Below, piece after piece: positions 1-52,579 of a DNA stretch of 52,579 nt; within the stretch, counting starts at the first letter, position 1, and each line of letters begins with the position of its first letter. A program made the position numbers and the translations under genes. The stretch is from Ruminococcus sp. (GTDB taxonomy: Bacteria > Bacillota > Clostridia > Oscillospirales > Acutalibacteraceae). The notes below the pieces were generated by a model. That model saw nothing but the letters and a program-made list of their open reading frames with translations. It was not told where the DNA came from and searched no databases. Where the stretch lies: positions 1-52,579 of the forward strand of contig JAFQQF010000007.1 in assembly GCA_017411385.1 (NCBI GenBank), written 5' to 3'.

Positions 1-61
1 CTTCTTTTCTGCGTAAAACTTCCTCTGTTAAACACTTTACCTTTGTATATTTTTTTGACAT
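1..61 (-). CDS. Probable transposase, N-terminal fragment (cut by window edge)
   Basis: Reading leftward from an ATG at 59-61 gives about 20 codons beginning MSKKYTKVKCLTEEVLRRKE, open to the window edge. The lysine-rich start followed by a helix resembles the N-terminal helix-turn-helix of IS3-type transposase OrfA proteins. Only the first residues are visible, so the family is a guess. A perfect 14-bp hairpin lies just upstream of its start, as is common at insertion-sequence ends. Confidence 0.4.
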   Translation of the reverse strand, partial: MSKKYTKVKCLTEEVLRRKE

Positions 62-67
62 GATTTA

Positions 68-103
68 ACCCCCTGTTGTAGTTTTTATTCTACAACAGGG
101 GGT
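68..103. repeat. 14-bp perfect inverted repeat with 8-nt loop
   Basis: Arms at 68-81 and 90-103 are perfectly complementary, with a T-rich loop. It sits between the HAD-like gene and the start of the transposase-like ORF. It could terminate the upstream operon (which reads leftward into it) or shield an insertion sequence from outside transcription; on the minus strand no clear T-tract follows. Confidence 0.6.
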
Positions 104-163
104 GTTTTCTTTCAATGTCCGTTTTTCGGGATATAGTCCACTGATGTGCATACGGGTTTTGTT

Positions 164-802
164 TTATTCTATATAGTTTTTAAGCTCTGTAAGCGAGTCG
201 ATTATCACAGCATCGGTAACAGAGAGCTCACGCCTGCATTGATGCCCCTTTGTGTTTAAAATACAATCACAACGAAGAGCCTGTGCCATTTGCCAATCGG
301 CAACACAATCACCGATGACTACAACATCATCTGGCGAGATATTGTTTACAGACAAGTACTGCTGTGCAAGAAAAGTCTTATCGCCACAGTTATAGTCACT
401 CATAGCAAGGACATCTGTAAAGTATGAATATAGCTTTAGGTCTTTAAGACGCGCTGTTACCTTGTCGATATGAGATGCAGAAACTATAAGCTGGGTTTTC
501 TCAAGAGAATTAAAGTAGTCTAGTACTGCAACGGCATTTTCCATTACAGGATAAGGCTTCAGGTATTTTTCATAGCCTGTGTCAAATTCACTGATTGCCT
601 CCTCAGGAGTTATACTGCCAGAAACAAAAACCTTCTCGTAAAATTTCCAGATTGGAATATCTACGTTTCTGCTGTAATCATCAAGAGTTATGACAGGCTG
701 ATTTCGGCGAATAAGCATATCGTTAACAGCACCCAAAGCAGCATTCACATCGTCTACAAGGGTTCCGTTGAAATCCCAGATAATTGTTGTGTATTTTTTC
801 AT
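164..802 (-). CDS. HAD-superfamily hydrolase-like protein (phosphoglycolate-phosphatase type)
   Basis: A 212-residue HAD-fold protein. Motif I is WDFNGTLVDD, with the nucleophile at Asp10; the second position of the usual DxD is Asn12 rather than the general acid/base Asp. Motif II is a Ser in LIVSAS, motif III a Lys in the GDK segment, and motif IV GDCVAD. An alpha-helical cap domain lies at about residues 15-85. HAD proteins with DFNGT are known in gut bacteria, so the Asn may reduce or alter phosphatase activity, or be normal for this subfamily. Its ATG overlaps the stop of the nucleotidyltransferase gene by 4 bases, placing it last in the PqqD/HprK-like operon. Substrate unknown; a dephosphorylation step paired with the kinase-like protein of the operon is an inference. 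Confidence 0.8.
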   Translation of the reverse strand: MKKYTTIIWDFNGTLVDDVNAALGAVNDMLIRRNQPVITLDDYSRNVDIPIWKFYEKVFVSGSITPEEAISEFDTGYEKYLKPYPVMENAVAVLDYFNSLEKTQLIVSASHIDKVTARLKDLKLYSYFTDVLAMSDYNCGDKTFLAQQYLSVNNISPDDVVVIGDCVADWQMAQALRCDCILNTKGHQCRRELSVTDAVIIDSLTELKNYIE

Positions 803-2007
803 TCGTTTGCCTTTCTGTCATAGGAAAGTCCTGCTTCTTCCATTACAAGACGAAGACGCTTTGCTTGTTGTGAATCGGTGGAAACCGAGTAATACTTAAG
901 ATTTTTTGTATTCAGATTGCGTTTTCTGAAAACACGCTCAAACCAATGGGCACAAAGACAAAAAGGATAGAGAATTTTGTGTGCTTTTGCCGAGGGATAA
1001 AGCTCTGCGATTGTTTTATATGGCACAAAGACTTTTCGCAGAAACAGCTTAAAGGCAGTCTGCTTCTTACCCGTTTTCTTCTCTGAAATAATAGCGTTGG
1101 ATATGTACGAATCCTTTGCGTTTCCGAAGGTGCAGGCACAGAGAATGTAGTCTGCAAGGAAGGTATCGGTGCAAGGCTCATCCTCAGAAAACCAATTAAA
1201 AGCAAGCTTTCTAACTTTACATTCGAAATCTTTAAGGTTAAGCTTTTCAAGCTCGTTACTAAGATATGCTTTATCAAGATTATCGTAATACTTTCTGCAG
1301 AAAACGTATACATCGGTAATCATACGAATTCCTGCTCCGCCGTAGATAAAATGCTTTGAAAGATGACAAAGTAAGAACAGATATGAGTCCTCCGGATTCA
1401 AATGCCCCACAAGAGAGCCAGCAGGATATACACCTCTGTCAAGAATATCAGAAAAATAAACATGATTAAGTTTTTTATCCGAATGTAATTCAAAATGATA
1501 AAACGGTTCTTTGTTGAAGTTAAGTTCCTCTCCATTTTCTTCAAGTGTATATCCTAAAGAAGCAAAAATATCTTTAACCTCTTGCTTCTTGTCTGAAGCA
1601 TAGATGATATCAACATCTGTCATTGAGCGCATTGAGGGTATAGGATAATCATTCTTAATTACATAGCCTTTAACAGGAATACATTTTACACCTGCATCAG
1701 ACAAAGAATTAAGAATCAGCTCTGTTTCCAAATTTACATTTGAGTCGGTTACAAGTGCCAAAGCCTGATGCTGTCTGAACAGCTCGTATATTTCACTTTG
1801 AGGTCTTTGCACCTTGGGCAAAGCACAAACGGCATAGGAAACCAAGCTTGCCAATGAATGAAGCTCAGAGAGGGAATACAACGCCTGCCAGTTTACAGCT
1901 GTGCAATCAGGCAGTCGCCTCTCGGAATCAAGTGCATAAGCAAGAAGTTTGAGAAGATATGAAAAACACTGTGCATATTCGGATTTTGCTTTAGTTTGCA
2001 AGTTCAA
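799..2007 (-). CDS. Nucleotidyltransferase family protein (NTP_transf_5 / PF14907 type)
   Basis: 402 residues. The core motif near residues 110-136 (PVKGYVIKND...SMTDVDIIY) has the paired aspartates D131 and D133 of the polymerase-beta-like nucleotidyltransferase fold, as in the uncharacterised family PF14907. Members often sit in RiPP clusters, including lasso-peptide clusters that also carry an HPr-kinase homologue and an ABC transporter. The start appears to be TTG, inside the 3' end of the ABC transporter gene (17-base overlap), so translation is probably coupled. The C-terminal region is basic and unassigned. Transfer of a nucleotide to a peptide or to a small-molecule partner is an inference; the substrate cannot be told from sequence. 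Confidence 0.75.
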   Translation of the reverse strand: MNLQTKAKSEYAQCFSYLLKLLAYALDSERRLPDCTAVNWQALYSLSELHSLASLVSYAVCALPKVQRPQSEIYELFRQHQALALVTDSNVNLETELILNSLSDAGVKCIPVKGYVIKNDYPIPSMRSMTDVDIIYASDKKQEVKDIFASLGYTLEENGEELNFNKEPFYHFELHSDKKLNHVYFSDILDRGVYPAGSLVGHLNPEDSYLFLLCHLSKHFIYGGAGIRMITDVYVFCRKYYDNLDKAYLSNELEKLNLKDFECKVRKLAFNWFSEDEPCTDTFLADYILCACTFGNAKDSYISNAIISEKKTGKKQTAFKLFLRKVFVPYKTIAELYPSAKAHKILYPFCLCAHWFERVFRKRNLNTKNLKYYSVSTDSQQAKRLRLVMEEAGLSYDRKANE

Positions 2008-3742
2008 GCACCACTATCTTTCCGTCCACTATACGAACTTCTTTGTTACAAAGGGCATTTGCCGCTTTTTTATGAGATATGAGGATACAGGTTTTATCAG
2101 AGAGGCTTTTAATATTTTCGAGCAAGTGAAGCTCTGTTGCCTCGTCAAGAGCAGATGTAGCTTCATCCAGAAGAATTATGGGAGCACCTGAAAGGAAGGC
2201 TCTGGCTATTGCAATTCGCTGAACCTGACCTTCGGAGAGTCCCATTCCCTTCTCGCCTATTACCGTATCAAGCTGCAAAGGAAGTGTGTAGATAAAATCA
2301 GCACAGGCAAACTCTATCGCTTTGTGGATTTCTTCTTCGGTTGCATTTTCATTGATAAAGGAAATATTCTCGCGGATAGTACCCGACAGCAGGAAGTTAC
2401 CCTGAGGCACATAGGAGAAAAGTTTTCTCAGGTTGCAATCCACAGGAACCTTGCTGCCATCCTTCATATTCAGGTAGATTTCACCGTCTTCGATAGGAAA
2501 AACACCTAAGAGAAGCTTTGTAAGGGTACTTTTTCCGATGCCCGAGATACCTGTCATCACAACCAAATCTCCCTTATTAATCGAAAGAGATGTGTTGTCA
2601 AAAATCAAAGCTCGGTCATACTTGAAGGTAATATCCTTAAACTCGATGGTTGAAAGGTTATTGTAAAGCTCCTCCACATTGATGCTTGAATTGTTGAGGG
2701 AAATTTCATCCTCCAATTGCTCAAACTCCATAATACGCTCTGCAGAGCCTATGGCTGCATAGTATGTGGGGAGTATGCCTGTGAGGGAGTTGATAGGTGC
2801 ACTAATCTGTGATATAAGAGAAAGCACCTGAGAAAGTACACCGTAGGTAATAAAGGAGTCCCCCTGTGCAATCTTGACAGCACAGTAGAAGAGTCCGAAA
2901 AGATAAGCTGCGTTGTATGCTACAGAAAAAGAGCCATGAGTTACAAGAGAGATAATGTTTCTCTTAGCTTTTCTCTTATAGTTAACCTCCTGAAGCTCGG
3001 AAGAAATGTCGCATACTTTTTTCTCTGCACTGAACACCTTAACAACAAGCAGGCTGGAGAGAGTTTCCTGCATAAAGGAACGGATTTTACCATCTGTTTC
3101 CATAATCTGCTTGTGGTAGTTCTTCATATACCTTTTAAACAAAGAAGATATCACAAAAACAAAAACTCCAACTGCCACAAAAGCAAGAGTGAAGCGGTAG
3201 TCGATAGACAAAAGCACAAAGAAAATACCTATCAGCTTTGAGATAGTAAAGGTAAGTCCGGGAATAAGAGTAGTAATAGCATTTACAATGGTTGCAACAT
3301 CATTATTAAGGCGGTTAAGCATCTCGCCTGTATGAAATTTTGTTACACTTGCAAAGCTCTTTCTGATTATAGTTCTGTAAAGGTTAGACTTCAAATTAAT
3401 TGTAAGCCTTGCATTAATCCTAAACACAAGATGATTAGTAACAATAGTAAGAATTACTCTTACAGCAACCATAGTCGCAAAAACTATTCCCCAGAACATA
3501 ATTCCCTGAAGACGCTGTTGGGTTAGAGTGCCGAAGGAGCTTTTACCTATTGCGGAATCAACGACGTTTCTAAGCATATAGGAATTTGTAATAGCTATGC
3601 CTGCCAGAACAACATTGAACAGGGTAAGTAAGAATATATTAAACCACTGTGGTTTTGAGCTTTTGATTATCCATCTGACAGCATTGCCGTCAGAAAGAGC
3701 CTTGAACAGCTTCTTTATTGTAGACATTTCCTCCACAAGCAT
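1991..3742 (-). CDS. ABC transporter, fused permease and ATP-binding protein
   Basis: About 583 residues: an N-terminal type-1 exporter transmembrane domain (roughly residues 20-310, six predicted helices) and a C-terminal nucleotide-binding domain with Walker A GISGIGKST, signature LSEGQVQRIAIARA, Walker B IILLDEATSALD and the switch His in ISHKK. It has no N-terminal C39 peptidase domain, so it does not itself cleave a leader. The start at 3742 has AAGGA five bases upstream; an ATG at 3727 is also possible. It is the likely exporter of the neighbouring small peptide or a related product, by analogy with the D component of lasso-peptide clusters. It sits between PqqD-like and nucleotidyltransferase genes. 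Confidence 0.88.
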   Translation of the reverse strand: MLVEEMSTIKKLFKALSDGNAVRWIIKSSKPQWFNIFLLTLFNVVLAGIAITNSYMLRNVVDSAIGKSSFGTLTQQRLQGIMFWGIVFATMVAVRVILTIVTNHLVFRINARLTINLKSNLYRTIIRKSFASVTKFHTGEMLNRLNNDVATIVNAITTLIPGLTFTISKLIGIFFVLLSIDYRFTLAFVAVGVFVFVISSLFKRYMKNYHKQIMETDGKIRSFMQETLSSLLVVKVFSAEKKVCDISSELQEVNYKRKAKRNIISLVTHGSFSVAYNAAYLFGLFYCAVKIAQGDSFITYGVLSQVLSLISQISAPINSLTGILPTYYAAIGSAERIMEFEQLEDEISLNNSSINVEELYNNLSTIEFKDITFKYDRALIFDNTSLSINKGDLVVMTGISGIGKSTLTKLLLGVFPIEDGEIYLNMKDGSKVPVDCNLRKLFSYVPQGNFLLSGTIRENISFINENATEEEIHKAIEFACADFIYTLPLQLDTVIGEKGMGLSEGQVQRIAIARAFLSGAPIILLDEATSALDEATELHLLENIKSLSDKTCILISHKKAANALCNKEVRIVDGKIVVLELAN

Positions 3743-3776
3743 CACCTTCCTTGCCGAAATATAATAATAAAACAAT

Positions 3777-3798
3777 GCCGTACAGGATACTGTACGGC
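3777..3798 (-). terminator. Intra-operon hairpin between the PqqD-like and ABC genes
   Basis: Nine-bp perfect arms at 3777-3785 and 3790-3798 with a GATA loop, followed on the minus strand by a T-rich stretch. It may lower transcription of the distal three genes or be an RNA-processing site. Confidence 0.5.
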
Positions 3799-3816
3799 TT
3801 TGATGTTCACAGTATA

Positions 3817-4080
3817 TCAGTCAAGAAGCTCTGCATCACGAAGCTGTGCGATAAATTTTTCAACATCAGTTTTTGCAAGCTCCTCTGAAACATCGTAGTG
3901 CTCCAGCATATTCTTTACAACCTCTGCCTCTGTTGTGTCGTTCTCAAGAAGCTGCCAAAGGAAAGCGCCTGCTTCGTTGAGGTTAATCATACCGTTAAAG
4001 CTGGCAACAGCAGAACCAACAGGAACGACTACGTAGCTGTCTGCAACTTTTCTAAGCATAAAATTCTCTTTGATTTTCAT
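3817..4080 (-). CDS. PqqD-like coenzyme PQQ synthesis family protein (probable RiPP recognition element)
   Basis: 87 residues with the PqqD/RRE winged-helix pattern: an N-terminal beta-hairpin (FMLRKVADSYVVVPVG), the conserved FNGMINLNEAGAFLWQLL segment, then a helical C-terminus. Proteins of this fold bind leader peptides of ribosomally made, modified peptides. In lasso clusters the equivalent B1 protein reads a YxxPxL leader motif; the 49-residue peptide at 6264-6413 carries YEAPSM. The gene follows the HPr-kinase-like gene by 14 bases with an AAAGGATG ribosome site. No modifying enzyme for it to partner is visible except the kinase-like and nucleotidyltransferase-like proteins. Confidence 0.85.
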   Translation of the reverse strand: MKIKENFMLRKVADSYVVVPVGSAVASFNGMINLNEAGAFLWQLLENDTTEAEVVKNMLEHYDVSEELAKTDVEKFIAQLRDAELLD

Positions 4081-4094
4081 TTTTATACATCCTT

Positions 4095-4802
4095 TCAGAA
4101 TTGCTCTGTGATTTCAAAAACTGTGTGAACAGCTTCATCGCTGTTAGTACAGTATAATTTATAAAAGGGATATTTGGAAATAATTTCATCGTACAAGCTC
4201 AGGACCTTGTCCATAAGCTCTGAGTTATATTTTCTGGGAACCTGAGAGAAAAGCAAGGGCATAACCTCTTGAGAAGTAAGCCTTACAAGCTTATCCTTCT
4301 CTGCGCGTTCGATAAAAACGATTGCTCCAAGCTCTGCTTTATCGTTACATTGAATTGAAGTGCCGCCTGCAAAAGGTGTACCGTAAATAATACATTTACC
4401 GTCAATTAAGCGAAACGAGGGTTTATCGTCATTTATGATTTTAGTATCCTCAGGATAAAGCCTGCAAAAACGCTTTGTTAAAGTTGATTTACCTACTCCC
4501 GAGGAAGCTGAAAACAAATACGCCTTGTTTTTGAATTTTATGGCTGAACTGTGAATATAGCTGCCGTTAAAGCATCTGAGAAGCATACGGTTGAAAACAT
4601 TGCAAAGCACCATGTTTTCTGCTATAGGAGGTGTAATATCCAAGCCCTCTCTGACAAAATAATCTACACTTTCCTGTCGATAAGTCAAGGGAACATCAAG
4701 GCTCAGTGGCTCATCTGTGATATATTCTTCATACCAAGGTGCCGTTTCTTCATACTTTTGGGGCATTTCGAATACAACATCTGCAATTTTATATCGTGCC
4801 AT
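4095..4802 (-). CDS. HPr kinase/phosphorylase-like ATPase (HprK-related, RiPP-associated type)
   Basis: 235 residues. The Walker A segment SASSGVGKST (about 98-107) is preceded by a His in YIHSSAI (H84), at the place where HprK has its own conserved His, and followed by INDDKPS (D125, D126), resembling the acidic pair of HprK. The N-terminal HPr-binding domain of true HprK is absent, so this is not the catabolite-control enzyme. Stand-alone HprK homologues in lasso clusters (paeninodin type) phosphorylate a Ser of the precursor. Its ATG overlaps the stop codon of the leucine-rich-repeat gene by one base, so the two are translationally coupled. The substrate is unknown. Confidence 0.78.
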   Translation of the reverse strand: MARYKIADVVFEMPQKYEETAPWYEEYITDEPLSLDVPLTYRQESVDYFVREGLDITPPIAENMVLCNVFNRMLLRCFNGSYIHSSAIKFKNKAYLFSASSGVGKSTLTKRFCRLYPEDTKIINDDKPSFRLIDGKCIIYGTPFAGGTSIQCNDKAELGAIVFIERAEKDKLVRLTSQEVMPLLFSQVPRKYNSELMDKVLSLYDEIISKYPFYKLYCTNSDEAVHTVFEITEQF

Positions 4803-6100
4803 TAAATCTGCACCTCTGCGCCTACAAAAAGTATACCGGGAAGACTTGCGCAGTACTTCTGAATCTGGGTTGCGTCCTTGATATTAACGCCTGATGAACC
4901 ATCGCAGTTGGCGAGAAATCTCTGAATGCTATCGAGCTGCACAAGCTCTGCACAAAACTTTTGAATCTGAGTTGCATCCTTAACTGTTATTCTGCTGTCA
5001 ACATCACAGTCACCTATGAGGTATGTTTTCAAAGCTGATGTTGGCTGAGGAGTGGTTGTGGGCGCAACTGTTGTCTGAGTCGGTGCTTCGGTGGGTTCTG
5101 TGGGAGCACTTGTGGGCCCGTTTGTGGGAAGCTCGGTTGGTTTGGCAGTTGGTGCCTCGGTGGGGTTATCGGTCGGAGCTGAAGTCGGTAAAGTAGGAAG
5201 CTCTGTAGGCTCTGTTGTTACAGGGCCGGTAGTAACGGGAATTGTGGGAGCTTCTGTAGGAGCTGAAGTAGGTAAGGTAGGAAGCTCTGTGGGCTCCACG
5301 GGTAATGTAGTTGCAGGCTCAGTCGCAACAGTAGTGGGAACCTGAGGTATAGTAGTAACAGGCTGGGTGGGTACGGTTGTAGGCTCGACAAACTCGGGAG
5401 CTGTAGGCTCTACATAGGTACCGTTTGAAATAAAGGGAATTCCTTTTTCATTTGCAAACTCCTGTGCGTAGGTTCCTTCCCATCCGTTAATTGAAAGGTT
5501 TTTACAGCCTAGGAATGCTGTGTCTGCAATGTATGTAACAGAAGGTGAAATTATAGCGGTTGAAAGAGATGAGCAACCGCTGAAGGCATAGCCTTCAATG
5601 CGTTCAATACCCTGTGCAATAACAGCTGTGCTCAGAGATAGACAGTTGTTAAAGCAATGAAGGGGTATCGACTTAAGTGAGGAATTATGCTCAAAGGTTA
5701 CGGACGTTAATGAATTGCATCCGTAAAATGCATTGTTACCGATAGAAGAAACTGTTTTTGGTACAATCACGACTTTGAGTGCGGAGCAGCCGTAAAATGC
5801 ATTATTACCAATGGAGTTTATAGTATCTGGGAAATCAATATACTGAATAGTATTGTTATTGAGGAATGCCTCGTTATTAATTTTTGTAACCTTTTTGTTC
5901 TGGAACAGAGCAGGAAAGGTCACTCTTGAATTCTTGCCTAAGTATTTTTCGATATAATACTCTGAACCATTGAGGGATGCCTCATAGCGCCAGTCGCCAT
6001 CCTGAATATAGGTAGCCGCAAAGGCAGGTACAAGAGATACGGCAAGAACAGCTATGATAAAAACAACGCATAACAAGGGCTTTGTAAAAGATTTCTTCAT
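4802..6100 (-). CDS. Secreted BspA-like leucine-rich repeat protein with C-terminal dockerin
   Basis: 432 residues: signal peptide (1-29, cleavage near AFA-AT); BspA/LRR_5 repeats at about 55-205, with recurrent IGNNAFYGCSSL-type units; a Thr/Pro/Glu-rich linker at 230-357; and a type I dockerin at 360-422 with two calcium-loop/helix units (GDCDVDSRITVKDATQIQK and CDGSSGVNIKDATQIQK). It should be exported and held on a cohesin scaffold or the cell surface. LRR_5 proteins often mediate adhesion. It has its own promoter at 6142-6170 and heads the operon with the HPr-kinase-like and PqqD-like genes, which is an odd partner for RiPP-type genes. The linker DNA is repetitive and produces false ORFs on the other strand. 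Confidence 0.88.
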   Translation of the reverse strand: MKKSFTKPLLCVVFIIAVLAVSLVPAFAATYIQDGDWRYEASLNGSEYYIEKYLGKNSRVTFPALFQNKKVTKINNEAFLNNNTIQYIDFPDTINSIGNNAFYGCSALKVVIVPKTVSSIGNNAFYGCNSLTSVTFEHNSSLKSIPLHCFNNCLSLSTAVIAQGIERIEGYAFSGCSSLSTAIISPSVTYIADTAFLGCKNLSINGWEGTYAQEFANEKGIPFISNGTYVEPTAPEFVEPTTVPTQPVTTIPQVPTTVATEPATTLPVEPTELPTLPTSAPTEAPTIPVTTGPVTTEPTELPTLPTSAPTDNPTEAPTAKPTELPTNGPTSAPTEPTEAPTQTTVAPTTTPQPTSALKTYLIGDCDVDSRITVKDATQIQKFCAELVQLDSIQRFLANCDGSSGVNIKDATQIQKYCASLPGILFVGAEVQI

Positions 6101-6141
6101 AATAAAGCTCCCCCAACATAAAATATTTTATATACAGTAAT

Positions 6142-6170
6142 ATTATATCAAACTTGTATACAAATTGCAA
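6142..6170 (-). promoter_or_regulatory. Promoter of the LRR-dockerin operon
   Basis: On the minus strand TTGCAA (6165-6170) and TATAAT (6142-6147) are separated by 17 bases. The GGGGGAG ribosome site and ATG at 6100 follow. Confidence 0.65.
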
Positions 6171-6202
6171 TATATTACAAAAAAGATGTGAGAATTTTAT
6201 AC

Positions 6203-6237
6203 AAAAAAGGGTGGATGCATACACATCCACCCTTTTT
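6203..6237. terminator. Bidirectional terminator after the 49-residue peptide gene
   Basis: A hairpin with arms AAAAGGGTGGATG / CATCCACCCTTTT and a short loop, A-rich on one side and T-rich on the other, lies between the peptide stop (6264) and the LRR-gene promoter. It should end most transcripts of the peptide, making the peptide a separate, probably abundant mRNA. Confidence 0.8.
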
Positions 6238-6263
6238 AAGTTTATGGAAAAATAATTACTGAG

Positions 6264-6413
6264 TTAGTCCTCATCTGCAAATGGATCATCATCATCCATT
6301 GTTTCGCGTGTGTTGTCTAAAACAGGGGTTTCAGTAACGAATATGCTGGCAGTTAAAACATTAACTGTGGGCTGAAACCTGATAATTTCCATACTTGGTG
6401 CTTCATATTTCAT
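6264..6413 (-). CDS. Small 49-residue acidic-tailed peptide, candidate RiPP precursor
   Basis: An ORF from ATG at 6413 to TAA at 6264. It begins MKYEAPSMEII, continues with a Thr/Val-rich middle (residues 16-30) and ends in an acidic tail (DDDDPFADED). AAGGAGG lies 9 bases upstream and a consensus promoter at 6449-6477. It has no signal peptide and no Cys. YEAPSM matches the YxxPx(L/M) motif that PqqD-like proteins bind in lasso-peptide leaders; the PqqD-like, HprK-like and ABC exporter genes follow within 2.5 kb. Short peptides opening MKYExPxMEI are frequent but uncharacterised in Clostridia. That this is a substrate of the operon is an inference; that it is expressed is well supported by signals. 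Confidence 0.72.
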   Translation of the reverse strand: MKYEAPSMEIIRFQPTVNVLTASIFVTETPVLDNTRETMDDDDPFADED

Positions 6414-6448
6414 AATACCAAAACCTCCTTACATAAATTTACGTATAT

Positions 6449-6477
6449 ACTTTACCACAAAATGTTGATATTGTCAA
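6449..6477 (-). promoter_or_regulatory. Strong promoter of the small peptide gene
   Basis: TTGACA (6472-6477), 17-base spacer, TAAAGT (6449-6454) on the minus strand. It abuts the stop codon of the giant gene upstream (6482), so the two transcripts are separate or nested. Confidence 0.75.
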
Positions 6478-6481
6478 GTGT

Positions 6482-9400
6482 TTACGCAAAGGAGGTATTA
6501 TTTTCTACAACTGCATCTTTAATGCCCTCATTGTAAATATTCAATGTCTGAACATTACTGATGTATGTAGTTGTCACACCATTATAAGTAACAGTCAGGT
6601 ATCCGTAAACATTGTAGAATCTGTTCTGGTTACCGGAAGTGTTGTTCTGCTCGAGAACGAAGAGAACTCTGTTCTTATTGGTAATGTTGTGCTCTGTTGC
6701 ATCGTAAACATAACCGTAGGTGTTTGTTTCGCCAATGAAGCCCTTTGCAGCACCGGAATTAAGGAATTCAATGAGAGTTGCATCATCTGTTGCAGTGCCG
6801 TAACCCTTTTCCTTAGCTGCAGCTTCTGCTGCTGTAAAGTCGTTGTTATACTTATCCTTAATCTTGAAGGTACCAACCTGCTGGAGAAGTACGCCGTAGC
6901 TTACTTCATAACCTGCTCTCTCGAGAGATTCGATTGTAACAAGTGTCTTACCCCAGCTTCCGTCTGTAATCTCCTCACCATCATAGATAGGAGTAAATTC
7001 AGGATGGTTGTAGTAGAAGTAAGGTGTGAGGATATTTATAACATAGTCGATGATTACAATGTCAGTACTGTTACCGCCTGATGAGTCTGTTGTCTGCTCA
7101 CGTCCGTAAACAGGAGCATCAAGAGATACATTGAACTTATAGTCATCATCGGAAGCAACGTACTGATAGTTGATAGCCATATCCTGAGTTACACGGTAAC
7201 CATAGTAAGGACCATATGTAAGGATAATATCAACTGTTTTTTCATAAGTGCCGTTATTGTTTACATCCTGATACCAGTATCCTGTGTAGCTTGCATCAGG
7301 TACAAGGTCGCGGATATCAAGGTCAACAACTGTGTTGTAAGGAACCTTGTTAACAATAACACTTGCGCCGTTTTCAGTAACAACAGTTGTTGTTACTGTG
7401 TACATTGTCTCAGGCTGTGTTGCCCAGAGAAGGAAGGTCATTGTGTTGTACATTGAAGAGTTAATCTTCCATGTTGTATCCTTGAAATAGTCCTCAACAT
7501 AAGGAGCGTTTGCAAGGATTGTGTTTACCCATGAATTATCAGTAGAAGAGATATATGCAGGTGTAAATTCAGTATTGTTGTTACCTGCAAAGCCCTTGAT
7601 TTCATCATCATTAAGCTGATACTTCACATAGTAGCTCTTGGGATTACCATAACGATCTGTGTACTGATAAATAAGTGTAACCTTATCAGATACGGGCATA
7701 AGGTCGGAGTAGAAATTGAGCACGAAATCGTCATCTGCACCAACAGTATACCAGAACTGGAAGTATACTCTGTCGATAGAGCCTTCTACTGTAGAAACAT
7801 TCATATAGTACTGGCTGTTAGGATCGGAGAAAGCAAGGTTGTCATCAGAATCAACACCTACTTCTTCGAATGTTGTTTTGCCATACTTATCAACTGCATC
7901 TGTGTACCATGCGTAGAACTTGTCAGCACCGATACCATCAGTTGCGATTGTAATGAGAAGTCTGTCACCCTCAGTTGCTGCAAGACCTGCAGAATTACCA
8001 AGGAGGAGAGAAGTTGTTGTACCCTGAGTTACATTCTGGATACCAACATAAAGCTGTGCATTACCATTGTGTGCAGGAGGTCTGTAGCTTGCTGTACCGT
8101 TGCCTGTGTAAATGTAGTGGTTTACATAGAAGGAACCTTCTGCAAGAGGCTCAAATACAGCTACGTAGTGAGTACCGATAGCAGCTGTAACGTCAGAAGC
8201 AAGGTTAGTATCGAAGAGCTTGCCATCTGCTGTGTACCAACCAACGAACTTGTAACCCTTAAGTGCCATACCTGTAAGGTGAGCTACATCACCACGAGCT
8301 ACGTCAACATTCTGAACATCGTTGATGAAAGCTTCACCATAGATAGCCTTGTTGAGGTCGCCGTCTTCATCGATAACGTACTTACCATCGTCGCCCATAA
8401 GAGCTACCTTAACTGAAAGGTTGATTGTTACGGATACATTTGCGTCACCGTACCATTCACCGTCGTAACGAGCACCATTTACATGCTCATAAGAGATGTA
8501 AGCTCTCTGATTTTCGTAAGCTGCGATAGTAGTCCAGATAGCGGAATCCTCGTCGTGGAGCTCGTAAGAATAGCACTTACCAAGGAATTTACCTGTTACA
8601 TCGTAGAGGAAACACTCTACATACCACTGACCGTCAAGTGTATCATTAGTAACACTCTTGTCACCTGCCTGAATGATATACAGAGCATCTGTATCATTGA
8701 GGCCTGCATCAATGGACTCAATGTTGTTGCCGAAGATATCAATCTTCAGACCGGAGTAATCGGTATACTGAACAAAGTCCCAGTTACCGTCTGTAATACT
8801 TACAGTGCCGCCGTTGACACGGTCAGAGTTGTAAGTATCGTTAGTATCCTTAATTACGAATGTGATGTTTTGTTTGCCATCATTAAGAAGTGCAATAAAC
8901 TCATAGTAGTCGTAAGTCTGGATGTTAGTGTAATTAGTTACTGCAGAGTTATCGATGTTATCACCGGAAGGATAGTTGTTGAATGTGATACCGGAAATCT
9001 GAACATTATCACCTGTGGAGGTTTCAACGATTGTGTAGTAAACACCATCAAGACCTGTTACAGGAATCATAAGCTGACCGGACCATGGACCAAACTGCTC
9101 GTACTGAGTTACGCCGCCAATCTTGTACCATGTATATGCTGCAAGATACTGATCCCAGTTTGTGATATCTCTATCAGCAACTGCGTAAACAGTAACTGTT
9201 TCTACACTGTTTGCAGTAAGCCATTCGTTAGTATGGAAGTAAACGGGAACAACAGTTGTGTCATCCTCTGAGAAGATGTAAGAACCGCTGTACTTACCGT
9301 TACCAAGAGAAGTAGCTGTTACAAACTCTGTACCGTTGATTACCCAACCTGCTACATAGTAGTCATAACCGTTTGTTGCTGTGTTCTTGTTAACCTGAGT

Positions 9401-12400
9401 ATAGAAGGTTACAGGATTACCTGCAACAACCTGAGCTGTTGTGTAGTAGGTATGCATCTCAGTTCTGTTAACTGTATCGTCGTCAAAGTAGGTGTCACCT
9501 ACTCTGCCGTTAGGAGTACTCATGTTAGTGTCTGCTTCGTTTTTACCTCTACCGTCTGTACCGATTACTGTGATTGTGGGAACATTCTCAGTAATAGTCC
9601 AAGTAAAATCACCTGTGTAAGGATAGAAGGTAATAAACAAATCGTAAGCTTTGTTGAAGTTCTCGGTATCAATCTTAATCTTGATGCGCTCAGGAGTGTT
9701 TGTATGCTGATTAATACATACCGTATCAACATAATTACCATTCTCTGTGCCGGGAATGAAATTCCAGAAATGTGAATTCTCGTTAACAGGGTTAACATAG
9801 ATATAGCCGTCTTCTGTGGAATTAACAGTTAACTCCATTGTGTAAATTGGATAGCCGTTACTATCTGTACCTGCATAGTCAAAGGAAACATTGTCGTAAG
9901 TAGTGTGGTTTTTACCGTCCCATCTACCATCCAGATAATAACCAACCTCAACAAATTGAGTGGGAAAGCCTGTAGTATCTGAACCATTGGTGAAAAGGTT
10001 ATTTGAACCAATTACGAACTCCTTCTGGTTCTGGTTTGTACCATCGTTGAACTGAACATTGGTAGCATCGAAAGGTACATAGCCTACCCAAAAACCAAGA
10101 GAATTGTTATATGTCATGTTAACACCGGGCCAAGCAGGACCTGCGGATGAACCACCCCAGTAATAGATTTGGGGATTTGACCAGTTAGCATCGTTCTTAA
10201 GGTAGATAGCTTTCATAACCTTTTCGTAGTTAGCTGTTGCCTTGATGTTGCCGCCGCTTGCTACGATTTTGTAGGTTGTATCGCTCTTAGTTGTGTTGTC
10301 TGCGTTGTAATAAGCGCCTTCAATAGTCCAACCAACAAAACTGTAACGAGGATCAGTACAGTTAGTTGTAAGAGTTAAAACTGAATACTGCTGAACTACT
10401 GCTGTTGAAGAATTATTAACAGTAGAAGTAGCAGCTGCTGCAGGCTTTGTTACAACAGTAACTGTAAGCTGCTGGAGTTTGATCCATTCGATATCCAGTG
10501 TGTGGTCGGTTGTAATAGAGCTGAATGTGTATGTAGGCTCTTTTCCTGATGTCTGAGAATCAGCAACCCAATAGTAAATACCATAACCGTCGCTGGGTTC
10601 TGCTGTGATTGTTACAGTATCACCGGAAATAACCTCGATAACAGTACCTTCAGAAGGAATAAGCTCTCCGTTGTAATAAAGCTTACCGCTTGTTTCAGGA
10701 TATGCATCTATTGTAATCTTATAAGTTGAACACTTACCGTAGGTAACGATGATGTTTACATCTGCGGTTACACCAGAGATTGGATAATCATTCTCTAATT
10801 CTTTATATGTTTCATCAGTACCGGAGTAAACTTCCTGACCATTTACAAAAACGCTCTGGATGTAGTAAAGCTCAGGAGCAGTTATGTTGAATGTGGTGTT
10901 ATAACCGTAAGAAATCAAGTATTTGCCATTTACTTTAGCAACAGTATTGGAGAACTTTACCACGCCACCTGTTGCTTTGTTCTCGGTAATCTTGATTTCG
11001 GGGTTTTCTTCGTACTCGATTTCGATTGCTGTATCGGTTGTAAATGTAAGAGTTGCCTCGTAAGTCCAACCCTCAATATTTACCGACTCGCCATTAATCT
11101 TAAGGGATTTAATGAAATAATAAGTAGGAGCAACAAACTTAACCGCGAGAGCCTTGCCCTGAACTACCCTTACTGTACCTGTTGCAGTGGTGATATTTGT
11201 AGAACCGATCTTTGCTTCAAAAGGTACAAAGTTCTGAGTATAAGTTACTGTTACATAAGATTCGGACTCAAGAGCATCATATGCGGCTTCGAGAGCGTCA
11301 TATGCATCATTAATATTTGCCTGTGTTGCGTCAGCTTGACCTGATTCTGCTACAGCAGCATTGTAAGCAGTTACATAATCTGCCCATGAATCTGCAGTAT
11401 ATGTGCCATCAGAGTTGTTTGTATTTACAAGATCTGTGTGCTGAGTGATGAGGTCAAGGAGGTCACGGCGGAGAGTTACTTTGCCCTCCTGTGTAACCCA
11501 AACCTCTGTCTCACCTGCCCATACACCACCGGGTAAGAGGGTTTCTGTCAGGGAGATAACACCTGAGGAAGCGGATGCAGAACCATTATATGTAGGAGCT
11601 GTCCACGCAGTACCTGCATATTTGCCGTTGGACTCGTTGCCAATCCAGTAAGCAGAAACATTACCCGAATTTAGATCCAAGTCAACAGTCTGTGCTGAAC
11701 CATTGTTAAAAATAACTTTGTTAAAGTTTTTATCGTTTTTAACAACAATTACATACACATCCTGGCCCTGATCATTGGTATATGCTTTTTTCATTTCTGT
11801 ACCAGACCAACCACTGTAAGTCTGGTTAGTTGAGCTGTTCCAGATGTATGCTTTTAAGGGAGACCAGTTGTGATTGTTTGTACAAATAATGGTCTTGTAG
11901 CCATCCATGGAAAGGAAACTACCATCCTTGTACCAGTTAGCGGAATTAGTAGGATCAACAGTTGTTGTACCCTCAAGCTGTGCTGTAATGGTTGTAGCTG
12001 TCGGGGGGATTTCCTGCTGACCGGAGTTAGTCCACACAACACCATTGAAATCAGTTGTGTTTGTCTGCTCTTCTCCTTCAATGATATTTGTAGAATCTGC
12101 TGTTAAGGTCAGATTATTGTAACCATTTGCAGAGTAAGTGTAAACTGTGAGCTTTCTGCCCTGAACAAAACTGGGAGTAACAGTTACGTTTGCTTCGGGT
12201 CTGATTGTGATAGAATCAGATGTTTCAGAAACATCTGTCTTATCACCTGTGATAGTCCAGCCTGTGAGAACATAGCCCTCAGCAGGAGTTGCTGTGATTG
12301 TTACTGTATCGGGATATGTAACAGTATTTTTATCAGCCTCTGCTGTACCGCCAGTTGTATTGTTCACAGTTACTGTGTAGGTATTACCTGTGTACTGAGC

Positions 12401-14092
12401 CTTAACTATAAGGTCTGTGGTAACATTAGTAAAAGCTGTGTCCCAACCTGTGAAGGTGTAGTGAGCAACTGTGGGGGCTGTGGGAGCTGTTGCAGATGCA
12501 CCGTTAACAACTGTTTCGGTTTTGATTGTGGTACCATTCATACCTACAAATGTTACTGTCCATGTTTTTACAAACTTTGCAACAGCAGTTACATCTGATG
12601 TGGGAATGATAGTGAAGGACTCAGAATTAACAGTGCCTGTTTGTGGTGTGTATGTGCCTGTGATATCCCATCTGTCAAATCTGTAACCGGGTTTTGCGGT
12701 TGCAGAAAGAGTGATAGGATAGCCGTCTGCTACTTTCTGAGAAGTAGGAGATACAGACTGAGCGCCCTCAGCAGGAGAAGCTGAGGCAGACACAGTAAAG
12801 GTCTTTGTCTGAACAAAGTTTGCTGTTACGCTAACATTATTGGTAATGTTAGTAAGCTCAAGTGTTGTATGAGTTGTGTCACCTGCAAAATCAATACCGT
12901 CAATTGTCCAGCCTGTGAACACGTACTCATTGGCTGTATCGGCAGTTGCATTGAATGTAACAGAGCCGCCGTGCTCAACGGTAGTCGATGTGGGAGTAAC
13001 TGTGTTGTTACCGCCTGCAGGAGTTGCAGAAACGGATGCAGAAACTGTATAAGTGTTCTTCTTAAAGGAAGCAACAGCTGTTGCACCGTCTGCTGAAGGA
13101 GTAAAGGTAGTAGTTGCTGTGTTTTCATCACCTGAACCGTTTGTGAAAGTCCACTTGTCAAAGGTGTAACCTGTATCGGGTGTAGCTGTAAGGGTTACAC
13201 TTTCACCTGCTTTCACTTTACCACTTGTGGGACTTACCGAACCGCCCTCACCTGCTGATGCAGTGTAGGAGTACTTTATTTCTTCTTTTTCAAACAAAGC
13301 GTAAACAGTTTTTGCCGAATAGCTTATATCATACTTATAAGTATAAGTTGCATCAGTAGACACAATATTGCTCGCTGATGAAGAGGTAGACCAACCTACA
13401 AACTTGTAACCAGAAGCTGGTGTTGCTTTGAAGGTTGCGGTGGAGGCAGGAGCAAGAGTTGTGGATGATCCTGCTGAGCGTGAGGATGCAGTATTGTAAG
13501 CACTCATGTAGTAACCCTCAATACTTACAGTACCTGCTTCTGCATTAGAACTATAGGTTGTACTACCTGCTTCTGCCGCATACACTTTAGCTTCGGCTGC
13601 TAAATTCATATCAGAGGCAGATTTTTTGTAATTTATAGTCAAGCCTGCATTATTGGCAGTGCTTGCAGGTACACAAATATAGTAGCTACCGCTGTTAAAA
13701 CCATAGTCGTTATACACATTAGTATAGTGAGTAGCGTTTGTACGGTTGCTTGGACCCCAGCTACCACTTCCCCATAATGAGCTTGCATTAGCAAACGCAA
13801 CATAAGTTGCTCCGCCCCAAGAAGGCATAGTATAACGATATAAGTTGTCTGTGTTAGCAACTTTAGTCATTTCGTATACAGAAGTGTATCCATTATGTCC
13901 AATGAACATCATCACCTTAGATTCTGTCCACGTTGATGGTTTTAAAAAGTAAACATAACCACCAGTATGGTTTACTCCTGTATTTGCCAGCTCAACCTGT
14001 GCTGCGGAAATGCCGAGTGATGTTGTTGAGAGTAACATCAGAAGGGTAAGCAGCAGGGTGAGTGCACGCTTGAAAAATTTCTTAGTTTTCAT
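6482..14092 (-). CDS. Giant secreted multi-module protein with InlB-type and starch-binding-like modules
   Basis: 2536 residues. A signal peptide (about 1-31) precedes an aromatic-rich module (35-170), then a run of divergent InlB B-repeat-like modules between about 190 and 650, recognisable by repeats such as ATPDTGYTFDKWTFTNGSG and the GYxFxxW pattern. Further on are CBM26-like segments (around IYYWGGSSAGPAWPGVNM and the earlier KAYIWNSSTNQTYSGW), a FIVAR-like helical stretch (DLITQHTDLVNTNNSDGTY onward) and long beta-rich unknown regions. No catalytic domain, dockerin, LPXTG or C-terminal membrane anchor is visible, so its attachment is unknown. It follows the CotH/dockerin gene by 37 bases with TAGGAGGT upstream, implying one transcript. 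A role in polysaccharide binding or surface adhesion is inferred. Confidence 0.8.
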   Translation of the reverse strand: MKTKKFFKRALTLLLTLLMLLSTTSLGISAAQVELANTGVNHTGGYVYFLKPSTWTESKVMMFIGHNGYTSVYEMTKVANTDNLYRYTMPSWGGATYVAFANASSLWGSGSWGPSNRTNATHYTNVYNDYGFNSGSYYICVPASTANNAGLTINYKKSASDMNLAAEAKVYAAEAGSTTYSSNAEAGTVSIEGYYMSAYNTASSRSAGSSTTLAPASTATFKATPASGYKFVGWSTSSSASNIVSTDATYTYKYDISYSAKTVYALFEKEEIKYSYTASAGEGGSVSPTSGKVKAGESVTLTATPDTGYTFDKWTFTNGSGDENTATTTFTPSADGATAVASFKKNTYTVSASVSATPAGGNNTVTPTSTTVEHGGSVTFNATADTANEYVFTGWTIDGIDFAGDTTHTTLELTNITNNVSVTANFVQTKTFTVSASASPAEGAQSVSPTSQKVADGYPITLSATAKPGYRFDRWDITGTYTPQTGTVNSESFTIIPTSDVTAVAKFVKTWTVTFVGMNGTTIKTETVVNGASATAPTAPTVAHYTFTGWDTAFTNVTTDLIVKAQYTGNTYTVTVNNTTGGTAEADKNTVTYPDTVTITATPAEGYVLTGWTITGDKTDVSETSDSITIRPEANVTVTPSFVQGRKLTVYTYSANGYNNLTLTADSTNIIEGEEQTNTTDFNGVVWTNSGQQEIPPTATTITAQLEGTTTVDPTNSANWYKDGSFLSMDGYKTIICTNNHNWSPLKAYIWNSSTNQTYSGWSGTEMKKAYTNDQGQDVYVIVVKNDKNFNKVIFNNGSAQTVDLDLNSGNVSAYWIGNESNGKYAGTAWTAPTYNGSASASSGVISLTETLLPGGVWAGETEVWVTQEGKVTLRRDLLDLITQHTDLVNTNNSDGTYTADSWADYVTAYNAAVAESGQADATQANINDAYDALEAAYDALESESYVTVTYTQNFVPFEAKIGSTNITTATGTVRVVQGKALAVKFVAPTYYFIKSLKINGESVNIEGWTYEATLTFTTDTAIEIEYEENPEIKITENKATGGVVKFSNTVAKVNGKYLISYGYNTTFNITAPELYYIQSVFVNGQEVYSGTDETYKELENDYPISGVTADVNIIVTYGKCSTYKITIDAYPETSGKLYYNGELIPSEGTVIEVISGDTVTITAEPSDGYGIYYWVADSQTSGKEPTYTFSSITTDHTLDIEWIKLQQLTVTVVTKPAAAATSTVNNSSTAVVQQYSVLTLTTNCTDPRYSFVGWTIEGAYYNADNTTKSDTTYKIVASGGNIKATANYEKVMKAIYLKNDANWSNPQIYYWGGSSAGPAWPGVNMTYNNSLGFWVGYVPFDATNVQFNDGTNQNQKEFVIGSNNLFTNGSDTTGFPTQFVEVGYYLDGRWDGKNHTTYDNVSFDYAGTDSNGYPIYTMELTVNSTEDGYIYVNPVNENSHFWNFIPGTENGNYVDTVCINQHTNTPERIKIKIDTENFNKAYDLFITFYPYTGDFTWTITENVPTITVIGTDGRGKNEADTNMSTPNGRVGDTYFDDDTVNRTEMHTYYTTAQVVAGNPVTFYTQVNKNTATNGYDYYVAGWVINGTEFVTATSLGNGKYSGSYIFSEDDTTVVPVYFHTNEWLTANSVETVTVYAVADRDITNWDQYLAAYTWYKIGGVTQYEQFGPWSGQLMIPVTGLDGVYYTIVETSTGDNVQISGITFNNYPSGDNIDNSAVTNYTNIQTYDYYEFIALLNDGKQNITFVIKDTNDTYNSDRVNGGTVSITDGNWDFVQYTDYSGLKIDIFGNNIESIDAGLNDTDALYIIQAGDKSVTNDTLDGQWYVECFLYDVTGKFLGKCYSYELHDEDSAIWTTIAAYENQRAYISYEHVNGARYDGEWYGDANVSVTINLSVKVALMGDDGKYVIDEDGDLNKAIYGEAFINDVQNVDVARGDVAHLTGMALKGYKFVGWYTADGKLFDTNLASDVTAAIGTHYVAVFEPLAEGSFYVNHYIYTGNGTASYRPPAHNGNAQLYVGIQNVTQGTTTSLLLGNSAGLAATEGDRLLITIATDGIGADKFYAWYTDAVDKYGKTTFEEVGVDSDDNLAFSDPNSQYYMNVSTVEGSIDRVYFQFWYTVGADDDFVLNFYSDLMPVSDKVTLIYQYTDRYGNPKSYYVKYQLNDDEIKGFAGNNNTEFTPAYISSTDNSWVNTILANAPYVEDYFKDTTWKINSSMYNTMTFLLWATQPETMYTVTTTVVTENGASVIVNKVPYNTVVDLDIRDLVPDASYTGYWYQDVNNNGTYEKTVDIILTYGPYYGYRVTQDMAINYQYVASDDDYKFNVSLDAPVYGREQTTDSSGGNSTDIVIIDYVINILTPYFYYNHPEFTPIYDGEEITDGSWGKTLVTIESLERAGYEVSYGVLLQQVGTFKIKDKYNNDFTAAEAAAKEKGYGTATDDATLIEFLNSGAAKGFIGETNTYGYVYDATEHNITNKNRVLFVLEQNNTSGNQNRFYNVYGYLTVTYNGVTTTYISNVQTLNIYNEGIKDAVVENNTSFA

Positions 14093-14129
14093 TCGTTAAA
14101 AACCTCCTATATATAATAGTATAGGAAAA

Positions 14130-17100
14130 TCAAAGGCAACCTGCTATCTTTTTCTGGATAGCGGTAGCATCTTTGATTGTTACTCTGGAGTCAGAGTTAA
14201 CGTCTGAAACCTCTTTGCCCAAGGCACCGAGAGTTTCGAGATTTGCAAGGAACTTCTGAATAAGAGTTGCGTCCTTGATGTTAACCTTACCGTCACCGTT
14301 TGCATCGCCTACGGAGATAAGGCTTGTGTTTGCAGAGAGTGAAGCAAGAGCTTCTTCGCCGTCAAGCTCAGCATCGTATACGCTGTGTACTGCACTCTGT
14401 GTCCAGTTACGCTCGTTTTCGGTCCATTCGGTCATATTAATCATTTCATAACCGGAGTTCAAATCGTCAACGCCAAGGTAAACAGAACCTGACTGAGCAA
14501 TATTGAATGTGAGCGTAGACTCCATCGCATAACGAGAAGAAAGGTATATATTAACTGTGAGTGAAGGTGAAGCCTTGGAAACCTGAACATCAGCTTTATA
14601 CCAATAGAAAGATGAAGTCTGAGTTTTGTTCTTACAAATGAAGGTGTCCTTAATCATTGAATAATCAGAAAGATTCTGTACGGCACCATTAGTTGTAATG
14701 ATAGGTCTGTAACCAACAGTTGATGTACTCTTGAAATAGATGGTTACATCCATAACTTCCTTAACCTCTGTGATCAGAACGTTTACTGTGCTGGAAGTTG
14801 CAGTGTAACCCTGACCGGCTACTGTAGTAGTTGCAACAACATAGAAAGATTTGGTATTACCGATATCCTCCTGAGTTGCATCAAAGGAATAAACACCTGA
14901 GTTGTTCTCTGCAACGGGTGTGCCGTCTGCAGCATAGAACTTGTATGTAACTGTTGAATTTGAAACAGCAGTTGCATTGAGTGTTGCCACCATACCAGCC
15001 TCAACTGACTGAGGAGCTGAGAGTGTTACATTGAATTCAAATGGATTGATTTCAACCTCAAAGTCATATTTTGCAATATACTCCTCACCATCAACCTTTG
15101 TGCTTACCTCAAGCTTGTAAGCAGGAGTTGAGCCAGCATCCTCTCCAGAGGTTTCAATGAAGAACTCACCTGTAATGTTTGTATCAATCAGATTGCCGTT
15201 TTCATAAAGGTTAAAGATAACTTCCTCATCAGAATTTGTCTTAGCTTCGATGTGGATTGTATCGCCAACCATAACCTTATCCTGAACTGTTACGTCAAGG
15301 TCAAATACAAAACCTTCAACTGTAACTGCTGCTGCAGCTGAAACTGCAGAAACTTTGGAGGATGTTGCAGATACAGCCTTAACAGTGTAGTTACCTGCGA
15401 TAGCTTTTTCTGCTGTCATGGTGTATGTCTTGCTCTGTGTTGTGTCAACCTCTACCCCATCTTTATAGATTGTGTAGGTGTAGTTACCATCTGTTTTGTC
15501 GTCGATTGTGAGGGTAACTGTATCCCCTGCTGCGTAAAGGTTTTTATCAGCAGTAACTGTGGGAGGCTGGATAATATAATCTACATTATAGATACCTGTG
15601 TGGTTTGAACCATCGCGGGAGATGTATTCGTCCATCCACATAAGGCGGTTATAGAACCAGTTGTTTAGGAAAACTACTGCACCATCGTGAGTTTCAGAGG
15701 TATCGTTAGAACCCCAGTCGCCACCGCCGTTCTGATTAGCAAGAAGATCCTTCCAGATCAGTCCCCACTTATCTTCATCCATTGCAGTAGAAGCTGAAAC
15801 CATATCGTAGAGAGCCTTCATAACACCGTCAAGGTCTGAAACAGAAGAAACTGTGCTATCAGCGAACTTTTTAGCTTCGGAACAAAAGATTTCATCCCAC
15901 TCAGCAACAACTACTGACCAGAAGTTGTCATTCTGACAGAGAGCAGCCTGTGCATTAAGAGTTGAAGCTCCGTAGATATTCTTGGAATTAAGATACCATC
16001 CGCCGTAATTAGCAGGACCTGCATCTACCTGATCGTAGAAATCACTGCCGCTGTTAATCTTGCTTGACTGTGATTTACTATACTGACCGAGAGTCCAGTC
16101 ATAGTCCCAGGCAACACCGGCATGAAGCTTGCCGCCATGATAGTATACATAGTAGGATGTTGCACCGCCGTCCAGGTTCTTTGTGAGTTCCTGGATAAGA
16201 TACATTTTTGCAAAAGACTCAACATCGATTACTGCATCGAGCTCTGCATATGTAGCTGTATCGTCGTACATCAAAGCTTCGGCAGCATTCCATTTACCCA
16301 TGATGAACTCAATCTGAGCTTTGGATGCATATTCAGGGTACTTACATACAATCTGCTGACCCTTTGTTGAAATGAAACCTGAGATTTCATCTGCGAAACG
16401 CTCATTAAGCTCGAACTCAAGAAGGAAGCCTGAGTCAGCATACAAAGCTGCATCAGGTTCTTCAAGCGCTACATATTTATAGAAGCCTTTTGTTGAGTTT
16501 GTAGACTGTGAACCGTTAACGTATCTGCGATAGGATGAGATGCTGTCTGCGCCATAGATGTCGTAGTTGGTACCGAAGGGACCGTTGTCCTCATCAACTG
16601 TACCAAGCATCTCGTTAATATCATCCAAGTTAACAATATCAACAAGAGGATCGCCGATCTCAACCTTATCAGTAAGAAGATATGAACCGATATATTTGCC
16701 GTTGTTATAGAAGTCAACAGGTGCGTAGTCTGCAACATACTCAACACCAATCTGCTGTGCAAGCTCATAAACAACAGCGTTTCTCATGCGAGCCTCATCT
16801 GCATTGTAAGAAACAAGGCAATATTTCTTTGCGGCATTGGATTCATCAAGGAGCTGTGCTTTCTTATCAAGTGTCAGGTTAAAAGCATACTTACCGATGA
16901 TTTTATGAGAAGCTTCCCATGAGGAGTTACCTCTGCCCTTAATTTTCTTAAGAACTGTGTTGGAGTTAATCTGATCTCCATCCTTATCGAAAACCACAAT
17001 TGAACCCTTGGTTTCAAAATCATCCTTGTGCTCATATCCCTGATATGTGCCCTGAGGAACAGAAACGCTTGTTGTGGTATGAATGGATGAAACATTTGCT

Positions 17101-17822
17101 GAACGTAAAACTTTGACAGAACCGGAGAAGTCGCCGCCTAAGGGGTAGGTACCTGAGCTCAGGTCAACCTGAGTACCGGAAGTGGTAACTGTATTGCCGT
17201 CGATTGTCATAGTACCCTCTGTGGTGAAAAGAGTAACATTGGCAGAAGGAAGATAAAGCTTACCGTCCTGTGGATAAACAGCGTCGTCAGTAGTAGTGAT
17301 ATCACCGTCAACATCTGCGAAGAAGGAACCGGTGAAGGAAGGACCAACGTCATAATTTGTCCACTGACCGGTACAGTCCTTGCTGTTACTTACCCAACCT
17401 GTAATCTTATAGCAGTTGTCAGAACCGATAGAAAGGTCACCCTGTGTTCTGTTCCAATATTCGCTATCATTCCAGCTGAACGAAGTTGCTGTGTTGGTCA
17501 TACGAATAAAGATTACATTATCAAAAGAATTAGTAGTGTCAGTAAAAGAATAAATACCATCTTCTACTTTTACACCATTAATACTCCAGCCGTTGCCGCC
17601 AGTTTTCCAAACCCAGGCAACAAACCATGCACCGCCCTGATCCCACATTGTGGATCCACCGGTATTCAAGTAAATAGTGTTAACGGATGTTCCGTTTTCT
17701 GCGAGATCTACTGAAGCGGCAGATGTTGATACAATACCAACTGTACAGATGGAAAGCATCATTAACAATGACAGAAGCATTGACAGCGCACGCTTTGTAA
17801 AACCTCTTTTAAGAGTTTTCAT
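14130..17822 (-). CDS. Secreted CotH-kinase family protein with C-terminal dockerin
   Basis: 1230 residues from the ATG at 17822, chosen because AGGAGG lies 7 bases upstream; an in-frame start seven codons earlier would precede that ribosome site. Signal peptide (1-35); a carbohydrate-binding-like N-terminal module (about 38-150, rich in Trp); the CotH domain (about 225-620) with KGRGNSSWEA, the lysine in KYAFNLTLDKKAQLL and the HAGVAWDYDWTLG segment; Ig-like/beta repeats (about 640-990); a further aromatic beta module; and a type I dockerin in the last 63 residues (GDANGDGKVNIKDATLIQK, DVNSDSRVTIKDATAIQK). CotH proteins are atypical kinases first known from spore coats; extracellular dockerin-bearing versions occur in cellulosome-type systems of ruminococci. 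Target unknown. Confidence 0.88.
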   Translation of the reverse strand: MKTLKRGFTKRALSMLLSLLMMLSICTVGIVSTSAASVDLAENGTSVNTIYLNTGGSTMWDQGGAWFVAWVWKTGGNGWSINGVKVEDGIYSFTDTTNSFDNVIFIRMTNTATSFSWNDSEYWNRTQGDLSIGSDNCYKITGWVSNSKDCTGQWTNYDVGPSFTGSFFADVDGDITTTDDAVYPQDGKLYLPSANVTLFTTEGTMTIDGNTVTTSGTQVDLSSGTYPLGGDFSGSVKVLRSANVSSIHTTTSVSVPQGTYQGYEHKDDFETKGSIVVFDKDGDQINSNTVLKKIKGRGNSSWEASHKIIGKYAFNLTLDKKAQLLDESNAAKKYCLVSYNADEARMRNAVVYELAQQIGVEYVADYAPVDFYNNGKYIGSYLLTDKVEIGDPLVDIVNLDDINEMLGTVDEDNGPFGTNYDIYGADSISSYRRYVNGSQSTNSTKGFYKYVALEEPDAALYADSGFLLEFELNERFADEISGFISTKGQQIVCKYPEYASKAQIEFIMGKWNAAEALMYDDTATYAELDAVIDVESFAKMYLIQELTKNLDGGATSYYVYYHGGKLHAGVAWDYDWTLGQYSKSQSSKINSGSDFYDQVDAGPANYGGWYLNSKNIYGASTLNAQAALCQNDNFWSVVVAEWDEIFCSEAKKFADSTVSSVSDLDGVMKALYDMVSASTAMDEDKWGLIWKDLLANQNGGGDWGSNDTSETHDGAVVFLNNWFYNRLMWMDEYISRDGSNHTGIYNVDYIIQPPTVTADKNLYAAGDTVTLTIDDKTDGNYTYTIYKDGVEVDTTQSKTYTMTAEKAIAGNYTVKAVSATSSKVSAVSAAAAVTVEGFVFDLDVTVQDKVMVGDTIHIEAKTNSDEEVIFNLYENGNLIDTNITGEFFIETSGEDAGSTPAYKLEVSTKVDGEEYIAKYDFEVEINPFEFNVTLSAPQSVEAGMVATLNATAVSNSTVTYKFYAADGTPVAENNSGVYSFDATQEDIGNTKSFYVVATTTVAGQGYTATSSTVNVLITEVKEVMDVTIYFKSTSTVGYRPIITTNGAVQNLSDYSMIKDTFICKNKTQTSSFYWYKADVQVSKASPSLTVNIYLSSRYAMESTLTFNIAQSGSVYLGVDDLNSGYEMINMTEWTENERNWTQSAVHSVYDAELDGEEALASLSANTSLISVGDANGDGKVNIKDATLIQKFLANLETLGALGKEVSDVNSDSRVTIKDATAIQKKIAGCL

Positions 17823-17992
17823 AATATTACCTCCTAATCGCAAATTTGCGTTGCAGTAAGCAGAGTGTATAACTGTTAAGCGAAAACAGCGACTGACCTT
17901 CGCCGCTGCTGTGTGTTATGAACAGCCGACTCTTCAGCAATTCATAACACACAGCAAAATGCCAAAAGGGTATACTACTCCACCTATAAATT
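17823..17992 (-). promoter_or_regulatory. Long structured 5' leader of the CotH/giant-protein operon
   Basis: The leader inferred from the promoter at 17999-18028 is about 170 nt. It holds a perfect 16-bp hairpin (arms 17907-17922 and 17941-17956, 18-nt loop), a smaller AGCG/CGCT stem beside it and a self-complementary CGCAAATTTGCG next to the ribosome site. I could not match it to a riboswitch class I know. Within the 485-base gap 17823-18307 the rest is AT-rich DNA, a short inverted repeat at about 18225-18250 and the rpsR terminator. Confidence 0.5.
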
Positions 17993-17998
17993 ATATAT

Positions 17999-18028
17999 AT
18001 TATAATACATATATATTGTAAAAATCAA
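17999..18028 (-). promoter_or_regulatory. Promoter of the CotH/giant-protein operon
   Basis: TTGATT (18023-18028), 18-base spacer, TATAAT (17999-18004) on the minus strand, in a very AT-rich stretch. Confidence 0.65.
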
Positions 18029-18227
18029 CTAAATTTTGGTACCTTTTGAGAAACTGTGATATTGCACCAATAAATTCTTTTCAATTAGTCATTTTGCACA
18101 GAGGATAATGAGAAAATAGAATTATAAAGGAATTATGACAGGTACACAGTCGGATTTTGAATGAAATTTGCAGATGCTATCCTCGGATAGGGTTTATCCC
18201 TCCGACTTTTGGTTTTGCTAAAATCCA

Positions 18228-18250
18228 CCTCCCTTTAGGCAAGGGAGGCT
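18228..18250. repeat. Short inverted repeat CCTCCCTT/AAGGGAGG
   Basis: A small hairpin (CCTCCCTTTAGGCAAGGGAGG) in intergenic DNA beyond the rpsR terminator. A similar CTCTCCT/AGGAGAG hairpin is found at about 27626-27642. They may belong to a dispersed intergenic element. Confidence 0.4.
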
Positions 18251-18252
18251 AG

Positions 18253-18290
18253 TCAAAAAAAATACCCACCGAGGGGGTGCCTCGATGGGT
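18253..18290 (-). terminator. Terminator of the rpsF-ssb-rpsR operon
   Basis: Arms at 18264-18273 and 18281-18290 (ACCCACCGAG / CTCGATGGGT) followed on the minus strand by a run of eight T. Confidence 0.88.
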
Positions 18291-18307
18291 AAAGTACGTT
18301 ATTAAAA

Positions 18308-18541
18308 TTAGTCTGCAGAATAAGGAAGCAGAGCAAGGTAACGTGCACGCTTGATTGCTACTGTGAGCTCTCTCTGGTGTGCTGCACAAGTGCCTGTTAC
18401 TCTTCTGGGAAGAATCTTTGCTCTCTCAGACATATAACGGCGAAGACGGTTGATATCCTTGTAATCAATCTTCTCTACCTTGTCAACGCAAAATGCGCAT
18501 ACTTTTCTGCGGGACTTTCTGTGCATAGGTCTTTCAGCCAT
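18308..18541 (-). CDS. rpsR: 30S ribosomal protein S18
   Basis: 77 residues from the ATG at 18541 ([13 protein letters not shown]), with AGGAG upstream; an earlier in-frame start would lie before the ribosome site. It has the S18 core: [17 protein letters not shown], then the arginine-rich [39 protein letters not shown] helix region. It binds 16S rRNA with S6 on the platform of the small subunit. Cys residues in CAFC and GTCAAH match the zinc-site type. It is the last gene of rpsF-ssb-rpsR and ends before a strong terminator. Confidence 0.97.
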
Positions 18542-18580
18542 TGTAAAGTCTCCTTTCAAAAAAATCAAATATGAGTATTA

Positions 18581-19030
18581 TCAGAAGGGCAGGTCGTCAT
18601 CTGCGGGCATCTCCTCAAAATCAGAAACAGAACCGCTTGCAAATGAAGGAGTCTGCTCTGTATATGCAGGATGCTGAGGAACCTGGGACTGGCCGTAACC
18701 TGAGTTATCACGGCGCTCGCCTGTGAAGGAAGCGCTGTCTGCGATAACCTCTACAACGTAGCGGTTTGTGCCATCCTTAGCCTGATAGGTACGGCTCTGT
18801 AAGCTTCCATCAATAGCGATGAGTGAGCCCTTTCTGAAGTGTTTGCATACGAAGTCAGCGGTGTAACGCCATGCAACGATATCAAAGAAATCTGCCTGAC
18901 GCTCCTCGCCGGCTTTGACATAACTGCGGTCAACGGCAATACGGAATGTGGTAACATTGATGCCTGACTGAGTTGTCTTAAGCTCAGGGTCAGAAACAAG
19001 TCTGCCCATAAGTACTACTCTGTTAATCAT
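18581..19030 (-). CDS. ssb: Single-stranded DNA-binding protein
   Basis: 149 residues: an OB-fold at 1-105 (MINRVVLMGRLVSDPELKTT, FFDIVAWRYTADFVCKHFRKGS), a flexible Gly/Ser/Gln linker and the acidic tip DDDLPF that recruits replication and repair proteins. It lies in the conserved position between S6 and S18, with an AAAGGA ribosome site at 19040. It coats exposed single strands in replication, recombination and repair. Length and tail are normal for a Firmicutes main SSB. Confidence 0.96.
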   Translation of the reverse strand: MINRVVLMGRLVSDPELKTTQSGINVTTFRIAVDRSYVKAGEERQADFFDIVAWRYTADFVCKHFRKGSLIAIDGSLQSRTYQAKDGTNRYVVEVIADSASFTGERRDNSGYGQSQVPQHPAYTEQTPSFASGSVSDFEEMPADDDLPF

Positions 19031-19078
19031 AAATACTCGTCCTTTCGTTGTGCATCACAAAGATGCTGAAAAATGTGA

Positions 19079-19375
19079 TTATTCGTCTTCCTTCTTGATG
19101 ATGAGAGATCTGAGAACGCCGTCTGTGATCTTGTATCTACGGTCGAGCTCAGCAGGGAACTCTGCGTCTGCTTCAAAGTTCATAAGAACATAGTAGCCCT
19201 CAGACTCCTTGTTGATGAGATATGCGAGCTTTCTCTTGCCCCACTCATCAACACTCTGCAGTGTTGCATACTTCTCGATGGTCTTCTTGAACTTCTCAAC
19301 GAGAGCCTGAACAGCCTCCTCGCCGTTCTTCAGTGAAAGAACCATAACGGTTTCGTAGTTAGCCTTAACTGCCAT
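19079..19375 (-). CDS. rpsF: 30S ribosomal protein S6
   Basis: 98 residues from the ATG at 19375 (MAVKANYETVMVLS); AGGAGG at 19384-19389 rules out the in-frame start at 19384, which would sit inside the ribosome site. It shows the S6 ferredoxin-like fold: NYETVMVLS at the N-terminus, DEWGKRKLAYLINKESEGYYVLMNFEAD in the middle, and the YKITDGVLRSLIIKK end. It binds S18 and 16S rRNA. It heads the rpsF-ssb-rpsR operon, with a consensus promoter in the end of the yitT-like gene and a structured leader of about 140 nt that may bind the S6:S18 complex. Confidence 0.96.
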   Translation of the reverse strand: MAVKANYETVMVLSLKNGEEAVQALVEKFKKTIEKYATLQSVDEWGKRKLAYLINKESEGYYVLMNFEADAEFPAELDRRYKITDGVLRSLIIKKEDE

Positions 19376-19390
19376 TTGTTGCACCTCCTT

Positions 19391-19516
19391 CTGGACTTTT
19401 GGCGCTGAATGGAATTACGCGAACGCGTTCAGCGCAAGGATGAACGTTGCTGACCGCAACGCGGCTTTGAAAAATACAAAGCCTGCTACGTGCATACATT
19501 TACACATAACAGGCTT
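19391..19516 (-). promoter_or_regulatory. Structured leader of rpsF, candidate S6:S18 binding site
   Basis: Between promoter and ribosome site the minus-strand RNA can form GGCTTTG/CAAAGCC directly followed by GCG and CGTTGC/GCAACG, then GCGCTGAA/TTCAGCGC. Bacterial rpsF leaders often carry an S6:S18-binding structure with a bulged CCG. A CCG occurs here at the junction after CAAAG, but I have not folded it. Confidence 0.4.
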
Positions 19517-19544
19517 ATTATAACATAATTCGTTTAATTGTCAA
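19517..19544 (-). promoter_or_regulatory. Promoter of rpsF-ssb-rpsR
   Basis: TTGACA (19539-19544), 16-base spacer, TATAAT (19517-19522) on the minus strand; the -35 box overlaps the last codons of the yitT-like gene. Confidence 0.85.
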
Positions 19545-20512
19545 GGATTTTCCTGTGTTTTTTCGGAAATCCCAGCAAGTGAATCCAGGTTTTCGTAAAC
19601 CGCAGGGTTAGGTGCTTCATCGTAGGAATAAAAGCCCCTGCCCTTGATTGTGTTTGCTGTGGTAACAATCACAAATGCCTCGGAGTCAACCTGATGGATA
19701 AGCTGATTTGTAAGGTGCACCTGATTGGAACGAACCGCGCAAAGAATCACACGCTTGTCGTCACGACGAAAACCGCCTTCGGCTTTGAGCAGGGTCACTC
19801 CCCTGTCAACGCGTCTGAGGATTACATCGGTTACCTCATCATACTTTGATGTAACAACAAAGAGCAGCTTGCCGTTGTTTTTGGACACACCGTAAAGGAT
19901 TGTATCAATTGCCTTGCTCATAACAAATATGCATATTATTGCATAAAGTGCATTCTCTATATTCCCATAGACAAAGGCAGAAATAACAACCACAACCGCA
20001 TCCACGAAAAGCATAAAATTACCCTGCGAAATGTGGGGTGCCTTCAGGTGCATAATGCGAGCTACAATATCGGTGCCACCTGTGGAGCCTCCGCGGTAGA
20101 ATATGAGGGCAAGACCAGCACCGCACAAAAGTCCTCCAAAGGCAGAAACAAGGAGTCCGTCACCTATATAGGGGGTAAGGTAGCCTTTATCTATAAGCAC
20201 GTTGAAACCATCCATTAACACTGAAGAAACAGCAGAACAAATAATAGAACGAGTCAGATATTTCCAACCGAGAGCAATACCGCCCCAGATGAATATAGGC
20301 ACATTGAGCAAAAGTGTCATAGTACCCAACGGCAAAAAGTCAAAGGCATAATTAATGAGTGTGCTGATTCCGATAACTCCGCCCGGAGCGATGTTGTTTG
20401 GAGAAGTAAAAAGAACAACAGACAAAGCATACAGAACACAGCCTGCAAATATGACAAGAACATCTGTAAATGTAATTCTGCCATATCTTTTTTCTTTAAC
20501 ACGCTTTTTCAT
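19541..20512 (-). CDS. YitT family membrane protein (DUF161 plus DUF2179)
   Basis: 323 residues. Five to six hydrophobic helices fill about residues 15-225 (for example VLVIFAGCVLYALSVVLF and the GGSTGGTDIVARI segment typical of YitT/DUF161), followed by a cytoplasmic DUF2179 domain (about 235-300: LLFVVTSKYDEVTDVILRRVDRGVTLL). The family is common in Firmicutes and its transport substrate is not established. It follows mrnC by 23 bases, probably last in the obgE operon. The promoter of the next operon starts inside its stop region. Confidence 0.88.
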   Translation of the reverse strand: MKKRVKEKRYGRITFTDVLVIFAGCVLYALSVVLFTSPNNIAPGGVIGISTLINYAFDFLPLGTMTLLLNVPIFIWGGIALGWKYLTRSIICSAVSSVLMDGFNVLIDKGYLTPYIGDGLLVSAFGGLLCGAGLALIFYRGGSTGGTDIVARIMHLKAPHISQGNFMLFVDAVVVVISAFVYGNIENALYAIICIFVMSKAIDTILYGVSKNNGKLLFVVTSKYDEVTDVILRRVDRGVTLLKAEGGFRRDDKRVILCAVRSNQVHLTNQLIHQVDSEAFVIVTTANTIKGRGFYSYDEAPNPAVYENLDSLAGISEKTQENP

Positions 20513-20535
20513 AATTATTCACCTTACACGCATAA

Positions 20536-20940
20536 TTATTCATCGTTATCTGCGTTGACAATCACATTGAAAAGTTCATAAATACGCTCAGTTTTATTGC
20601 AAAGATACAGATAACCGAACAAGGCTTCAAAGCCTGTTGCTGTGTGATAATCCTTGAGGGAGCTGTTCTTGGGCACGGAGTTCACCTGAACGTTTCTTCC
20701 GCGGCGAAACACACCCTCCTCCTCTTCATTGAGAAGCTCTTTAATCTTATCAAGTGCTTTTGTCTGAGCTGCACAACAGACCATAGCAACTTTTTCTTTA
20801 TTAAGCTCCCCTACCTGACGCTTACCTTTGGACAAAAGATACTCGCGGACAAGAAGCTCGTATACGCTATCTCCCACAAAAGCAAGAGTTAATGACGGAA
20901 GCTCGCGGGGATTTACATCTGATATAAATAGTTTATCCAT
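20536..20940 (-). CDS. mrnC: Mini-ribonuclease 3
   Basis: 134 residues forming only the RNase III catalytic domain, without a double-stranded RNA-binding domain. The signature is LAFVGDSVYELLVREYLL near residue 20-35, with the acidic residues, and NSSLKDYHTATGFEALFGYLYL near 90-112, with the second catalytic cluster. In Bacillus the enzyme matures 23S rRNA together with protein L3. It follows obgE by 12 bases in the same operon. Confidence 0.93.
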   Translation of the reverse strand: MDKLFISDVNPRELPSLTLAFVGDSVYELLVREYLLSKGKRQVGELNKEKVAMVCCAAQTKALDKIKELLNEEEEGVFRRGRNVQVNSVPKNSSLKDYHTATGFEALFGYLYLCNKTERIYELFNVIVNADNDE

Positions 20941-20952
20941 AAAAAACCTTTA

Positions 20953-22239
<1,287 letters not shown>

Positions 22240-22250
22240 TTATTATTTGC

Positions 22251-22279
22251 ATAATAGGATTTAATAAGCTAAACTGCAA
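22251..22279 (-). promoter_or_regulatory. Promoter of the obgE operon
   Basis: TTGCAG (22274-22279), 17-base spacer, TATTAT (22251-22256) on the minus strand, just beyond the T-tract of the rpmA terminator. Confidence 0.6.
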
Positions 22280-22280
22280 T

Positions 22281-22308
22281 AAAAAAGGGCGGATTAATAA
22301 ATCCGCCC
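22281..22308 (-). terminator. Terminator of rplU-prp-rpmA
   Basis: Nine-bp arms GGGCGGATT / AATCCGCCC (22287-22295, 22300-22308) followed on the minus strand by TTTTTTATT. Confidence 0.88.
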
Positions 22309-22321
22309 GAATGCTTCGTTA

Positions 22322-22606
22322 TTACTGCTCAACAGGGTAAACGCTAGCACGCTTTCTGTCTTTGCCCATACGCTCGAAGCGGAGAACACCGTCAACGAGT
22401 GCAAAGAGAGAATCGTCCTTGCCTCTGCCAACATTTGTGCCGGGATGGATGTGAGTACCTCTCTGCTTAACGAGGATGTTGCCTGCGAGAACGAACTGAC
22501 CGTCTGCACGCTTTACACCAAGACGTTTGGACTCAGAGTCACGGCCGTTCTTGGTAGAACCCATTCCCTTTTTATGTGCGAATAACTGGATATTAATCTT
22601 AAGCAT
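22322..22606 (-). CDS. rpmA: 50S ribosomal protein L27 (with Prp-cleaved N-terminal extension)
   Basis: 94 residues. The first nine (MLKINIQLF) form the Firmicutes-specific extension removed by the Prp protease after the Phe; the mature protein begins [22 protein letters not shown]27 reaches toward the peptidyl-transferase centre. The neighbouring prp gene encodes the matching protease. It is the last gene of rplU-prp-rpmA. Confidence 0.97.
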
Positions 22607-22610
22607 TTCT

Positions 22611-22928
22611 TTACACCTCCGAATAAATTACTTTAATGTTGCTTTGGTACTGCTGTGAAAGCTCGTTTATGTGAAGCTCAAAGCCTCGTAAAATATCCTG
22701 TGCTTTCAAAGCGTTTTGTGAAGAAAGCTTCATCGAAAGAAAACCGTCATCTACAGATATTTCTGCATCCAAACCGATTATTTCGGTTATGGTATTGGCT
22801 GTCATATAAACAGCGGAGCTTACTGCGGCACAAACGATATCTTCGCCTTCTTCGGCAAAACCGCTGTGACCCTGAAGCTCGAAGCCGAGTATCGACTCCT
22901 CAGATGCGATGAAGCGGACGACTGTCAT
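22611..22928 (-). CDS. prp: Ribosomal-processing cysteine protease Prp
   Basis: 105 residues with the two catalytic residues of the family: His21 in [16 protein letters not shown] and Cys33 in [18 protein letters not shown]. It cleaves the N-terminal extension of L27 before assembly into the ribosome. It lies, as usual, between rplU and rpmA with 2 and 4 bases of spacing. Its length is normal for YsxB/Prp. Confidence 0.94.
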
Positions 22929-22930
22929 AA

Positions 22931-23239
22931 TCAGCCGGCAATGGACTTGATTTCAACCTTTGTGTAAGGCTGTCTGTGTCCGAGCTTTCTCTTCTCACCC
23001 TTCTTGGGCTTGTAAGTTGCAACAGTGATTTTCTTGCCCTTTGCGGTCTTAAGAACCTCACCTGTTACCTTTGCACCATCAACATAGGGGGTGCCGACAA
23101 CAAGACCGTTGTCTGTGGAGATAGCAACAACCTTGAACTCAACAGTTGAAGCTACTTCTGCGTCAAGCTTCTCAACATAGATAACGTCGCCGTTCTCTAC
23201 CTTGTACTGCTTGCCGCCGGTTTCGATTACTGCGTACAT
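22931..23239 (-). CDS. rplU: 50S ribosomal protein L21
   Basis: 102 residues: [25 protein letters not shown] at the N-terminus and the [19 protein letters not shown] signature at the end. It binds 23S rRNA near L20. It heads rplU-prp-rpmA. A consensus promoter at 23324-23352 gives a leader of about 80 nt, in which Firmicutes often carry an L21 autoregulatory element; I did not establish a match. Confidence 0.97.
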
Positions 23240-23323
23240 AGTAAGTACCTATCCTTTTTATAGACTCGCTATCGCTGGGTGTGACACTAGTCAACTTATT
23301 ACCCACAATAAGCGGCTCATACA

Positions 23324-23352
23324 CTATACCACAACAAAGGGTAAATGTCAAC
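23324..23352 (-). promoter_or_regulatory. Promoter of rplU-prp-rpmA
   Basis: TTGACA (23347-23352), 17-base spacer, TATAGT (23324-23329) on the minus strand; the -35 box overlaps the final codons of the lgt-folD gene. Confidence 0.85.
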
Positions 23353-25003
23353 TGGTTTTTTGAAGTTTTGTTGCTTTGAGAGTGTTTTTCATAAGCATTG
23401 CGATTGTCATGGGACCAACACCGCCGGGAACGGGTGTAATCATAGATGCCTTATCGCGTACTTTGTCAAAATCCACATCACCGCAGAGCTTGCCGTCATC
23501 CATTCTGTGGATGCCTACGTCAATTACAACAGCACCAGGCTTTACCATATCAGCCTTAACAAACTTAGGTTTGCCTACTGCGGCAACAAGGATATCAGCT
23601 TCCTTGGTGATTTTCTTAAGGTTGAGAGTTCTTGAGTGTGTGATGGTAACTGTGCCGTTGTCGTGAAGAAGGAGCATAGCCATAGGCTTGCCTACAATAT
23701 TGCTTCTGCCGATTACAACGCAGTTTTTACCCTCGGGATTGCAGTCATAATGGTGGAGAATCTCCATAACACCTGCAGGTGTGCAGGGCAGGAAGTCGTA
23801 CTCGCCTATCATAATCTTGCCAACATTGGAAGCGTGGAAAGCGTCAACATCCTTATCGGCACGGATGGCAGAGATAACTGCCTTCTCGTCAAGTCCCTTG
23901 GGTAAAGGAAGCTGAACAAGAATACCGTTAACATCCGCCCTGTTGTTAAGCTCATCAACCAGCTTCAGAAGTTCATCGTTGGTGGTTTCTGCAGGCAAGG
24001 CATACTCCTCGGAAATAATACCGCAAGCCTCACAGGCTTTCTTTTTATTATTTACATAAACTCTTGATGCAGGGTCATCGCCTACGATAACTACTGCAAG
24101 CTTTGAGGTGATACCCTTCTCACCCAGAGCTTTTACCTCAACCGCTACTTCTTCTTTAACCTTTGCAGATACGGCTTTGCCGTCCATTAATATTGCACCC
24201 ATTGTTTCTTTCCTCTTTCTGAATATAATAAGCAATACCACACCAGTCAAAACAAGCGCAAAAGAAAGCACCTGTGATACTCTGGGGGTATATGAACCGA
24301 TTGAGAAGGGCAGATACAGCGAGTCTGTACGCAAGCCTTCAACTACCATACGCTCAAATCCGTACCACACAAGGTACAGAATGAAAACCTGTCCTCTGTA
24401 CTTTTGGAATTTCTTGCTGAAGAAATGCAGAAGCACAAAGCCCAAAAGGCACCAGAGGGATTCATACAAAAAGCAGGGATGTACGATTTTGCCTGACGTG
24501 GTATCGCTGAGCATTCCCCAAGGAAGGGTAGTTTCACTACCAAAGGCTTCCTGATTCATAAAGTTGCCCCATCTGCCCAAGCCTTGTCCGATAAGAAAAC
24601 CCAAAGCTACCAAATCAAGAGTACCTGCAATGTTCATTTTGCGGATTTTCGCCATTATGCATCCGCCTAACAGAGCACCTATGAGTCCGCCGTAGATGGC
24701 AAGTCCGCCCTTGTGTATGTAGAAGATGCTCACAAGGTCATCCTTGTAGGCATCCCAAGAAAAGATTACGTAGTAAAGTCGGGCACCGATTATCGCGGTA
24801 AAAAAGCCTACAATTACGCAATCGAAAAGCTTGTCTGCATTAACACCGAAGTATGGTGCGCGGTGAGTTGCATAGAGAAACGCAAGCAAAAAGCCTGTGG
24901 CAATGAGGATTGCATACCAACGGATTTCGTAGTTACCTATGGAAAAAGCAACCTCATTGATTGTAAAATCAAGTCCCAATGCGGGAAAGGATACATTATG
25001 CAT
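23348..25003 (-). CDS. Lgt-FolD fusion: prolipoprotein diacylglyceryl transferase joined to methylenetetrahydrofolate dehydrogenase/cyclohydrolase
   Basis: One uninterrupted 551-codon frame. Residues 1-265 are Lgt: seven hydrophobic helices, HKGGLAIYGGLIGALLG, and the GRWGNFMNQEAFG signature, which transfers diacylglycerol to lipoprotein cysteines in the membrane. From about residue 269 the sequence is FolD: MGAILMDGKAVSAKVKEEV, the catalytic Tyr/Lys in YVNNKK, VQLPLPKGLD, the NADP-site GRSNIVGKPMA and PVPGGVGPMT, a soluble one-carbon enzyme. The FolD part has its own ATG (about 24201) with AGAGGAAAG upstream, so internal initiation could also yield free FolD. The two are usually separate proteins; a lost Lgt stop codon is the simplest origin. 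Follows the M16 gene by one base. Confidence 0.88.
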   Translation of the reverse strand: MHNVSFPALGLDFTINEVAFSIGNYEIRWYAILIATGFLLAFLYATHRAPYFGVNADKLFDCVIVGFFTAIIGARLYYVIFSWDAYKDDLVSIFYIHKGGLAIYGGLIGALLGGCIMAKIRKMNIAGTLDLVALGFLIGQGLGRWGNFMNQEAFGSETTLPWGMLSDTTSGKIVHPCFLYESLWCLLGFVLLHFFSKKFQKYRGQVFILYLVWYGFERMVVEGLRTDSLYLPFSIGSYTPRVSQVLSFALVLTGVVLLIIFRKRKETMGAILMDGKAVSAKVKEEVAVEVKALGEKGITSKLAVVIVGDDPASRVYVNNKKKACEACGIISEEYALPAETTNDELLKLVDELNNRADVNGILVQLPLPKGLDEKAVISAIRADKDVDAFHASNVGKIMIGEYDFLPCTPAGVMEILHHYDCNPEGKNCVVIGRSNIVGKPMAMLLLHDNGTVTITHSRTLNLKKITKEADILVAAVGKPKFVKADMVKPGAVVIDVGIHRMDDGKLCGDVDFDKVRDKASMITPVPGGVGPMTIAMLMKNTLKATKLQKTS

Positions 25004-25004
25004 A

Positions 25005-26270
25005 TTACTCCCCCACTATCACAGAGAGAGTTGTATTCTCTGTGTCCAGAATATCTTTGAGTCGGTTTTCTATATCTTCTGCGGTAGCATTTGCAACTGC
25101 ATCGAAATATTCAAACAGGTTGCGGCTGCAGAAGCAGAAGTCCTCTACAAGATTTGCGCTTGTATCAACGGAATTGAGGGAGGAAAGTGCATCGCCGTAG
25201 GTGGCTCTGCGGGCACACTCAAAATCTTCTTCGGAGATGCCTTCCTTACGCATTTTGTTGATATAGCTTTTGATTACTTCCTCTACCTTTTTGGGCTCTT
25301 TGGATTCACCGGAAAAGAAGATACTGTTGTATCCGGGGCCTTCAAACTGCTCATAAGCAAAAGATGCATTGATAAGACCTGTATCCATAAGCTCACGGTA
25401 CATTGTGCTTGTGGAGGATGCAAGCATAAACAGAAGTATGTCTGTGTATGCAATTTCCTTTTCGGTAAGGCGTCTGTCTGCCCTACCCTTGAAGCCTAAA
25501 TTAAACAGGGGCACCGCAACGGGAAGTTTTTCTTCCACATAATGTTCTTTAACCTCATAGGGGTCTGTGGGAAAATGACTCTCAACAGCAACCTCTTTGC
25601 AGTCTTTCAGCTCTCTGTTGCAGATTTCAAGGACTGTATCAAGCTGAACCTTGCCCACAATGGTGAGTGCCATATTGTGAAGGTTATAGTAGGAATTGTA
25701 GCAAGCATAAAGGTCATCGGCGGTAATCTGTGCTATAGACTCAACTGTGCCTGCAATGTCAATTCTCACAGGGTGAGAGTGATACATGCCGCGAAGCATA
25801 TTGAACATTACACGCCAATCGGGAGAATCGTCGTACATACGAATTTCCTGACCGATGATGCCCTGTTCCTTCTGCACGGTTTCTGCTGTGAAATAGGGAT
25901 TTGTGACAAAGCCCAGTAAAATCTCCAGACAACGCTCAAAATTCTTAGTACAGGAGAAGAGATAGCAGGTTTTGTCAAAGCTTGTGTATGCATTGGCATT
26001 GGCACCTGTGGAAGCATACAGAGAGAAAGCATCCCCTTCTTCGCTTTCAAAGAGCTTGTGCTCCAAAAAATGTGCAATGCCGTCAGGGACTTTAATCTCC
26101 TTGCCGTCTGCTGTGAAGTGGTTATAGATACTGCCAAAGGGAGTGCCGAAGACCGCATAAGTGCTGTTGTAGCCTTCTTTAGGCCAGACGAAAATTTTAA
26201 GTCCTGTGGGGTGCACTACCTCATAATATTTTTCATTAAGTTTTTCTGAAACAACTTCTTTAATCTGCAT
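25005..26270 (-). CDS. M16 family zinc metallopeptidase (YmfH-like, active subunit)
   Basis: 421 residues from the ATG at 26270 (MQIKEVVSEKLNEKYYEVV), preceded by AGAGGAG; an upstream in-frame start would run into the previous gene. It carries the inverted zinc motif HFLEH (about H67-H71) of insulinase-type peptidases and a downstream acidic helix. A C-terminal M16 half follows (TIVGKVQLDTVLEIC). The upstream neighbour is a paralogue without the zinc motif; such pairs (YmfF/YmfH) act as a heterodimer. Substrate unknown. Starts 4 bases after its partner. Confidence 0.9.
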   Translation of the reverse strand: MQIKEVVSEKLNEKYYEVVHPTGLKIFVWPKEGYNSTYAVFGTPFGSIYNHFTADGKEIKVPDGIAHFLEHKLFESEEGDAFSLYASTGANANAYTSFDKTCYLFSCTKNFERCLEILLGFVTNPYFTAETVQKEQGIIGQEIRMYDDSPDWRVMFNMLRGMYHSHPVRIDIAGTVESIAQITADDLYACYNSYYNLHNMALTIVGKVQLDTVLEICNRELKDCKEVAVESHFPTDPYEVKEHYVEEKLPVAVPLFNLGFKGRADRRLTEKEIAYTDILLFMLASSTSTMYRELMDTGLINASFAYEQFEGPGYNSIFFSGESKEPKKVEEVIKSYINKMRKEGISEEDFECARRATYGDALSSLNSVDTSANLVEDFCFCSRNLFEYFDAVANATAEDIENRLKDILDTENTTLSVIVGE

Positions 26271-26274
26271 ATAA

Positions 26275-27540
26275 TCACACTCCTCTGAGAACGTAGACTG
26301 TATCAAGGGTGAGCTTGTTTGCCGCTTCAACAATCTGCTCTTTGGTAACAGAGTTAAAGTCATCAATAGCTTCTTCAACGGAAAGGAGTCTGCCGTCTGC
26401 AAGCTGAGAAACATACCACTCACCGATACCTGAAACAGTATCACAGATGCTTACAAAATCATTAGCAACTGAAAGCTTTGCAAAGTTGATTTCATCATCG
26501 GTAACATAGCCTTTACGGATTGCATCAAGCTCAGCTAGGATTGCTTTTTTAGTCTTTTCGATATTGTCAAACTCGACTCCGCTTTCAACGGTAATAATAC
26601 CCTTTGCACGCTGATAACGGCTGACACAGTAGTAGCAAAGACTCTGCTTTTCGCGTACATTCACAAAGAATTTGGAGTGAGCACTGCCGCCCAAGATTGC
26701 ACACATAAGACGCATAGCAGTAACACCCTCGTCGGTACCGCCTACACCTGCTCTGAATCCTAAGAGAAGCTTTGCCTGTGCAACTTCCATTCTGTCCTCA
26801 AACTCGCGTACGCACTCAGCACTGCGGACTATGTCTGTTGAGAGCTCAAAGGGCTCACGGGTAATCTTTGCAAACTCCTCAGTAAACACAGCACGAGCTG
26901 TATTGGCAGAAGATTCGCCGATAAAAAAGATTTCAAAATGAGCAGATTTGAGCATTGTCTGCCAAGCAGAGTAAAGCTCCTTTGCAGTAACCTTCTTTAT
27001 AGACTCAACAGTACCATAACGGCGAAGAGCATAAGACTCTCCCTCACACATAAGCTCTAAAAGCCGGTTGTTTGCATAGGCACGCTTGTCGTTAATTTCT
27101 CCCTCTGCAAGCTCTATAAGCTGGCGTCTTTCCTGCTCTGTTTCCTCAATATCAAAAGCATCCTTGCAAAGCAAGGGTTTGAAAATAACCGAGCAAAGAA
27201 TACGTGAAAGTTCCTCGGAAATACTCTCCTGAGTGAGAGCATAACGGTCATCAAGTCCTGACACGGAAAAAGTAAGTGCTAAAGACTCGCCAAGCTTTCT
27301 GACCCCTCCTGAAAGCGATGCTCCGTAAAGAGAGCTGAGCTTCTTTGAAAGAGCGGTAAAATCAGGGTATTCCTCGCAGGAGCGCGTCATTACCTGAGTA
27401 AGCAACGCGTATGCCGAAACTGTATCCTTGCAAAGAGGAACAAGCACTGTGGCTGAAATTTTCATAGTTTTGAATCGGTTGTCGCTGATAGCAGAGAAGT
27501 TTACTCCTTGTGCTATCTGTCTGCGGTCTATAGAATTCAT
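26275..27540 (-). CDS. M16 peptidase-like protein lacking the zinc motif (YmfF-like)
   Basis: 421 residues with the M16 two-lobed pattern (for example SLYGASLSGGVRKLGESLALTFSVSGLDD and HSKFFVNVREKQSLCYYCVSRY), but no HxxEH, so it is probably a non-catalytic partner of the downstream active subunit. GGAGGT lies 8 bases before the ATG. It heads a run of genes with no gaps: M16-like, M16, lgt-folD. Confidence 0.88.
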   Translation of the reverse strand: MNSIDRRQIAQGVNFSAISDNRFKTMKISATVLVPLCKDTVSAYALLTQVMTRSCEEYPDFTALSKKLSSLYGASLSGGVRKLGESLALTFSVSGLDDRYALTQESISEELSRILCSVIFKPLLCKDAFDIEETEQERRQLIELAEGEINDKRAYANNRLLELMCEGESYALRRYGTVESIKKVTAKELYSAWQTMLKSAHFEIFFIGESSANTARAVFTEEFAKITREPFELSTDIVRSAECVREFEDRMEVAQAKLLLGFRAGVGGTDEGVTAMRLMCAILGGSAHSKFFVNVREKQSLCYYCVSRYQRAKGIITVESGVEFDNIEKTKKAILAELDAIRKGYVTDDEINFAKLSVANDFVSICDTVSGIGEWYVSQLADGRLLSVEEAIDDFNSVTKEQIVEAANKLTLDTVYVLRGV

Positions 27541-27720
27541 CGCTATACCTCCATAAGTAGGCTAAGGTTTAGTATCAACGGGCACAAGTGCCCTACACCT
27601 CACCGGTTACCTTTGGTGACCGCCTCTCCTCAAGGAGAGGTCAACGCAAATACATTTTTATTATACCAACATTTAAGCATAACAGCAATATAATATTTTA
27701 TATTTTTTTGAAAAAAATTC
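27541..27720. other. Intergenic region with short hairpin repeats
   Basis: No gene seen. It contains GGTTACC/GGTGACC and CTCTCCT/AGGAGAG hairpins at about 27602-27642, comparable in design to the one near 18228, then an AT-rich stretch leading to the tRNA promoter. Confidence 0.5.
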
Positions 27721-27749
27721 TTGACAAGTGACAAAGCTTGATATATAAT
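27721..27749 (+). promoter_or_regulatory. Promoter of tRNA-Gly(GCC)
   Basis: Perfect TTGACA (27721-27726), 17-base spacer, TATAAT (27744-27749). Confidence 0.9.
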
Positions 27750-27791
27750 AGTCAAGCAATCGAAAGTACAGCTAAGAGTTGTATGGAATTT

Positions 27792-27867
27792 GCGGATGTA
27801 GCTCATCCGGTAGAGCGCCACCTTGCCAAGGTGGAGGTAGCGAGTTCGAGCCTCGTCATCCGCTCCA
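27792..27867 (+). tRNA. tRNA-Gly (anticodon GCC)
   Basis: 76 nt including encoded CCA. Acceptor GCGGATG/CATCCGC, anticodon stem CCACC/GGTGG with loop TTGCCAA, T arm GCGAG-TTCGAGC-CTCGT. A terminator follows. Confidence 0.96.
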
Positions 27868-27871
27868 AAAT

Positions 27872-27901
27872 AATCCGCTGATTAAGTTCGGCGGATTTTT
27901 C
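27872..27901 (+). terminator. Terminator after tRNA-Gly(GCC)
   Basis: AATCCGC (27872-27878) pairs with GCGGATT (27891-27897), followed by T-rich DNA. Confidence 0.7.
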
Positions 27902-27950
27902 TTTTTCTTAAACAAGTTTATCCCCTATTTTATTCTAAGGAGAGAAGATT

Positions 27951-28199
27951 ATGAAATACACATATACTACACACGGAGTTTGCTCCAGACAGATTATGGT
28001 TGACCTTGACGGCGATACAATCAAGGAGGTTGCTTTCCTTGGCGGTTGCCACGGAAACACTCAGGGCATAACCGCTCTTGTAAAGGGTATGAATGCATAC
28101 GAGGCTATTGAAAGACTCAAGGGCATTCGTTGCGGTTCAAGAGCTACATCCTGCCCCGACCAGCTGGCAAATGCACTTGAGGAAGCACTGGATATTTAA
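27951..28199 (+). CDS. TSCPD domain-containing protein (TIGR03905 type)
   Basis: 82 residues: MKYTYTTHGVCSRQIMVDL, FLGGCHGNTQGITALVKGM and RCGSRATSCPDQLANALEE. The TSCPD motif and cysteines match the small stand-alone TSCPD family, related to the C-terminal domain of class II ribonucleotide reductase NrdJ; the function is not known and metal binding is likely. AAGGAGAG lies 6 bases before the ATG. A bidirectional terminator separates it from the convergent phosphoglycerate-mutase-like gene. Confidence 0.9.
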   Translation: MKYTYTTHGVCSRQIMVDLDGDTIKEVAFLGGCHGNTQGITALVKGMNAYEAIERLKGIRCGSRATSCPDQLANALEEALDI

Positions 28200-28215
28200 T
28201 CAACAAAAAAACATT

Positions 28216-28249
28216 AAGGCGGTACAGTTTTTAGCTGTACCGCCTTTTT
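28216..28249. terminator. Bidirectional terminator
   Basis: Twelve-bp arms AAGGCGGTACAG / CTGTACCGCCTT (28216-28227, 28235-28246) between two convergent genes. Confidence 0.9.
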
Positions 28250-28264
28250 ATGTATTAATTTGAG

Positions 28265-29473
28265 TTAACCGATAAATCTGCTCATAAGAGTGTAGCCCTC
28301 GGGAATGTATACACCTGTCTGAGAAGCATTAGCCTCTGTGAACTTATCAACACCGCTGTTGTTAACATTACTGCGATAGATAAGATAAGGCACAGCTTCA
28401 CGTGAATGGGTACGTGTTATAAGAGGAGTGGGATGGTCAGGACAAACAAGGATTGAGAAATCCTCACCCTTTGCGCGGAAATACTCAACCATTGGTGCAA
28501 GGACCTTTTCGTCAATAAGCTCAATGGAACGAACCTTATTCTGATGCTCTGCACGGTGGCCGCACTCATCGGGAGCTTCCACGTGAATATAAACCAAATC
28601 CTGTCCGCGGTCAAACTCAGCCATAGCCGCCTTTGCTTTGCCCTCAAAGTTTGTATCAATATAGCCAGTAGCACCCTCAACGTCAACACTTGACATTTCG
28701 GCACAGATTGCGATGCCCTTGAGAAGGTCAACAGCGGAAACCATACTGCCCTTGAGGTTATATAGGTGCATAAAGCTGTCTAAAAGAGGCTTTGTGCCCT
28801 CACCCCAGAGCCAGATTGAATTTGCAGGGCGTTTGCCGCGCTCTATTCTAGCAAGATTTACAGGGTGGTCTTTGAGGAGATTATAGCTTCTTTCCATCAA
28901 AGGCAGAAGTACATCCTTTGCCACATCTGTGGGCAGGTATTCCTTTATAGGTCTGCCTGTGATATCGTGAGGAGGAGTGAGCTTGCCGGGCTTTGAGTTG
29001 CCGTTTGCCCACACAAGACAATGGCGGTAAGAAACGCCTGCATAAAAAGCAAACTCATCTGTGCCCATATTCTCCTGCACGTACTCAATGAGAATACGTG
29101 CTTCTTCTGTTGAAATGTCGTCAGCACAGTAGTCAAGGATAGTTTTATCCTCGTACTTTTCCTCATCAGAAAGAGTAACAAGATTACAACGGAAGGTTAC
29201 ATCGGTGTCCTTAAGGTCGATACCGATAGATGCCGCCTCCAGAGGAGAACGTCCGCTGTAATATTTTTTTGCATCGTAGCCGAGAACTGCAAGGTTTGCA
29301 ACGTCAGAACCGGGTGACATACCGTCGGCTACAGTCTTGACCATACCTACCTCGGCAGTTTTTGCAAGTGTATCCATACAGGGCTTGTTTGCAAGCTCCA
29401 TAGGTGTTTTATTATTAAGCTCGGCATTGGGCTCATCAGCCATACCGTCACAAAGCATAACAAGATATTTCAT
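28265..29473 (-). CDS. Cofactor-independent phosphoglycerate mutase-like protein (ApgM family)
   Basis: 402 residues of the alkaline-phosphatase-like superfamily: YLVMLCDGMADEP with the metal-binding Asp, DGMSPGSDVANLAVLGYD with the phospho-acceptor Ser, HVEAPDECGHR and VCPDHPTPLITRTHS with the remaining metal ligands. The archaeal-type (ApgM) branch interconverts 2- and 3-phosphoglycerate. Bacterial members close to this one have also been proposed to act as homoserine kinase (TIGR02535). The context does not decide: no threonine-pathway genes are near. It stands alone between terminators. Confidence 0.88.
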   Translation of the reverse strand: MKYLVMLCDGMADEPNAELNNKTPMELANKPCMDTLAKTAEVGMVKTVADGMSPGSDVANLAVLGYDAKKYYSGRSPLEAASIGIDLKDTDVTFRCNLVTLSDEEKYEDKTILDYCADDISTEEARILIEYVQENMGTDEFAFYAGVSYRHCLVWANGNSKPGKLTPPHDITGRPIKEYLPTDVAKDVLLPLMERSYNLLKDHPVNLARIERGKRPANSIWLWGEGTKPLLDSFMHLYNLKGSMVSAVDLLKGIAICAEMSSVDVEGATGYIDTNFEGKAKAAMAEFDRGQDLVYIHVEAPDECGHRAEHQNKVRSIELIDEKVLAPMVEYFRAKGEDFSILVCPDHPTPLITRTHSREAVPYLIYRSNVNNSGVDKFTEANASQTGVYIPEGYTLMSRFIG

Positions 29474-29536
29474 ATACGTACTTCCTTTTGTCTATTAAGC
29501 GAATTAGCAGGTACTCGCTACCTGTCCTTATATGAT

Positions 29537-30664
29537 TTAGCCGTTATTCTGGTTCAGCTCACCAGTAGAAAGTCCTTTGAGGTAAGCGTTGATAAAGCCG
29601 TCAAGGTCGCCGTCCATAACAGCATTTACGTTACCCATTTCAAAGCCTGTGCGATGGTCCTTAACAAGGGTGTAAGGCATAAACACATAGCTTCGAATCT
29701 GGCTGCCCCAAGTGATTTCCTTCTGAACGCCCTTGATATCGGAGATTTTCTCAAGGTGCTGCTGCTCTTTAATTTCAACCAGCTTTGAGATAAGCATCTT
29801 CATAGCCACGTCACGGTTCTGATACTGTGAACGCTCAACCTGAGAGGCAACAACAATACCTGTGGGAATATGGGTAAGACGTACAGCAGAGGAGGTTTTG
29901 TTAACCTTCTGACCGCCTGCACCTGATGCACGGTACACATCCATTTTGATTTCCTCGGGAGGAATTACAACAGATGTATCCTCTTCGATTTCGGGCATAA
30001 CCTCCAAGGAAGAGAAGGATGTGTGACGTCTGCCTGCACTGTCAAAGGGAGAAACACGCACCAGACGGTGAACACCTGCTTCGCTCTTAAGGTAACCATA
30101 GGCATTTTCACCCTCGATAAGAAGCACAGCACTCTTGAGTCCTGCTTCGTCACCGTCAAGGTAATCAACCTCCTTAACGTTGAAGCCGTGAGCGGTAGCC
30201 CAACGGGTATACATACGGTAGAGCATCTGTGCCCAGTCCTGCGCCTCAGTACCGCCTGAGCCTGCGTGGAAGGTAAGGATTGCGTTGTTTTTGTCGTATT
30301 CACCTGTGAGCAAAGTTTCAAGTCTTGCTGATGCAAGCAGGGTTTCTACTGCTTCTACCTCAGATAGAGCTTCATCAAACAGGGACTCGTCCTCTGCCTC
30401 GTCTGCAAGCTCAATAAGCGTCAATGCATCAAAATACATTGTGTCAAGCTTTTCGTATTTTTCAACCTTTGCTTTAAGGTCGCTGGTCTGCTTTAAAACC
30501 TTCTGAGAATTTTCAAGGTCATCCCAGAAGCCCGGCTCGGTTGCACGGTTTTCAAGCTGTTGTATCTGTGATTTCATACTGCTAAGACCCAGAGCATCTG
30601 CGTAATCGTCAATATCCGCACGGGAGCCTTCAAGTCGCAGTTTTAATTCTTCAAACTGAAGCAT
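29537..30664 (-). CDS. prfB: Peptide chain release factor 2
   Basis: 375 residues from the ATG at 30664, which has AGAGG 8 bases upstream; the ATG two codons earlier would touch the ribosome site. GGQ is present in GAGGQKVNKTSSAVRLTH and the stop-recognition tripeptide SPF in VSPFDSAGRRHTSF, so it reads UGA/UAA. The usual in-frame UGA with a +1 programmed frameshift near codon 25 is absent: the frame is continuous, so the common autoregulation does not operate here. Confidence 0.95.
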   Translation of the reverse strand: MLQFEELKLRLEGSRADIDDYADALGLSSMKSQIQQLENRATEPGFWDDLENSQKVLKQTSDLKAKVEKYEKLDTMYFDALTLIELADEAEDESLFDEALSEVEAVETLLASARLETLLTGEYDKNNAILTFHAGSGGTEAQDWAQMLYRMYTRWATAHGFNVKEVDYLDGDEAGLKSAVLLIEGENAYGYLKSEAGVHRLVRVSPFDSAGRRHTSFSSLEVMPEIEEDTSVVIPPEEIKMDVYRASGAGGQKVNKTSSAVRLTHIPTGIVVASQVERSQYQNRDVAMKMLISKLVEIKEQQHLEKISDIKGVQKEITWGSQIRSYVFMPYTLVKDHRTGFEMGNVNAVMDGDLDGFINAYLKGLSTGELNQNNG

Positions 30665-30706
30665 AAACATACCTCTCTTTATACAAACTCATAATAAACT
30701 CTATTG

Positions 30707-30735
30707 ATTATACTCCAAATGAGAAAAATTGTAAA
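30707..30735 (-). promoter_or_regulatory. Promoter of prfB
   Basis: TTTACA (30730-30735), 17-base spacer, TATAAT (30707-30712) on the minus strand. Confidence 0.7.
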
Positions 30736-30770
30736 CCCATATATAAATATATAAATTACAAATTATTATG

Positions 30771-30799
30771 TTGATTTAGGAAAGATTATTTGGTATAAT
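30771..30799 (+). promoter_or_regulatory. Promoter of the RING-protein/galU operon
   Basis: TTGATT (30771-30776), 17-base spacer, TATAAT (30794-30799). The -10 box overlaps an upstream ATG at 30798, which therefore cannot be the translation start. Confidence 0.72.
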
Positions 30800-30815
30800 G
30801 GCTAAAGGTGATAAT

Positions 30816-31847
30816 ATGGAATATTATAATTATCGCTGTCCTGTCTGTGAAAAGGACTTTGATAAAGACAGCGATATTGTAGTTTGTCCCGAGTGCGGTG
30901 CACCTCATCACAGAGAGTGCTACGAAGAAAACGGAAAGTGTTTCTTCTTTGACAAGCACAAAGAGGGCTTTGACTACAAAGGCTATATTGAAGAAAACAA
31001 GCAAGATAAAGACAAGCTGATTTGTCCTGTCTGCGGAAGTGAAAACGAAAAGGACAGCAGGTTCTGCCAGCAATGCGGTGTTGCCACTCAGAATTACGAG
31101 GCTTATGACAGACACCGAGAGGAAGAAAACAAGGAGCAGGGTGCGCCCTATTCTCCGCCTAATGACACCGAGTCGCCCTTTACACAGCACACTCCCCCTA
31201 CCTACACTACCTTTACCTTTGACCCTATGGGAGGGCTTAAGGCAGAGGATGAAATCGGTGAGGGTGTTACAGTCGGCGAATGTGCAAAGTTTGTAAAAAC
31301 AAGCACTCCTTTTTATTCCAGACTGTTCCACCAGATACACACTCAAGGCAGAAGCAGATTTTCTTTTTCTGGCTTCCTTTTTTCCGGCGGATGGCTTCTT
31401 TACAGAAAGATGTATAAGCTGGGTGCTCTGATAACTGCACTTTTGGCTTTGTTCATAATTACGGAGCTATATATATCTACCTTTTACTCCGAGCTTATAA
31501 TAGAGCTCAATCAGGTATCACAAAGCTCCTTCTGGTTCAGTCAACCAGAAAGTGCCGTATCCGCTCAGGAGTTCTTTCTGAGCCTTGACACAGAGGATGT
31601 AATTGTGCTTACAATCGGCTACTTTGCGGAGCTTGGACAGCTTGTGTTGCAAGTGCTCTGCGGTATCTTCGGCAACCGTTGGTACAGAAAGCATTGTCTG
31701 AAAAAAATCACAAGTATAAAATCTGCTGCAGACTCAAAAGAAACTGCAGATTCACAACTACAGACAAAGGGCGGAGTTAACACTGCTCTGGCGGTAAGTC
31801 TTTTCGCTTCCCTGATTTTTCTGTATATACTACCATATTTCTTTTGA
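30816..31847 (+). CDS. RING-finger/zinc-ribbon membrane protein (DUF2628-like C-terminus)
   Basis: 343 residues from the ATG at 30816, which has AAAGGTG upstream. Residues 6-55 form a prokaryotic RING-like zinc module (CPVCEKDF, VVCPECGAPHHRECYEENGKC); residues 68-88 a zinc ribbon (CPVCGSENEKDSRFCQQCG). A Pro/Thr-rich linker precedes a C-terminal region with three hydrophobic segments (SFSGFLFSGGWLLYRKMYKLG is typical of DUF2628). Function unknown; no evidence of ubiquitin-like partners in the window. It precedes galU by 12 bases in one operon. Confidence 0.83.
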   Translation: MEYYNYRCPVCEKDFDKDSDIVVCPECGAPHHRECYEENGKCFFFDKHKEGFDYKGYIEENKQDKDKLICPVCGSENEKDSRFCQQCGVATQNYEAYDRHREEENKEQGAPYSPPNDTESPFTQHTPPTYTTFTFDPMGGLKAEDEIGEGVTVGECAKFVKTSTPFYSRLFHQIHTQGRSRFSFSGFLFSGGWLLYRKMYKLGALITALLALFIITELYISTFYSELIIELNQVSQSSFWFSQPESAVSAQEFFLSLDTEDVIVLTIGYFAELGQLVLQVLCGIFGNRWYRKHCLKKITSIKSAADSKETADSQLQTKGGVNTALAVSLFASLIFLYILPYFF

Positions 31848-31859
31848 CGGAGGATAAAA

Positions 31860-32753
31860 ATGAAAATCACAAAAGCTGTCATCCCCGCGGCAGGACTTGG
31901 CACAAGAGTGCTTCCTGCAACCAAGGTAATGCCAAAGGAAATGCTCCCCATTGTAGACAAGCCCGCCATTCAATACATTGTTGAGGAAGCTGTAAACTCA
32001 GGTATTACGGACATTCTCATCATCACAAACAGAGGAAAAGGCTTCATCGAAGACCACTTCGACAAAGCTCCTTTGCTTGAAAGCATCCTTGAAAGGGACA
32101 AAAAGTACGACTTACTTGAAAGCATTCAGCCTCTGGACAAGTTGGCTAACATTCATTATGTGCGTCAGATTGAAACAAAAGGCTTAGGTCACGCAATCAG
32201 CAAGGCAAGAATGTTTGCGGGCAACGACCCTATTGCCGTGCTTTACGGTGATGACGTTGTTGTTGGCGGAAACGCTCCCGCTACAAAAGAGCTGATTGAT
32301 GCTTACGGTACATACGGCAAAGGCGTTATCGGAATCAAGCCAGTTACACGCAAGGAGATTGTAAACTACTCCTGTGTTAAGATTGACCATGTAAGAGATA
32401 ACATCTACAAATGCACAGATATGATTGAAAAGCCTCAGAGAGATGAAGATATCTTCTCGCTCTATTCTATTTTGGGCAGATGCGTTCTGCCTCCTGAGAT
32501 ATTCGATATCCTCGACCACACTCCTCCCGGAGCTAAAAACGAAATTCAGCTTACAGATGCTATGCGTGAGCTTGCAGTTACAAGCGGTATGACCGCAGTT
32601 GAATACAGCGGTACACGATATGATATCGGAAACAAGTTCGGAATGGTTAAAGCTACGGTTGAAATTGGGCTTACCCACCCCGAGATTGGCGTGGAATTCA
32701 GAGAATATCTGCGCAAGCTGATGGCGTCTGGTATTGTGGATTTGGAAAAATAA
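31860..32753 (+). CDS. galU: UTP-glucose-1-phosphate uridylyltransferase
   Basis: 297 residues with the sugar-nucleotidyltransferase signature AAGLGTRVLPATKVMPKEML near the N-terminus, VDKPAIQYIVEEAV, the VLYGDDVV segment and EKPQRDE. It makes UDP-glucose for glycan and lipid glycosylation. GGAGG lies 6 bases before the ATG. Pairing with a RING/DUF2628 membrane protein is unusual, and may only be co-transcription. Confidence 0.95.
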   Translation: MKITKAVIPAAGLGTRVLPATKVMPKEMLPIVDKPAIQYIVEEAVNSGITDILIITNRGKGFIEDHFDKAPLLESILERDKKYDLLESIQPLDKLANIHYVRQIETKGLGHAISKARMFAGNDPIAVLYGDDVVVGGNAPATKELIDAYGTYGKGVIGIKPVTRKEIVNYSCVKIDHVRDNIYKCTDMIEKPQRDEDIFSLYSILGRCVLPPEIFDILDHTPPGAKNEIQLTDAMRELAVTSGMTAVEYSGTRYDIGNKFGMVKATVEIGLTHPEIGVEFREYLRKLMASGIVDLEK

Positions 32754-32816
32754 CAATATAAATTTTTTACAGGTACAGCAATAGGCTGTAGCCTTATTAT
32801 GGAAGGAGAAAAAATT

Positions 32817-33089
32817 ATGAAAGCAGTAGTTACCGTACTCGGTAAGGATAACGTAGGAATTTTGGCAAAGGTTTCCTGTGCATGTGCTGAGAGAAACCTG
32901 AACATTTTGGAAGTTACTCAGAGTGTTCTTCAGGATTTGTTTGCCATGATTATGCTTGTAGAGTTTGATAAGGACAAGGCACCCTCTTTTGAGGAGCTTA
33001 ACAAAGACTTTGACGAGCTCGGCGAGAAAATCGGCACCAAGATTCACATTATGCACGAAGACATCTTCAACAGCATGCATAAGATTTGA
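32817..33089 (+). CDS. ACT domain-containing protein (UPF0237)
   Basis: 90 residues from the ATG at 32817 ([20 protein letters not shown]), preceded by AAGGAG; the in-frame ATG at 32799 would overlap that site. A single ACT domain, the amino-acid-binding regulatory fold, fills the protein. It is almost always paired with the UPF0210 gene, as here, 10 bases upstream, suggesting a sensor/effector pair. Ligand unknown. Confidence 0.93.
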
Positions 33090-33099
33090 GGTGCACCGA

Positions 33100-34461
33100 A
33101 TGCTTGAAACAAAAGACATACTTGAAACCATAAATATGATAGACAACGAGCACCTTGATGTTCGTACCGTTACTATGGGCATTTCTCTGCTTGACTGTAT
33201 CGACCCCGATATTGACAAGGCTTGTGAGAATGTATACAACAAAATCTGCAGATATGCCGCAGAGCTTGTACCCACAGTCGAGGCTATTTCCAGAGAATAC
33301 GGAATACCCATTATCAACAAAAGAATTGCGGTAACCCCTATCTCTATGATTGCCGCTGTTTGTCAGGATAAAGACCCCATAAAGTTCGCTTATGCTCTTG
33401 ACAGAGCCGCCGAAACCCTTGGAGTTAACTTCATCGGAGGATACAGTGCTCTTGTTCAAAAGGGCTTTTCAGCTGGCGACTACGCTCTGATTGAGAGTAT
33501 TCCCCGTGCCCTTGCAGAAACAAGCCATGTATGCTCATCTGTCAACATCGGCTCAACTAAAGCCGGCATCAATATGGATGCCGTAAAAATGATGGGCAGA
33601 ATTGTAAAGGAAGCCGCAGAGCTTACAAAGGATAACAACTGCGCAGGTGCATCCAAGCTGGTTGTATTCTGCAATGCTCCCGAAGACAACCCCTTTATGG
33701 CAGGCGCTTTCCACGGTGTAGGTGAAGCTGACTGTGTTATCAACGTTGGTGTATCCGGTCCCGGTGTTGTGCGTGCCGCCCTTGCAAAGATTGACGACAA
33801 AGAGGACCTTTCCTACGTTGCAGATGTAGTTAAGAAAACCGCTTTCAAGATTACCAGAATGGGCCAGCTAGTTGCTCAGGAGGCTTCGAAACGTCTTTGT
33901 GTGCCCTTTGGCATTGTTGACCTTTCACTTGCTCCTACACCTGCTGTAGGCGACTCTGTTGCTCATATTCTTGAAGAGATGGGACTTGAAATCTGCGGTT
34001 GCCACGGTACAACTGCCGCTTTGGCACTACTTAACGATGCAGTTAAGAAGGGCGGAGTTATGGCTTCTTCACACGTTGGCGGACTTTCAGGTGCATTCAT
34101 TCCCGTGTCAGAGGATGCTGGTATGATTGCCGCCGCTGAGCAGGATGCAATTGACATTACAAAGCTTGAGGCTATGACCGCTGTTTGCTCTGTTGGTCTT
34201 GATATGATTGTTGTTCCCGGTGATACACCTGCAGAGGTTATCTCTGCAATTATTGCAGACGAAGCCGCAATAGGTATGGTTAACACCAAAACCACCGCTG
34301 TGCGTCTTATTCCTGCTGTAGGCAAAAAGGATGACGAGTGCCTTGACTTCGGCGGACTTTTCGGTTACTCCCCCATTATGAAACTGAGAAAGGGTTCACC
34401 TAAAATTTTCATCGAAAGAGGCGGCAGAATCCCTGCTCCTTTACAGGCTCTAAAGAACTAA
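33100..34461 (+). CDS. UPF0210 (PFL-like) family protein
   Basis: 453 residues from the ATG at 33100 ([20 protein letters not shown]); an upstream in-frame ORF extension overlaps the ACT gene and is not used. Recognisable by [62 protein letters not shown] and [17 protein letters not shown]. It belongs to the DUF711/UPF0210 family, distantly related to pyruvate formate-lyase, but lacks the glycyl-radical signature, so no radical chemistry is implied. Biochemical function unknown. Confidence 0.92.
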
Positions 34462-34518
34462 GGTAAAAATTAACAATTAATTTATTACATATATAGTTCA
34501 TTTGTACAAATAAAAGTA

Positions 34519-34547
34519 TTGACATTTTTTGTACCTTATTATATAAT
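34519..34547 (+). promoter_or_regulatory. Promoter of the tRNA Arg-His-Lys cluster
   Basis: Perfect TTGACA (34519-34524), 17-base spacer, TATAAT (34542-34547). Confidence 0.92.
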
Positions 34548-34577
34548 AATGAAGCTGTCTTGAAAAAGACAGCATAT

Positions 34578-34654
34578 GCGCTAATAGCTCAGCTGGATAG
34601 AGCAACTGCCTTCTAAGCAGTAGGTCCGGGGTTCGAGTCCCTGTTAGCGCGCCA
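34578..34654 (+). tRNA. tRNA-Arg (anticodon TCT)
   Basis: 77 nt including CCA; acceptor GCGCTAA/TTAGCGC, anticodon stem ACTGC/GCAGT with loop CTTCTAA. Confidence 0.96.
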
Positions 34655-34658
34655 ATAT

Positions 34659-34736
34659 GGTGACTATAGCTTAGTTGGTTAAAGCGCCAGGTTGTGGCCC
34701 TGGAGACCGCCGGTTCGAATCCGGCTAGCCACCCCA
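34659..34736 (+). tRNA. tRNA-His (anticodon GTG)
   Basis: 78 nt including the extra G at -1, opposite C73, and CCA. Anticodon stem CCAGG/CCTGG with loop TTGTGGC. The acceptor stem GTGACTA/TAGCCAC has one A-C mismatch at pair 4-69. Confidence 0.94.
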
Positions 34737-34739
34737 CTT

Positions 34740-34815
34740 GATCCATTAGCTCAGTTGGCAGAGCACTTGACTTTTAATCAAGGTGTCCGGAGTTCGAATC
34801 TCCGATGGATCACCA
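34740..34815 (+). tRNA. tRNA-Lys (anticodon TTT)
   Basis: 76 nt including CCA; acceptor GATCCAT/ATGGATC, anticodon stem CTTGA/TCAAG with loop CTTTTAA. Confidence 0.96.
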
Positions 34816-34820
34816 TAAAG

Positions 34821-34847
34821 ACCTGAACAAACAGTTCAGGTTTTTTT
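34821..34847 (+). terminator. Terminator of the tRNA cluster
   Basis: ACCTGAAC/GTTCAGGT arms followed by seven T. Confidence 0.92.
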
Positions 34848-34902
34848 GTTTCCCACTTAAATGCTTTTATCTTCAATTACAAAACATTTATGGATAATTA
34901 TG

Positions 34903-34931
34903 TTGATTTTTTTTATGTAGCGTGGTATTAT
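34903..34931 (+). promoter_or_regulatory. Promoter of tRNA-Gln
   Basis: TTGATT (34903-34908), 17-base spacer, TATTAT (34926-34931). Confidence 0.65.
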
Positions 34932-34951
34932 AAACAAGTTGCAATAAATAT

Positions 34952-35026
34952 TGGGCTGTAGCCAAGCGGTAAGGCAACGGACTTTGACTCCGTCACTCGT
35001 GGGTTCGAACCCCGCCAGCCCAGCCA
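34952..35026 (+). tRNA. tRNA-Gln (anticodon TTG)
   Basis: 75 nt including CCA; acceptor TGGGCTG/CAGCCCA, anticodon stem ACGGA/TCCGT with loop CTTTGAC. Confidence 0.96.
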
Positions 35027-35028
35027 GA

Positions 35029-35060
35029 AAAACCGACAAGTTTCGACTTGTCGGTTTTTC
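35029..35060 (+). terminator. Terminator after tRNA-Gln
   Basis: Twelve-bp arms AAAACCGACAAG / CTTGTCGGTTTT (35029-35040, 35047-35058). Confidence 0.88.
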
Positions 35061-35064
35061 AACT

Positions 35065-35250
35065 AAATCCACCCTTATGGGTGGGTGAAATCGTCTTCGA
35101 CGATGAAATCCAACTTCATTGGATGAAATTCGCCTCGACGGCGAGTGGGTAGATTTAATTTCATCTGAGGCAAAGCCGAAGATTTCATCAGCGTTAGCTG
35201 ATTTCACCCTTGCATCAGCAAGGATTTCATTTATGCAAGGGTTCGAATTC
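35065..35250. repeat. Stem-loop array with ATGAAAT / ATTTCAT linkers
   Basis: A non-coding stretch of short hairpins (CGTC/GACG, CCAA/TTGG, TCGCC/GGCGA, GGC/GCC, AGC/GCT, CTTGC/GCAAG) separated first by ATGAAAT or TGAAATC and then by the reverse complement ATTTCAT, so the whole array is roughly palindromic. It resembles dispersed intergenic repeats of Clostridia. It is not a CRISPR array: the hairpins, not the linkers, vary, and units are only about 20 nt. Confidence 0.7.
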
Positions 35251-35292
35251 ATACGCAAAAACAGCAAAATATCTTTTTCATAGCTCATAGCC

Positions 35293-35330
35293 AGAACAAA
35301 AGACTCCACTTTTGTGGAGTCTTTTGTTCT
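35293..35330. terminator. 17-bp perfect hairpin
   Basis: Arms 35293-35309 and 35314-35330 are fully complementary around a TTTT loop, A-rich and T-rich at their feet. It may end transcription on either strand; no gene directly precedes it on the plus strand. Confidence 0.75.
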
Positions 35331-35370
35331 TCTTATATAATGTAACTTCGGTATACTTTAAGTCTGTGAC

Positions 35371-35402
35371 AAAAAAACGGAGCTGACTAAAAGTCAGCTC
35401 CG
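35371..35402 (-). terminator. Terminator of the internal-dockerin gene
   Basis: Arms CGGAGCTGACT / AGTCAGCTCCG (35378-35388, 35392-35402) followed on the minus strand by seven T. Confidence 0.92.
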
Positions 35403-35456
35403 AATATTCATCTTGATAAAAATCAAAATGTTATGTGACTAACAAAAGCAAGTCTA

Positions 35457-36752
35457 TTAAGCCTCGTATGCAGAAGCTGTAGTATCCCACTTTGTTGCAC
35501 CTGCAACAGGAGTAAAGAGAATATCGTTGCCGTTTGTAGCTACATCAACAGTGATGTCGTTAGTCTGCTTTGCATTATCCCAAGAGCCCTCATCTGTGCC
35601 CTTGAAAAGGCCTGTAGTGATGTTGCTGTTGATAACGATAGACCAGATATCAGTACCCTCAATCTGTGTCATAACATTGTAGCCGCCGAAAGAGCTGTCG
35701 CTCCACTGATAGAAAGCAACTACATCCCACTTTGTTTCAGAGTTATCAAAGTAAATTGTAATCTCTTCAACCTCAGCAATCTCGTCGTTCCACTCGCCAC
35801 TGTTACCGTCTGTCTGGTATGTAGTAGCATCACCGCGGTTGCCAGCTTCCCATGCATTCCATACTGTATCGCCAGCAGGGTTGTATCTATCAAATCTGAT
35901 GTTTACAACAGTTTCAGGAACCTCTGCTGTCCAAGCTGTGTTGTCTGCATCATAGGTCATAGTGTAAGCTGTGTTTGTGTCTACATCTACGAGAACTACA
36001 TATGCATCTGCATCAGAAACCCAGCCGGTCTTTGCTGTGTAGAATGTAATTGTAATCATTTCGGGCTCTACAATAGGCTCGTCAACAACGGGCTCGTCGG
36101 GAGTAACAACAGGCTCGTCAGGTGTAACAACGGGCTCGTCGGGTGTTACAACAGGCTCGTCAACAACGGGCTCATCAGGTGTAACAACAGGCTCGTCAGG
36201 TGTTACAACGGGCTCATCGGGTGTAACAACAGGCTCGTCAGGTGTTACAACGGGTACCTCGGGAGTAGGCTCCTCACCGAGAACTACGCCAGTAAGACCG
36301 TTAACAGGAAGGTCTGCAAGGTACTTCTGAATCTCTGTTGCATCCTTAACTGATACCTTGCCGTCTGTGTCTACATCAGCAAGTGTAGCCTGAAGCTCAT
36401 CAAGAGTTGCAAGCTCAGCAACTGCCTTCTGAATGAGTGTAGCATCGCTGATGGAAATCTTACCTGAAAGGTTAACATCACCATAGAGAAGTACGTCGGG
36501 TGTTGCAACAGGCTCGTCAACAACGGGCTCATCAGGAGTTACAACAGGCTCGTCAGGTGTTACTACGGGCTCATCGGGTGTTACTACGGGCTCATCGGGT
36601 GTTGTTTCATCGATTGTTGCTTCGTCCTGAGTTGCAACAACGATATCACCAACAGTTGTGTCGTCATTAGCAGAAGCTGTGAATGCGAACATGGAAACTG
36701 CCAGTGCGAGGACCATAACTACTGCAAGAATCTTGCGAAGTTCTGTTCTCAT
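35457..36752 (-). CDS. Secreted protein with an internal dockerin, VVTPDEP repeats and C-terminal starch-binding-like modules
   Basis: 431 residues from the ATG at 36752 (AGGAGA 8 bases upstream; the in-frame ATG three codons earlier touches it). Signal peptide 1-29; a first PVVTPDE repeat block (about 53-80); a type I dockerin at 88-150 (GDVNLSGKISISDATLIQK, DVDTDGKVSVKDATEIQK); a second, longer VVTPDEP block (164-228); then two beta-rich aromatic modules (about 232-310 and 318-431) resembling starch-binding CBM26-type domains (IRFDRYNPAGDTVWNAWEAG). The dockerin is in the middle, not at the C-terminus. No catalytic domain. Probably an amylosome- or cellulosome-type substrate-binding component. 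Confidence 0.85.
   Translation of the reverse strand: MRTELRKILAVVMVLALAVSMFAFTASANDDTTVGDIVVATQDEATIDETTPDEPVVTPDEPVVTPDEPVVTPDEPVVDEPVATPDVLLYGDVNLSGKISISDATLIQKAVAELATLDELQATLADVDTDGKVSVKDATEIQKYLADLPVNGLTGVVLGEEPTPEVPVVTPDEPVVTPDEPVVTPDEPVVTPDEPVVDEPVVTPDEPVVTPDEPVVTPDEPVVDEPIVEPEMITITFYTAKTGWVSDADAYVVLVDVDTNTAYTMTYDADNTAWTAEVPETVVNIRFDRYNPAGDTVWNAWEAGNRGDATTYQTDGNSGEWNDEIAEVEEITIYFDNSETKWDVVAFYQWSDSSFGGYNVMTQIEGTDIWSIVINSNITTGLFKGTDEGSWDNAKQTNDITVDVATNGNDILFTPVAGATKWDTTASAYEA
36068..36255. repeat. Tandem DNA repeat coding (VVTPDEP)n
   Basis: Near-identical 21- and 24-base units within the dockerin gene; a shorter copy of the same block is at about 36506-36605. Such repeats are prone to length change. 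Confidence 0.85.
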
Positions 36753-36801
36753 CGAAATCATCTCCTATATAAAATTTTACAGAATTAAACTGCATTTTTT
36801 A

Positions 36802-36830
36802 ATTATAATGTATCAATCGTCAGAAATCAA
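36802..36830 (-). promoter_or_regulatory. Promoter of the internal-dockerin gene
   Basis: TTGATT (36825-36830), 17-base spacer, TATAAT (36802-36807) on the minus strand. Confidence 0.7.
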
Positions 36831-36888
36831 GTATTTTTTCATAATTTTCTGCAACAAATTAAAAATTGGTACGTTTTTATTGACATAC

Positions 36889-36916
36889 TTGCAATTTTGA
36901 GAGGATATGGTATAAT
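36889..36916 (+). promoter_or_regulatory. Promoter of the SecB-like gene
   Basis: TATAAT at 36911-36916 with TTGCAA at 36889-36894 (16-base spacer). A perfect TTGACA at 36880 is too far (25 bases) to pair with it. Confidence 0.55.
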
Positions 36917-36955
36917 CAAATGCAAATAAACATAAGATAAAAGGAGCAAATAATT

Positions 36956-37360
36956 ATGGCATGCTGTGACCTTAAAGCATATACAGTATCTGATGTGGTG
37001 TTTGTTAATCGACTTGACCCCAATGTGCAGATTAAAATCGGCAACAAATTCTCTTACAACGTGAAATACCCCAGCGACCCTGCAACAACTGTTTGCAGAG
37101 GCGAGCTTGAGGTAGAGGTCGGAGATACATCAGATGACAGCAAGCTCAACGTAAAGGTAGTGCTTGTGGGAATTTTTGCTTATGACCCCAATGCTAAGAG
37201 AGAGCTTATTCACACAGAAAGCTTTAAAATTCTTTTCCCTTATGCAAGAGCAATGGTAACCACAATTACTGCAAATGCAGGCATCAAACCCATCATCCTG
37301 CCAAACATCAACATTGATGATCAGGATATTTACCGCATTGAAGGCAACAAGCCTCAATAA
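36956..37360 (+). CDS. SecB-like protein-export chaperone family protein
   Basis: 134 residues: an Ig-like beta core (GNKFSYNVKYPSDP, CRGELEVEVGD, NVKVVLVGIFAYD) and the SecB-typical end LFPYARAMVTTITANAGIKPIILPNINI. SecB holds exported proteins unfolded; Gram-positives lack classical SecB, but SecB-like proteins occur in some Firmicutes, in toxin-antitoxin-chaperone sets or alone. No toxin gene is adjacent. AAGGAG precedes the ATG. It is monocistronic, upstream of tRNA-Gly. Confidence 0.78.
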   Translation: MACCDLKAYTVSDVVFVNRLDPNVQIKIGNKFSYNVKYPSDPATTVCRGELEVEVGDTSDDSKLNVKVVLVGIFAYDPNAKRELIHTESFKILFPYARAMVTTITANAGIKPIILPNINIDDQDIYRIEGNKPQ

Positions 37361-37379
37361 GGAAATTTTTGAAATTTAA

Positions 37380-37409
37380 TTGACAAAGCAACGGTGGATG
37401 TGATATAAT
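37380..37409 (+). promoter_or_regulatory. Promoter of tRNA-Gly(TCC)
   Basis: TTGACA (37380-37385), 18-base spacer, TATAAT (37404-37409). Confidence 0.85.
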
Positions 37410-37427
37410 ATCTACCGTTGCAAATAT

Positions 37428-37501
37428 GCGGATGTAGTTTAGTGGTAGAACTTCAGCCTTCCAAGCTGATCGTGTGGGTTCGATTCCCATCATCCGCTCC
37501 A
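37428..37501 (+). tRNA. tRNA-Gly (anticodon TCC)
   Basis: 74 nt including CCA; acceptor GCGGATG/CATCCGC, anticodon stem TCAGC/GCTGA with loop CTTCCAA. The mobile element starts within about 100 bases of its 3' end. Confidence 0.96.
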
Positions 37502-37568
37502 CGAAAAACAGCACTCAATACGCTGTTTCTCATAAGGATGTTTCAGCGTAAGGCGGTGTCTTGGGAGC

Positions 37569-37602
37569 AGGACGGACAGTTTCGGCTGTCCGTCCTTTCC
37601 TT

Positions 37603-37603
<1 letters not shown>
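37569..37603 (+). terminator. Hairpin terminator between tRNA-Gly and the recombinase
   Basis: Eleven-bp arms AGGACGGACAG / CTGTCCGTCCT (37569-37579, 37586-37596), followed by T-rich sequence on the plus strand. A second, weaker AAACAGC/GCTGTTT hairpin sits at about 37506-37528. Confidence 0.75.
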
Positions 37604-39267
<1,664 letters not shown>

Positions 39268-39360
39268 TCAAACCGATTGAGAGTGCATGGTGCAGATAGA
39301 GATTTCTGCACCACAACAATACTCCCAAACGGTTTAAATGTCCAGCGGAAAAGAAAAAGT

Positions 39361-39615
39361 TCAGGAAACTTTATCAATTTCCTGAACCATTAATCTTTTA
39401 AGTGCTTCTTCACTTTCTGGACTGCTGTTCATATCAAAGACGGAATTAACTCTGTATCGCATTCCGTCTATGGTATACTGCGACTGTGCAGTTAACTGAC
39501 CGCCCTGAATTGTGAATTCATAACGGCGGCGAATACTACTTGCCATCGAAGGATCGTATTCTGTTCCGGACGGTGTCCGAATTTCATTGTGAATGTCATA
39601 AAGTTTATCTTTCAT
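39361..39615 (-). CDS. Small conserved protein of the mobile element
   Basis: 84 residues from the ATG at 39615 (MKDKLYDIHNEIRTPSGTEYDP), with AAAGGA upstream. A beta-strand pattern (YEFTIQGGQLTAQSQYTIDGMRYRVNSVF) is followed by a helix (SEEALKRLMVQEIDKVS). I do not recognise a named family with certainty; similar small proteins lie next to the recombinase in Firmicutes elements and may control excision or be a SHOCT-like regulator. It is in the same direction as the recombinase, 117 bases apart. Confidence 0.65.
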   Translation of the reverse strand: MKDKLYDIHNEIRTPSGTEYDPSMASSIRRRYEFTIQGGQLTAQSQYTIDGMRYRVNSVFDMNSSPESEEALKRLMVQEIDKVS

Positions 39616-39646
39616 ATTAAGTCCTTTCTCCAACTAATAGTTGGCA

Positions 39647-39685
39647 TAAAAAAGAGCGTGAGATTAGAGATTTTCTCACGCTCTT
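39647..39685 (-). terminator. Terminator of the mobilization operon
   Basis: Arms AAGAGCGTGAG / CTCACGCTCTT (39652-39662, 39675-39685), T-rich on the minus strand. The final codons of the relaxase frame reach into it. Confidence 0.75.
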
Positions 39686-41063
39686 ACATCCCGTTCATCA
39701 CGGGGCCTTGTTTTTTCTTGCGCTCTGTGGGATAGTGCTTGGTAGTACAATCTTCCACGGGAGCATCCTCGTCGATTATATTACCGATATCGCCGATAAG
39801 ATATGCCGCATCAGTTCCAACACTATGAGTACCGCCGAAGGTATCAGAGATATCCAGAACAGCTTGTTCGTATGTCTCTCCAGCTTGTCCTCCGCCGTAC
39901 TGCGAAGCATAGAGAGATTCTCTGAAAAGTTCTCTTTCATTCTCCCAACCTGTTTCTCGGTATCCGTTATCAACTGATGGATACTCTTGTTCAATTCCGC
40001 CGCCGATGTTTCCATCGCCGCCTGAAACTGTTCGGTCGCTTCTTTGGTCTGCTCGGTGTACTGCATCAGCACTTTCAACTGCCGATCCATATATACTTTC
40101 AGTTCTTCCTCTGTCGTCAGCGTAGGCAGAGTGTTCTGAATATCCTGTAGCAGTTTTATCTGCGCTTTCTGCGTAGATATCATTGCCATCCAGTTCGGTT
40201 CGGTTACCGCCACGCAAGGATGAACCTTTTCTGCGGTGGTGATCTTCTGCTGTGCTTCGGTTATTAAATCTTGCGGTGATTTCCGCTCTGTAGATGAACT
40301 CATATTCCATACTCTCCTTTAAAAATTTTGTTAGGTGTAATTTACTGTCCCGACAGGCTTTGCCTTCGGGTGTGGTGTAGGTTATATTTTTACGAGTGTC
40401 CGTCCACTTGACACCGTAGCCTTCTGCCTCCATCAGCATAATAAAATGCTCTTTTGAACCGGCAGTCTGCATTGCGGTACTGATAACAGCTTCAAGCCGT
40501 ATCTTCCAACTCTCGCCCTTTTCAGCAGACCGATATTCTCGGTCGTTCATCGGTTTTGCTCTCTCGGTTGGAGGATTGGGTTTCAAAATCGACAGACCAT
40601 ACTCAAGACAAAGGGCATCCGATTTTTGCATCAGCAGTTCCACTTCGCTTTCGGTGATATGAAACTTTTTCCCGCTTTCTGCGTTTACGCTGTTCATAAC
40701 AAAATGCGAGTGGATATGGTCACGGTCGCAGTGGGTGGACACTACAATTTCGAAGCCGGAAAACTTTTCAGTTTCCTCAGCAAATCTAACTGCTATTTCG
40801 TGTGCCGTTTGCGATGATATATTTTCATCCACCGAAAAGGATTGCACAAAATGATAGAACAGTCTTTTATCCGTTTTGCCGTATAACCTCTTTGTGTTAT
40901 TGAACTCGGTATAGGCAGATTGCGGTGTGCAGTTAATACCTGTCACATACTTATTGCCGTCATCGGCAACTGTTTTTTCGTTCTGCATTGTGTACCGTAA
41001 GACGAAAGCCATTGTGTCAGAAGTTTGCGGCTTTTTGTAGTTCACGAAATGAACAATAGCCAT
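39684..41063 (-). CDS. Relaxase/mobilization nuclease (MobA-type)
   Basis: 459 residues; AAGGAGG precedes the ATG at 41063. The N-terminal relaxase domain (PF03432-like, 1-250) has the histidine triad in THCDRDHIHSHFVMNSV (H111, H116, H118, H120). It nicks and binds the transferred strand at oriT. From about residue 254 the frame overlaps a second gene in another frame, and this half is compositionally biased (Gly/Asp/Arg/Tyr-rich, repetitive), so its sequence may be constrained mainly by the nested gene. MobC lies upstream. Confidence 0.88.
   Translation of the reverse strand: MAIVHFVNYKKPQTSDTMAFVLRYTMQNEKTVADDGNKYVTGINCTPQSAYTEFNNTKRLYGKTDKRLFYHFVQSFSVDENISSQTAHEIAVRFAEETEKFSGFEIVVSTHCDRDHIHSHFVMNSVNAESGKKFHITESEVELLMQKSDALCLEYGLSILKPNPPTERAKPMNDREYRSAEKGESWKIRLEAVISTAMQTAGSKEHFIMLMEAEGYGVKWTDTRKNITYTTPEGKACRDSKLHLTKFLKESMEYEFIYRAEITARFNNRSTAEDHHRRKGSSLRGGNRTELDGNDIYAESADKTATGYSEHSAYADDRGRTESIYGSAVESADAVHRADQRSDRTVSGGDGNIGGGIEQEYPSVDNGYRETGWENERELFRESLYASQYGGGQAGETYEQAVLDISDTFGGTHSVGTDAAYLIGDIGNIIDEDAPVEDCTTKHYPTERKKKQGPVMNGM
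39776..40303 (-). CDS. Nested mobilization-accessory protein (coiled coil plus C-terminal membrane helix)
   Basis: 175 residues, entirely inside the 3' half of the relaxase gene in another frame. A clear GGAGAG site lies 8 bases before its ATG. The sequence is a balanced, helical protein (SPQDLITEAQQKITTAEKV ... MKENFSENLSMLRSTAEDK) with a C-terminal membrane helix (ISLIPSAVLIVLELM). This mirrors the mbeA/mbeB/mbeD overlap of ColE1-type mobilization operons. A role in relaxosome-coupling-protein contact is an inference. Confidence 0.78.
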   Translation of the reverse strand: MSSSTERKSPQDLITEAQQKITTAEKVHPCVAVTEPNWMAMISTQKAQIKLLQDIQNTLPTLTTEEELKVYMDRQLKVLMQYTEQTKEATEQFQAAMETSAAELNKSIHQLITDTEKQVGRMKENFSENLSMLRSTAEDKLERHTNKLFWISLIPSAVLIVLELMRHILSAISVI

Positions 41064-41066
41064 AAG

Positions 41067-41369
41067 TTACCTCCTTGGAAGCTGCTCGGCAAGAAGTTCG
41101 TAAATCTTTTTCAGTTCCTCTTGGGTTGCTGTAAGATTTATAGTGTTGATTCTTCCCTGACGGGAGAGTATCAGCAACTGATTTACATTGTTGCCCAGCT
41201 TTTTTACCTGTGTGGTCAGTTCGCGCAGACCGTCATAATTGATTACCTTTTTATCAATGGCGCAGAGTATGATATAGTCGGTAATGCTCATTCCGGCATC
41301 TGCAGCTTTTTTACGGATCAGAGCATCCATCGTATCGGAGACTCTGAAATTAAAACGCTTAGTTTTCAT
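41067..41369 (-). CDS. mobC: Mobilization relaxosome protein MobC
   Basis: 100 residues from the ATG at 41369 (MKTKRFNFRVSDTMDALIRKKAADAGMS); the in-frame start three codons earlier is too close to the GGA site. The N-terminus is a ribbon-helix-helix DNA-binding fold; the conserved MobC segment LGNNVNQLLILSRQG and a C-terminal helix follow. It helps the relaxase open oriT. It lies 3 bases from the relaxase gene in one operon. Confidence 0.9.
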   Translation of the reverse strand: MKTKRFNFRVSDTMDALIRKKAADAGMSITDYIILCAIDKKVINYDGLRELTTQVKKLGNNVNQLLILSRQGRINTINLTATQEELKKIYELLAEQLPRR

Positions 41370-41660
41370 AAAAATCATTCCTTTCGAAAATAAAGTGGGT
41401 GCAGGGCTTCTGCCCGCCCAGTTTGCATTTGGCGCGGCCGCCGCTTATCGGTGGTCGTACAGCCAAAGGCGATGCTGGTTCTCTCCTGAAGGAGAGAAAT
41501 AAAATGCGGTAGTTTTTATCGCTTTATCACTAACTTTCAGCGACAAATCTCCGCACACTCGGCTCACATTTGCCCTGTGTTGCGTTTTAACCGAGGCGGT
41601 CGGGTGTTTACTCCAAGTTGCAAATCTTTGCAAAAAAACGCCTTACAGGAACGCAAGGGA
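41370..41660. other. Non-coding region upstream of mobC, putative oriT
   Basis: About 310 bases without a gene between mobC and the RepA-like gene. It has GC-rich short inverted repeats (GGGC/GCCC at 41406-41417, GCGGCCGC near 41438, CTCTCC/GGAGAG near 41482-41498). An oriT is normally placed immediately upstream of mobC and relaxase genes, so it is the best candidate; the nick site is not identified. Confidence 0.45.
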
Positions 41661-41679
41661 CGAAAGTGACGAATGTTTT

Positions 41680-42720
41680 CTACACCGAATTTGTTTCGTC
41701 ACTTACGGCACTTTCGTCACTGCACACAGCAGAAGAAGGAATATATTTCACCTCCAATAGCCGTGTGCCATTGCTACGGTGATCACGATAGTGCACACCG
41801 AGCGCTTCGAGGTCGTACCGCCAGCGGTTCATCATTTGCTTGAACCCTTTGACTGTTACCTCACTGTCGGTAAGCTTATTGAACAGTTCCACGAACTCAC
41901 TGTTACCGCCTACAAAAGTTTCTTGCTCTTTCATAAACTGAACGAGCAATTCCATCTCCGGCGGTAACAATTTTTCGGGTTGCTCTCGGCTGTCGGATTT
42001 TAATTCCCAAACGAAATCCTTTTGAGAGAACCGCAGTTCAAACTGCCGATGCTCAATATCTCTGCCTGTACAAACGAGTGTGGCAAGGTTTTCGCTGCGT
42101 TTGCTTTTGTCAAGCACGAACACCGAATCGACTGCGCCTACGATTCCGGTCGTGCCTGACAGTTTGTTGAGCGGATCGCTGTCGCCCTGCTTACGAAGGT
42201 GATGCACCAGCAGAAGAGAGATATTAAGCTCGTCTGCCAGTTGCTTCATCTGACGGATTTCATCGTAGTCGTTACCGTAAGAGGTATCCAAACCGCCGTT
42301 ACGCACGATCTGAAAAGTATCGATTGCAACGAGAACGGTATCGGGATGTTCTTTTACGAACGCGCGGATTTCATCGCAGAGACCTTCGGCGAGCGTATGC
42401 GCCGCCGTTGCAAAGAAAGCGTTAGAGGGGACATCATCTGTGATTAAACACAGTCGTTCCTGCACACGCCTGAGCGTATCTTCCAAGCAAAGATACAGCG
42501 TTGTACCTTTGGTGGTTGGCATACCCCACACGCTTTCTCCTTTGGCGATGCGGATACAAATATCCAGCACCCACCACGATTTACCGATTTTAGGTGCGCC
42601 GCCGAGGATCGTTATCCCTTGCGGCAGCAGGGTGTCGATACAAAACTTGGTCGGCTCCAGTCTTGTATCCATTAGGGTTTCACCGTCTATAACGGTGAGC
42701 TTTGGTTTGGACTCATACAT
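41680..42720 (-). CDS. RepA-like AAA ATPase / replicative helicase of the element
   Basis: 346 residues from the ATG at 42720, with GGAGG 7 bases upstream (a GTG in the same frame at 42729 overlaps that site). RecA-fold ATPase: Walker A GGAPKIGKSWW, Walker B-like VLVAIDTFQIVRN and the sensor-like SLLLVHHLRKQGDSD, as in RSF1010 RepA hexameric helicases. A winged-helix-like C-terminal part follows. It probably supports replication of the excised form. It is divergent from the DUF6076 gene. Confidence 0.85.
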   Translation of the reverse strand: MYESKPKLTVIDGETLMDTRLEPTKFCIDTLLPQGITILGGAPKIGKSWWVLDICIRIAKGESVWGMPTTKGTTLYLCLEDTLRRVQERLCLITDDVPSNAFFATAAHTLAEGLCDEIRAFVKEHPDTVLVAIDTFQIVRNGGLDTSYGNDYDEIRQMKQLADELNISLLLVHHLRKQGDSDPLNKLSGTTGIVGAVDSVFVLDKSKRSENLATLVCTGRDIEHRQFELRFSQKDFVWELKSDSREQPEKLLPPEMELLVQFMKEQETFVGGNSEFVELFNKLTDSEVTVKGFKQMMNRWRYDLEALGVHYRDHRSNGTRLLEVKYIPSSAVCSDESAVSDETNSV

Positions 42721-42745
42721 AAGAGTCACCTCCGTAAATAAAAGT

Positions 42746-42786
42746 AAGGGCGAGAGTCAAAGTTTTTTACTCTGACTTTCGCCCTT
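42746..42786. repeat. 18-bp near-perfect inverted repeat between divergent genes
   Basis: Arms 42746-42763 and 42769-42786 match except at two positions, around a T-rich loop. It lies between the RepA-like start and the DUF6076 promoter, so it cannot be a simple end-of-operon terminator; an attenuator, operator or replication structure is possible. Confidence 0.7.
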
Positions 42787-42790
42787 CTAC

Positions 42791-42819
42791 TTGTATTGTG
42801 TAAGAAAAAATGATAAAAT
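42791..42819 (+). promoter_or_regulatory. Promoter of the DUF6076 gene
   Basis: TTGTAT (42791-42796), 17-base spacer, TAAAAT (42814-42819). The box overlaps an apparent upstream TTG start, which is therefore not used. Confidence 0.55.
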
Positions 42820-42880
42820 AATAATTGTCATATACAATATAAAACTATTTGCTGACAAATTAAAGTTAGGAGGTGTTCTC

Positions 42881-44194
42881 TTGTTCGGATGTATATCTTT
42901 TTGTATTGGAGATAAACACATCGAAATTAATGGTAAAAAGTTTTCGCTCGGTGACCTGACAACTGAGTTTTTAAATCTGCCCAAAGATAAATACGCCGCT
43001 ATGCGCGAACAGTTAGAACTTGCACAGAGCAAGTTAAACGAATATATGCGGAGCAAAAAACTTTCCGATTGGTACGAAGCCAACAAGGAATATATAAAAC
43101 TCGATGCTATGATCTGCGAGTTCTCTTGCCTTGAACTTGTGCGAGAGGATACAGATATTTTTGCAGAAGCTGAACAGTTTACGGCACAGCAATCGATGTT
43201 TGAAACTGATGATTGTGAGCTTTCCGAACACGATATTGAGGTTCTGAACAAAATTACCGCTTATGAAGATTACCTTGATAATCCAAATAATTACGGCGGC
43301 ATAAATAAAGATTATTTCAAAAACACAACAACGGGTAAGGAGTTTTATGTTACAACACCGCAACCACCGATTCCTGAACTGCCACCCGAAAAGACAAGAG
43401 CGTTGCTGATTTATCCGGGCAACATTTCGGTAAAGTGGAAGTATTATAAGGACTACTGCGATGCATATGCAAAGGCGCTTTACGATATAAACTCATTCAA
43501 CACAACGATCTTTAATTTTATAAAGTTCTTTTTATCTGCTCTGAACAAACTGGATTCCAACAACTATGCAAGGGCTCTTGATGACTTATTCAACCATCCC
43601 CGTGCTGAAAAGTTTATCGCCAATCCGGTTGAGGGTTCGGGATACTTCACCGCTAACGATCCGGTGATTCTTCGCCATATGCCGAGGGAAACTTTTGAGG
43701 GTTCGGGTGAATATAAAATCTATCAGTATTATGAGGTAGAGTCATTACAGGCACTGCTTAAAATGGATTTTTACAAGGCATTGGAAGTGGGATATATTAT
43801 ACGCAAATGCGAATACTGCGGCAGATATTTTCTATTAAAAAAGGGATACCACACTAAGTATTGCGATAACCCTGCACCCGATAATCCAAGGTACACCTGC
43901 GCTCAGCTTGGTTATCACCGCAAGGGAATAAAAGAATTACAGGCTGACAACCCCAAGGCTCAATCCCTTCGCCGTTGTTACTTGCGTATCGATAAGGATT
44001 TCTCCCGTGGAGTGATAACACAGGAAGAAAAATATAAATTATACCGCACGGCGCAGGATTTATATTACGATGCAACCACAAGATCGGGAACAACAAATGA
44101 GGAGTTTGAAGAGCAACTTGCATCTAAAAATCTATATCCGTTGTGTGATGTTGTTCGCAAAACCAAACCGCGCGGCAGACCGAAGTCTGAGTAA
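42881..44194 (+). CDS. DUF6076 domain-containing zinc-binding protein
   Basis: 437 residues if started at TTG 42881, which has AGGAGGTG 6 bases upstream. The C-terminal part has a zinc-finger pattern (CEYCGRYFLLKKGYHTKYCDNP, then YTCAQLG) and a basic tail (KTKPRGRPKSE), suggesting nucleic-acid binding. The family is widespread on Firmicutes integrative elements, but its function is unknown. A sigma-like gene follows 55 bases downstream. Confidence 0.78.
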   Translation: MFGCISFCIGDKHIEINGKKFSLGDLTTEFLNLPKDKYAAMREQLELAQSKLNEYMRSKKLSDWYEANKEYIKLDAMICEFSCLELVREDTDIFAEAEQFTAQQSMFETDDCELSEHDIEVLNKITAYEDYLDNPNNYGGINKDYFKNTTTGKEFYVTTPQPPIPELPPEKTRALLIYPGNISVKWKYYKDYCDAYAKALYDINSFNTTIFNFIKFFLSALNKLDSNNYARALDDLFNHPRAEKFIANPVEGSGYFTANDPVILRHMPRETFEGSGEYKIYQYYEVESLQALLKMDFYKALEVGYIIRKCEYCGRYFLLKKGYHTKYCDNPAPDNPRYTCAQLGYHRKGIKELQADNPKAQSLRRCYLRIDKDFSRGVITQEEKYKLYRTAQDLYYDATTRSGTTNEEFEEQLASKNLYPLCDVVRKTKPRGRPKSE

Positions 44195-44249
44195 AGTACG
44201 GTTTATGGTACACATCGTTTGTTAGAATTATAGTGGAGGAGGTGAGCTT

Positions 44250-45104
44250 ATGACCAACGAAGAATTAATTTTAAAGTTCTATGACGGCGACGAAACGATT
44301 TTAGAGAAACTTTATAATAAAAATATCGGTTTTATCCGCAGTATCGCAAAGGAAGTTGCCGTTAATTTTAACTGTTATAATAAAAGTGCGGAGCATCCAA
44401 ACAAATTGACGGCACATTCAAAATATGTTGTTAATGAACTTTTTTACGAAGGTATGCTTGAGTTTTTCTCTCTCCTTCGCAAAAAGAAATACGAACCGGA
44501 ACGGGCAAAGCTCACCACCTATCTTTATCCGCGACTGAAGGGTGCTATGTATCGGTGGATGGAATGCAATCTCGGTGTTCTTTTCTTTGATCCTGAGGAT
44601 ATGGCAGAGCTGCGGAAAGCACAGCAATTATATTACGATACAGGCAAGGAGCCGGAGGAGATTGCAAAGGAGCTTGGCATTCCCCTTGAGGATGTTGCTC
44701 GGCATATAGGATATAACACACACTTTCTTTCGGTATATGACCTTGTGCCTTACGAGGACGGAGAGCCGTATGATCCGTATGAGCGTCTGATGCCGAACAA
44801 GTCCTCGGCATCCACTGACAGAATTGTATATCATAAGCTTTGCCTTGAATTTTTAAAGGAGTTATTTGAGGCGCTGCCGAAAAAAGACAGAGAAATTCTC
44901 GGACATTCATTCGCGCTTTTCGGTTATAAGCATATCGACCTTGACGAGCTTTGCTTGGAACATATGATGAAGCCGGACGGAATAATAAAGGCTCGGAAGG
45001 CAGCAGTTCGTAAGATGCGTGAAAAATATCCCGAAAGCAGTTTGCGATTATGGAGGTCAGTTTATCGCACAGTAATGCGCGAGGCGGAACGATATCACGA
45101 ATAA
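44250..45104 (+). CDS. Sigma-70-like factor of the mobile element
   Basis: 284 residues; GGAGGTG precedes the ATG. Region-2-like: NKNIGFIRSIAKEVA, LFYEGMLEFFSLLRKKKYEPERAKLTTYLYPRLKGAMYRWM. Region-3-like: GKEPEEIAKELGIPLEDVARH. A region-4-like helix pair follows (LPKKDREILGHSFALFGYKHIDLDELC). Many conjugative and mobilizable elements encode such divergent sigma factors; control of the element's own genes is an inference. Confidence 0.8.
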   Translation: MTNEELILKFYDGDETILEKLYNKNIGFIRSIAKEVAVNFNCYNKSAEHPNKLTAHSKYVVNELFYEGMLEFFSLLRKKKYEPERAKLTTYLYPRLKGAMYRWMECNLGVLFFDPEDMAELRKAQQLYYDTGKEPEEIAKELGIPLEDVARHIGYNTHFLSVYDLVPYEDGEPYDPYERLMPNKSSASTDRIVYHKLCLEFLKELFEALPKKDREILGHSFALFGYKHIDLDELCLEHMMKPDGIIKARKAAVRKMREKYPESSLRLWRSVYRTVMREAERYHE

Positions 45105-45186
45105 CCCCCGTACAATCGAACAGAAATAGTTTCATCGAGCCGTAGGCCATTTCGAATAAAACAAACGGCTACAAAGGCAAATAAAA

Positions 45187-45250
45187 AAATTACCCACCGG
45201 ATGTTGTGGCAAGGTTACGCATAGAACCGCCGCATCCAGTGGGTATTTTT
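45187..45250. terminator. Bidirectional terminator between convergent genes
   Basis: Arms ACCCACCGGATG / CATCCAGTGGGT (45192-45203, 45233-45244; one mismatch), A-rich before and T-rich after, with a large loop. Confidence 0.72.
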
Positions 45251-45254
45251 ATGA

Positions 45255-46112
45255 TTATTTTAAGTCTGTATTTTCAGAGTCCATACATACGCAGACATAC
45301 CAATAATATCCGTCATACATAACTCCGACCGCCATATAGGTGTACTTGGAACTACCGACATACGACCAGTGTCCTTTGCTGTTCCTGAAACCGTTTGCTA
45401 TGGAGTGGGCTATCTCATCAGCCGTGCCACCCCAATTACCTTTGCCGATGGCTTCGCGCACATTGGCAGTATAATAATTTTCCTCGCCTTCGATTCCGTA
45501 TAGTGACCAGTCAACATATTCGCCGTATTGTAAGGCTTCGGCGGCTGCTCGTTGGTCGGTGGTATCATGAGCAAAATTTGTTTTAAGCTGCGTGCATCGG
45601 TATTTACAGTATTCAGTCAGTCCGGGGATGACAGTTGCGGTGACATCGCCCTGCTCGGTGCGGAACTTATTTATGTATTCTGCAACCTTCTGTGCCACTA
45701 AATCCGCACTCGGCTTCGGTGGAATTATGATTTCTTCTGTAGGCGGATCGTCAGTTTCCACTATGGTGATGCAACCGTTTTCCTTGGTATTTTCCGCCGC
45801 CGATGACTCGCTCGGTTTTGTGGTTACCGTAGGCTTGGGTTCTTCCTTTGGCTTTGGCGTTGTCGTAGGCTCTGTGGTGGTCACAGTCGGCTCGGTTGCC
45901 TGAGTCTTGCTCTCAGGCGGGTGAGGTTCTTTTTCTTTCTCTGTCGGCTCTACCGCCGCCACAGGCGGCATTGTTTCGGTAGGTGTTTCTGTTATTATCG
46001 TTTCTGATACCGTTGTCGGCGGACTCTCAGTAGTCGGTGGTGCGATGTTGCCACCGCATCCCACCATACTCATGAGCACCCCACAGAGAAGAAGGATAAT
46101 TATTTTCTTCAT
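45255..46112 (-). CDS. CAP-domain lipoprotein
   Basis: 285 residues. Lipoprotein signal peptide with lipobox ending at Cys19 (SMVGC); a long Pro/Thr/Glu-rich linker (about 25-125); then a CAP/SCP-like domain (about 138-285) with FRTEQGDVTATVIPGLTEYCKYRC, FAHDTT, the GIEGEENYYTA strand and GHWSYVGSSKYTYMAVGVMY. CAP proteins with this layout are common on clostridial elements, and may act at the cell surface during transfer. It overlaps the DUF6809-like gene by 4 bases. Confidence 0.87.
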   Translation of the reverse strand: MKKIIILLLCGVLMSMVGCGGNIAPPTTESPPTTVSETIITETPTETMPPVAAVEPTEKEKEPHPPESKTQATEPTVTTTEPTTTPKPKEEPKPTVTTKPSESSAAENTKENGCITIVETDDPPTEEIIIPPKPSADLVAQKVAEYINKFRTEQGDVTATVIPGLTEYCKYRCTQLKTNFAHDTTDQRAAAEALQYGEYVDWSLYGIEGEENYYTANVREAIGKGNWGGTADEIAHSIANGFRNSKGHWSYVGSSKYTYMAVGVMYDGYYWYVCVCMDSENTDLK

Positions 46113-46393
46113 ATATCCTCGACCTCCTCCAAGCCTTGCATCACTTCCACCATTATCCGCGTTGCGAGGATAAATCCCGAACTGAACGCTTCTCGCTCGG
46201 TGATGCAGGACAGTTCGCTTGTGCAGTCCTTGAACTTTTCAAAGGTTTCTTTTTGTTTCTCTGTGAGTCCTGAATTAAGTTCTTCCTCATTTTTGCATAT
46301 GAGTTTGACGAGTTTGTCCACTCTCGTCCCTCGCTTGATATACCTTTCGTGCGGACTGATGTTGCCATAATATAAATCTTCAAGTGTTGTCAT
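46109..46393 (-). CDS. DUF6809-like hypothetical protein
   Basis: 94 residues from the ATG at 46393 (MTTLEDLYYGNISPHER), with AGGAGG about 10 bases upstream. A helical protein with LTEKQKETFEKFKDCTSEL and the EREAFSSGFILATRIMVEVM pattern of the DUF6809 family found on Firmicutes mobile elements. Function unknown. Its end overlaps the CAP lipoprotein start, so they are coupled. Confidence 0.75.
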   Translation of the reverse strand: MTTLEDLYYGNISPHERYIKRGTRVDKLVKLICKNEEELNSGLTEKQKETFEKFKDCTSELSCITEREAFSSGFILATRIMVEVMQGLEEVEDI

Positions 46394-46461
46394 GTGCGTT
46401 GCACCTCCTTTTGCAACACAAACACATACCACAACACCTTCCACAAGTCCAGACAAATATT

Positions 46462-46490
46462 AAAAGACGGCGAAAAAATCGCCGTCTTTT
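46462..46490. terminator. Bidirectional terminator after the TetR gene
   Basis: Arms AAAAGACGGCG / CGCCGTCTTTT (46462-46472, 46480-46490). Confidence 0.88.
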
Positions 46491-46493
46491 CTA

Positions 46494-46949
46494 CTATGAA
46501 TTAAACACTTTGTCATATTCTCTTTTTATGATTTTGCTCATTTCTTCGGCGGATTCAACGCAGCCGCCTTCAAACCACATTTTCAAAACGGAGTATAAGC
46601 CGTTTTTGAAAAATATTGTTTTATATTCTCCGCCGCTTTTACTGATGCCAAGTTTGAAATACAAGTTGAACATATCGGCATTGGCTTTTGCATATTCAAA
46701 AAGCCATGCAAATTCACCTTTGATATGCGGTTGTTCGGCTATTCGGTTTTCGAGATCTCTTGCTATCACATTCGCTAAAGCAGATATATCTTCATACTTT
46801 TCGTAAAATGTACTGCGGTTAATATTAGCTGCCTTGCAAATGTCTGACACCGTTATCTCGCTCAGTTGCTTATCTTGAAGCAAGGTAATGAATGCCTTAT
46901 TTATATTATCTATCGTTTCTTGATGTCGCTTATTATTCTTTGCATTCAT
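46494..46949 (-). CDS. TetR/AcrR family transcriptional regulator
   Basis: 151 residues, short for the family but complete. The N-terminal helix-turn-helix LSEITVSDICKAANINRSTFYEKYEDI is clear; the C-terminal ligand domain is reduced, as in TetR_C-type regulators. It is the last gene of a minus-strand run beginning with the response regulator, and may regulate the two membrane-protein genes upstream. Target unknown. Confidence 0.88.
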   Translation of the reverse strand: MNAKNNKRHQETIDNINKAFITLLQDKQLSEITVSDICKAANINRSTFYEKYEDISALANVIARDLENRIAEQPHIKGEFAWLFEYAKANADMFNLYFKLGISKSGGEYKTIFFKNGLYSVLKMWFEGGCVESAEEMSKIIKREYDKVFNS

Positions 46950-46958
46950 AACCGTTCC

Positions 46959-47366
46959 TCATTTCATCAGTTCATCGGTAAGCCTGATGATTTCAGGGGC
47001 GATTTTTTTCCGTTCTTTTTTGATGATACAGTTGTAGATAGGATAAGCCATGCAAACAAGCACGATACCAACAATTCCGATTAAGATTCCGACCAGCATA
47101 GCCATTCCTCCGAGCAGACCTATAATCTTTCCAATATCGGTCATTGCAAGGCTCATACCTATACCCAAAATCAGTGCACCGATCACACCAAACACGAGGG
47201 AAACGGACGTTGCTTTTTGTGTGACAGCTGCATCTAAACGGCGAAGCTGTGCCATTTTATCCTCGTCTTGTTCAGGGGCGGCATACTTTTTGCGAATAGC
47301 CTTGATTTCTTCTTGTTCCTTTGCGGAGTAGGTAAACTTAAAAGTTTCTTTTTCTTTATTCTCCAT
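46959..47366 (-). CDS. Small membrane protein, unknown
   Basis: 135 residues: a charged N-terminal segment (1-55, with KFTYSAKEQEEIKAIRKKY), then two membrane helices (about 56-80 and 84-110) and a short basic end. No family recognised. Ten bases from the TetR gene and 3 from the next membrane protein, so it belongs to the same operon as the two-component system. Confidence 0.7.
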   Translation of the reverse strand: MENKEKETFKFTYSAKEQEEIKAIRKKYAAPEQDEDKMAQLRRLDAAVTQKATSVSLVFGVIGALILGIGMSLAMTDIGKIIGLLGGMAMLVGILIGIVGIVLVCMAYPIYNCIIKKERKKIAPEIIRLTDELMK

Positions 47367-47369
47367 AGG

Positions 47370-48254
47370 TTACTCCTTCACTGCACGAAGCAGCTTTATC
47401 TTTTTTGTTCCCTTTGCGATCATATAAATTGCCATTGCAATAATAAATACGGATATTACTCCGCCAGATATGCCGAGTAAAATGCGCCGCCCTGTTAAGC
47501 TCATTGTTCCATCACCGAAGGTTGTCAGCATAGTGGATTCAAGCGTTAACATAGACACACACGCAGAAGCCAAGCTGATTGCTTTGGAGGCAGAATATAC
47601 GGGGCTGTTGTATTTTCGGTATTTTACCGTATTGATAATCGCAAGTGTCAGCGAAGTAAAGGTATACGCCGCTAATGCAATGGTTGTAATTTCGTGATGG
47701 TTGAACGTTCTGTTCCAATACACCATAAAGAATATCATCAGTGCGAGTGCCAGGTTCATAATCAGAAATACAATGCCGCAGATACGGTATTTTATGAGTT
47801 CGTCCAGCATTTTCTCTCCCGGTTTATGTTTGCTTGTATGTCGAACCAAAAAGAACCTCATCACAGCAAGAGAAATATAGTATCCTGCAAGAGAGTAGAA
47901 CCAAAAGGTATGATGCCAAAAGCCCATACCGAGCTGCAATAATGCGTATGCGGTATTGTAGATAAGCGTACCGTAAAGAGATACGTTTACTCGCAGTCTT
48001 GTGTCATCCTGCCAGATTCTCGCATACTTGTTTTCATCCTTGAACGTTTTGAAAAAGCGAATCAAATGCGGTATTTTGAAACACCATATCGTTAACGTAT
48101 AGGCAGCCAATACATACGAGATAATAGCGATAACCGATTCCGTTCCCAAAAACACCATCGAATACACAAGGAATACAGCAGCGATGGGAATGAGAATAAT
48201 CATAACGGCGATATGGGGAAACAGTAAAGCTTTCCCAAATTTTTTCCAGTCCAT
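47370..48254 (-). CDS. Polytopic membrane protein, unknown
   Basis: 294 residues from the ATG at 48254 (MDWKKFGKALLFPHIAVM), with GGAGG 7 bases upstream; a longer in-frame ORF starts inside the kinase gene and is rejected. About eight hydrophobic segments. I recognise no transport signature. It starts one base after the kinase stop, so it is part of the same operon and may work with the sensor or modify the envelope. Confidence 0.72.
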   Translation of the reverse strand: MDWKKFGKALLFPHIAVMIILIPIAAVFLVYSMVFLGTESVIAIISYVLAAYTLTIWCFKIPHLIRFFKTFKDENKYARIWQDDTRLRVNVSLYGTLIYNTAYALLQLGMGFWHHTFWFYSLAGYYISLAVMRFFLVRHTSKHKPGEKMLDELIKYRICGIVFLIMNLALALMIFFMVYWNRTFNHHEITTIALAAYTFTSLTLAIINTVKYRKYNSPVYSASKAISLASACVSMLTLESTMLTTFGDGTMSLTGRRILLGISGGVISVFIIAMAIYMIAKGTKKIKLLRAVKE

Positions 48255-48255
48255 T

Positions 48256-49323
48256 TTATGCCCTCCGTATCCTGACGGTAAAGGTAGAACCTTTTCCGAC
48301 AGCGCTTTCCACACCAATTTCGCCCTGCATAATGTCAATTACTCTTTTGACAAGTGCAAGTCCCAAGCCGTTGCCCTGAACGGAATGGGAGGTATCGCCC
48401 TGATAGAATTTTTCAAATATGTGTGCGCCGACCTCCGGGGTCATACCGCAACCGGTGTCAGTTACTTTAACAATGGCGTGATGATCCGTTGCGGTAAGAG
48501 ATACCGTCACCGTACCACCTGACGGAGTGAACTTAAAAGCATTAGAGAACAGGTTGTTCCAAACGTGACCGAGCAACTCGGCATCCGCTTTTACTTTAAC
48601 ATCCTCTGCGATATCCGTTTCAATTTCAATATTTGCTTTTTCCCATACATTTTCGTACTGCAAGAGGCACTCGCAAAGTTGCTCACCCAAATCAAATTCC
48701 GAAACCTGTGGATATATCTGTTGATTCTCCAAGCGATTGAGTTTTAAGATATTTGTCATCATATCAGCCATACGGCGAGAACCGTCGGTAACGCCTTTTG
48801 CATATTCCATGCGCTTTTCATCACTCAAATCAGGAGCCTGCAATAGTGTTCCGTAGTTCTGCATTACGGCAAGAGGCGTTTTCATTTCGTGGGATACGTT
48901 GGCGATAAAATCGGTACGCAAGGTTTCCACACTCGAAAGTTCCTCTGCCATTTGGTTGATCGCCATAGCGATCTGATTAAAGCCCTCCATACCTGAGCTT
49001 TCCATAGGCTTAATACGAACAGAAAAATCTCCGGACATAATCTTTTCGGTCGCTTCTGTGATAATTTTGGTGGGGCGCTCGACCATTATTTTACGGCGAA
49101 TATAATCAGCAAACTTGAAAAGAAATGTAATCAAAACCACGTTCCAAAAGGTTACCTTTGCGGCAGCACCAACATTGTCGGGTGTAATTGTGAGATCCAT
49201 CGTATCTGCCAAGATTCTTACAAACAGCATCATACAGCAGGACACGATAAATCCAACCGTCAAGAAGAACAACAAAAAGCTACTGACCGATCCCAATACA
49301 TCTTTCAACGTCGGTTTCTTCAT
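48256..49323 (-). CDS. Sensor histidine kinase with short extracytoplasmic loop
   Basis: 355 residues. Two membrane helices (about 13-37 and 57-73) enclose only about 20 outside residues; a HAMP-like linker, the H-box FIANVSHEMKTPLAVMQ, and a catalytic domain with N-box LLGHVWNNLFSNAFKFTP, G1 DTGCGMTPE and G2 GNGLGLALV follow. Short-loop kinases of Firmicutes often respond to cell-envelope antibiotics or lantibiotics with a partner ABC transporter. It overlaps the response regulator by 4 bases. Confidence 0.93.
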   Translation of the reverse strand: MKKPTLKDVLGSVSSFLLFFLTVGFIVSCCMMLFVRILADTMDLTITPDNVGAAAKVTFWNVVLITFLFKFADYIRRKIMVERPTKIITEATEKIMSGDFSVRIKPMESSGMEGFNQIAMAINQMAEELSSVETLRTDFIANVSHEMKTPLAVMQNYGTLLQAPDLSDEKRMEYAKGVTDGSRRMADMMTNILKLNRLENQQIYPQVSEFDLGEQLCECLLQYENVWEKANIEIETDIAEDVKVKADAELLGHVWNNLFSNAFKFTPSGGTVTVSLTATDHHAIVKVTDTGCGMTPEVGAHIFEKFYQGDTSHSVQGNGLGLALVKRVIDIMQGEIGVESAVGKGSTFTVRIRRA

Positions 49324-49991
49324 TTGATCACCGCCTTGTATCCAAGTCCGTGAACGGTTTTTATTTCAAAATCTTCACAGTCAGACAGCTTTGAACGAAG
49401 CTTTGTCATATACACGTCAACTGCTCTCGGCGCGGTTTCTGTGTCCGCATCCCAGAACTCATCCATTAGCTGCATTCTTGTGAAAGTCTTCTTGGGATAA
49501 CTGAGCAATTTATAAAGAATACTGAACTCTCGGTTGGTAAGAGAGATTTCTTCGTCACCCAAGTATGCGGTATGCTCGTCGGCATCCATTACAAAACGGC
49601 CGATTTCCAGCTTGCGGCTGGATGCAATCTTGGCACGGCGAAGAAGTGCGCCGATGCGTAAAAACAACTCGTCAAGGTCGATGGGTTTTACCATATAATC
49701 GTCCACGCCGATGCGGAAACCTCTTTGTTTGGAGGCAATATCATCACGGGCGGTCATAAAGAGAATGGGAATATCCTCGTTCAGCTCACGGACGTTTCGT
49801 GCAAATTCAAAACCGTCCACATCGGGCATCATAATATCGGATATGATGAGGTCAAACATATTATCGTACATGGCATCGTAAGCATCATTTGCGTTAAGAC
49901 AACCGGTGGCTTCATATCCGCTGTGATTCAAAAATGAACAGACAGTCTTATTCAGTTCCTTATCATCTTCAACAACTAATATCTTAAACAT
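49320..49991 (-). CDS. OmpR/PhoB-type response regulator
   Basis: 223 residues: receiver domain with VVEDDKELN, phospho-acceptor Asp in DLIISDIMMPDVDG, FMTARDD and VKPID; a winged-helix DNA-binding domain (about 125-223) with EISLTNREFSILYKLL and AVDVYMTKLRSKL. It heads the operon with the kinase, two membrane proteins and the TetR gene. A TATAAT-like box lies at about 50021-50026. The ABC transporter upstream in the same orientation is a likely target. Confidence 0.93.
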   Translation of the reverse strand: MFKILVVEDDKELNKTVCSFLNHSGYEATGCLNANDAYDAMYDNMFDLIISDIMMPDVDGFEFARNVRELNEDIPILFMTARDDIASKQRGFRIGVDDYMVKPIDLDELFLRIGALLRRAKIASSRKLEIGRFVMDADEHTAYLGDEEISLTNREFSILYKLLSYPKKTFTRMQLMDEFWDADTETAPRAVDVYMTKLRSKLSDCEDFEIKTVHGLGYKAVIK

Positions 49992-50158
49992 GAGCGTACC
50001 TCCGCAAATTACTATAATCTATTATACAGTATAACATCCAAATGTTAAAGTTTTGTTTGCGTTTTGAGGTTTTTCGAAAAAAGTATACTTTTATTTTAAC
50101 GATTATCCATTTCGAACTGAACAACATATTCTCCTAAAAAGTGTTGATTTCAAGAAAT

Positions 50159-50187
50159 AAGGCAACGCCGAAATGACGTTGCCTTAA
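50159..50187 (-). terminator. Terminator after the ABC transporter operon
   Basis: Arms AAGGCAACG / CGTTGCCTT (50159-50167, 50177-50185), T-rich on the minus strand. Confidence 0.75.
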
Positions 50188-50191
50188 ATCA

Positions 50192-50998
50192 TTATACCAA
50201 GCTTGTTTTCTTTAAAACGGTTTTACTGATAGCACCGAGTCCAACAGCAAACAAGATACCACCTGCGAGGCAGAGAATAACGTTTATAAATGTAGAGCCA
50301 AGAGGGGTAATCATAGATACCATCATAAAGAGCAGCATACCACCGCCGAGGCTTCCGCAGATCGCAAGCCATGCCTTCTGCTTTGCTGCAACGCTGATCA
50401 GTGTAAAGATGGAAACGAACACAAGCATTAGGAATACTTTAGCGAGCATACACATAGCGATATTGCCGGCATTCAGTCCGTGAAGATCAAAGGACAGACC
50501 GGAGATTGCACCGCCGAGCACCGATCCAATAAAATATGCAATGAGCATAAACGTTCCGCAGAGAAAGCCCGATACAGTCTTCGACACCACGTATTCGCCC
50601 CTTTTTGCGCGAACGGTAAAGAGATTTTTTGCATATCCACTTCTGAAATCATCGGATATAAAGAGGCATACGAAAACAGCAACACCCATAAATGCCATAT
50701 TGATATTGCACATCATAAAAATTTCGTCCCCGCCTAAAGGCTCACCGGGAAGTGTACCGATATTCTGCCAAGCGTTTTCGGGGCCTTCCATAATGGTTTC
50801 TACGCCTGTTTGTGGGTTGACCGACACACTGCCGTCCATCATTGACATCATAACGGTCATAAGGATTGGCATAACGAGAAAACAAGCAATCAGAATGTAA
50901 AAGAGCTTTGACTTAAACATTCTGCGGAAGTCTACCTTCAGCATACTTTTCACACGCTTGTCGAAACTGATTTTTTCAAATTTTATTGCATTTTCCAT
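50192..50998 (-). CDS. ABC-2 type transporter permease 1
   Basis: 268 residues with six hydrophobic segments and the pattern FISDDFRSGYAKNLFTVRAKRGEYVVSKTVSG shared with the permease at the right edge (FIGHDYKSGYVKQLFTTHAKKQDYMISKSLV), so the two are paralogues. A large extracytoplasmic loop lies at about 60-100. Two permeases plus one ATPase, as in LanFEG or CprABC-type systems, export or remove antimicrobial peptides. Confidence 0.87.
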   Translation of the reverse strand: MENAIKFEKISFDKRVKSMLKVDFRRMFKSKLFYILIACFLVMPILMTVMMSMMDGSVSVNPQTGVETIMEGPENAWQNIGTLPGEPLGGDEIFMMCNINMAFMGVAVFVCLFISDDFRSGYAKNLFTVRAKRGEYVVSKTVSGFLCGTFMLIAYFIGSVLGGAISGLSFDLHGLNAGNIAMCMLAKVFLMLVFVSIFTLISVAAKQKAWLAICGSLGGGMLLFMMVSMITPLGSTFINVILCLAGGILFAVGLGAISKTVLKKTSLV

Positions 50999-50999
50999 T

Positions 51000-51899
51000 T
51001 TATTTGCCCCCCTTCATCAGATCAATGTAGTATTCTTCAAGACCAATCTTGTCGGTCATTATCTCCGTAACTGTGATGCCGTTTTCGTAAAGGTAAGTGA
51101 CAACATCTTCGGGAGTTGTCAGGTCATATACTCGGATATATCCGGCTTCATCTTCTTCCACACGGGAATACTTACAGCCAAGAAGGTTTTTAGTACGGCT
51201 CATTTCTTCGGCTTTTAGTGCAATATAAGTACGGCAACTTGCATCAAGCTCGTCCGCCGTCATCTCGCAGATCATTTTACCGTGACGGATGATACCGTAA
51301 TGAGTAGCGACCTTTTGCAGTTCGCCAAGCAGATGGGAAGATACGACAATACTGCGCTTTCCGTCCTTAATAATGTCAGTAAACACCTCGCGCATAATTC
51401 TCATACCGTCAGCGTCAAGACCATTGAGAGGTTCGTCCAGCACGAGAAGTGTAGGATCGCCGAGAAGTGCCATAGCAATGCCAACTCTCTGTTTCATACC
51501 AAGGGAACAGTTTTTGTATTTGTTTCCTGCGGCTCCTTCCATTCTCACCATTTTGAGAACCTTAATGACTTCCTGCTCGGCATTCGGAATGCTGAGATTT
51601 GCCGCTTGAAGCATCATATTATCCCAAACGGTAAGACCCGGGAAACAACCGGGAGATTCGATGAGAACACCCATTTTTGCTCTCACAGCTTCATCCGTAT
51701 AATCCTTTCCGTACAGTTTGATTGATCCGCCGCTTGTAGGGATCAGTCCGCAAATCATCTTTTCGGTAGTAGACTTACCCGAGCCGTTTTCACCGATAAA
51801 GCCATAAATTGAACCCATCGGCACGGTCATATCAAGACCGCAAACGGCTTGTTTGGGGCCGAAGTTCTTAGATAAGTTTTTTATTTCAACTGCGTTCAT
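51000..51899 (-). CDS. ABC transporter ATP-binding protein (LanF/BcrA type)
   Basis: 299 residues from the ATG at 51899 (MNAVEIKNLSKNFG), with AAGGAGG upstream. Walker A GENGSGKST, signature CSLGMKQRVGIAMAL, Walker B LLVLDEPLNGLD, switch His in SSHLLGEL. The C-terminal extension (about 210-299) is typical of BcrA-like antibiotic and lantibiotic immunity ATPases. It lies between the two paralogous permeases. Confidence 0.92.
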   Translation of the reverse strand: MNAVEIKNLSKNFGPKQAVCGLDMTVPMGSIYGFIGENGSGKSTTEKMICGLIPTSGGSIKLYGKDYTDEAVRAKMGVLIESPGCFPGLTVWDNMMLQAANLSIPNAEQEVIKVLKMVRMEGAAGNKYKNCSLGMKQRVGIAMALLGDPTLLVLDEPLNGLDADGMRIMREVFTDIIKDGKRSIVVSSHLLGELQKVATHYGIIRHGKMICEMTADELDASCRTYIALKAEEMSRTKNLLGCKYSRVEEDEAGYIRVYDLTTPEDVVTYLYENGITVTEIMTDKIGLEEYYIDLMKGGK

Positions 51900-51912
51900 T
51901 GTTTCGACCTCC

Positions 51913-52579
51913 TTAATACACATCACACTTATTTAGAAGTCGTGTGCCTGCTACGTTATAGATTACCGCCCAAGCGACCGATACGACAATGCAGATAACG
52001 AGTGAGCCGATACCGCTTGAAAGGTTTGCATTTACCGACGCTCCATAGAGGAAAATGTTGAGAAATGCCGTAGGAAGTTTAAGATTTTCAACGATTGCTG
52101 CAGCACCGATAATCAGTATGCCCGTTCCAAAGAAGAAGGATGATGCCACAGAAATGCCGAAATATCTTCTGAAGATTACGTTTAAGAAGGTATAAAGACT
52201 TGCCCAGCCAAGGCTCATAATCATTTTGCCTAAAATTGCAATTACCAGCGAAGTAAAGTCAACGCTCCAATCATAGCCTGCAAAAATACCGCCCGCAATG
52301 CCGCCGATTAAATACGCAATGCACATACACGCCATTGTAAAAGCGCATACGAGGCTCTTGGAGATCATATAATCCTGCTTTTTTGCGTGGGTTGTAAAAA
52401 GTTGCTTTACATAGCCGGATTTATAGTCGTGACCAATGAAAATTGACACCATAATACCGCCGAAAATAAACACCATATTCATATTGGCATAGTCGGCGAT
52501 GGTTTCGATTACGTAAAGCGACTTGGTTGCGGCAATAATTTGCCACACATTTGAGTATAGCGGTTCCATTGTATTGCCG
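51913..52579 (-). CDS. ABC-2 type transporter permease 2 (cut by window edge)
   Basis: At least 221 residues. The frame runs off the right edge: an apparent ATG at 52569 is preceded by in-frame codons and, by alignment with the paralogue at 50192-50998, about 60-70 N-terminal residues are missing. Five membrane segments are visible. It overlaps nothing and precedes the ATPase by 13 bases in the same operon. Confidence 0.85.
   Translation of the reverse strand, partial: GNTMEPLYSNVWQIIAATKSLYVIETIADYANMNMVFIFGGIMVSIFIGHDYKSGYVKQLFTTHAKKQDYMISKSLVCAFTMACMCIAYLIGGIAGGIFAGYDWSVDFTSLVIAILGKMIMSLGWASLYTFLNVIFRRYFGISVASSFFFGTGILIIGAAAIVENLKLPTAFLNIFLYGASVNANLSSGIGSLVICIVVSVAWAVIYNVAGTRLLNKCDVY

Follow-up and report, generated by a model that had tools for sequence, protein, structure and literature searches.

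What does a RiPP-like locus make when it encodes a small peptide, a PqqD-like protein, an HprK-like kinase, a nucleotidyltransferase and an exporter, but no cyclase? The question is raised by a locus in the window analysed here, which is one whole contig (C14; 52,579 nt), so that there is no DNA to the left of it. The original prediction left three options: modification by phosphorylation and nucleotide transfer only, a modifying enzyme encoded elsewhere, or a different peptide-signalling system. Its description of a small-peptide locus with accessory enzymes and no cyclase was borne out by the gene, its conservation, the operon and the missing B2. The first option fits best and is likely, because the gene set resembles that of the Linear Polyphosphorylated Peptides (LPPs) (PMC13381572). 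The locus probably yields a linear phosphopeptide of LPP type, guided by an RRE, freed of its leader and exported, with the product likely at the cell surface. The features are as follows.

14130 to 17843, minus strand: CotH kinase-domain protein with dockerin, the neighbour upstream of the giant (domain scan)
6482 to 14092, minus strand: giant secreted protein of 2536 aa with InlB/List-Bact repeats and two CBM26 stretches (domain scan)
6482 to 6871, minus strand: C-terminal domain of the giant, which predicts a peptide gene behind it (domain search of genomes)
6449 to 6477, minus strand: promoter-like site of the peptide gene (motif scan)
6264 to 6413, minus strand: precursor peptide, LppA-like, 49 aa (ORF, constraint, same place in relatives)
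6390 to 6407, minus strand: presumed RRE-binding site in the leader, YxxPxM from Tyr3 to Met8 (alignment)
6345 to 6347, minus strand: Ser23, proposed phosphate acceptor (Tyr+20; Ser spacing across peptides)
6204 to 6237, minus strand: terminator-like hairpin behind the peptide gene (folding)
4802 to 6100, minus strand: secreted LRR_5 (BspA-type) protein with a dockerin-like tail (Pfam; tail below cut-off)
4095 to 4802, minus strand: HprK-type kinase, LppK-like (fold match, invariant residues)
3817 to 4080, minus strand: PqqD-type RRE, LppB-like (PF05402, 6.7e-20)
1991 to 3775, minus strand: MsbA-like ABC exporter, LppD-like (Pfam, NCBIfam)
799 to 2007, minus strand: nucleotidyltransferase, LppN/PsmN-like (PF14907, 7.6e-42)
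164 to 802, minus strand: HAD phosphatase, end of the operon (Pfam)

The peptide ORF is preceded by a Shine-Dalgarno-like site, and the promoter and terminator that had been assigned to it were both seen. The promoter-like site, TTGACA-17-TAAAGT with TG ahead of the second hexamer, is one of two sites in the region with 10/12 matching; 12 sites were found in all, where shuffles average 7.1. The hairpin, absent from the pattern-scan output, was revealed by folding (-23.2 kcal/mol, z -5.4). Compared with its closest relative (L074), the peptide gene shows 6/6/21 differences at codon positions 1/2/3, with dN 0.15 and dS 1.08 for this one pair of 49 codons. The peptide has no match in Pfam and NCBIfam, and a single-sequence search returned weak matches only, its own copy aside; homologues were found via a 23-row alignment (A4). 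Tyr3, Pro6, Glu9 and Phe13 are invariant in an alignment of 10 window-type peptides, and the YxxP motif also occurs in lasso and LPP leaders (PMC10368454 and PMC13381572). A serine stands at Tyr+18 to Tyr+20 in 58/63 peptides, compared with 5-17/63 for four other three-residue spans; Ser3 of LppA and Ser3 of BsfA fall at Tyr+18 and Tyr+19, as computed from the numbering in PMC13381572 and PMC10368454.

Ten related loci from a set of 49 named loci are referred to, together with the window, as window-type loci. In the window, the peptide gene sits between the giant and the LRR protein, as it does in 9/10 of the related window-type loci, the tenth contig beginning inside this stretch. The order giant, peptide, LRR, HprK, PqqD, ABC, nucleotidyltransferase recurs in 9/49 named loci, with L076 as a tenth from the LRR gene on. 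The LRR_5 gene lies between peptide and kinase, and its stop overlaps the kinase start; the downstream operon then encodes the kinase, the RRE, the exporter, the nucleotidyltransferase and the HAD phosphatase, which is labelled in 9/10 related window-type loci. The LRR_5 protein, the phosphatase and the giant CBM26/InlB-repeat protein were not among the genes listed in the original prediction.

The placing of the peptide upstream of a PqqD-like RRE, a PF14907 nucleotidyltransferase and an ABC exporter held up in Pfam, with the RRE and nucleotidyltransferase matches given above. Asn35 and Asp72 of the RRE align with N33 and D70 of LppB; both are invariant in 16 aligned PqqD proteins and are kept in 53/60 (Asn35) and 60/60 (Asp72) distinct PqqD segments, although N and D at these positions are frequent in other RREs too (PMC13381572). 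In a comparison of its profile with solved structures, only TbiB1, 9x90, 9x8z and TfuB1 fell below E 1e-3, the best score going to the lasso RRE TbiB1 and the third to LppB. The assignment of the kinase as an HprK homologue stands on its fold: Pfam gives P-loop matches only and no HprK support, whereas ranks 1-18 of the AF2 model (pLDDT 91) against the PDB are HprK/P, with a best E of 3.4e-7 and low TM-scores (0.39/0.50), PEP carboxykinases following with up to 0.59 TM-score by query length. His84, Lys105, Asp125 and Asp126 are invariant in 11 sequences and correspond to the His-Lys-Asp-Asp motif of such kinases (PMC9266682). The exporter consists of membrane and ATPase domains only, its best NCBIfam match being MsbA, below cut-off; a peptidase domain was looked for in it by Pfam and NCBIfam and not found. 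The nucleotidyltransferase has a D131-x-D133 motif invariant in 11 sequences, and its profile gave a single match among PDB sequences (E 0.68). LppN is presumably a member of the same PF14907 family.

LPPs were published in 2026 from the lppAKBSDN genes of Paenibacillus alginolyticus, where YxxP mediates precursor binding by the RRE and a serine is polyphosphorylated, no cyclase being involved (PMC13381572). RRE binding, polyphosphorylation, at core Ser3, and cleavage by SpI were demonstrated, deletion of the nucleotidyltransferase gene caused no change in the test host, and the biological role is stated to be unknown in the Discussion (PMC13381572). By its sequence, the window locus is likely an LPP variant. 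Both have a discrete PqqD-type RRE, an HprK-like kinase with intact active-site residues, an NTP transferase, an MsbA-like exporter, no macrolactam cyclase, and a YxxP leader with a conserved serine about 18-20 residues past the leader tyrosine; an SpI-like peptidase is shared by sister loci. It is a variant because the leader differs, SpI is lacking in the locus and few RREs face many precursors. Relative to the LPP consensus YxxPxVLxHQxIxFETxxS, with Px9F (PMC13381572), the peptides studied here keep YxxP and the hydrophobic residue at +5 but have Px6F, E at +6 and no HQ. Also unlike LPPs, the operon includes a HAD phosphatase, the hosts are Ruminococcus-like gut bacteria, and the precursors, several per genome, lie behind giant secreted proteins, with an LRR protein in addition. 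The original prediction had not noted this match of the gene set. What it had read as the lasso accessory set is present in all four parts (PqqD, HprK, PF14907, exporter), and the set matches that of a published RiPP type, the LPPs.

Phosphorylated lasso peptides (paeninodin, pseudomycoidin, Bsf) share the B1-type RRE, the K kinase with His-Lys-Asp-Asp, the N nucleotidyltransferase and the D exporter (PMC9266682 and PMC10368454). Membership of that class was dropped, as the window cluster has no B2, no C and no conserved macrolactam core pattern. HPr-rel-A (TIGR04352/TIGR04353) and SynChlorMet (ScmC/ScmD) cassettes, for which we know of no assigned function, also combine an HprK-related with a PqqD-type protein and give weak profile matches, but all window matches are far below the curated cut-offs; identity with HPr-rel-A was rejected at 13.5 bits of 200 for TIGR04352 and 20.8 of 35 for TIGR04353.

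From the gene content, conservation, positions and intact motifs observed in the window, we infer that its peptide is treated as an LPP. The RRE would bind the YxxP leader and hand the peptide to the kinase, which would phosphorylate the serine just past the leader, here Ser23. The PF14907 enzyme may then add a nucleotide, sugar or glycan onto the phosphate, an SpI-like peptidase from elsewhere in the genome would cut off the leader, and the ABC protein would export a product in which no ring is formed. One small gene set would serve several precursors per genome.

The predicted co-occurrence of the peptide with PqqD/HprK across species was found in 9/9 related window-type loci with DNA for the peptide. 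For the genus, 150 matches each were listed for peptide, PqqD and HprK. Among the matches listed, 27/150 peptide places are followed on the same strand by a listed PqqD at less than 3.5 kb, where chance would give about 0.16 in a 2 Mb genome; for 22/150 a listed HprK follows at 0.9-1.5 kb, and all 25 peptide-HprK pairs within 20 kb are on the same strand with the peptide upstream. In L017, L018 and L023 the leader type also stands beside radical SAM, ATP-grasp and HprK/nucleotidyltransferase genes. The original prediction had set its claim against a peptide occurring mostly without these genes, and taken literally this is what was found, 109/150 among the matches listed being directly upstream of neither. 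PqqD is nevertheless present in 144/150 genomes and HprK relatives in 147/150; since nearly all genomes carry both, the simpler reading is that they act in trans on unlinked peptides. PqqD was not seen in 2/121 peptide-bearing genomes (G010, G096), and RRE genes are few compared with the many precursors per genome. Among 24 opened peptides away from PqqD/HprK, 16 follow giant proteins, whereas the other 8 have different neighbours; some neighbourhoods for inspection were picked from list tops, not at random, and one set was taken without matches already beside HprK.

Supply in trans could also extend to the main modification, with a radical SAM or ATP-grasp enzyme acting on an RRE-bound precursor and the kinase and nucleotidyltransferase being accessory. 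Same-leader relatives adjoin radical SAM genes (C13 of the same genome, L163, L023) and a YheCD ATP-grasp gene (C48 of the same genome). Most such peptides, however, form a distinct subgroup (MKYTAPEM..EEVIVAS), none of these enzymes is labelled beside giant-linked peptides in the opened contexts (where the BLAST screen comprised radical SAM reference genes only), and cysteine is seldom found in the tails (3/63 peptides). We regard this as unlikely.

The tie to giant proteins, which the original prediction had missed, is the new part compared with published LPPs; the main text of PMC13381572 does not mention Ruminococcus, Clostridia, secreted, surface or leucine-rich proteins. A test on loci fetched mostly via the peptide (31/31) was dropped as circular and was therefore redone from the domain side in genomes. 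With the C-terminal domain of the giant alone as query in 80 genus genomes, 95 places were found, of which 90 have such a peptide behind them (one counted by eye, G006:C90; one a short ORF, G060:C4:140413; one starting 422 nt past the match, G009:C3; G007 and G092 giving 9 places each). With training rows removed, the figure is 77/82. The domain has no PDB match and, in the window member, no Pfam match; its model recovered 1 of 13 other giants in a held-out check, and giants outside the main group are thus not covered. As a control, the same peptide model found a peptide behind 42/87 proteins of at least 700 aa and 10/542 of 250-699 aa, in a sample skewed by the many loci that had been reached via the peptide. 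No peptide lies between the giant and LRR genes in L115, L116 and L119.

This coupling (90/95), far tighter than that to PqqD/HprK (41/150 among the matches listed), is what would be expected if the peptide were an unmodified partner of the giant (a chaperone, regulator or surface-assembly factor) with an incidental YxxP likeness and PqqD/HprK proximity. We find this still less plausible than modification in trans, given the excess of PqqD proximity over chance, the conserved RRE-type motif and serine, and the same gene set, with SpI added, in another family of the same order (L191).

The absence of B2, C and radical SAM genes from the window was confirmed: PF00733 occurs at 5 and PF04055 at 18 places in the genome, none on the window contig. 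The block of the relatives ends after the HAD gene (L084: after the nucleotidyltransferase gene), and beyond it lie genes resembling Rex, isocitrate dehydrogenase and aconitase, with no B2 or C homologue. A lasso cluster with B2 and C elsewhere in the genome is very improbable: the YxxP leader, lasso-type RRE, kinase, nucleotidyltransferase and exporter each have a counterpart among the accessory parts of lasso clusters, but PF13471 has no match in the genome, nor does any match pass the cut-off in 11 carriers or relatives (G100, in a frame with a stop, and G172 give sub-threshold matches), all PF00733 places are on contigs without PqqD, and a Gly/Ala/Ser/Cys start with Asp/Glu at 7-9 is not kept across the peptides (alignment, by eye). 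No SpI-like gene lies on the window contig or is labelled in window-type loci. Elsewhere in the genome, a profile search placed such genes on C51 (twice), C43 and C24, and BLAST and profile found another beside PqqD on C52, unlisted in the genome-wide search; they also occur in sister clusters. Five SpI-like proteins scanned all best match the archaeal-type signal peptidase TIGR02228, below its cut-off, and some PqqD-SpI pairs adjoin housekeeping genes, with no peptide seen there. Nor was a peptide seen at L099, the PqqD locus of Ruminococcaceae bacterium P7.

For the LPP-type peptide proposed here, the many precursor genes right behind giants with a shared C-terminal domain suggest the cell surface as the most likely place of action of the product, together with the giant protein. 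A more specific and tentative possibility is that the nucleotidyltransferase links the phosphoserine to a cell-wall glycan or a nucleotide-sugar-derived group, giving a wall-bound tag on which the C-terminal domain of the giant docks. If so, this would be RiPP-based display or anchoring of surface proteins, in which a small maturation set serves several giant-peptide pairs per genome. We know of no RiPP class with a role in anchoring or assembling surface proteins, and such a role would, to our knowledge, be new among RiPP classes. The tie to the giants thus gives a place in which to seek the function of LPPs, namely the cell surface, starch or mucosal contact and protein anchoring, and the domain and peptide models provide a searchable handle for further precursors.

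The window is the entire contig C14 of a 2.1-Mb genome that is 93% complete. On its minus strand, the genes encode, in order, a CotH/dockerin protein, a giant protein, the peptide, an LRR_5 protein, an HprK-type kinase, a PqqD-type RRE (precursor-binding protein), an ABC exporter, a PF14907 nucleotidyltransferase, and an HAD phosphatase. The peptide thus lies upstream of the PqqD/HprK/nucleotidyltransferase/exporter set, as the original prediction had it, and its proposed own promoter and terminator find counterparts in a promoter-like site and a hairpin.

Peptide and flanking genes
Minus strand: giant protein, 2536 aa, secreted, with InlB-type repeats and two CBM26 stretches
Minus strand: peptide, 49 aa, between the giant and LRR_5 genes
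Minus strand: LRR_5 protein, secreted, with a dockerin-like tail

Since the LRR and kinase genes overlap, the operon probably begins with the LRR gene. The 49-aa ORF is a true gene, and the homologous loci on which the original prediction staked it do carry it: the peptide occupies the same position in nine of ten related loci of the window type, and the tenth (G088, L056/L076) is on a contig that starts inside the peptide, leaving only an apparent tail ending in DPFA. A Tyr, a Pro, a Glu, a Phe, and the C-terminal Pro are invariant in an alignment of ten such peptides, and the closest pair differs by 6, 6, and 21 changes at codon positions 1, 2, and 3. The genomes bearing the named loci with this block are MAGs labelled Ruminococcus sp., Clostridia or Oscillospiraceae bacterium; for 8 of 10 loci, the record title mentions goat or roe-deer gut.

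The closest described system is that of the Linear Polyphosphorylated Peptides (LPPs), which comprises an RRE, an HprK-like kinase, an NTP transferase, an MsbA-like exporter, an SpI-like peptidase, and a YxxP precursor (PMC13381572). There, the kinase was shown to polyphosphorylate core Ser3, SpI cleavage depends on the RRE, and deletion of the NTP transferase caused no change in a heterologous host (PMC13381572). The window kinase received no Pfam assignment; HprK/P takes ranks 1–18 among matches to its predicted structure (pLDDT 91), at low TM-scores. Its His84, Lys105, Asp125, and Asp126, invariant in 11 sequences, appear on our reading to correspond to the His-Lys-Asp-Asp motif, a feature of lasso-tailoring kinases (PMC9266682). 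The nucleotidyltransferase DxD is intact. The RRE is 60–78% identical to those of the ten relatives, and its solved relatives at E < 1e-3 are, in order, TbiB1, 9x90, 9x8z, and TfuB1. From residue numbering (offset 18), we infer that 9x8z is LppB and 9x90 PbaB1; with 9x8z taken as LppB, Asn35 and Asp72 would occupy the positions of N33 and D70, the residues by which LppB holds the YxxP leader; their PbaB1 equivalents are G42 and Q79 (PMC13381572). All 60 distinct PqqD segments have D at position 72; at position 35, 53 have N and 7 have S or T.

Computed from published numbering, the distance from the leader Tyr to Ser3 is 18 residues in LppA (PMC13381572) and 19 in BsfA (PMC10368454). A Ser at +18 to +20 is found in 58 of 63 collected peptides, against 5–17 of 63 in four other three-residue windows, and all 63 have a net negative tail; many of the 63 were chosen partly by YxxP. 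No SpI-like gene was found in the window-type loci. The places listed in the same genome are on contigs C51 (two), C43, and C24, none being on C14; one more, absent from that list, adjoins PqqD on C52. The C43 gene lies about 7 kb from a PqqD, near genes that we read as EPS-like, and SpI-like genes are also present in sister clusters. On two points that define LPPs, an SpI gene at the locus and the precise leader consensus, the cassette does not match cleanly; we call it an LPP variant rather than a plain member.

At E <= 0.01, the peptide model (the 23-row alignment A4) has matches in 121 of 150 genomes of the genus, with up to 8 matches per genome; at E <= 0.001, it matches 28 of 196 genomes from elsewhere in the order. 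Of the 150 genus genomes, 144 have a PqqD (1–6 per genome, 3 in the source genome), with no match in two peptide-bearing ones (G010 and G096), and 147 have HprK relatives, some being orphan copies in housekeeping contexts. Among the 150 matches listed for each of the three, 27 peptides have a same-strand PqqD <3.5 kb downstream (~0.16 expected), 22 precede an HprK, and 47 have a PqqD within 15 kb in any orientation. Of the 150 listed peptides, 41 are upstream of either or both, and the other 109 adjoin neither a listed PqqD nor a listed HprK. A small number of RREs probably serves many precursors.

Various other contexts were seen. At ten loci (L061, L062, L065–L069, L071–L073), HprK-type kinase genes stand amid unrelated, mostly housekeeping-like genes; at L092 and L099, PqqD lies directly 3' of a gene that we read as GroEL-like (at L092 also with SpI), and no peptide was seen near it. 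In the source genome, three same-leader peptides on C48 (L018:1163-4659) adjoin a YheC/D-type ATP-grasp gene, behind which come two lipoprotein-like genes. A block on C13 (L017:370-3126), repeated on G165:C30, reads peptide, radical SAM, peptide, GDSL lipase-type lipoprotein, DUF4358 lipoprotein. C43 (L015:9196-11772) carries a PqqD, an 84-aa Cys-containing YxxP ORF without a clear ribosome site, an uncharacterised gene, and a radical SAM gene; the EPS-like genes with the SpI-like peptidase lie some kb away. In G003 (L023:5281-9701), two YxxP peptides, one with Cys in its tail, flank HprK, PF14907 nucleotidyltransferase, and radical SAM genes, the last resembling RiPP maturases. Elsewhere in the window, we read ORFs at 48256-52569 as a two-component pair and a two-permease ABC transporter, such as accompany bacteriocin sensing or immunity, and those at 37603-45104 as serine-recombinase-like, relaxase-like, and replication/sigma-like, probably an integrated mobile element.

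Genes for giant proteins often precede the peptide gene. In 20 genus contexts with 29 peptides, a same-strand ORF of at least 347 aa (up to 3536 aa, some edge-cut) ends within 36 nt of the start of 21 of them, and the next gene is LRR in 19 and PqqD in 2. The remaining 8 belong to a second type (mostly MKYTAPEM), and 7 of these have radical SAM, CotH or lipoprotein-like genes nearby. The 12 contexts taken from other genera contain 13 peptides, 12 with upstream DNA; 11 of the 12 follow a same-strand ORF of at least 330 aa, within 240 nt. BLAST links 29 of the 33 giants of the genus through their last 300 residues, leaving outside L156, L159, L160, L174, and all nine other-genera giants. Arg, Tyr, and Ser are invariant in 24 aligned members of this domain, for which no PDB match and no Pfam family matching more than one member was found. 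When 80 genus genomes were searched with the domain alone, it occurred at 95 places in 53 genomes, with a peptide 3' of it at 90: 40 from the peptide model listing (8–187 nt after the domain match, one at 422), 49 by applying the model to downstream DNA, and 1 by eye. Without the places that are rows of the search alignment (13 of 95 by our count), the peptide is present at 77 of 82. None was found at G088:C11, G088:C18, G100:C8, G007:C94, and G007:C197. The giant-linked peptides include a second leader form, YxRTxLxITEF..EDVIxTS, which is the form of most of those at L256, L257, L259, L261, L265, L266, and L267 (G006, G012, G072, and G092), where the leader Pro is replaced.

By homology at each step, the leader would be bound by the RRE, a Ser phosphorylated by the kinase, the phosphate extended by the nucleotidyltransferase, the peptide cleaved by an SpI encoded elsewhere in the genome, and the product exported by the ABC protein. 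Among the open-access papers searched, none was found to link LPP-type peptides with giant secreted proteins, and the words secreted, surface, leucine-rich, Clostridi, and Ruminococc do not occur in the main text of PMC13381572. On the boldest reading, which seems rather unlikely, the peptide would be a RiPP tag anchoring the C-terminal domain of the giant. Given how frequently the precursor and giant genes are paired, we expect the product to work together with the giant on the cell surface.
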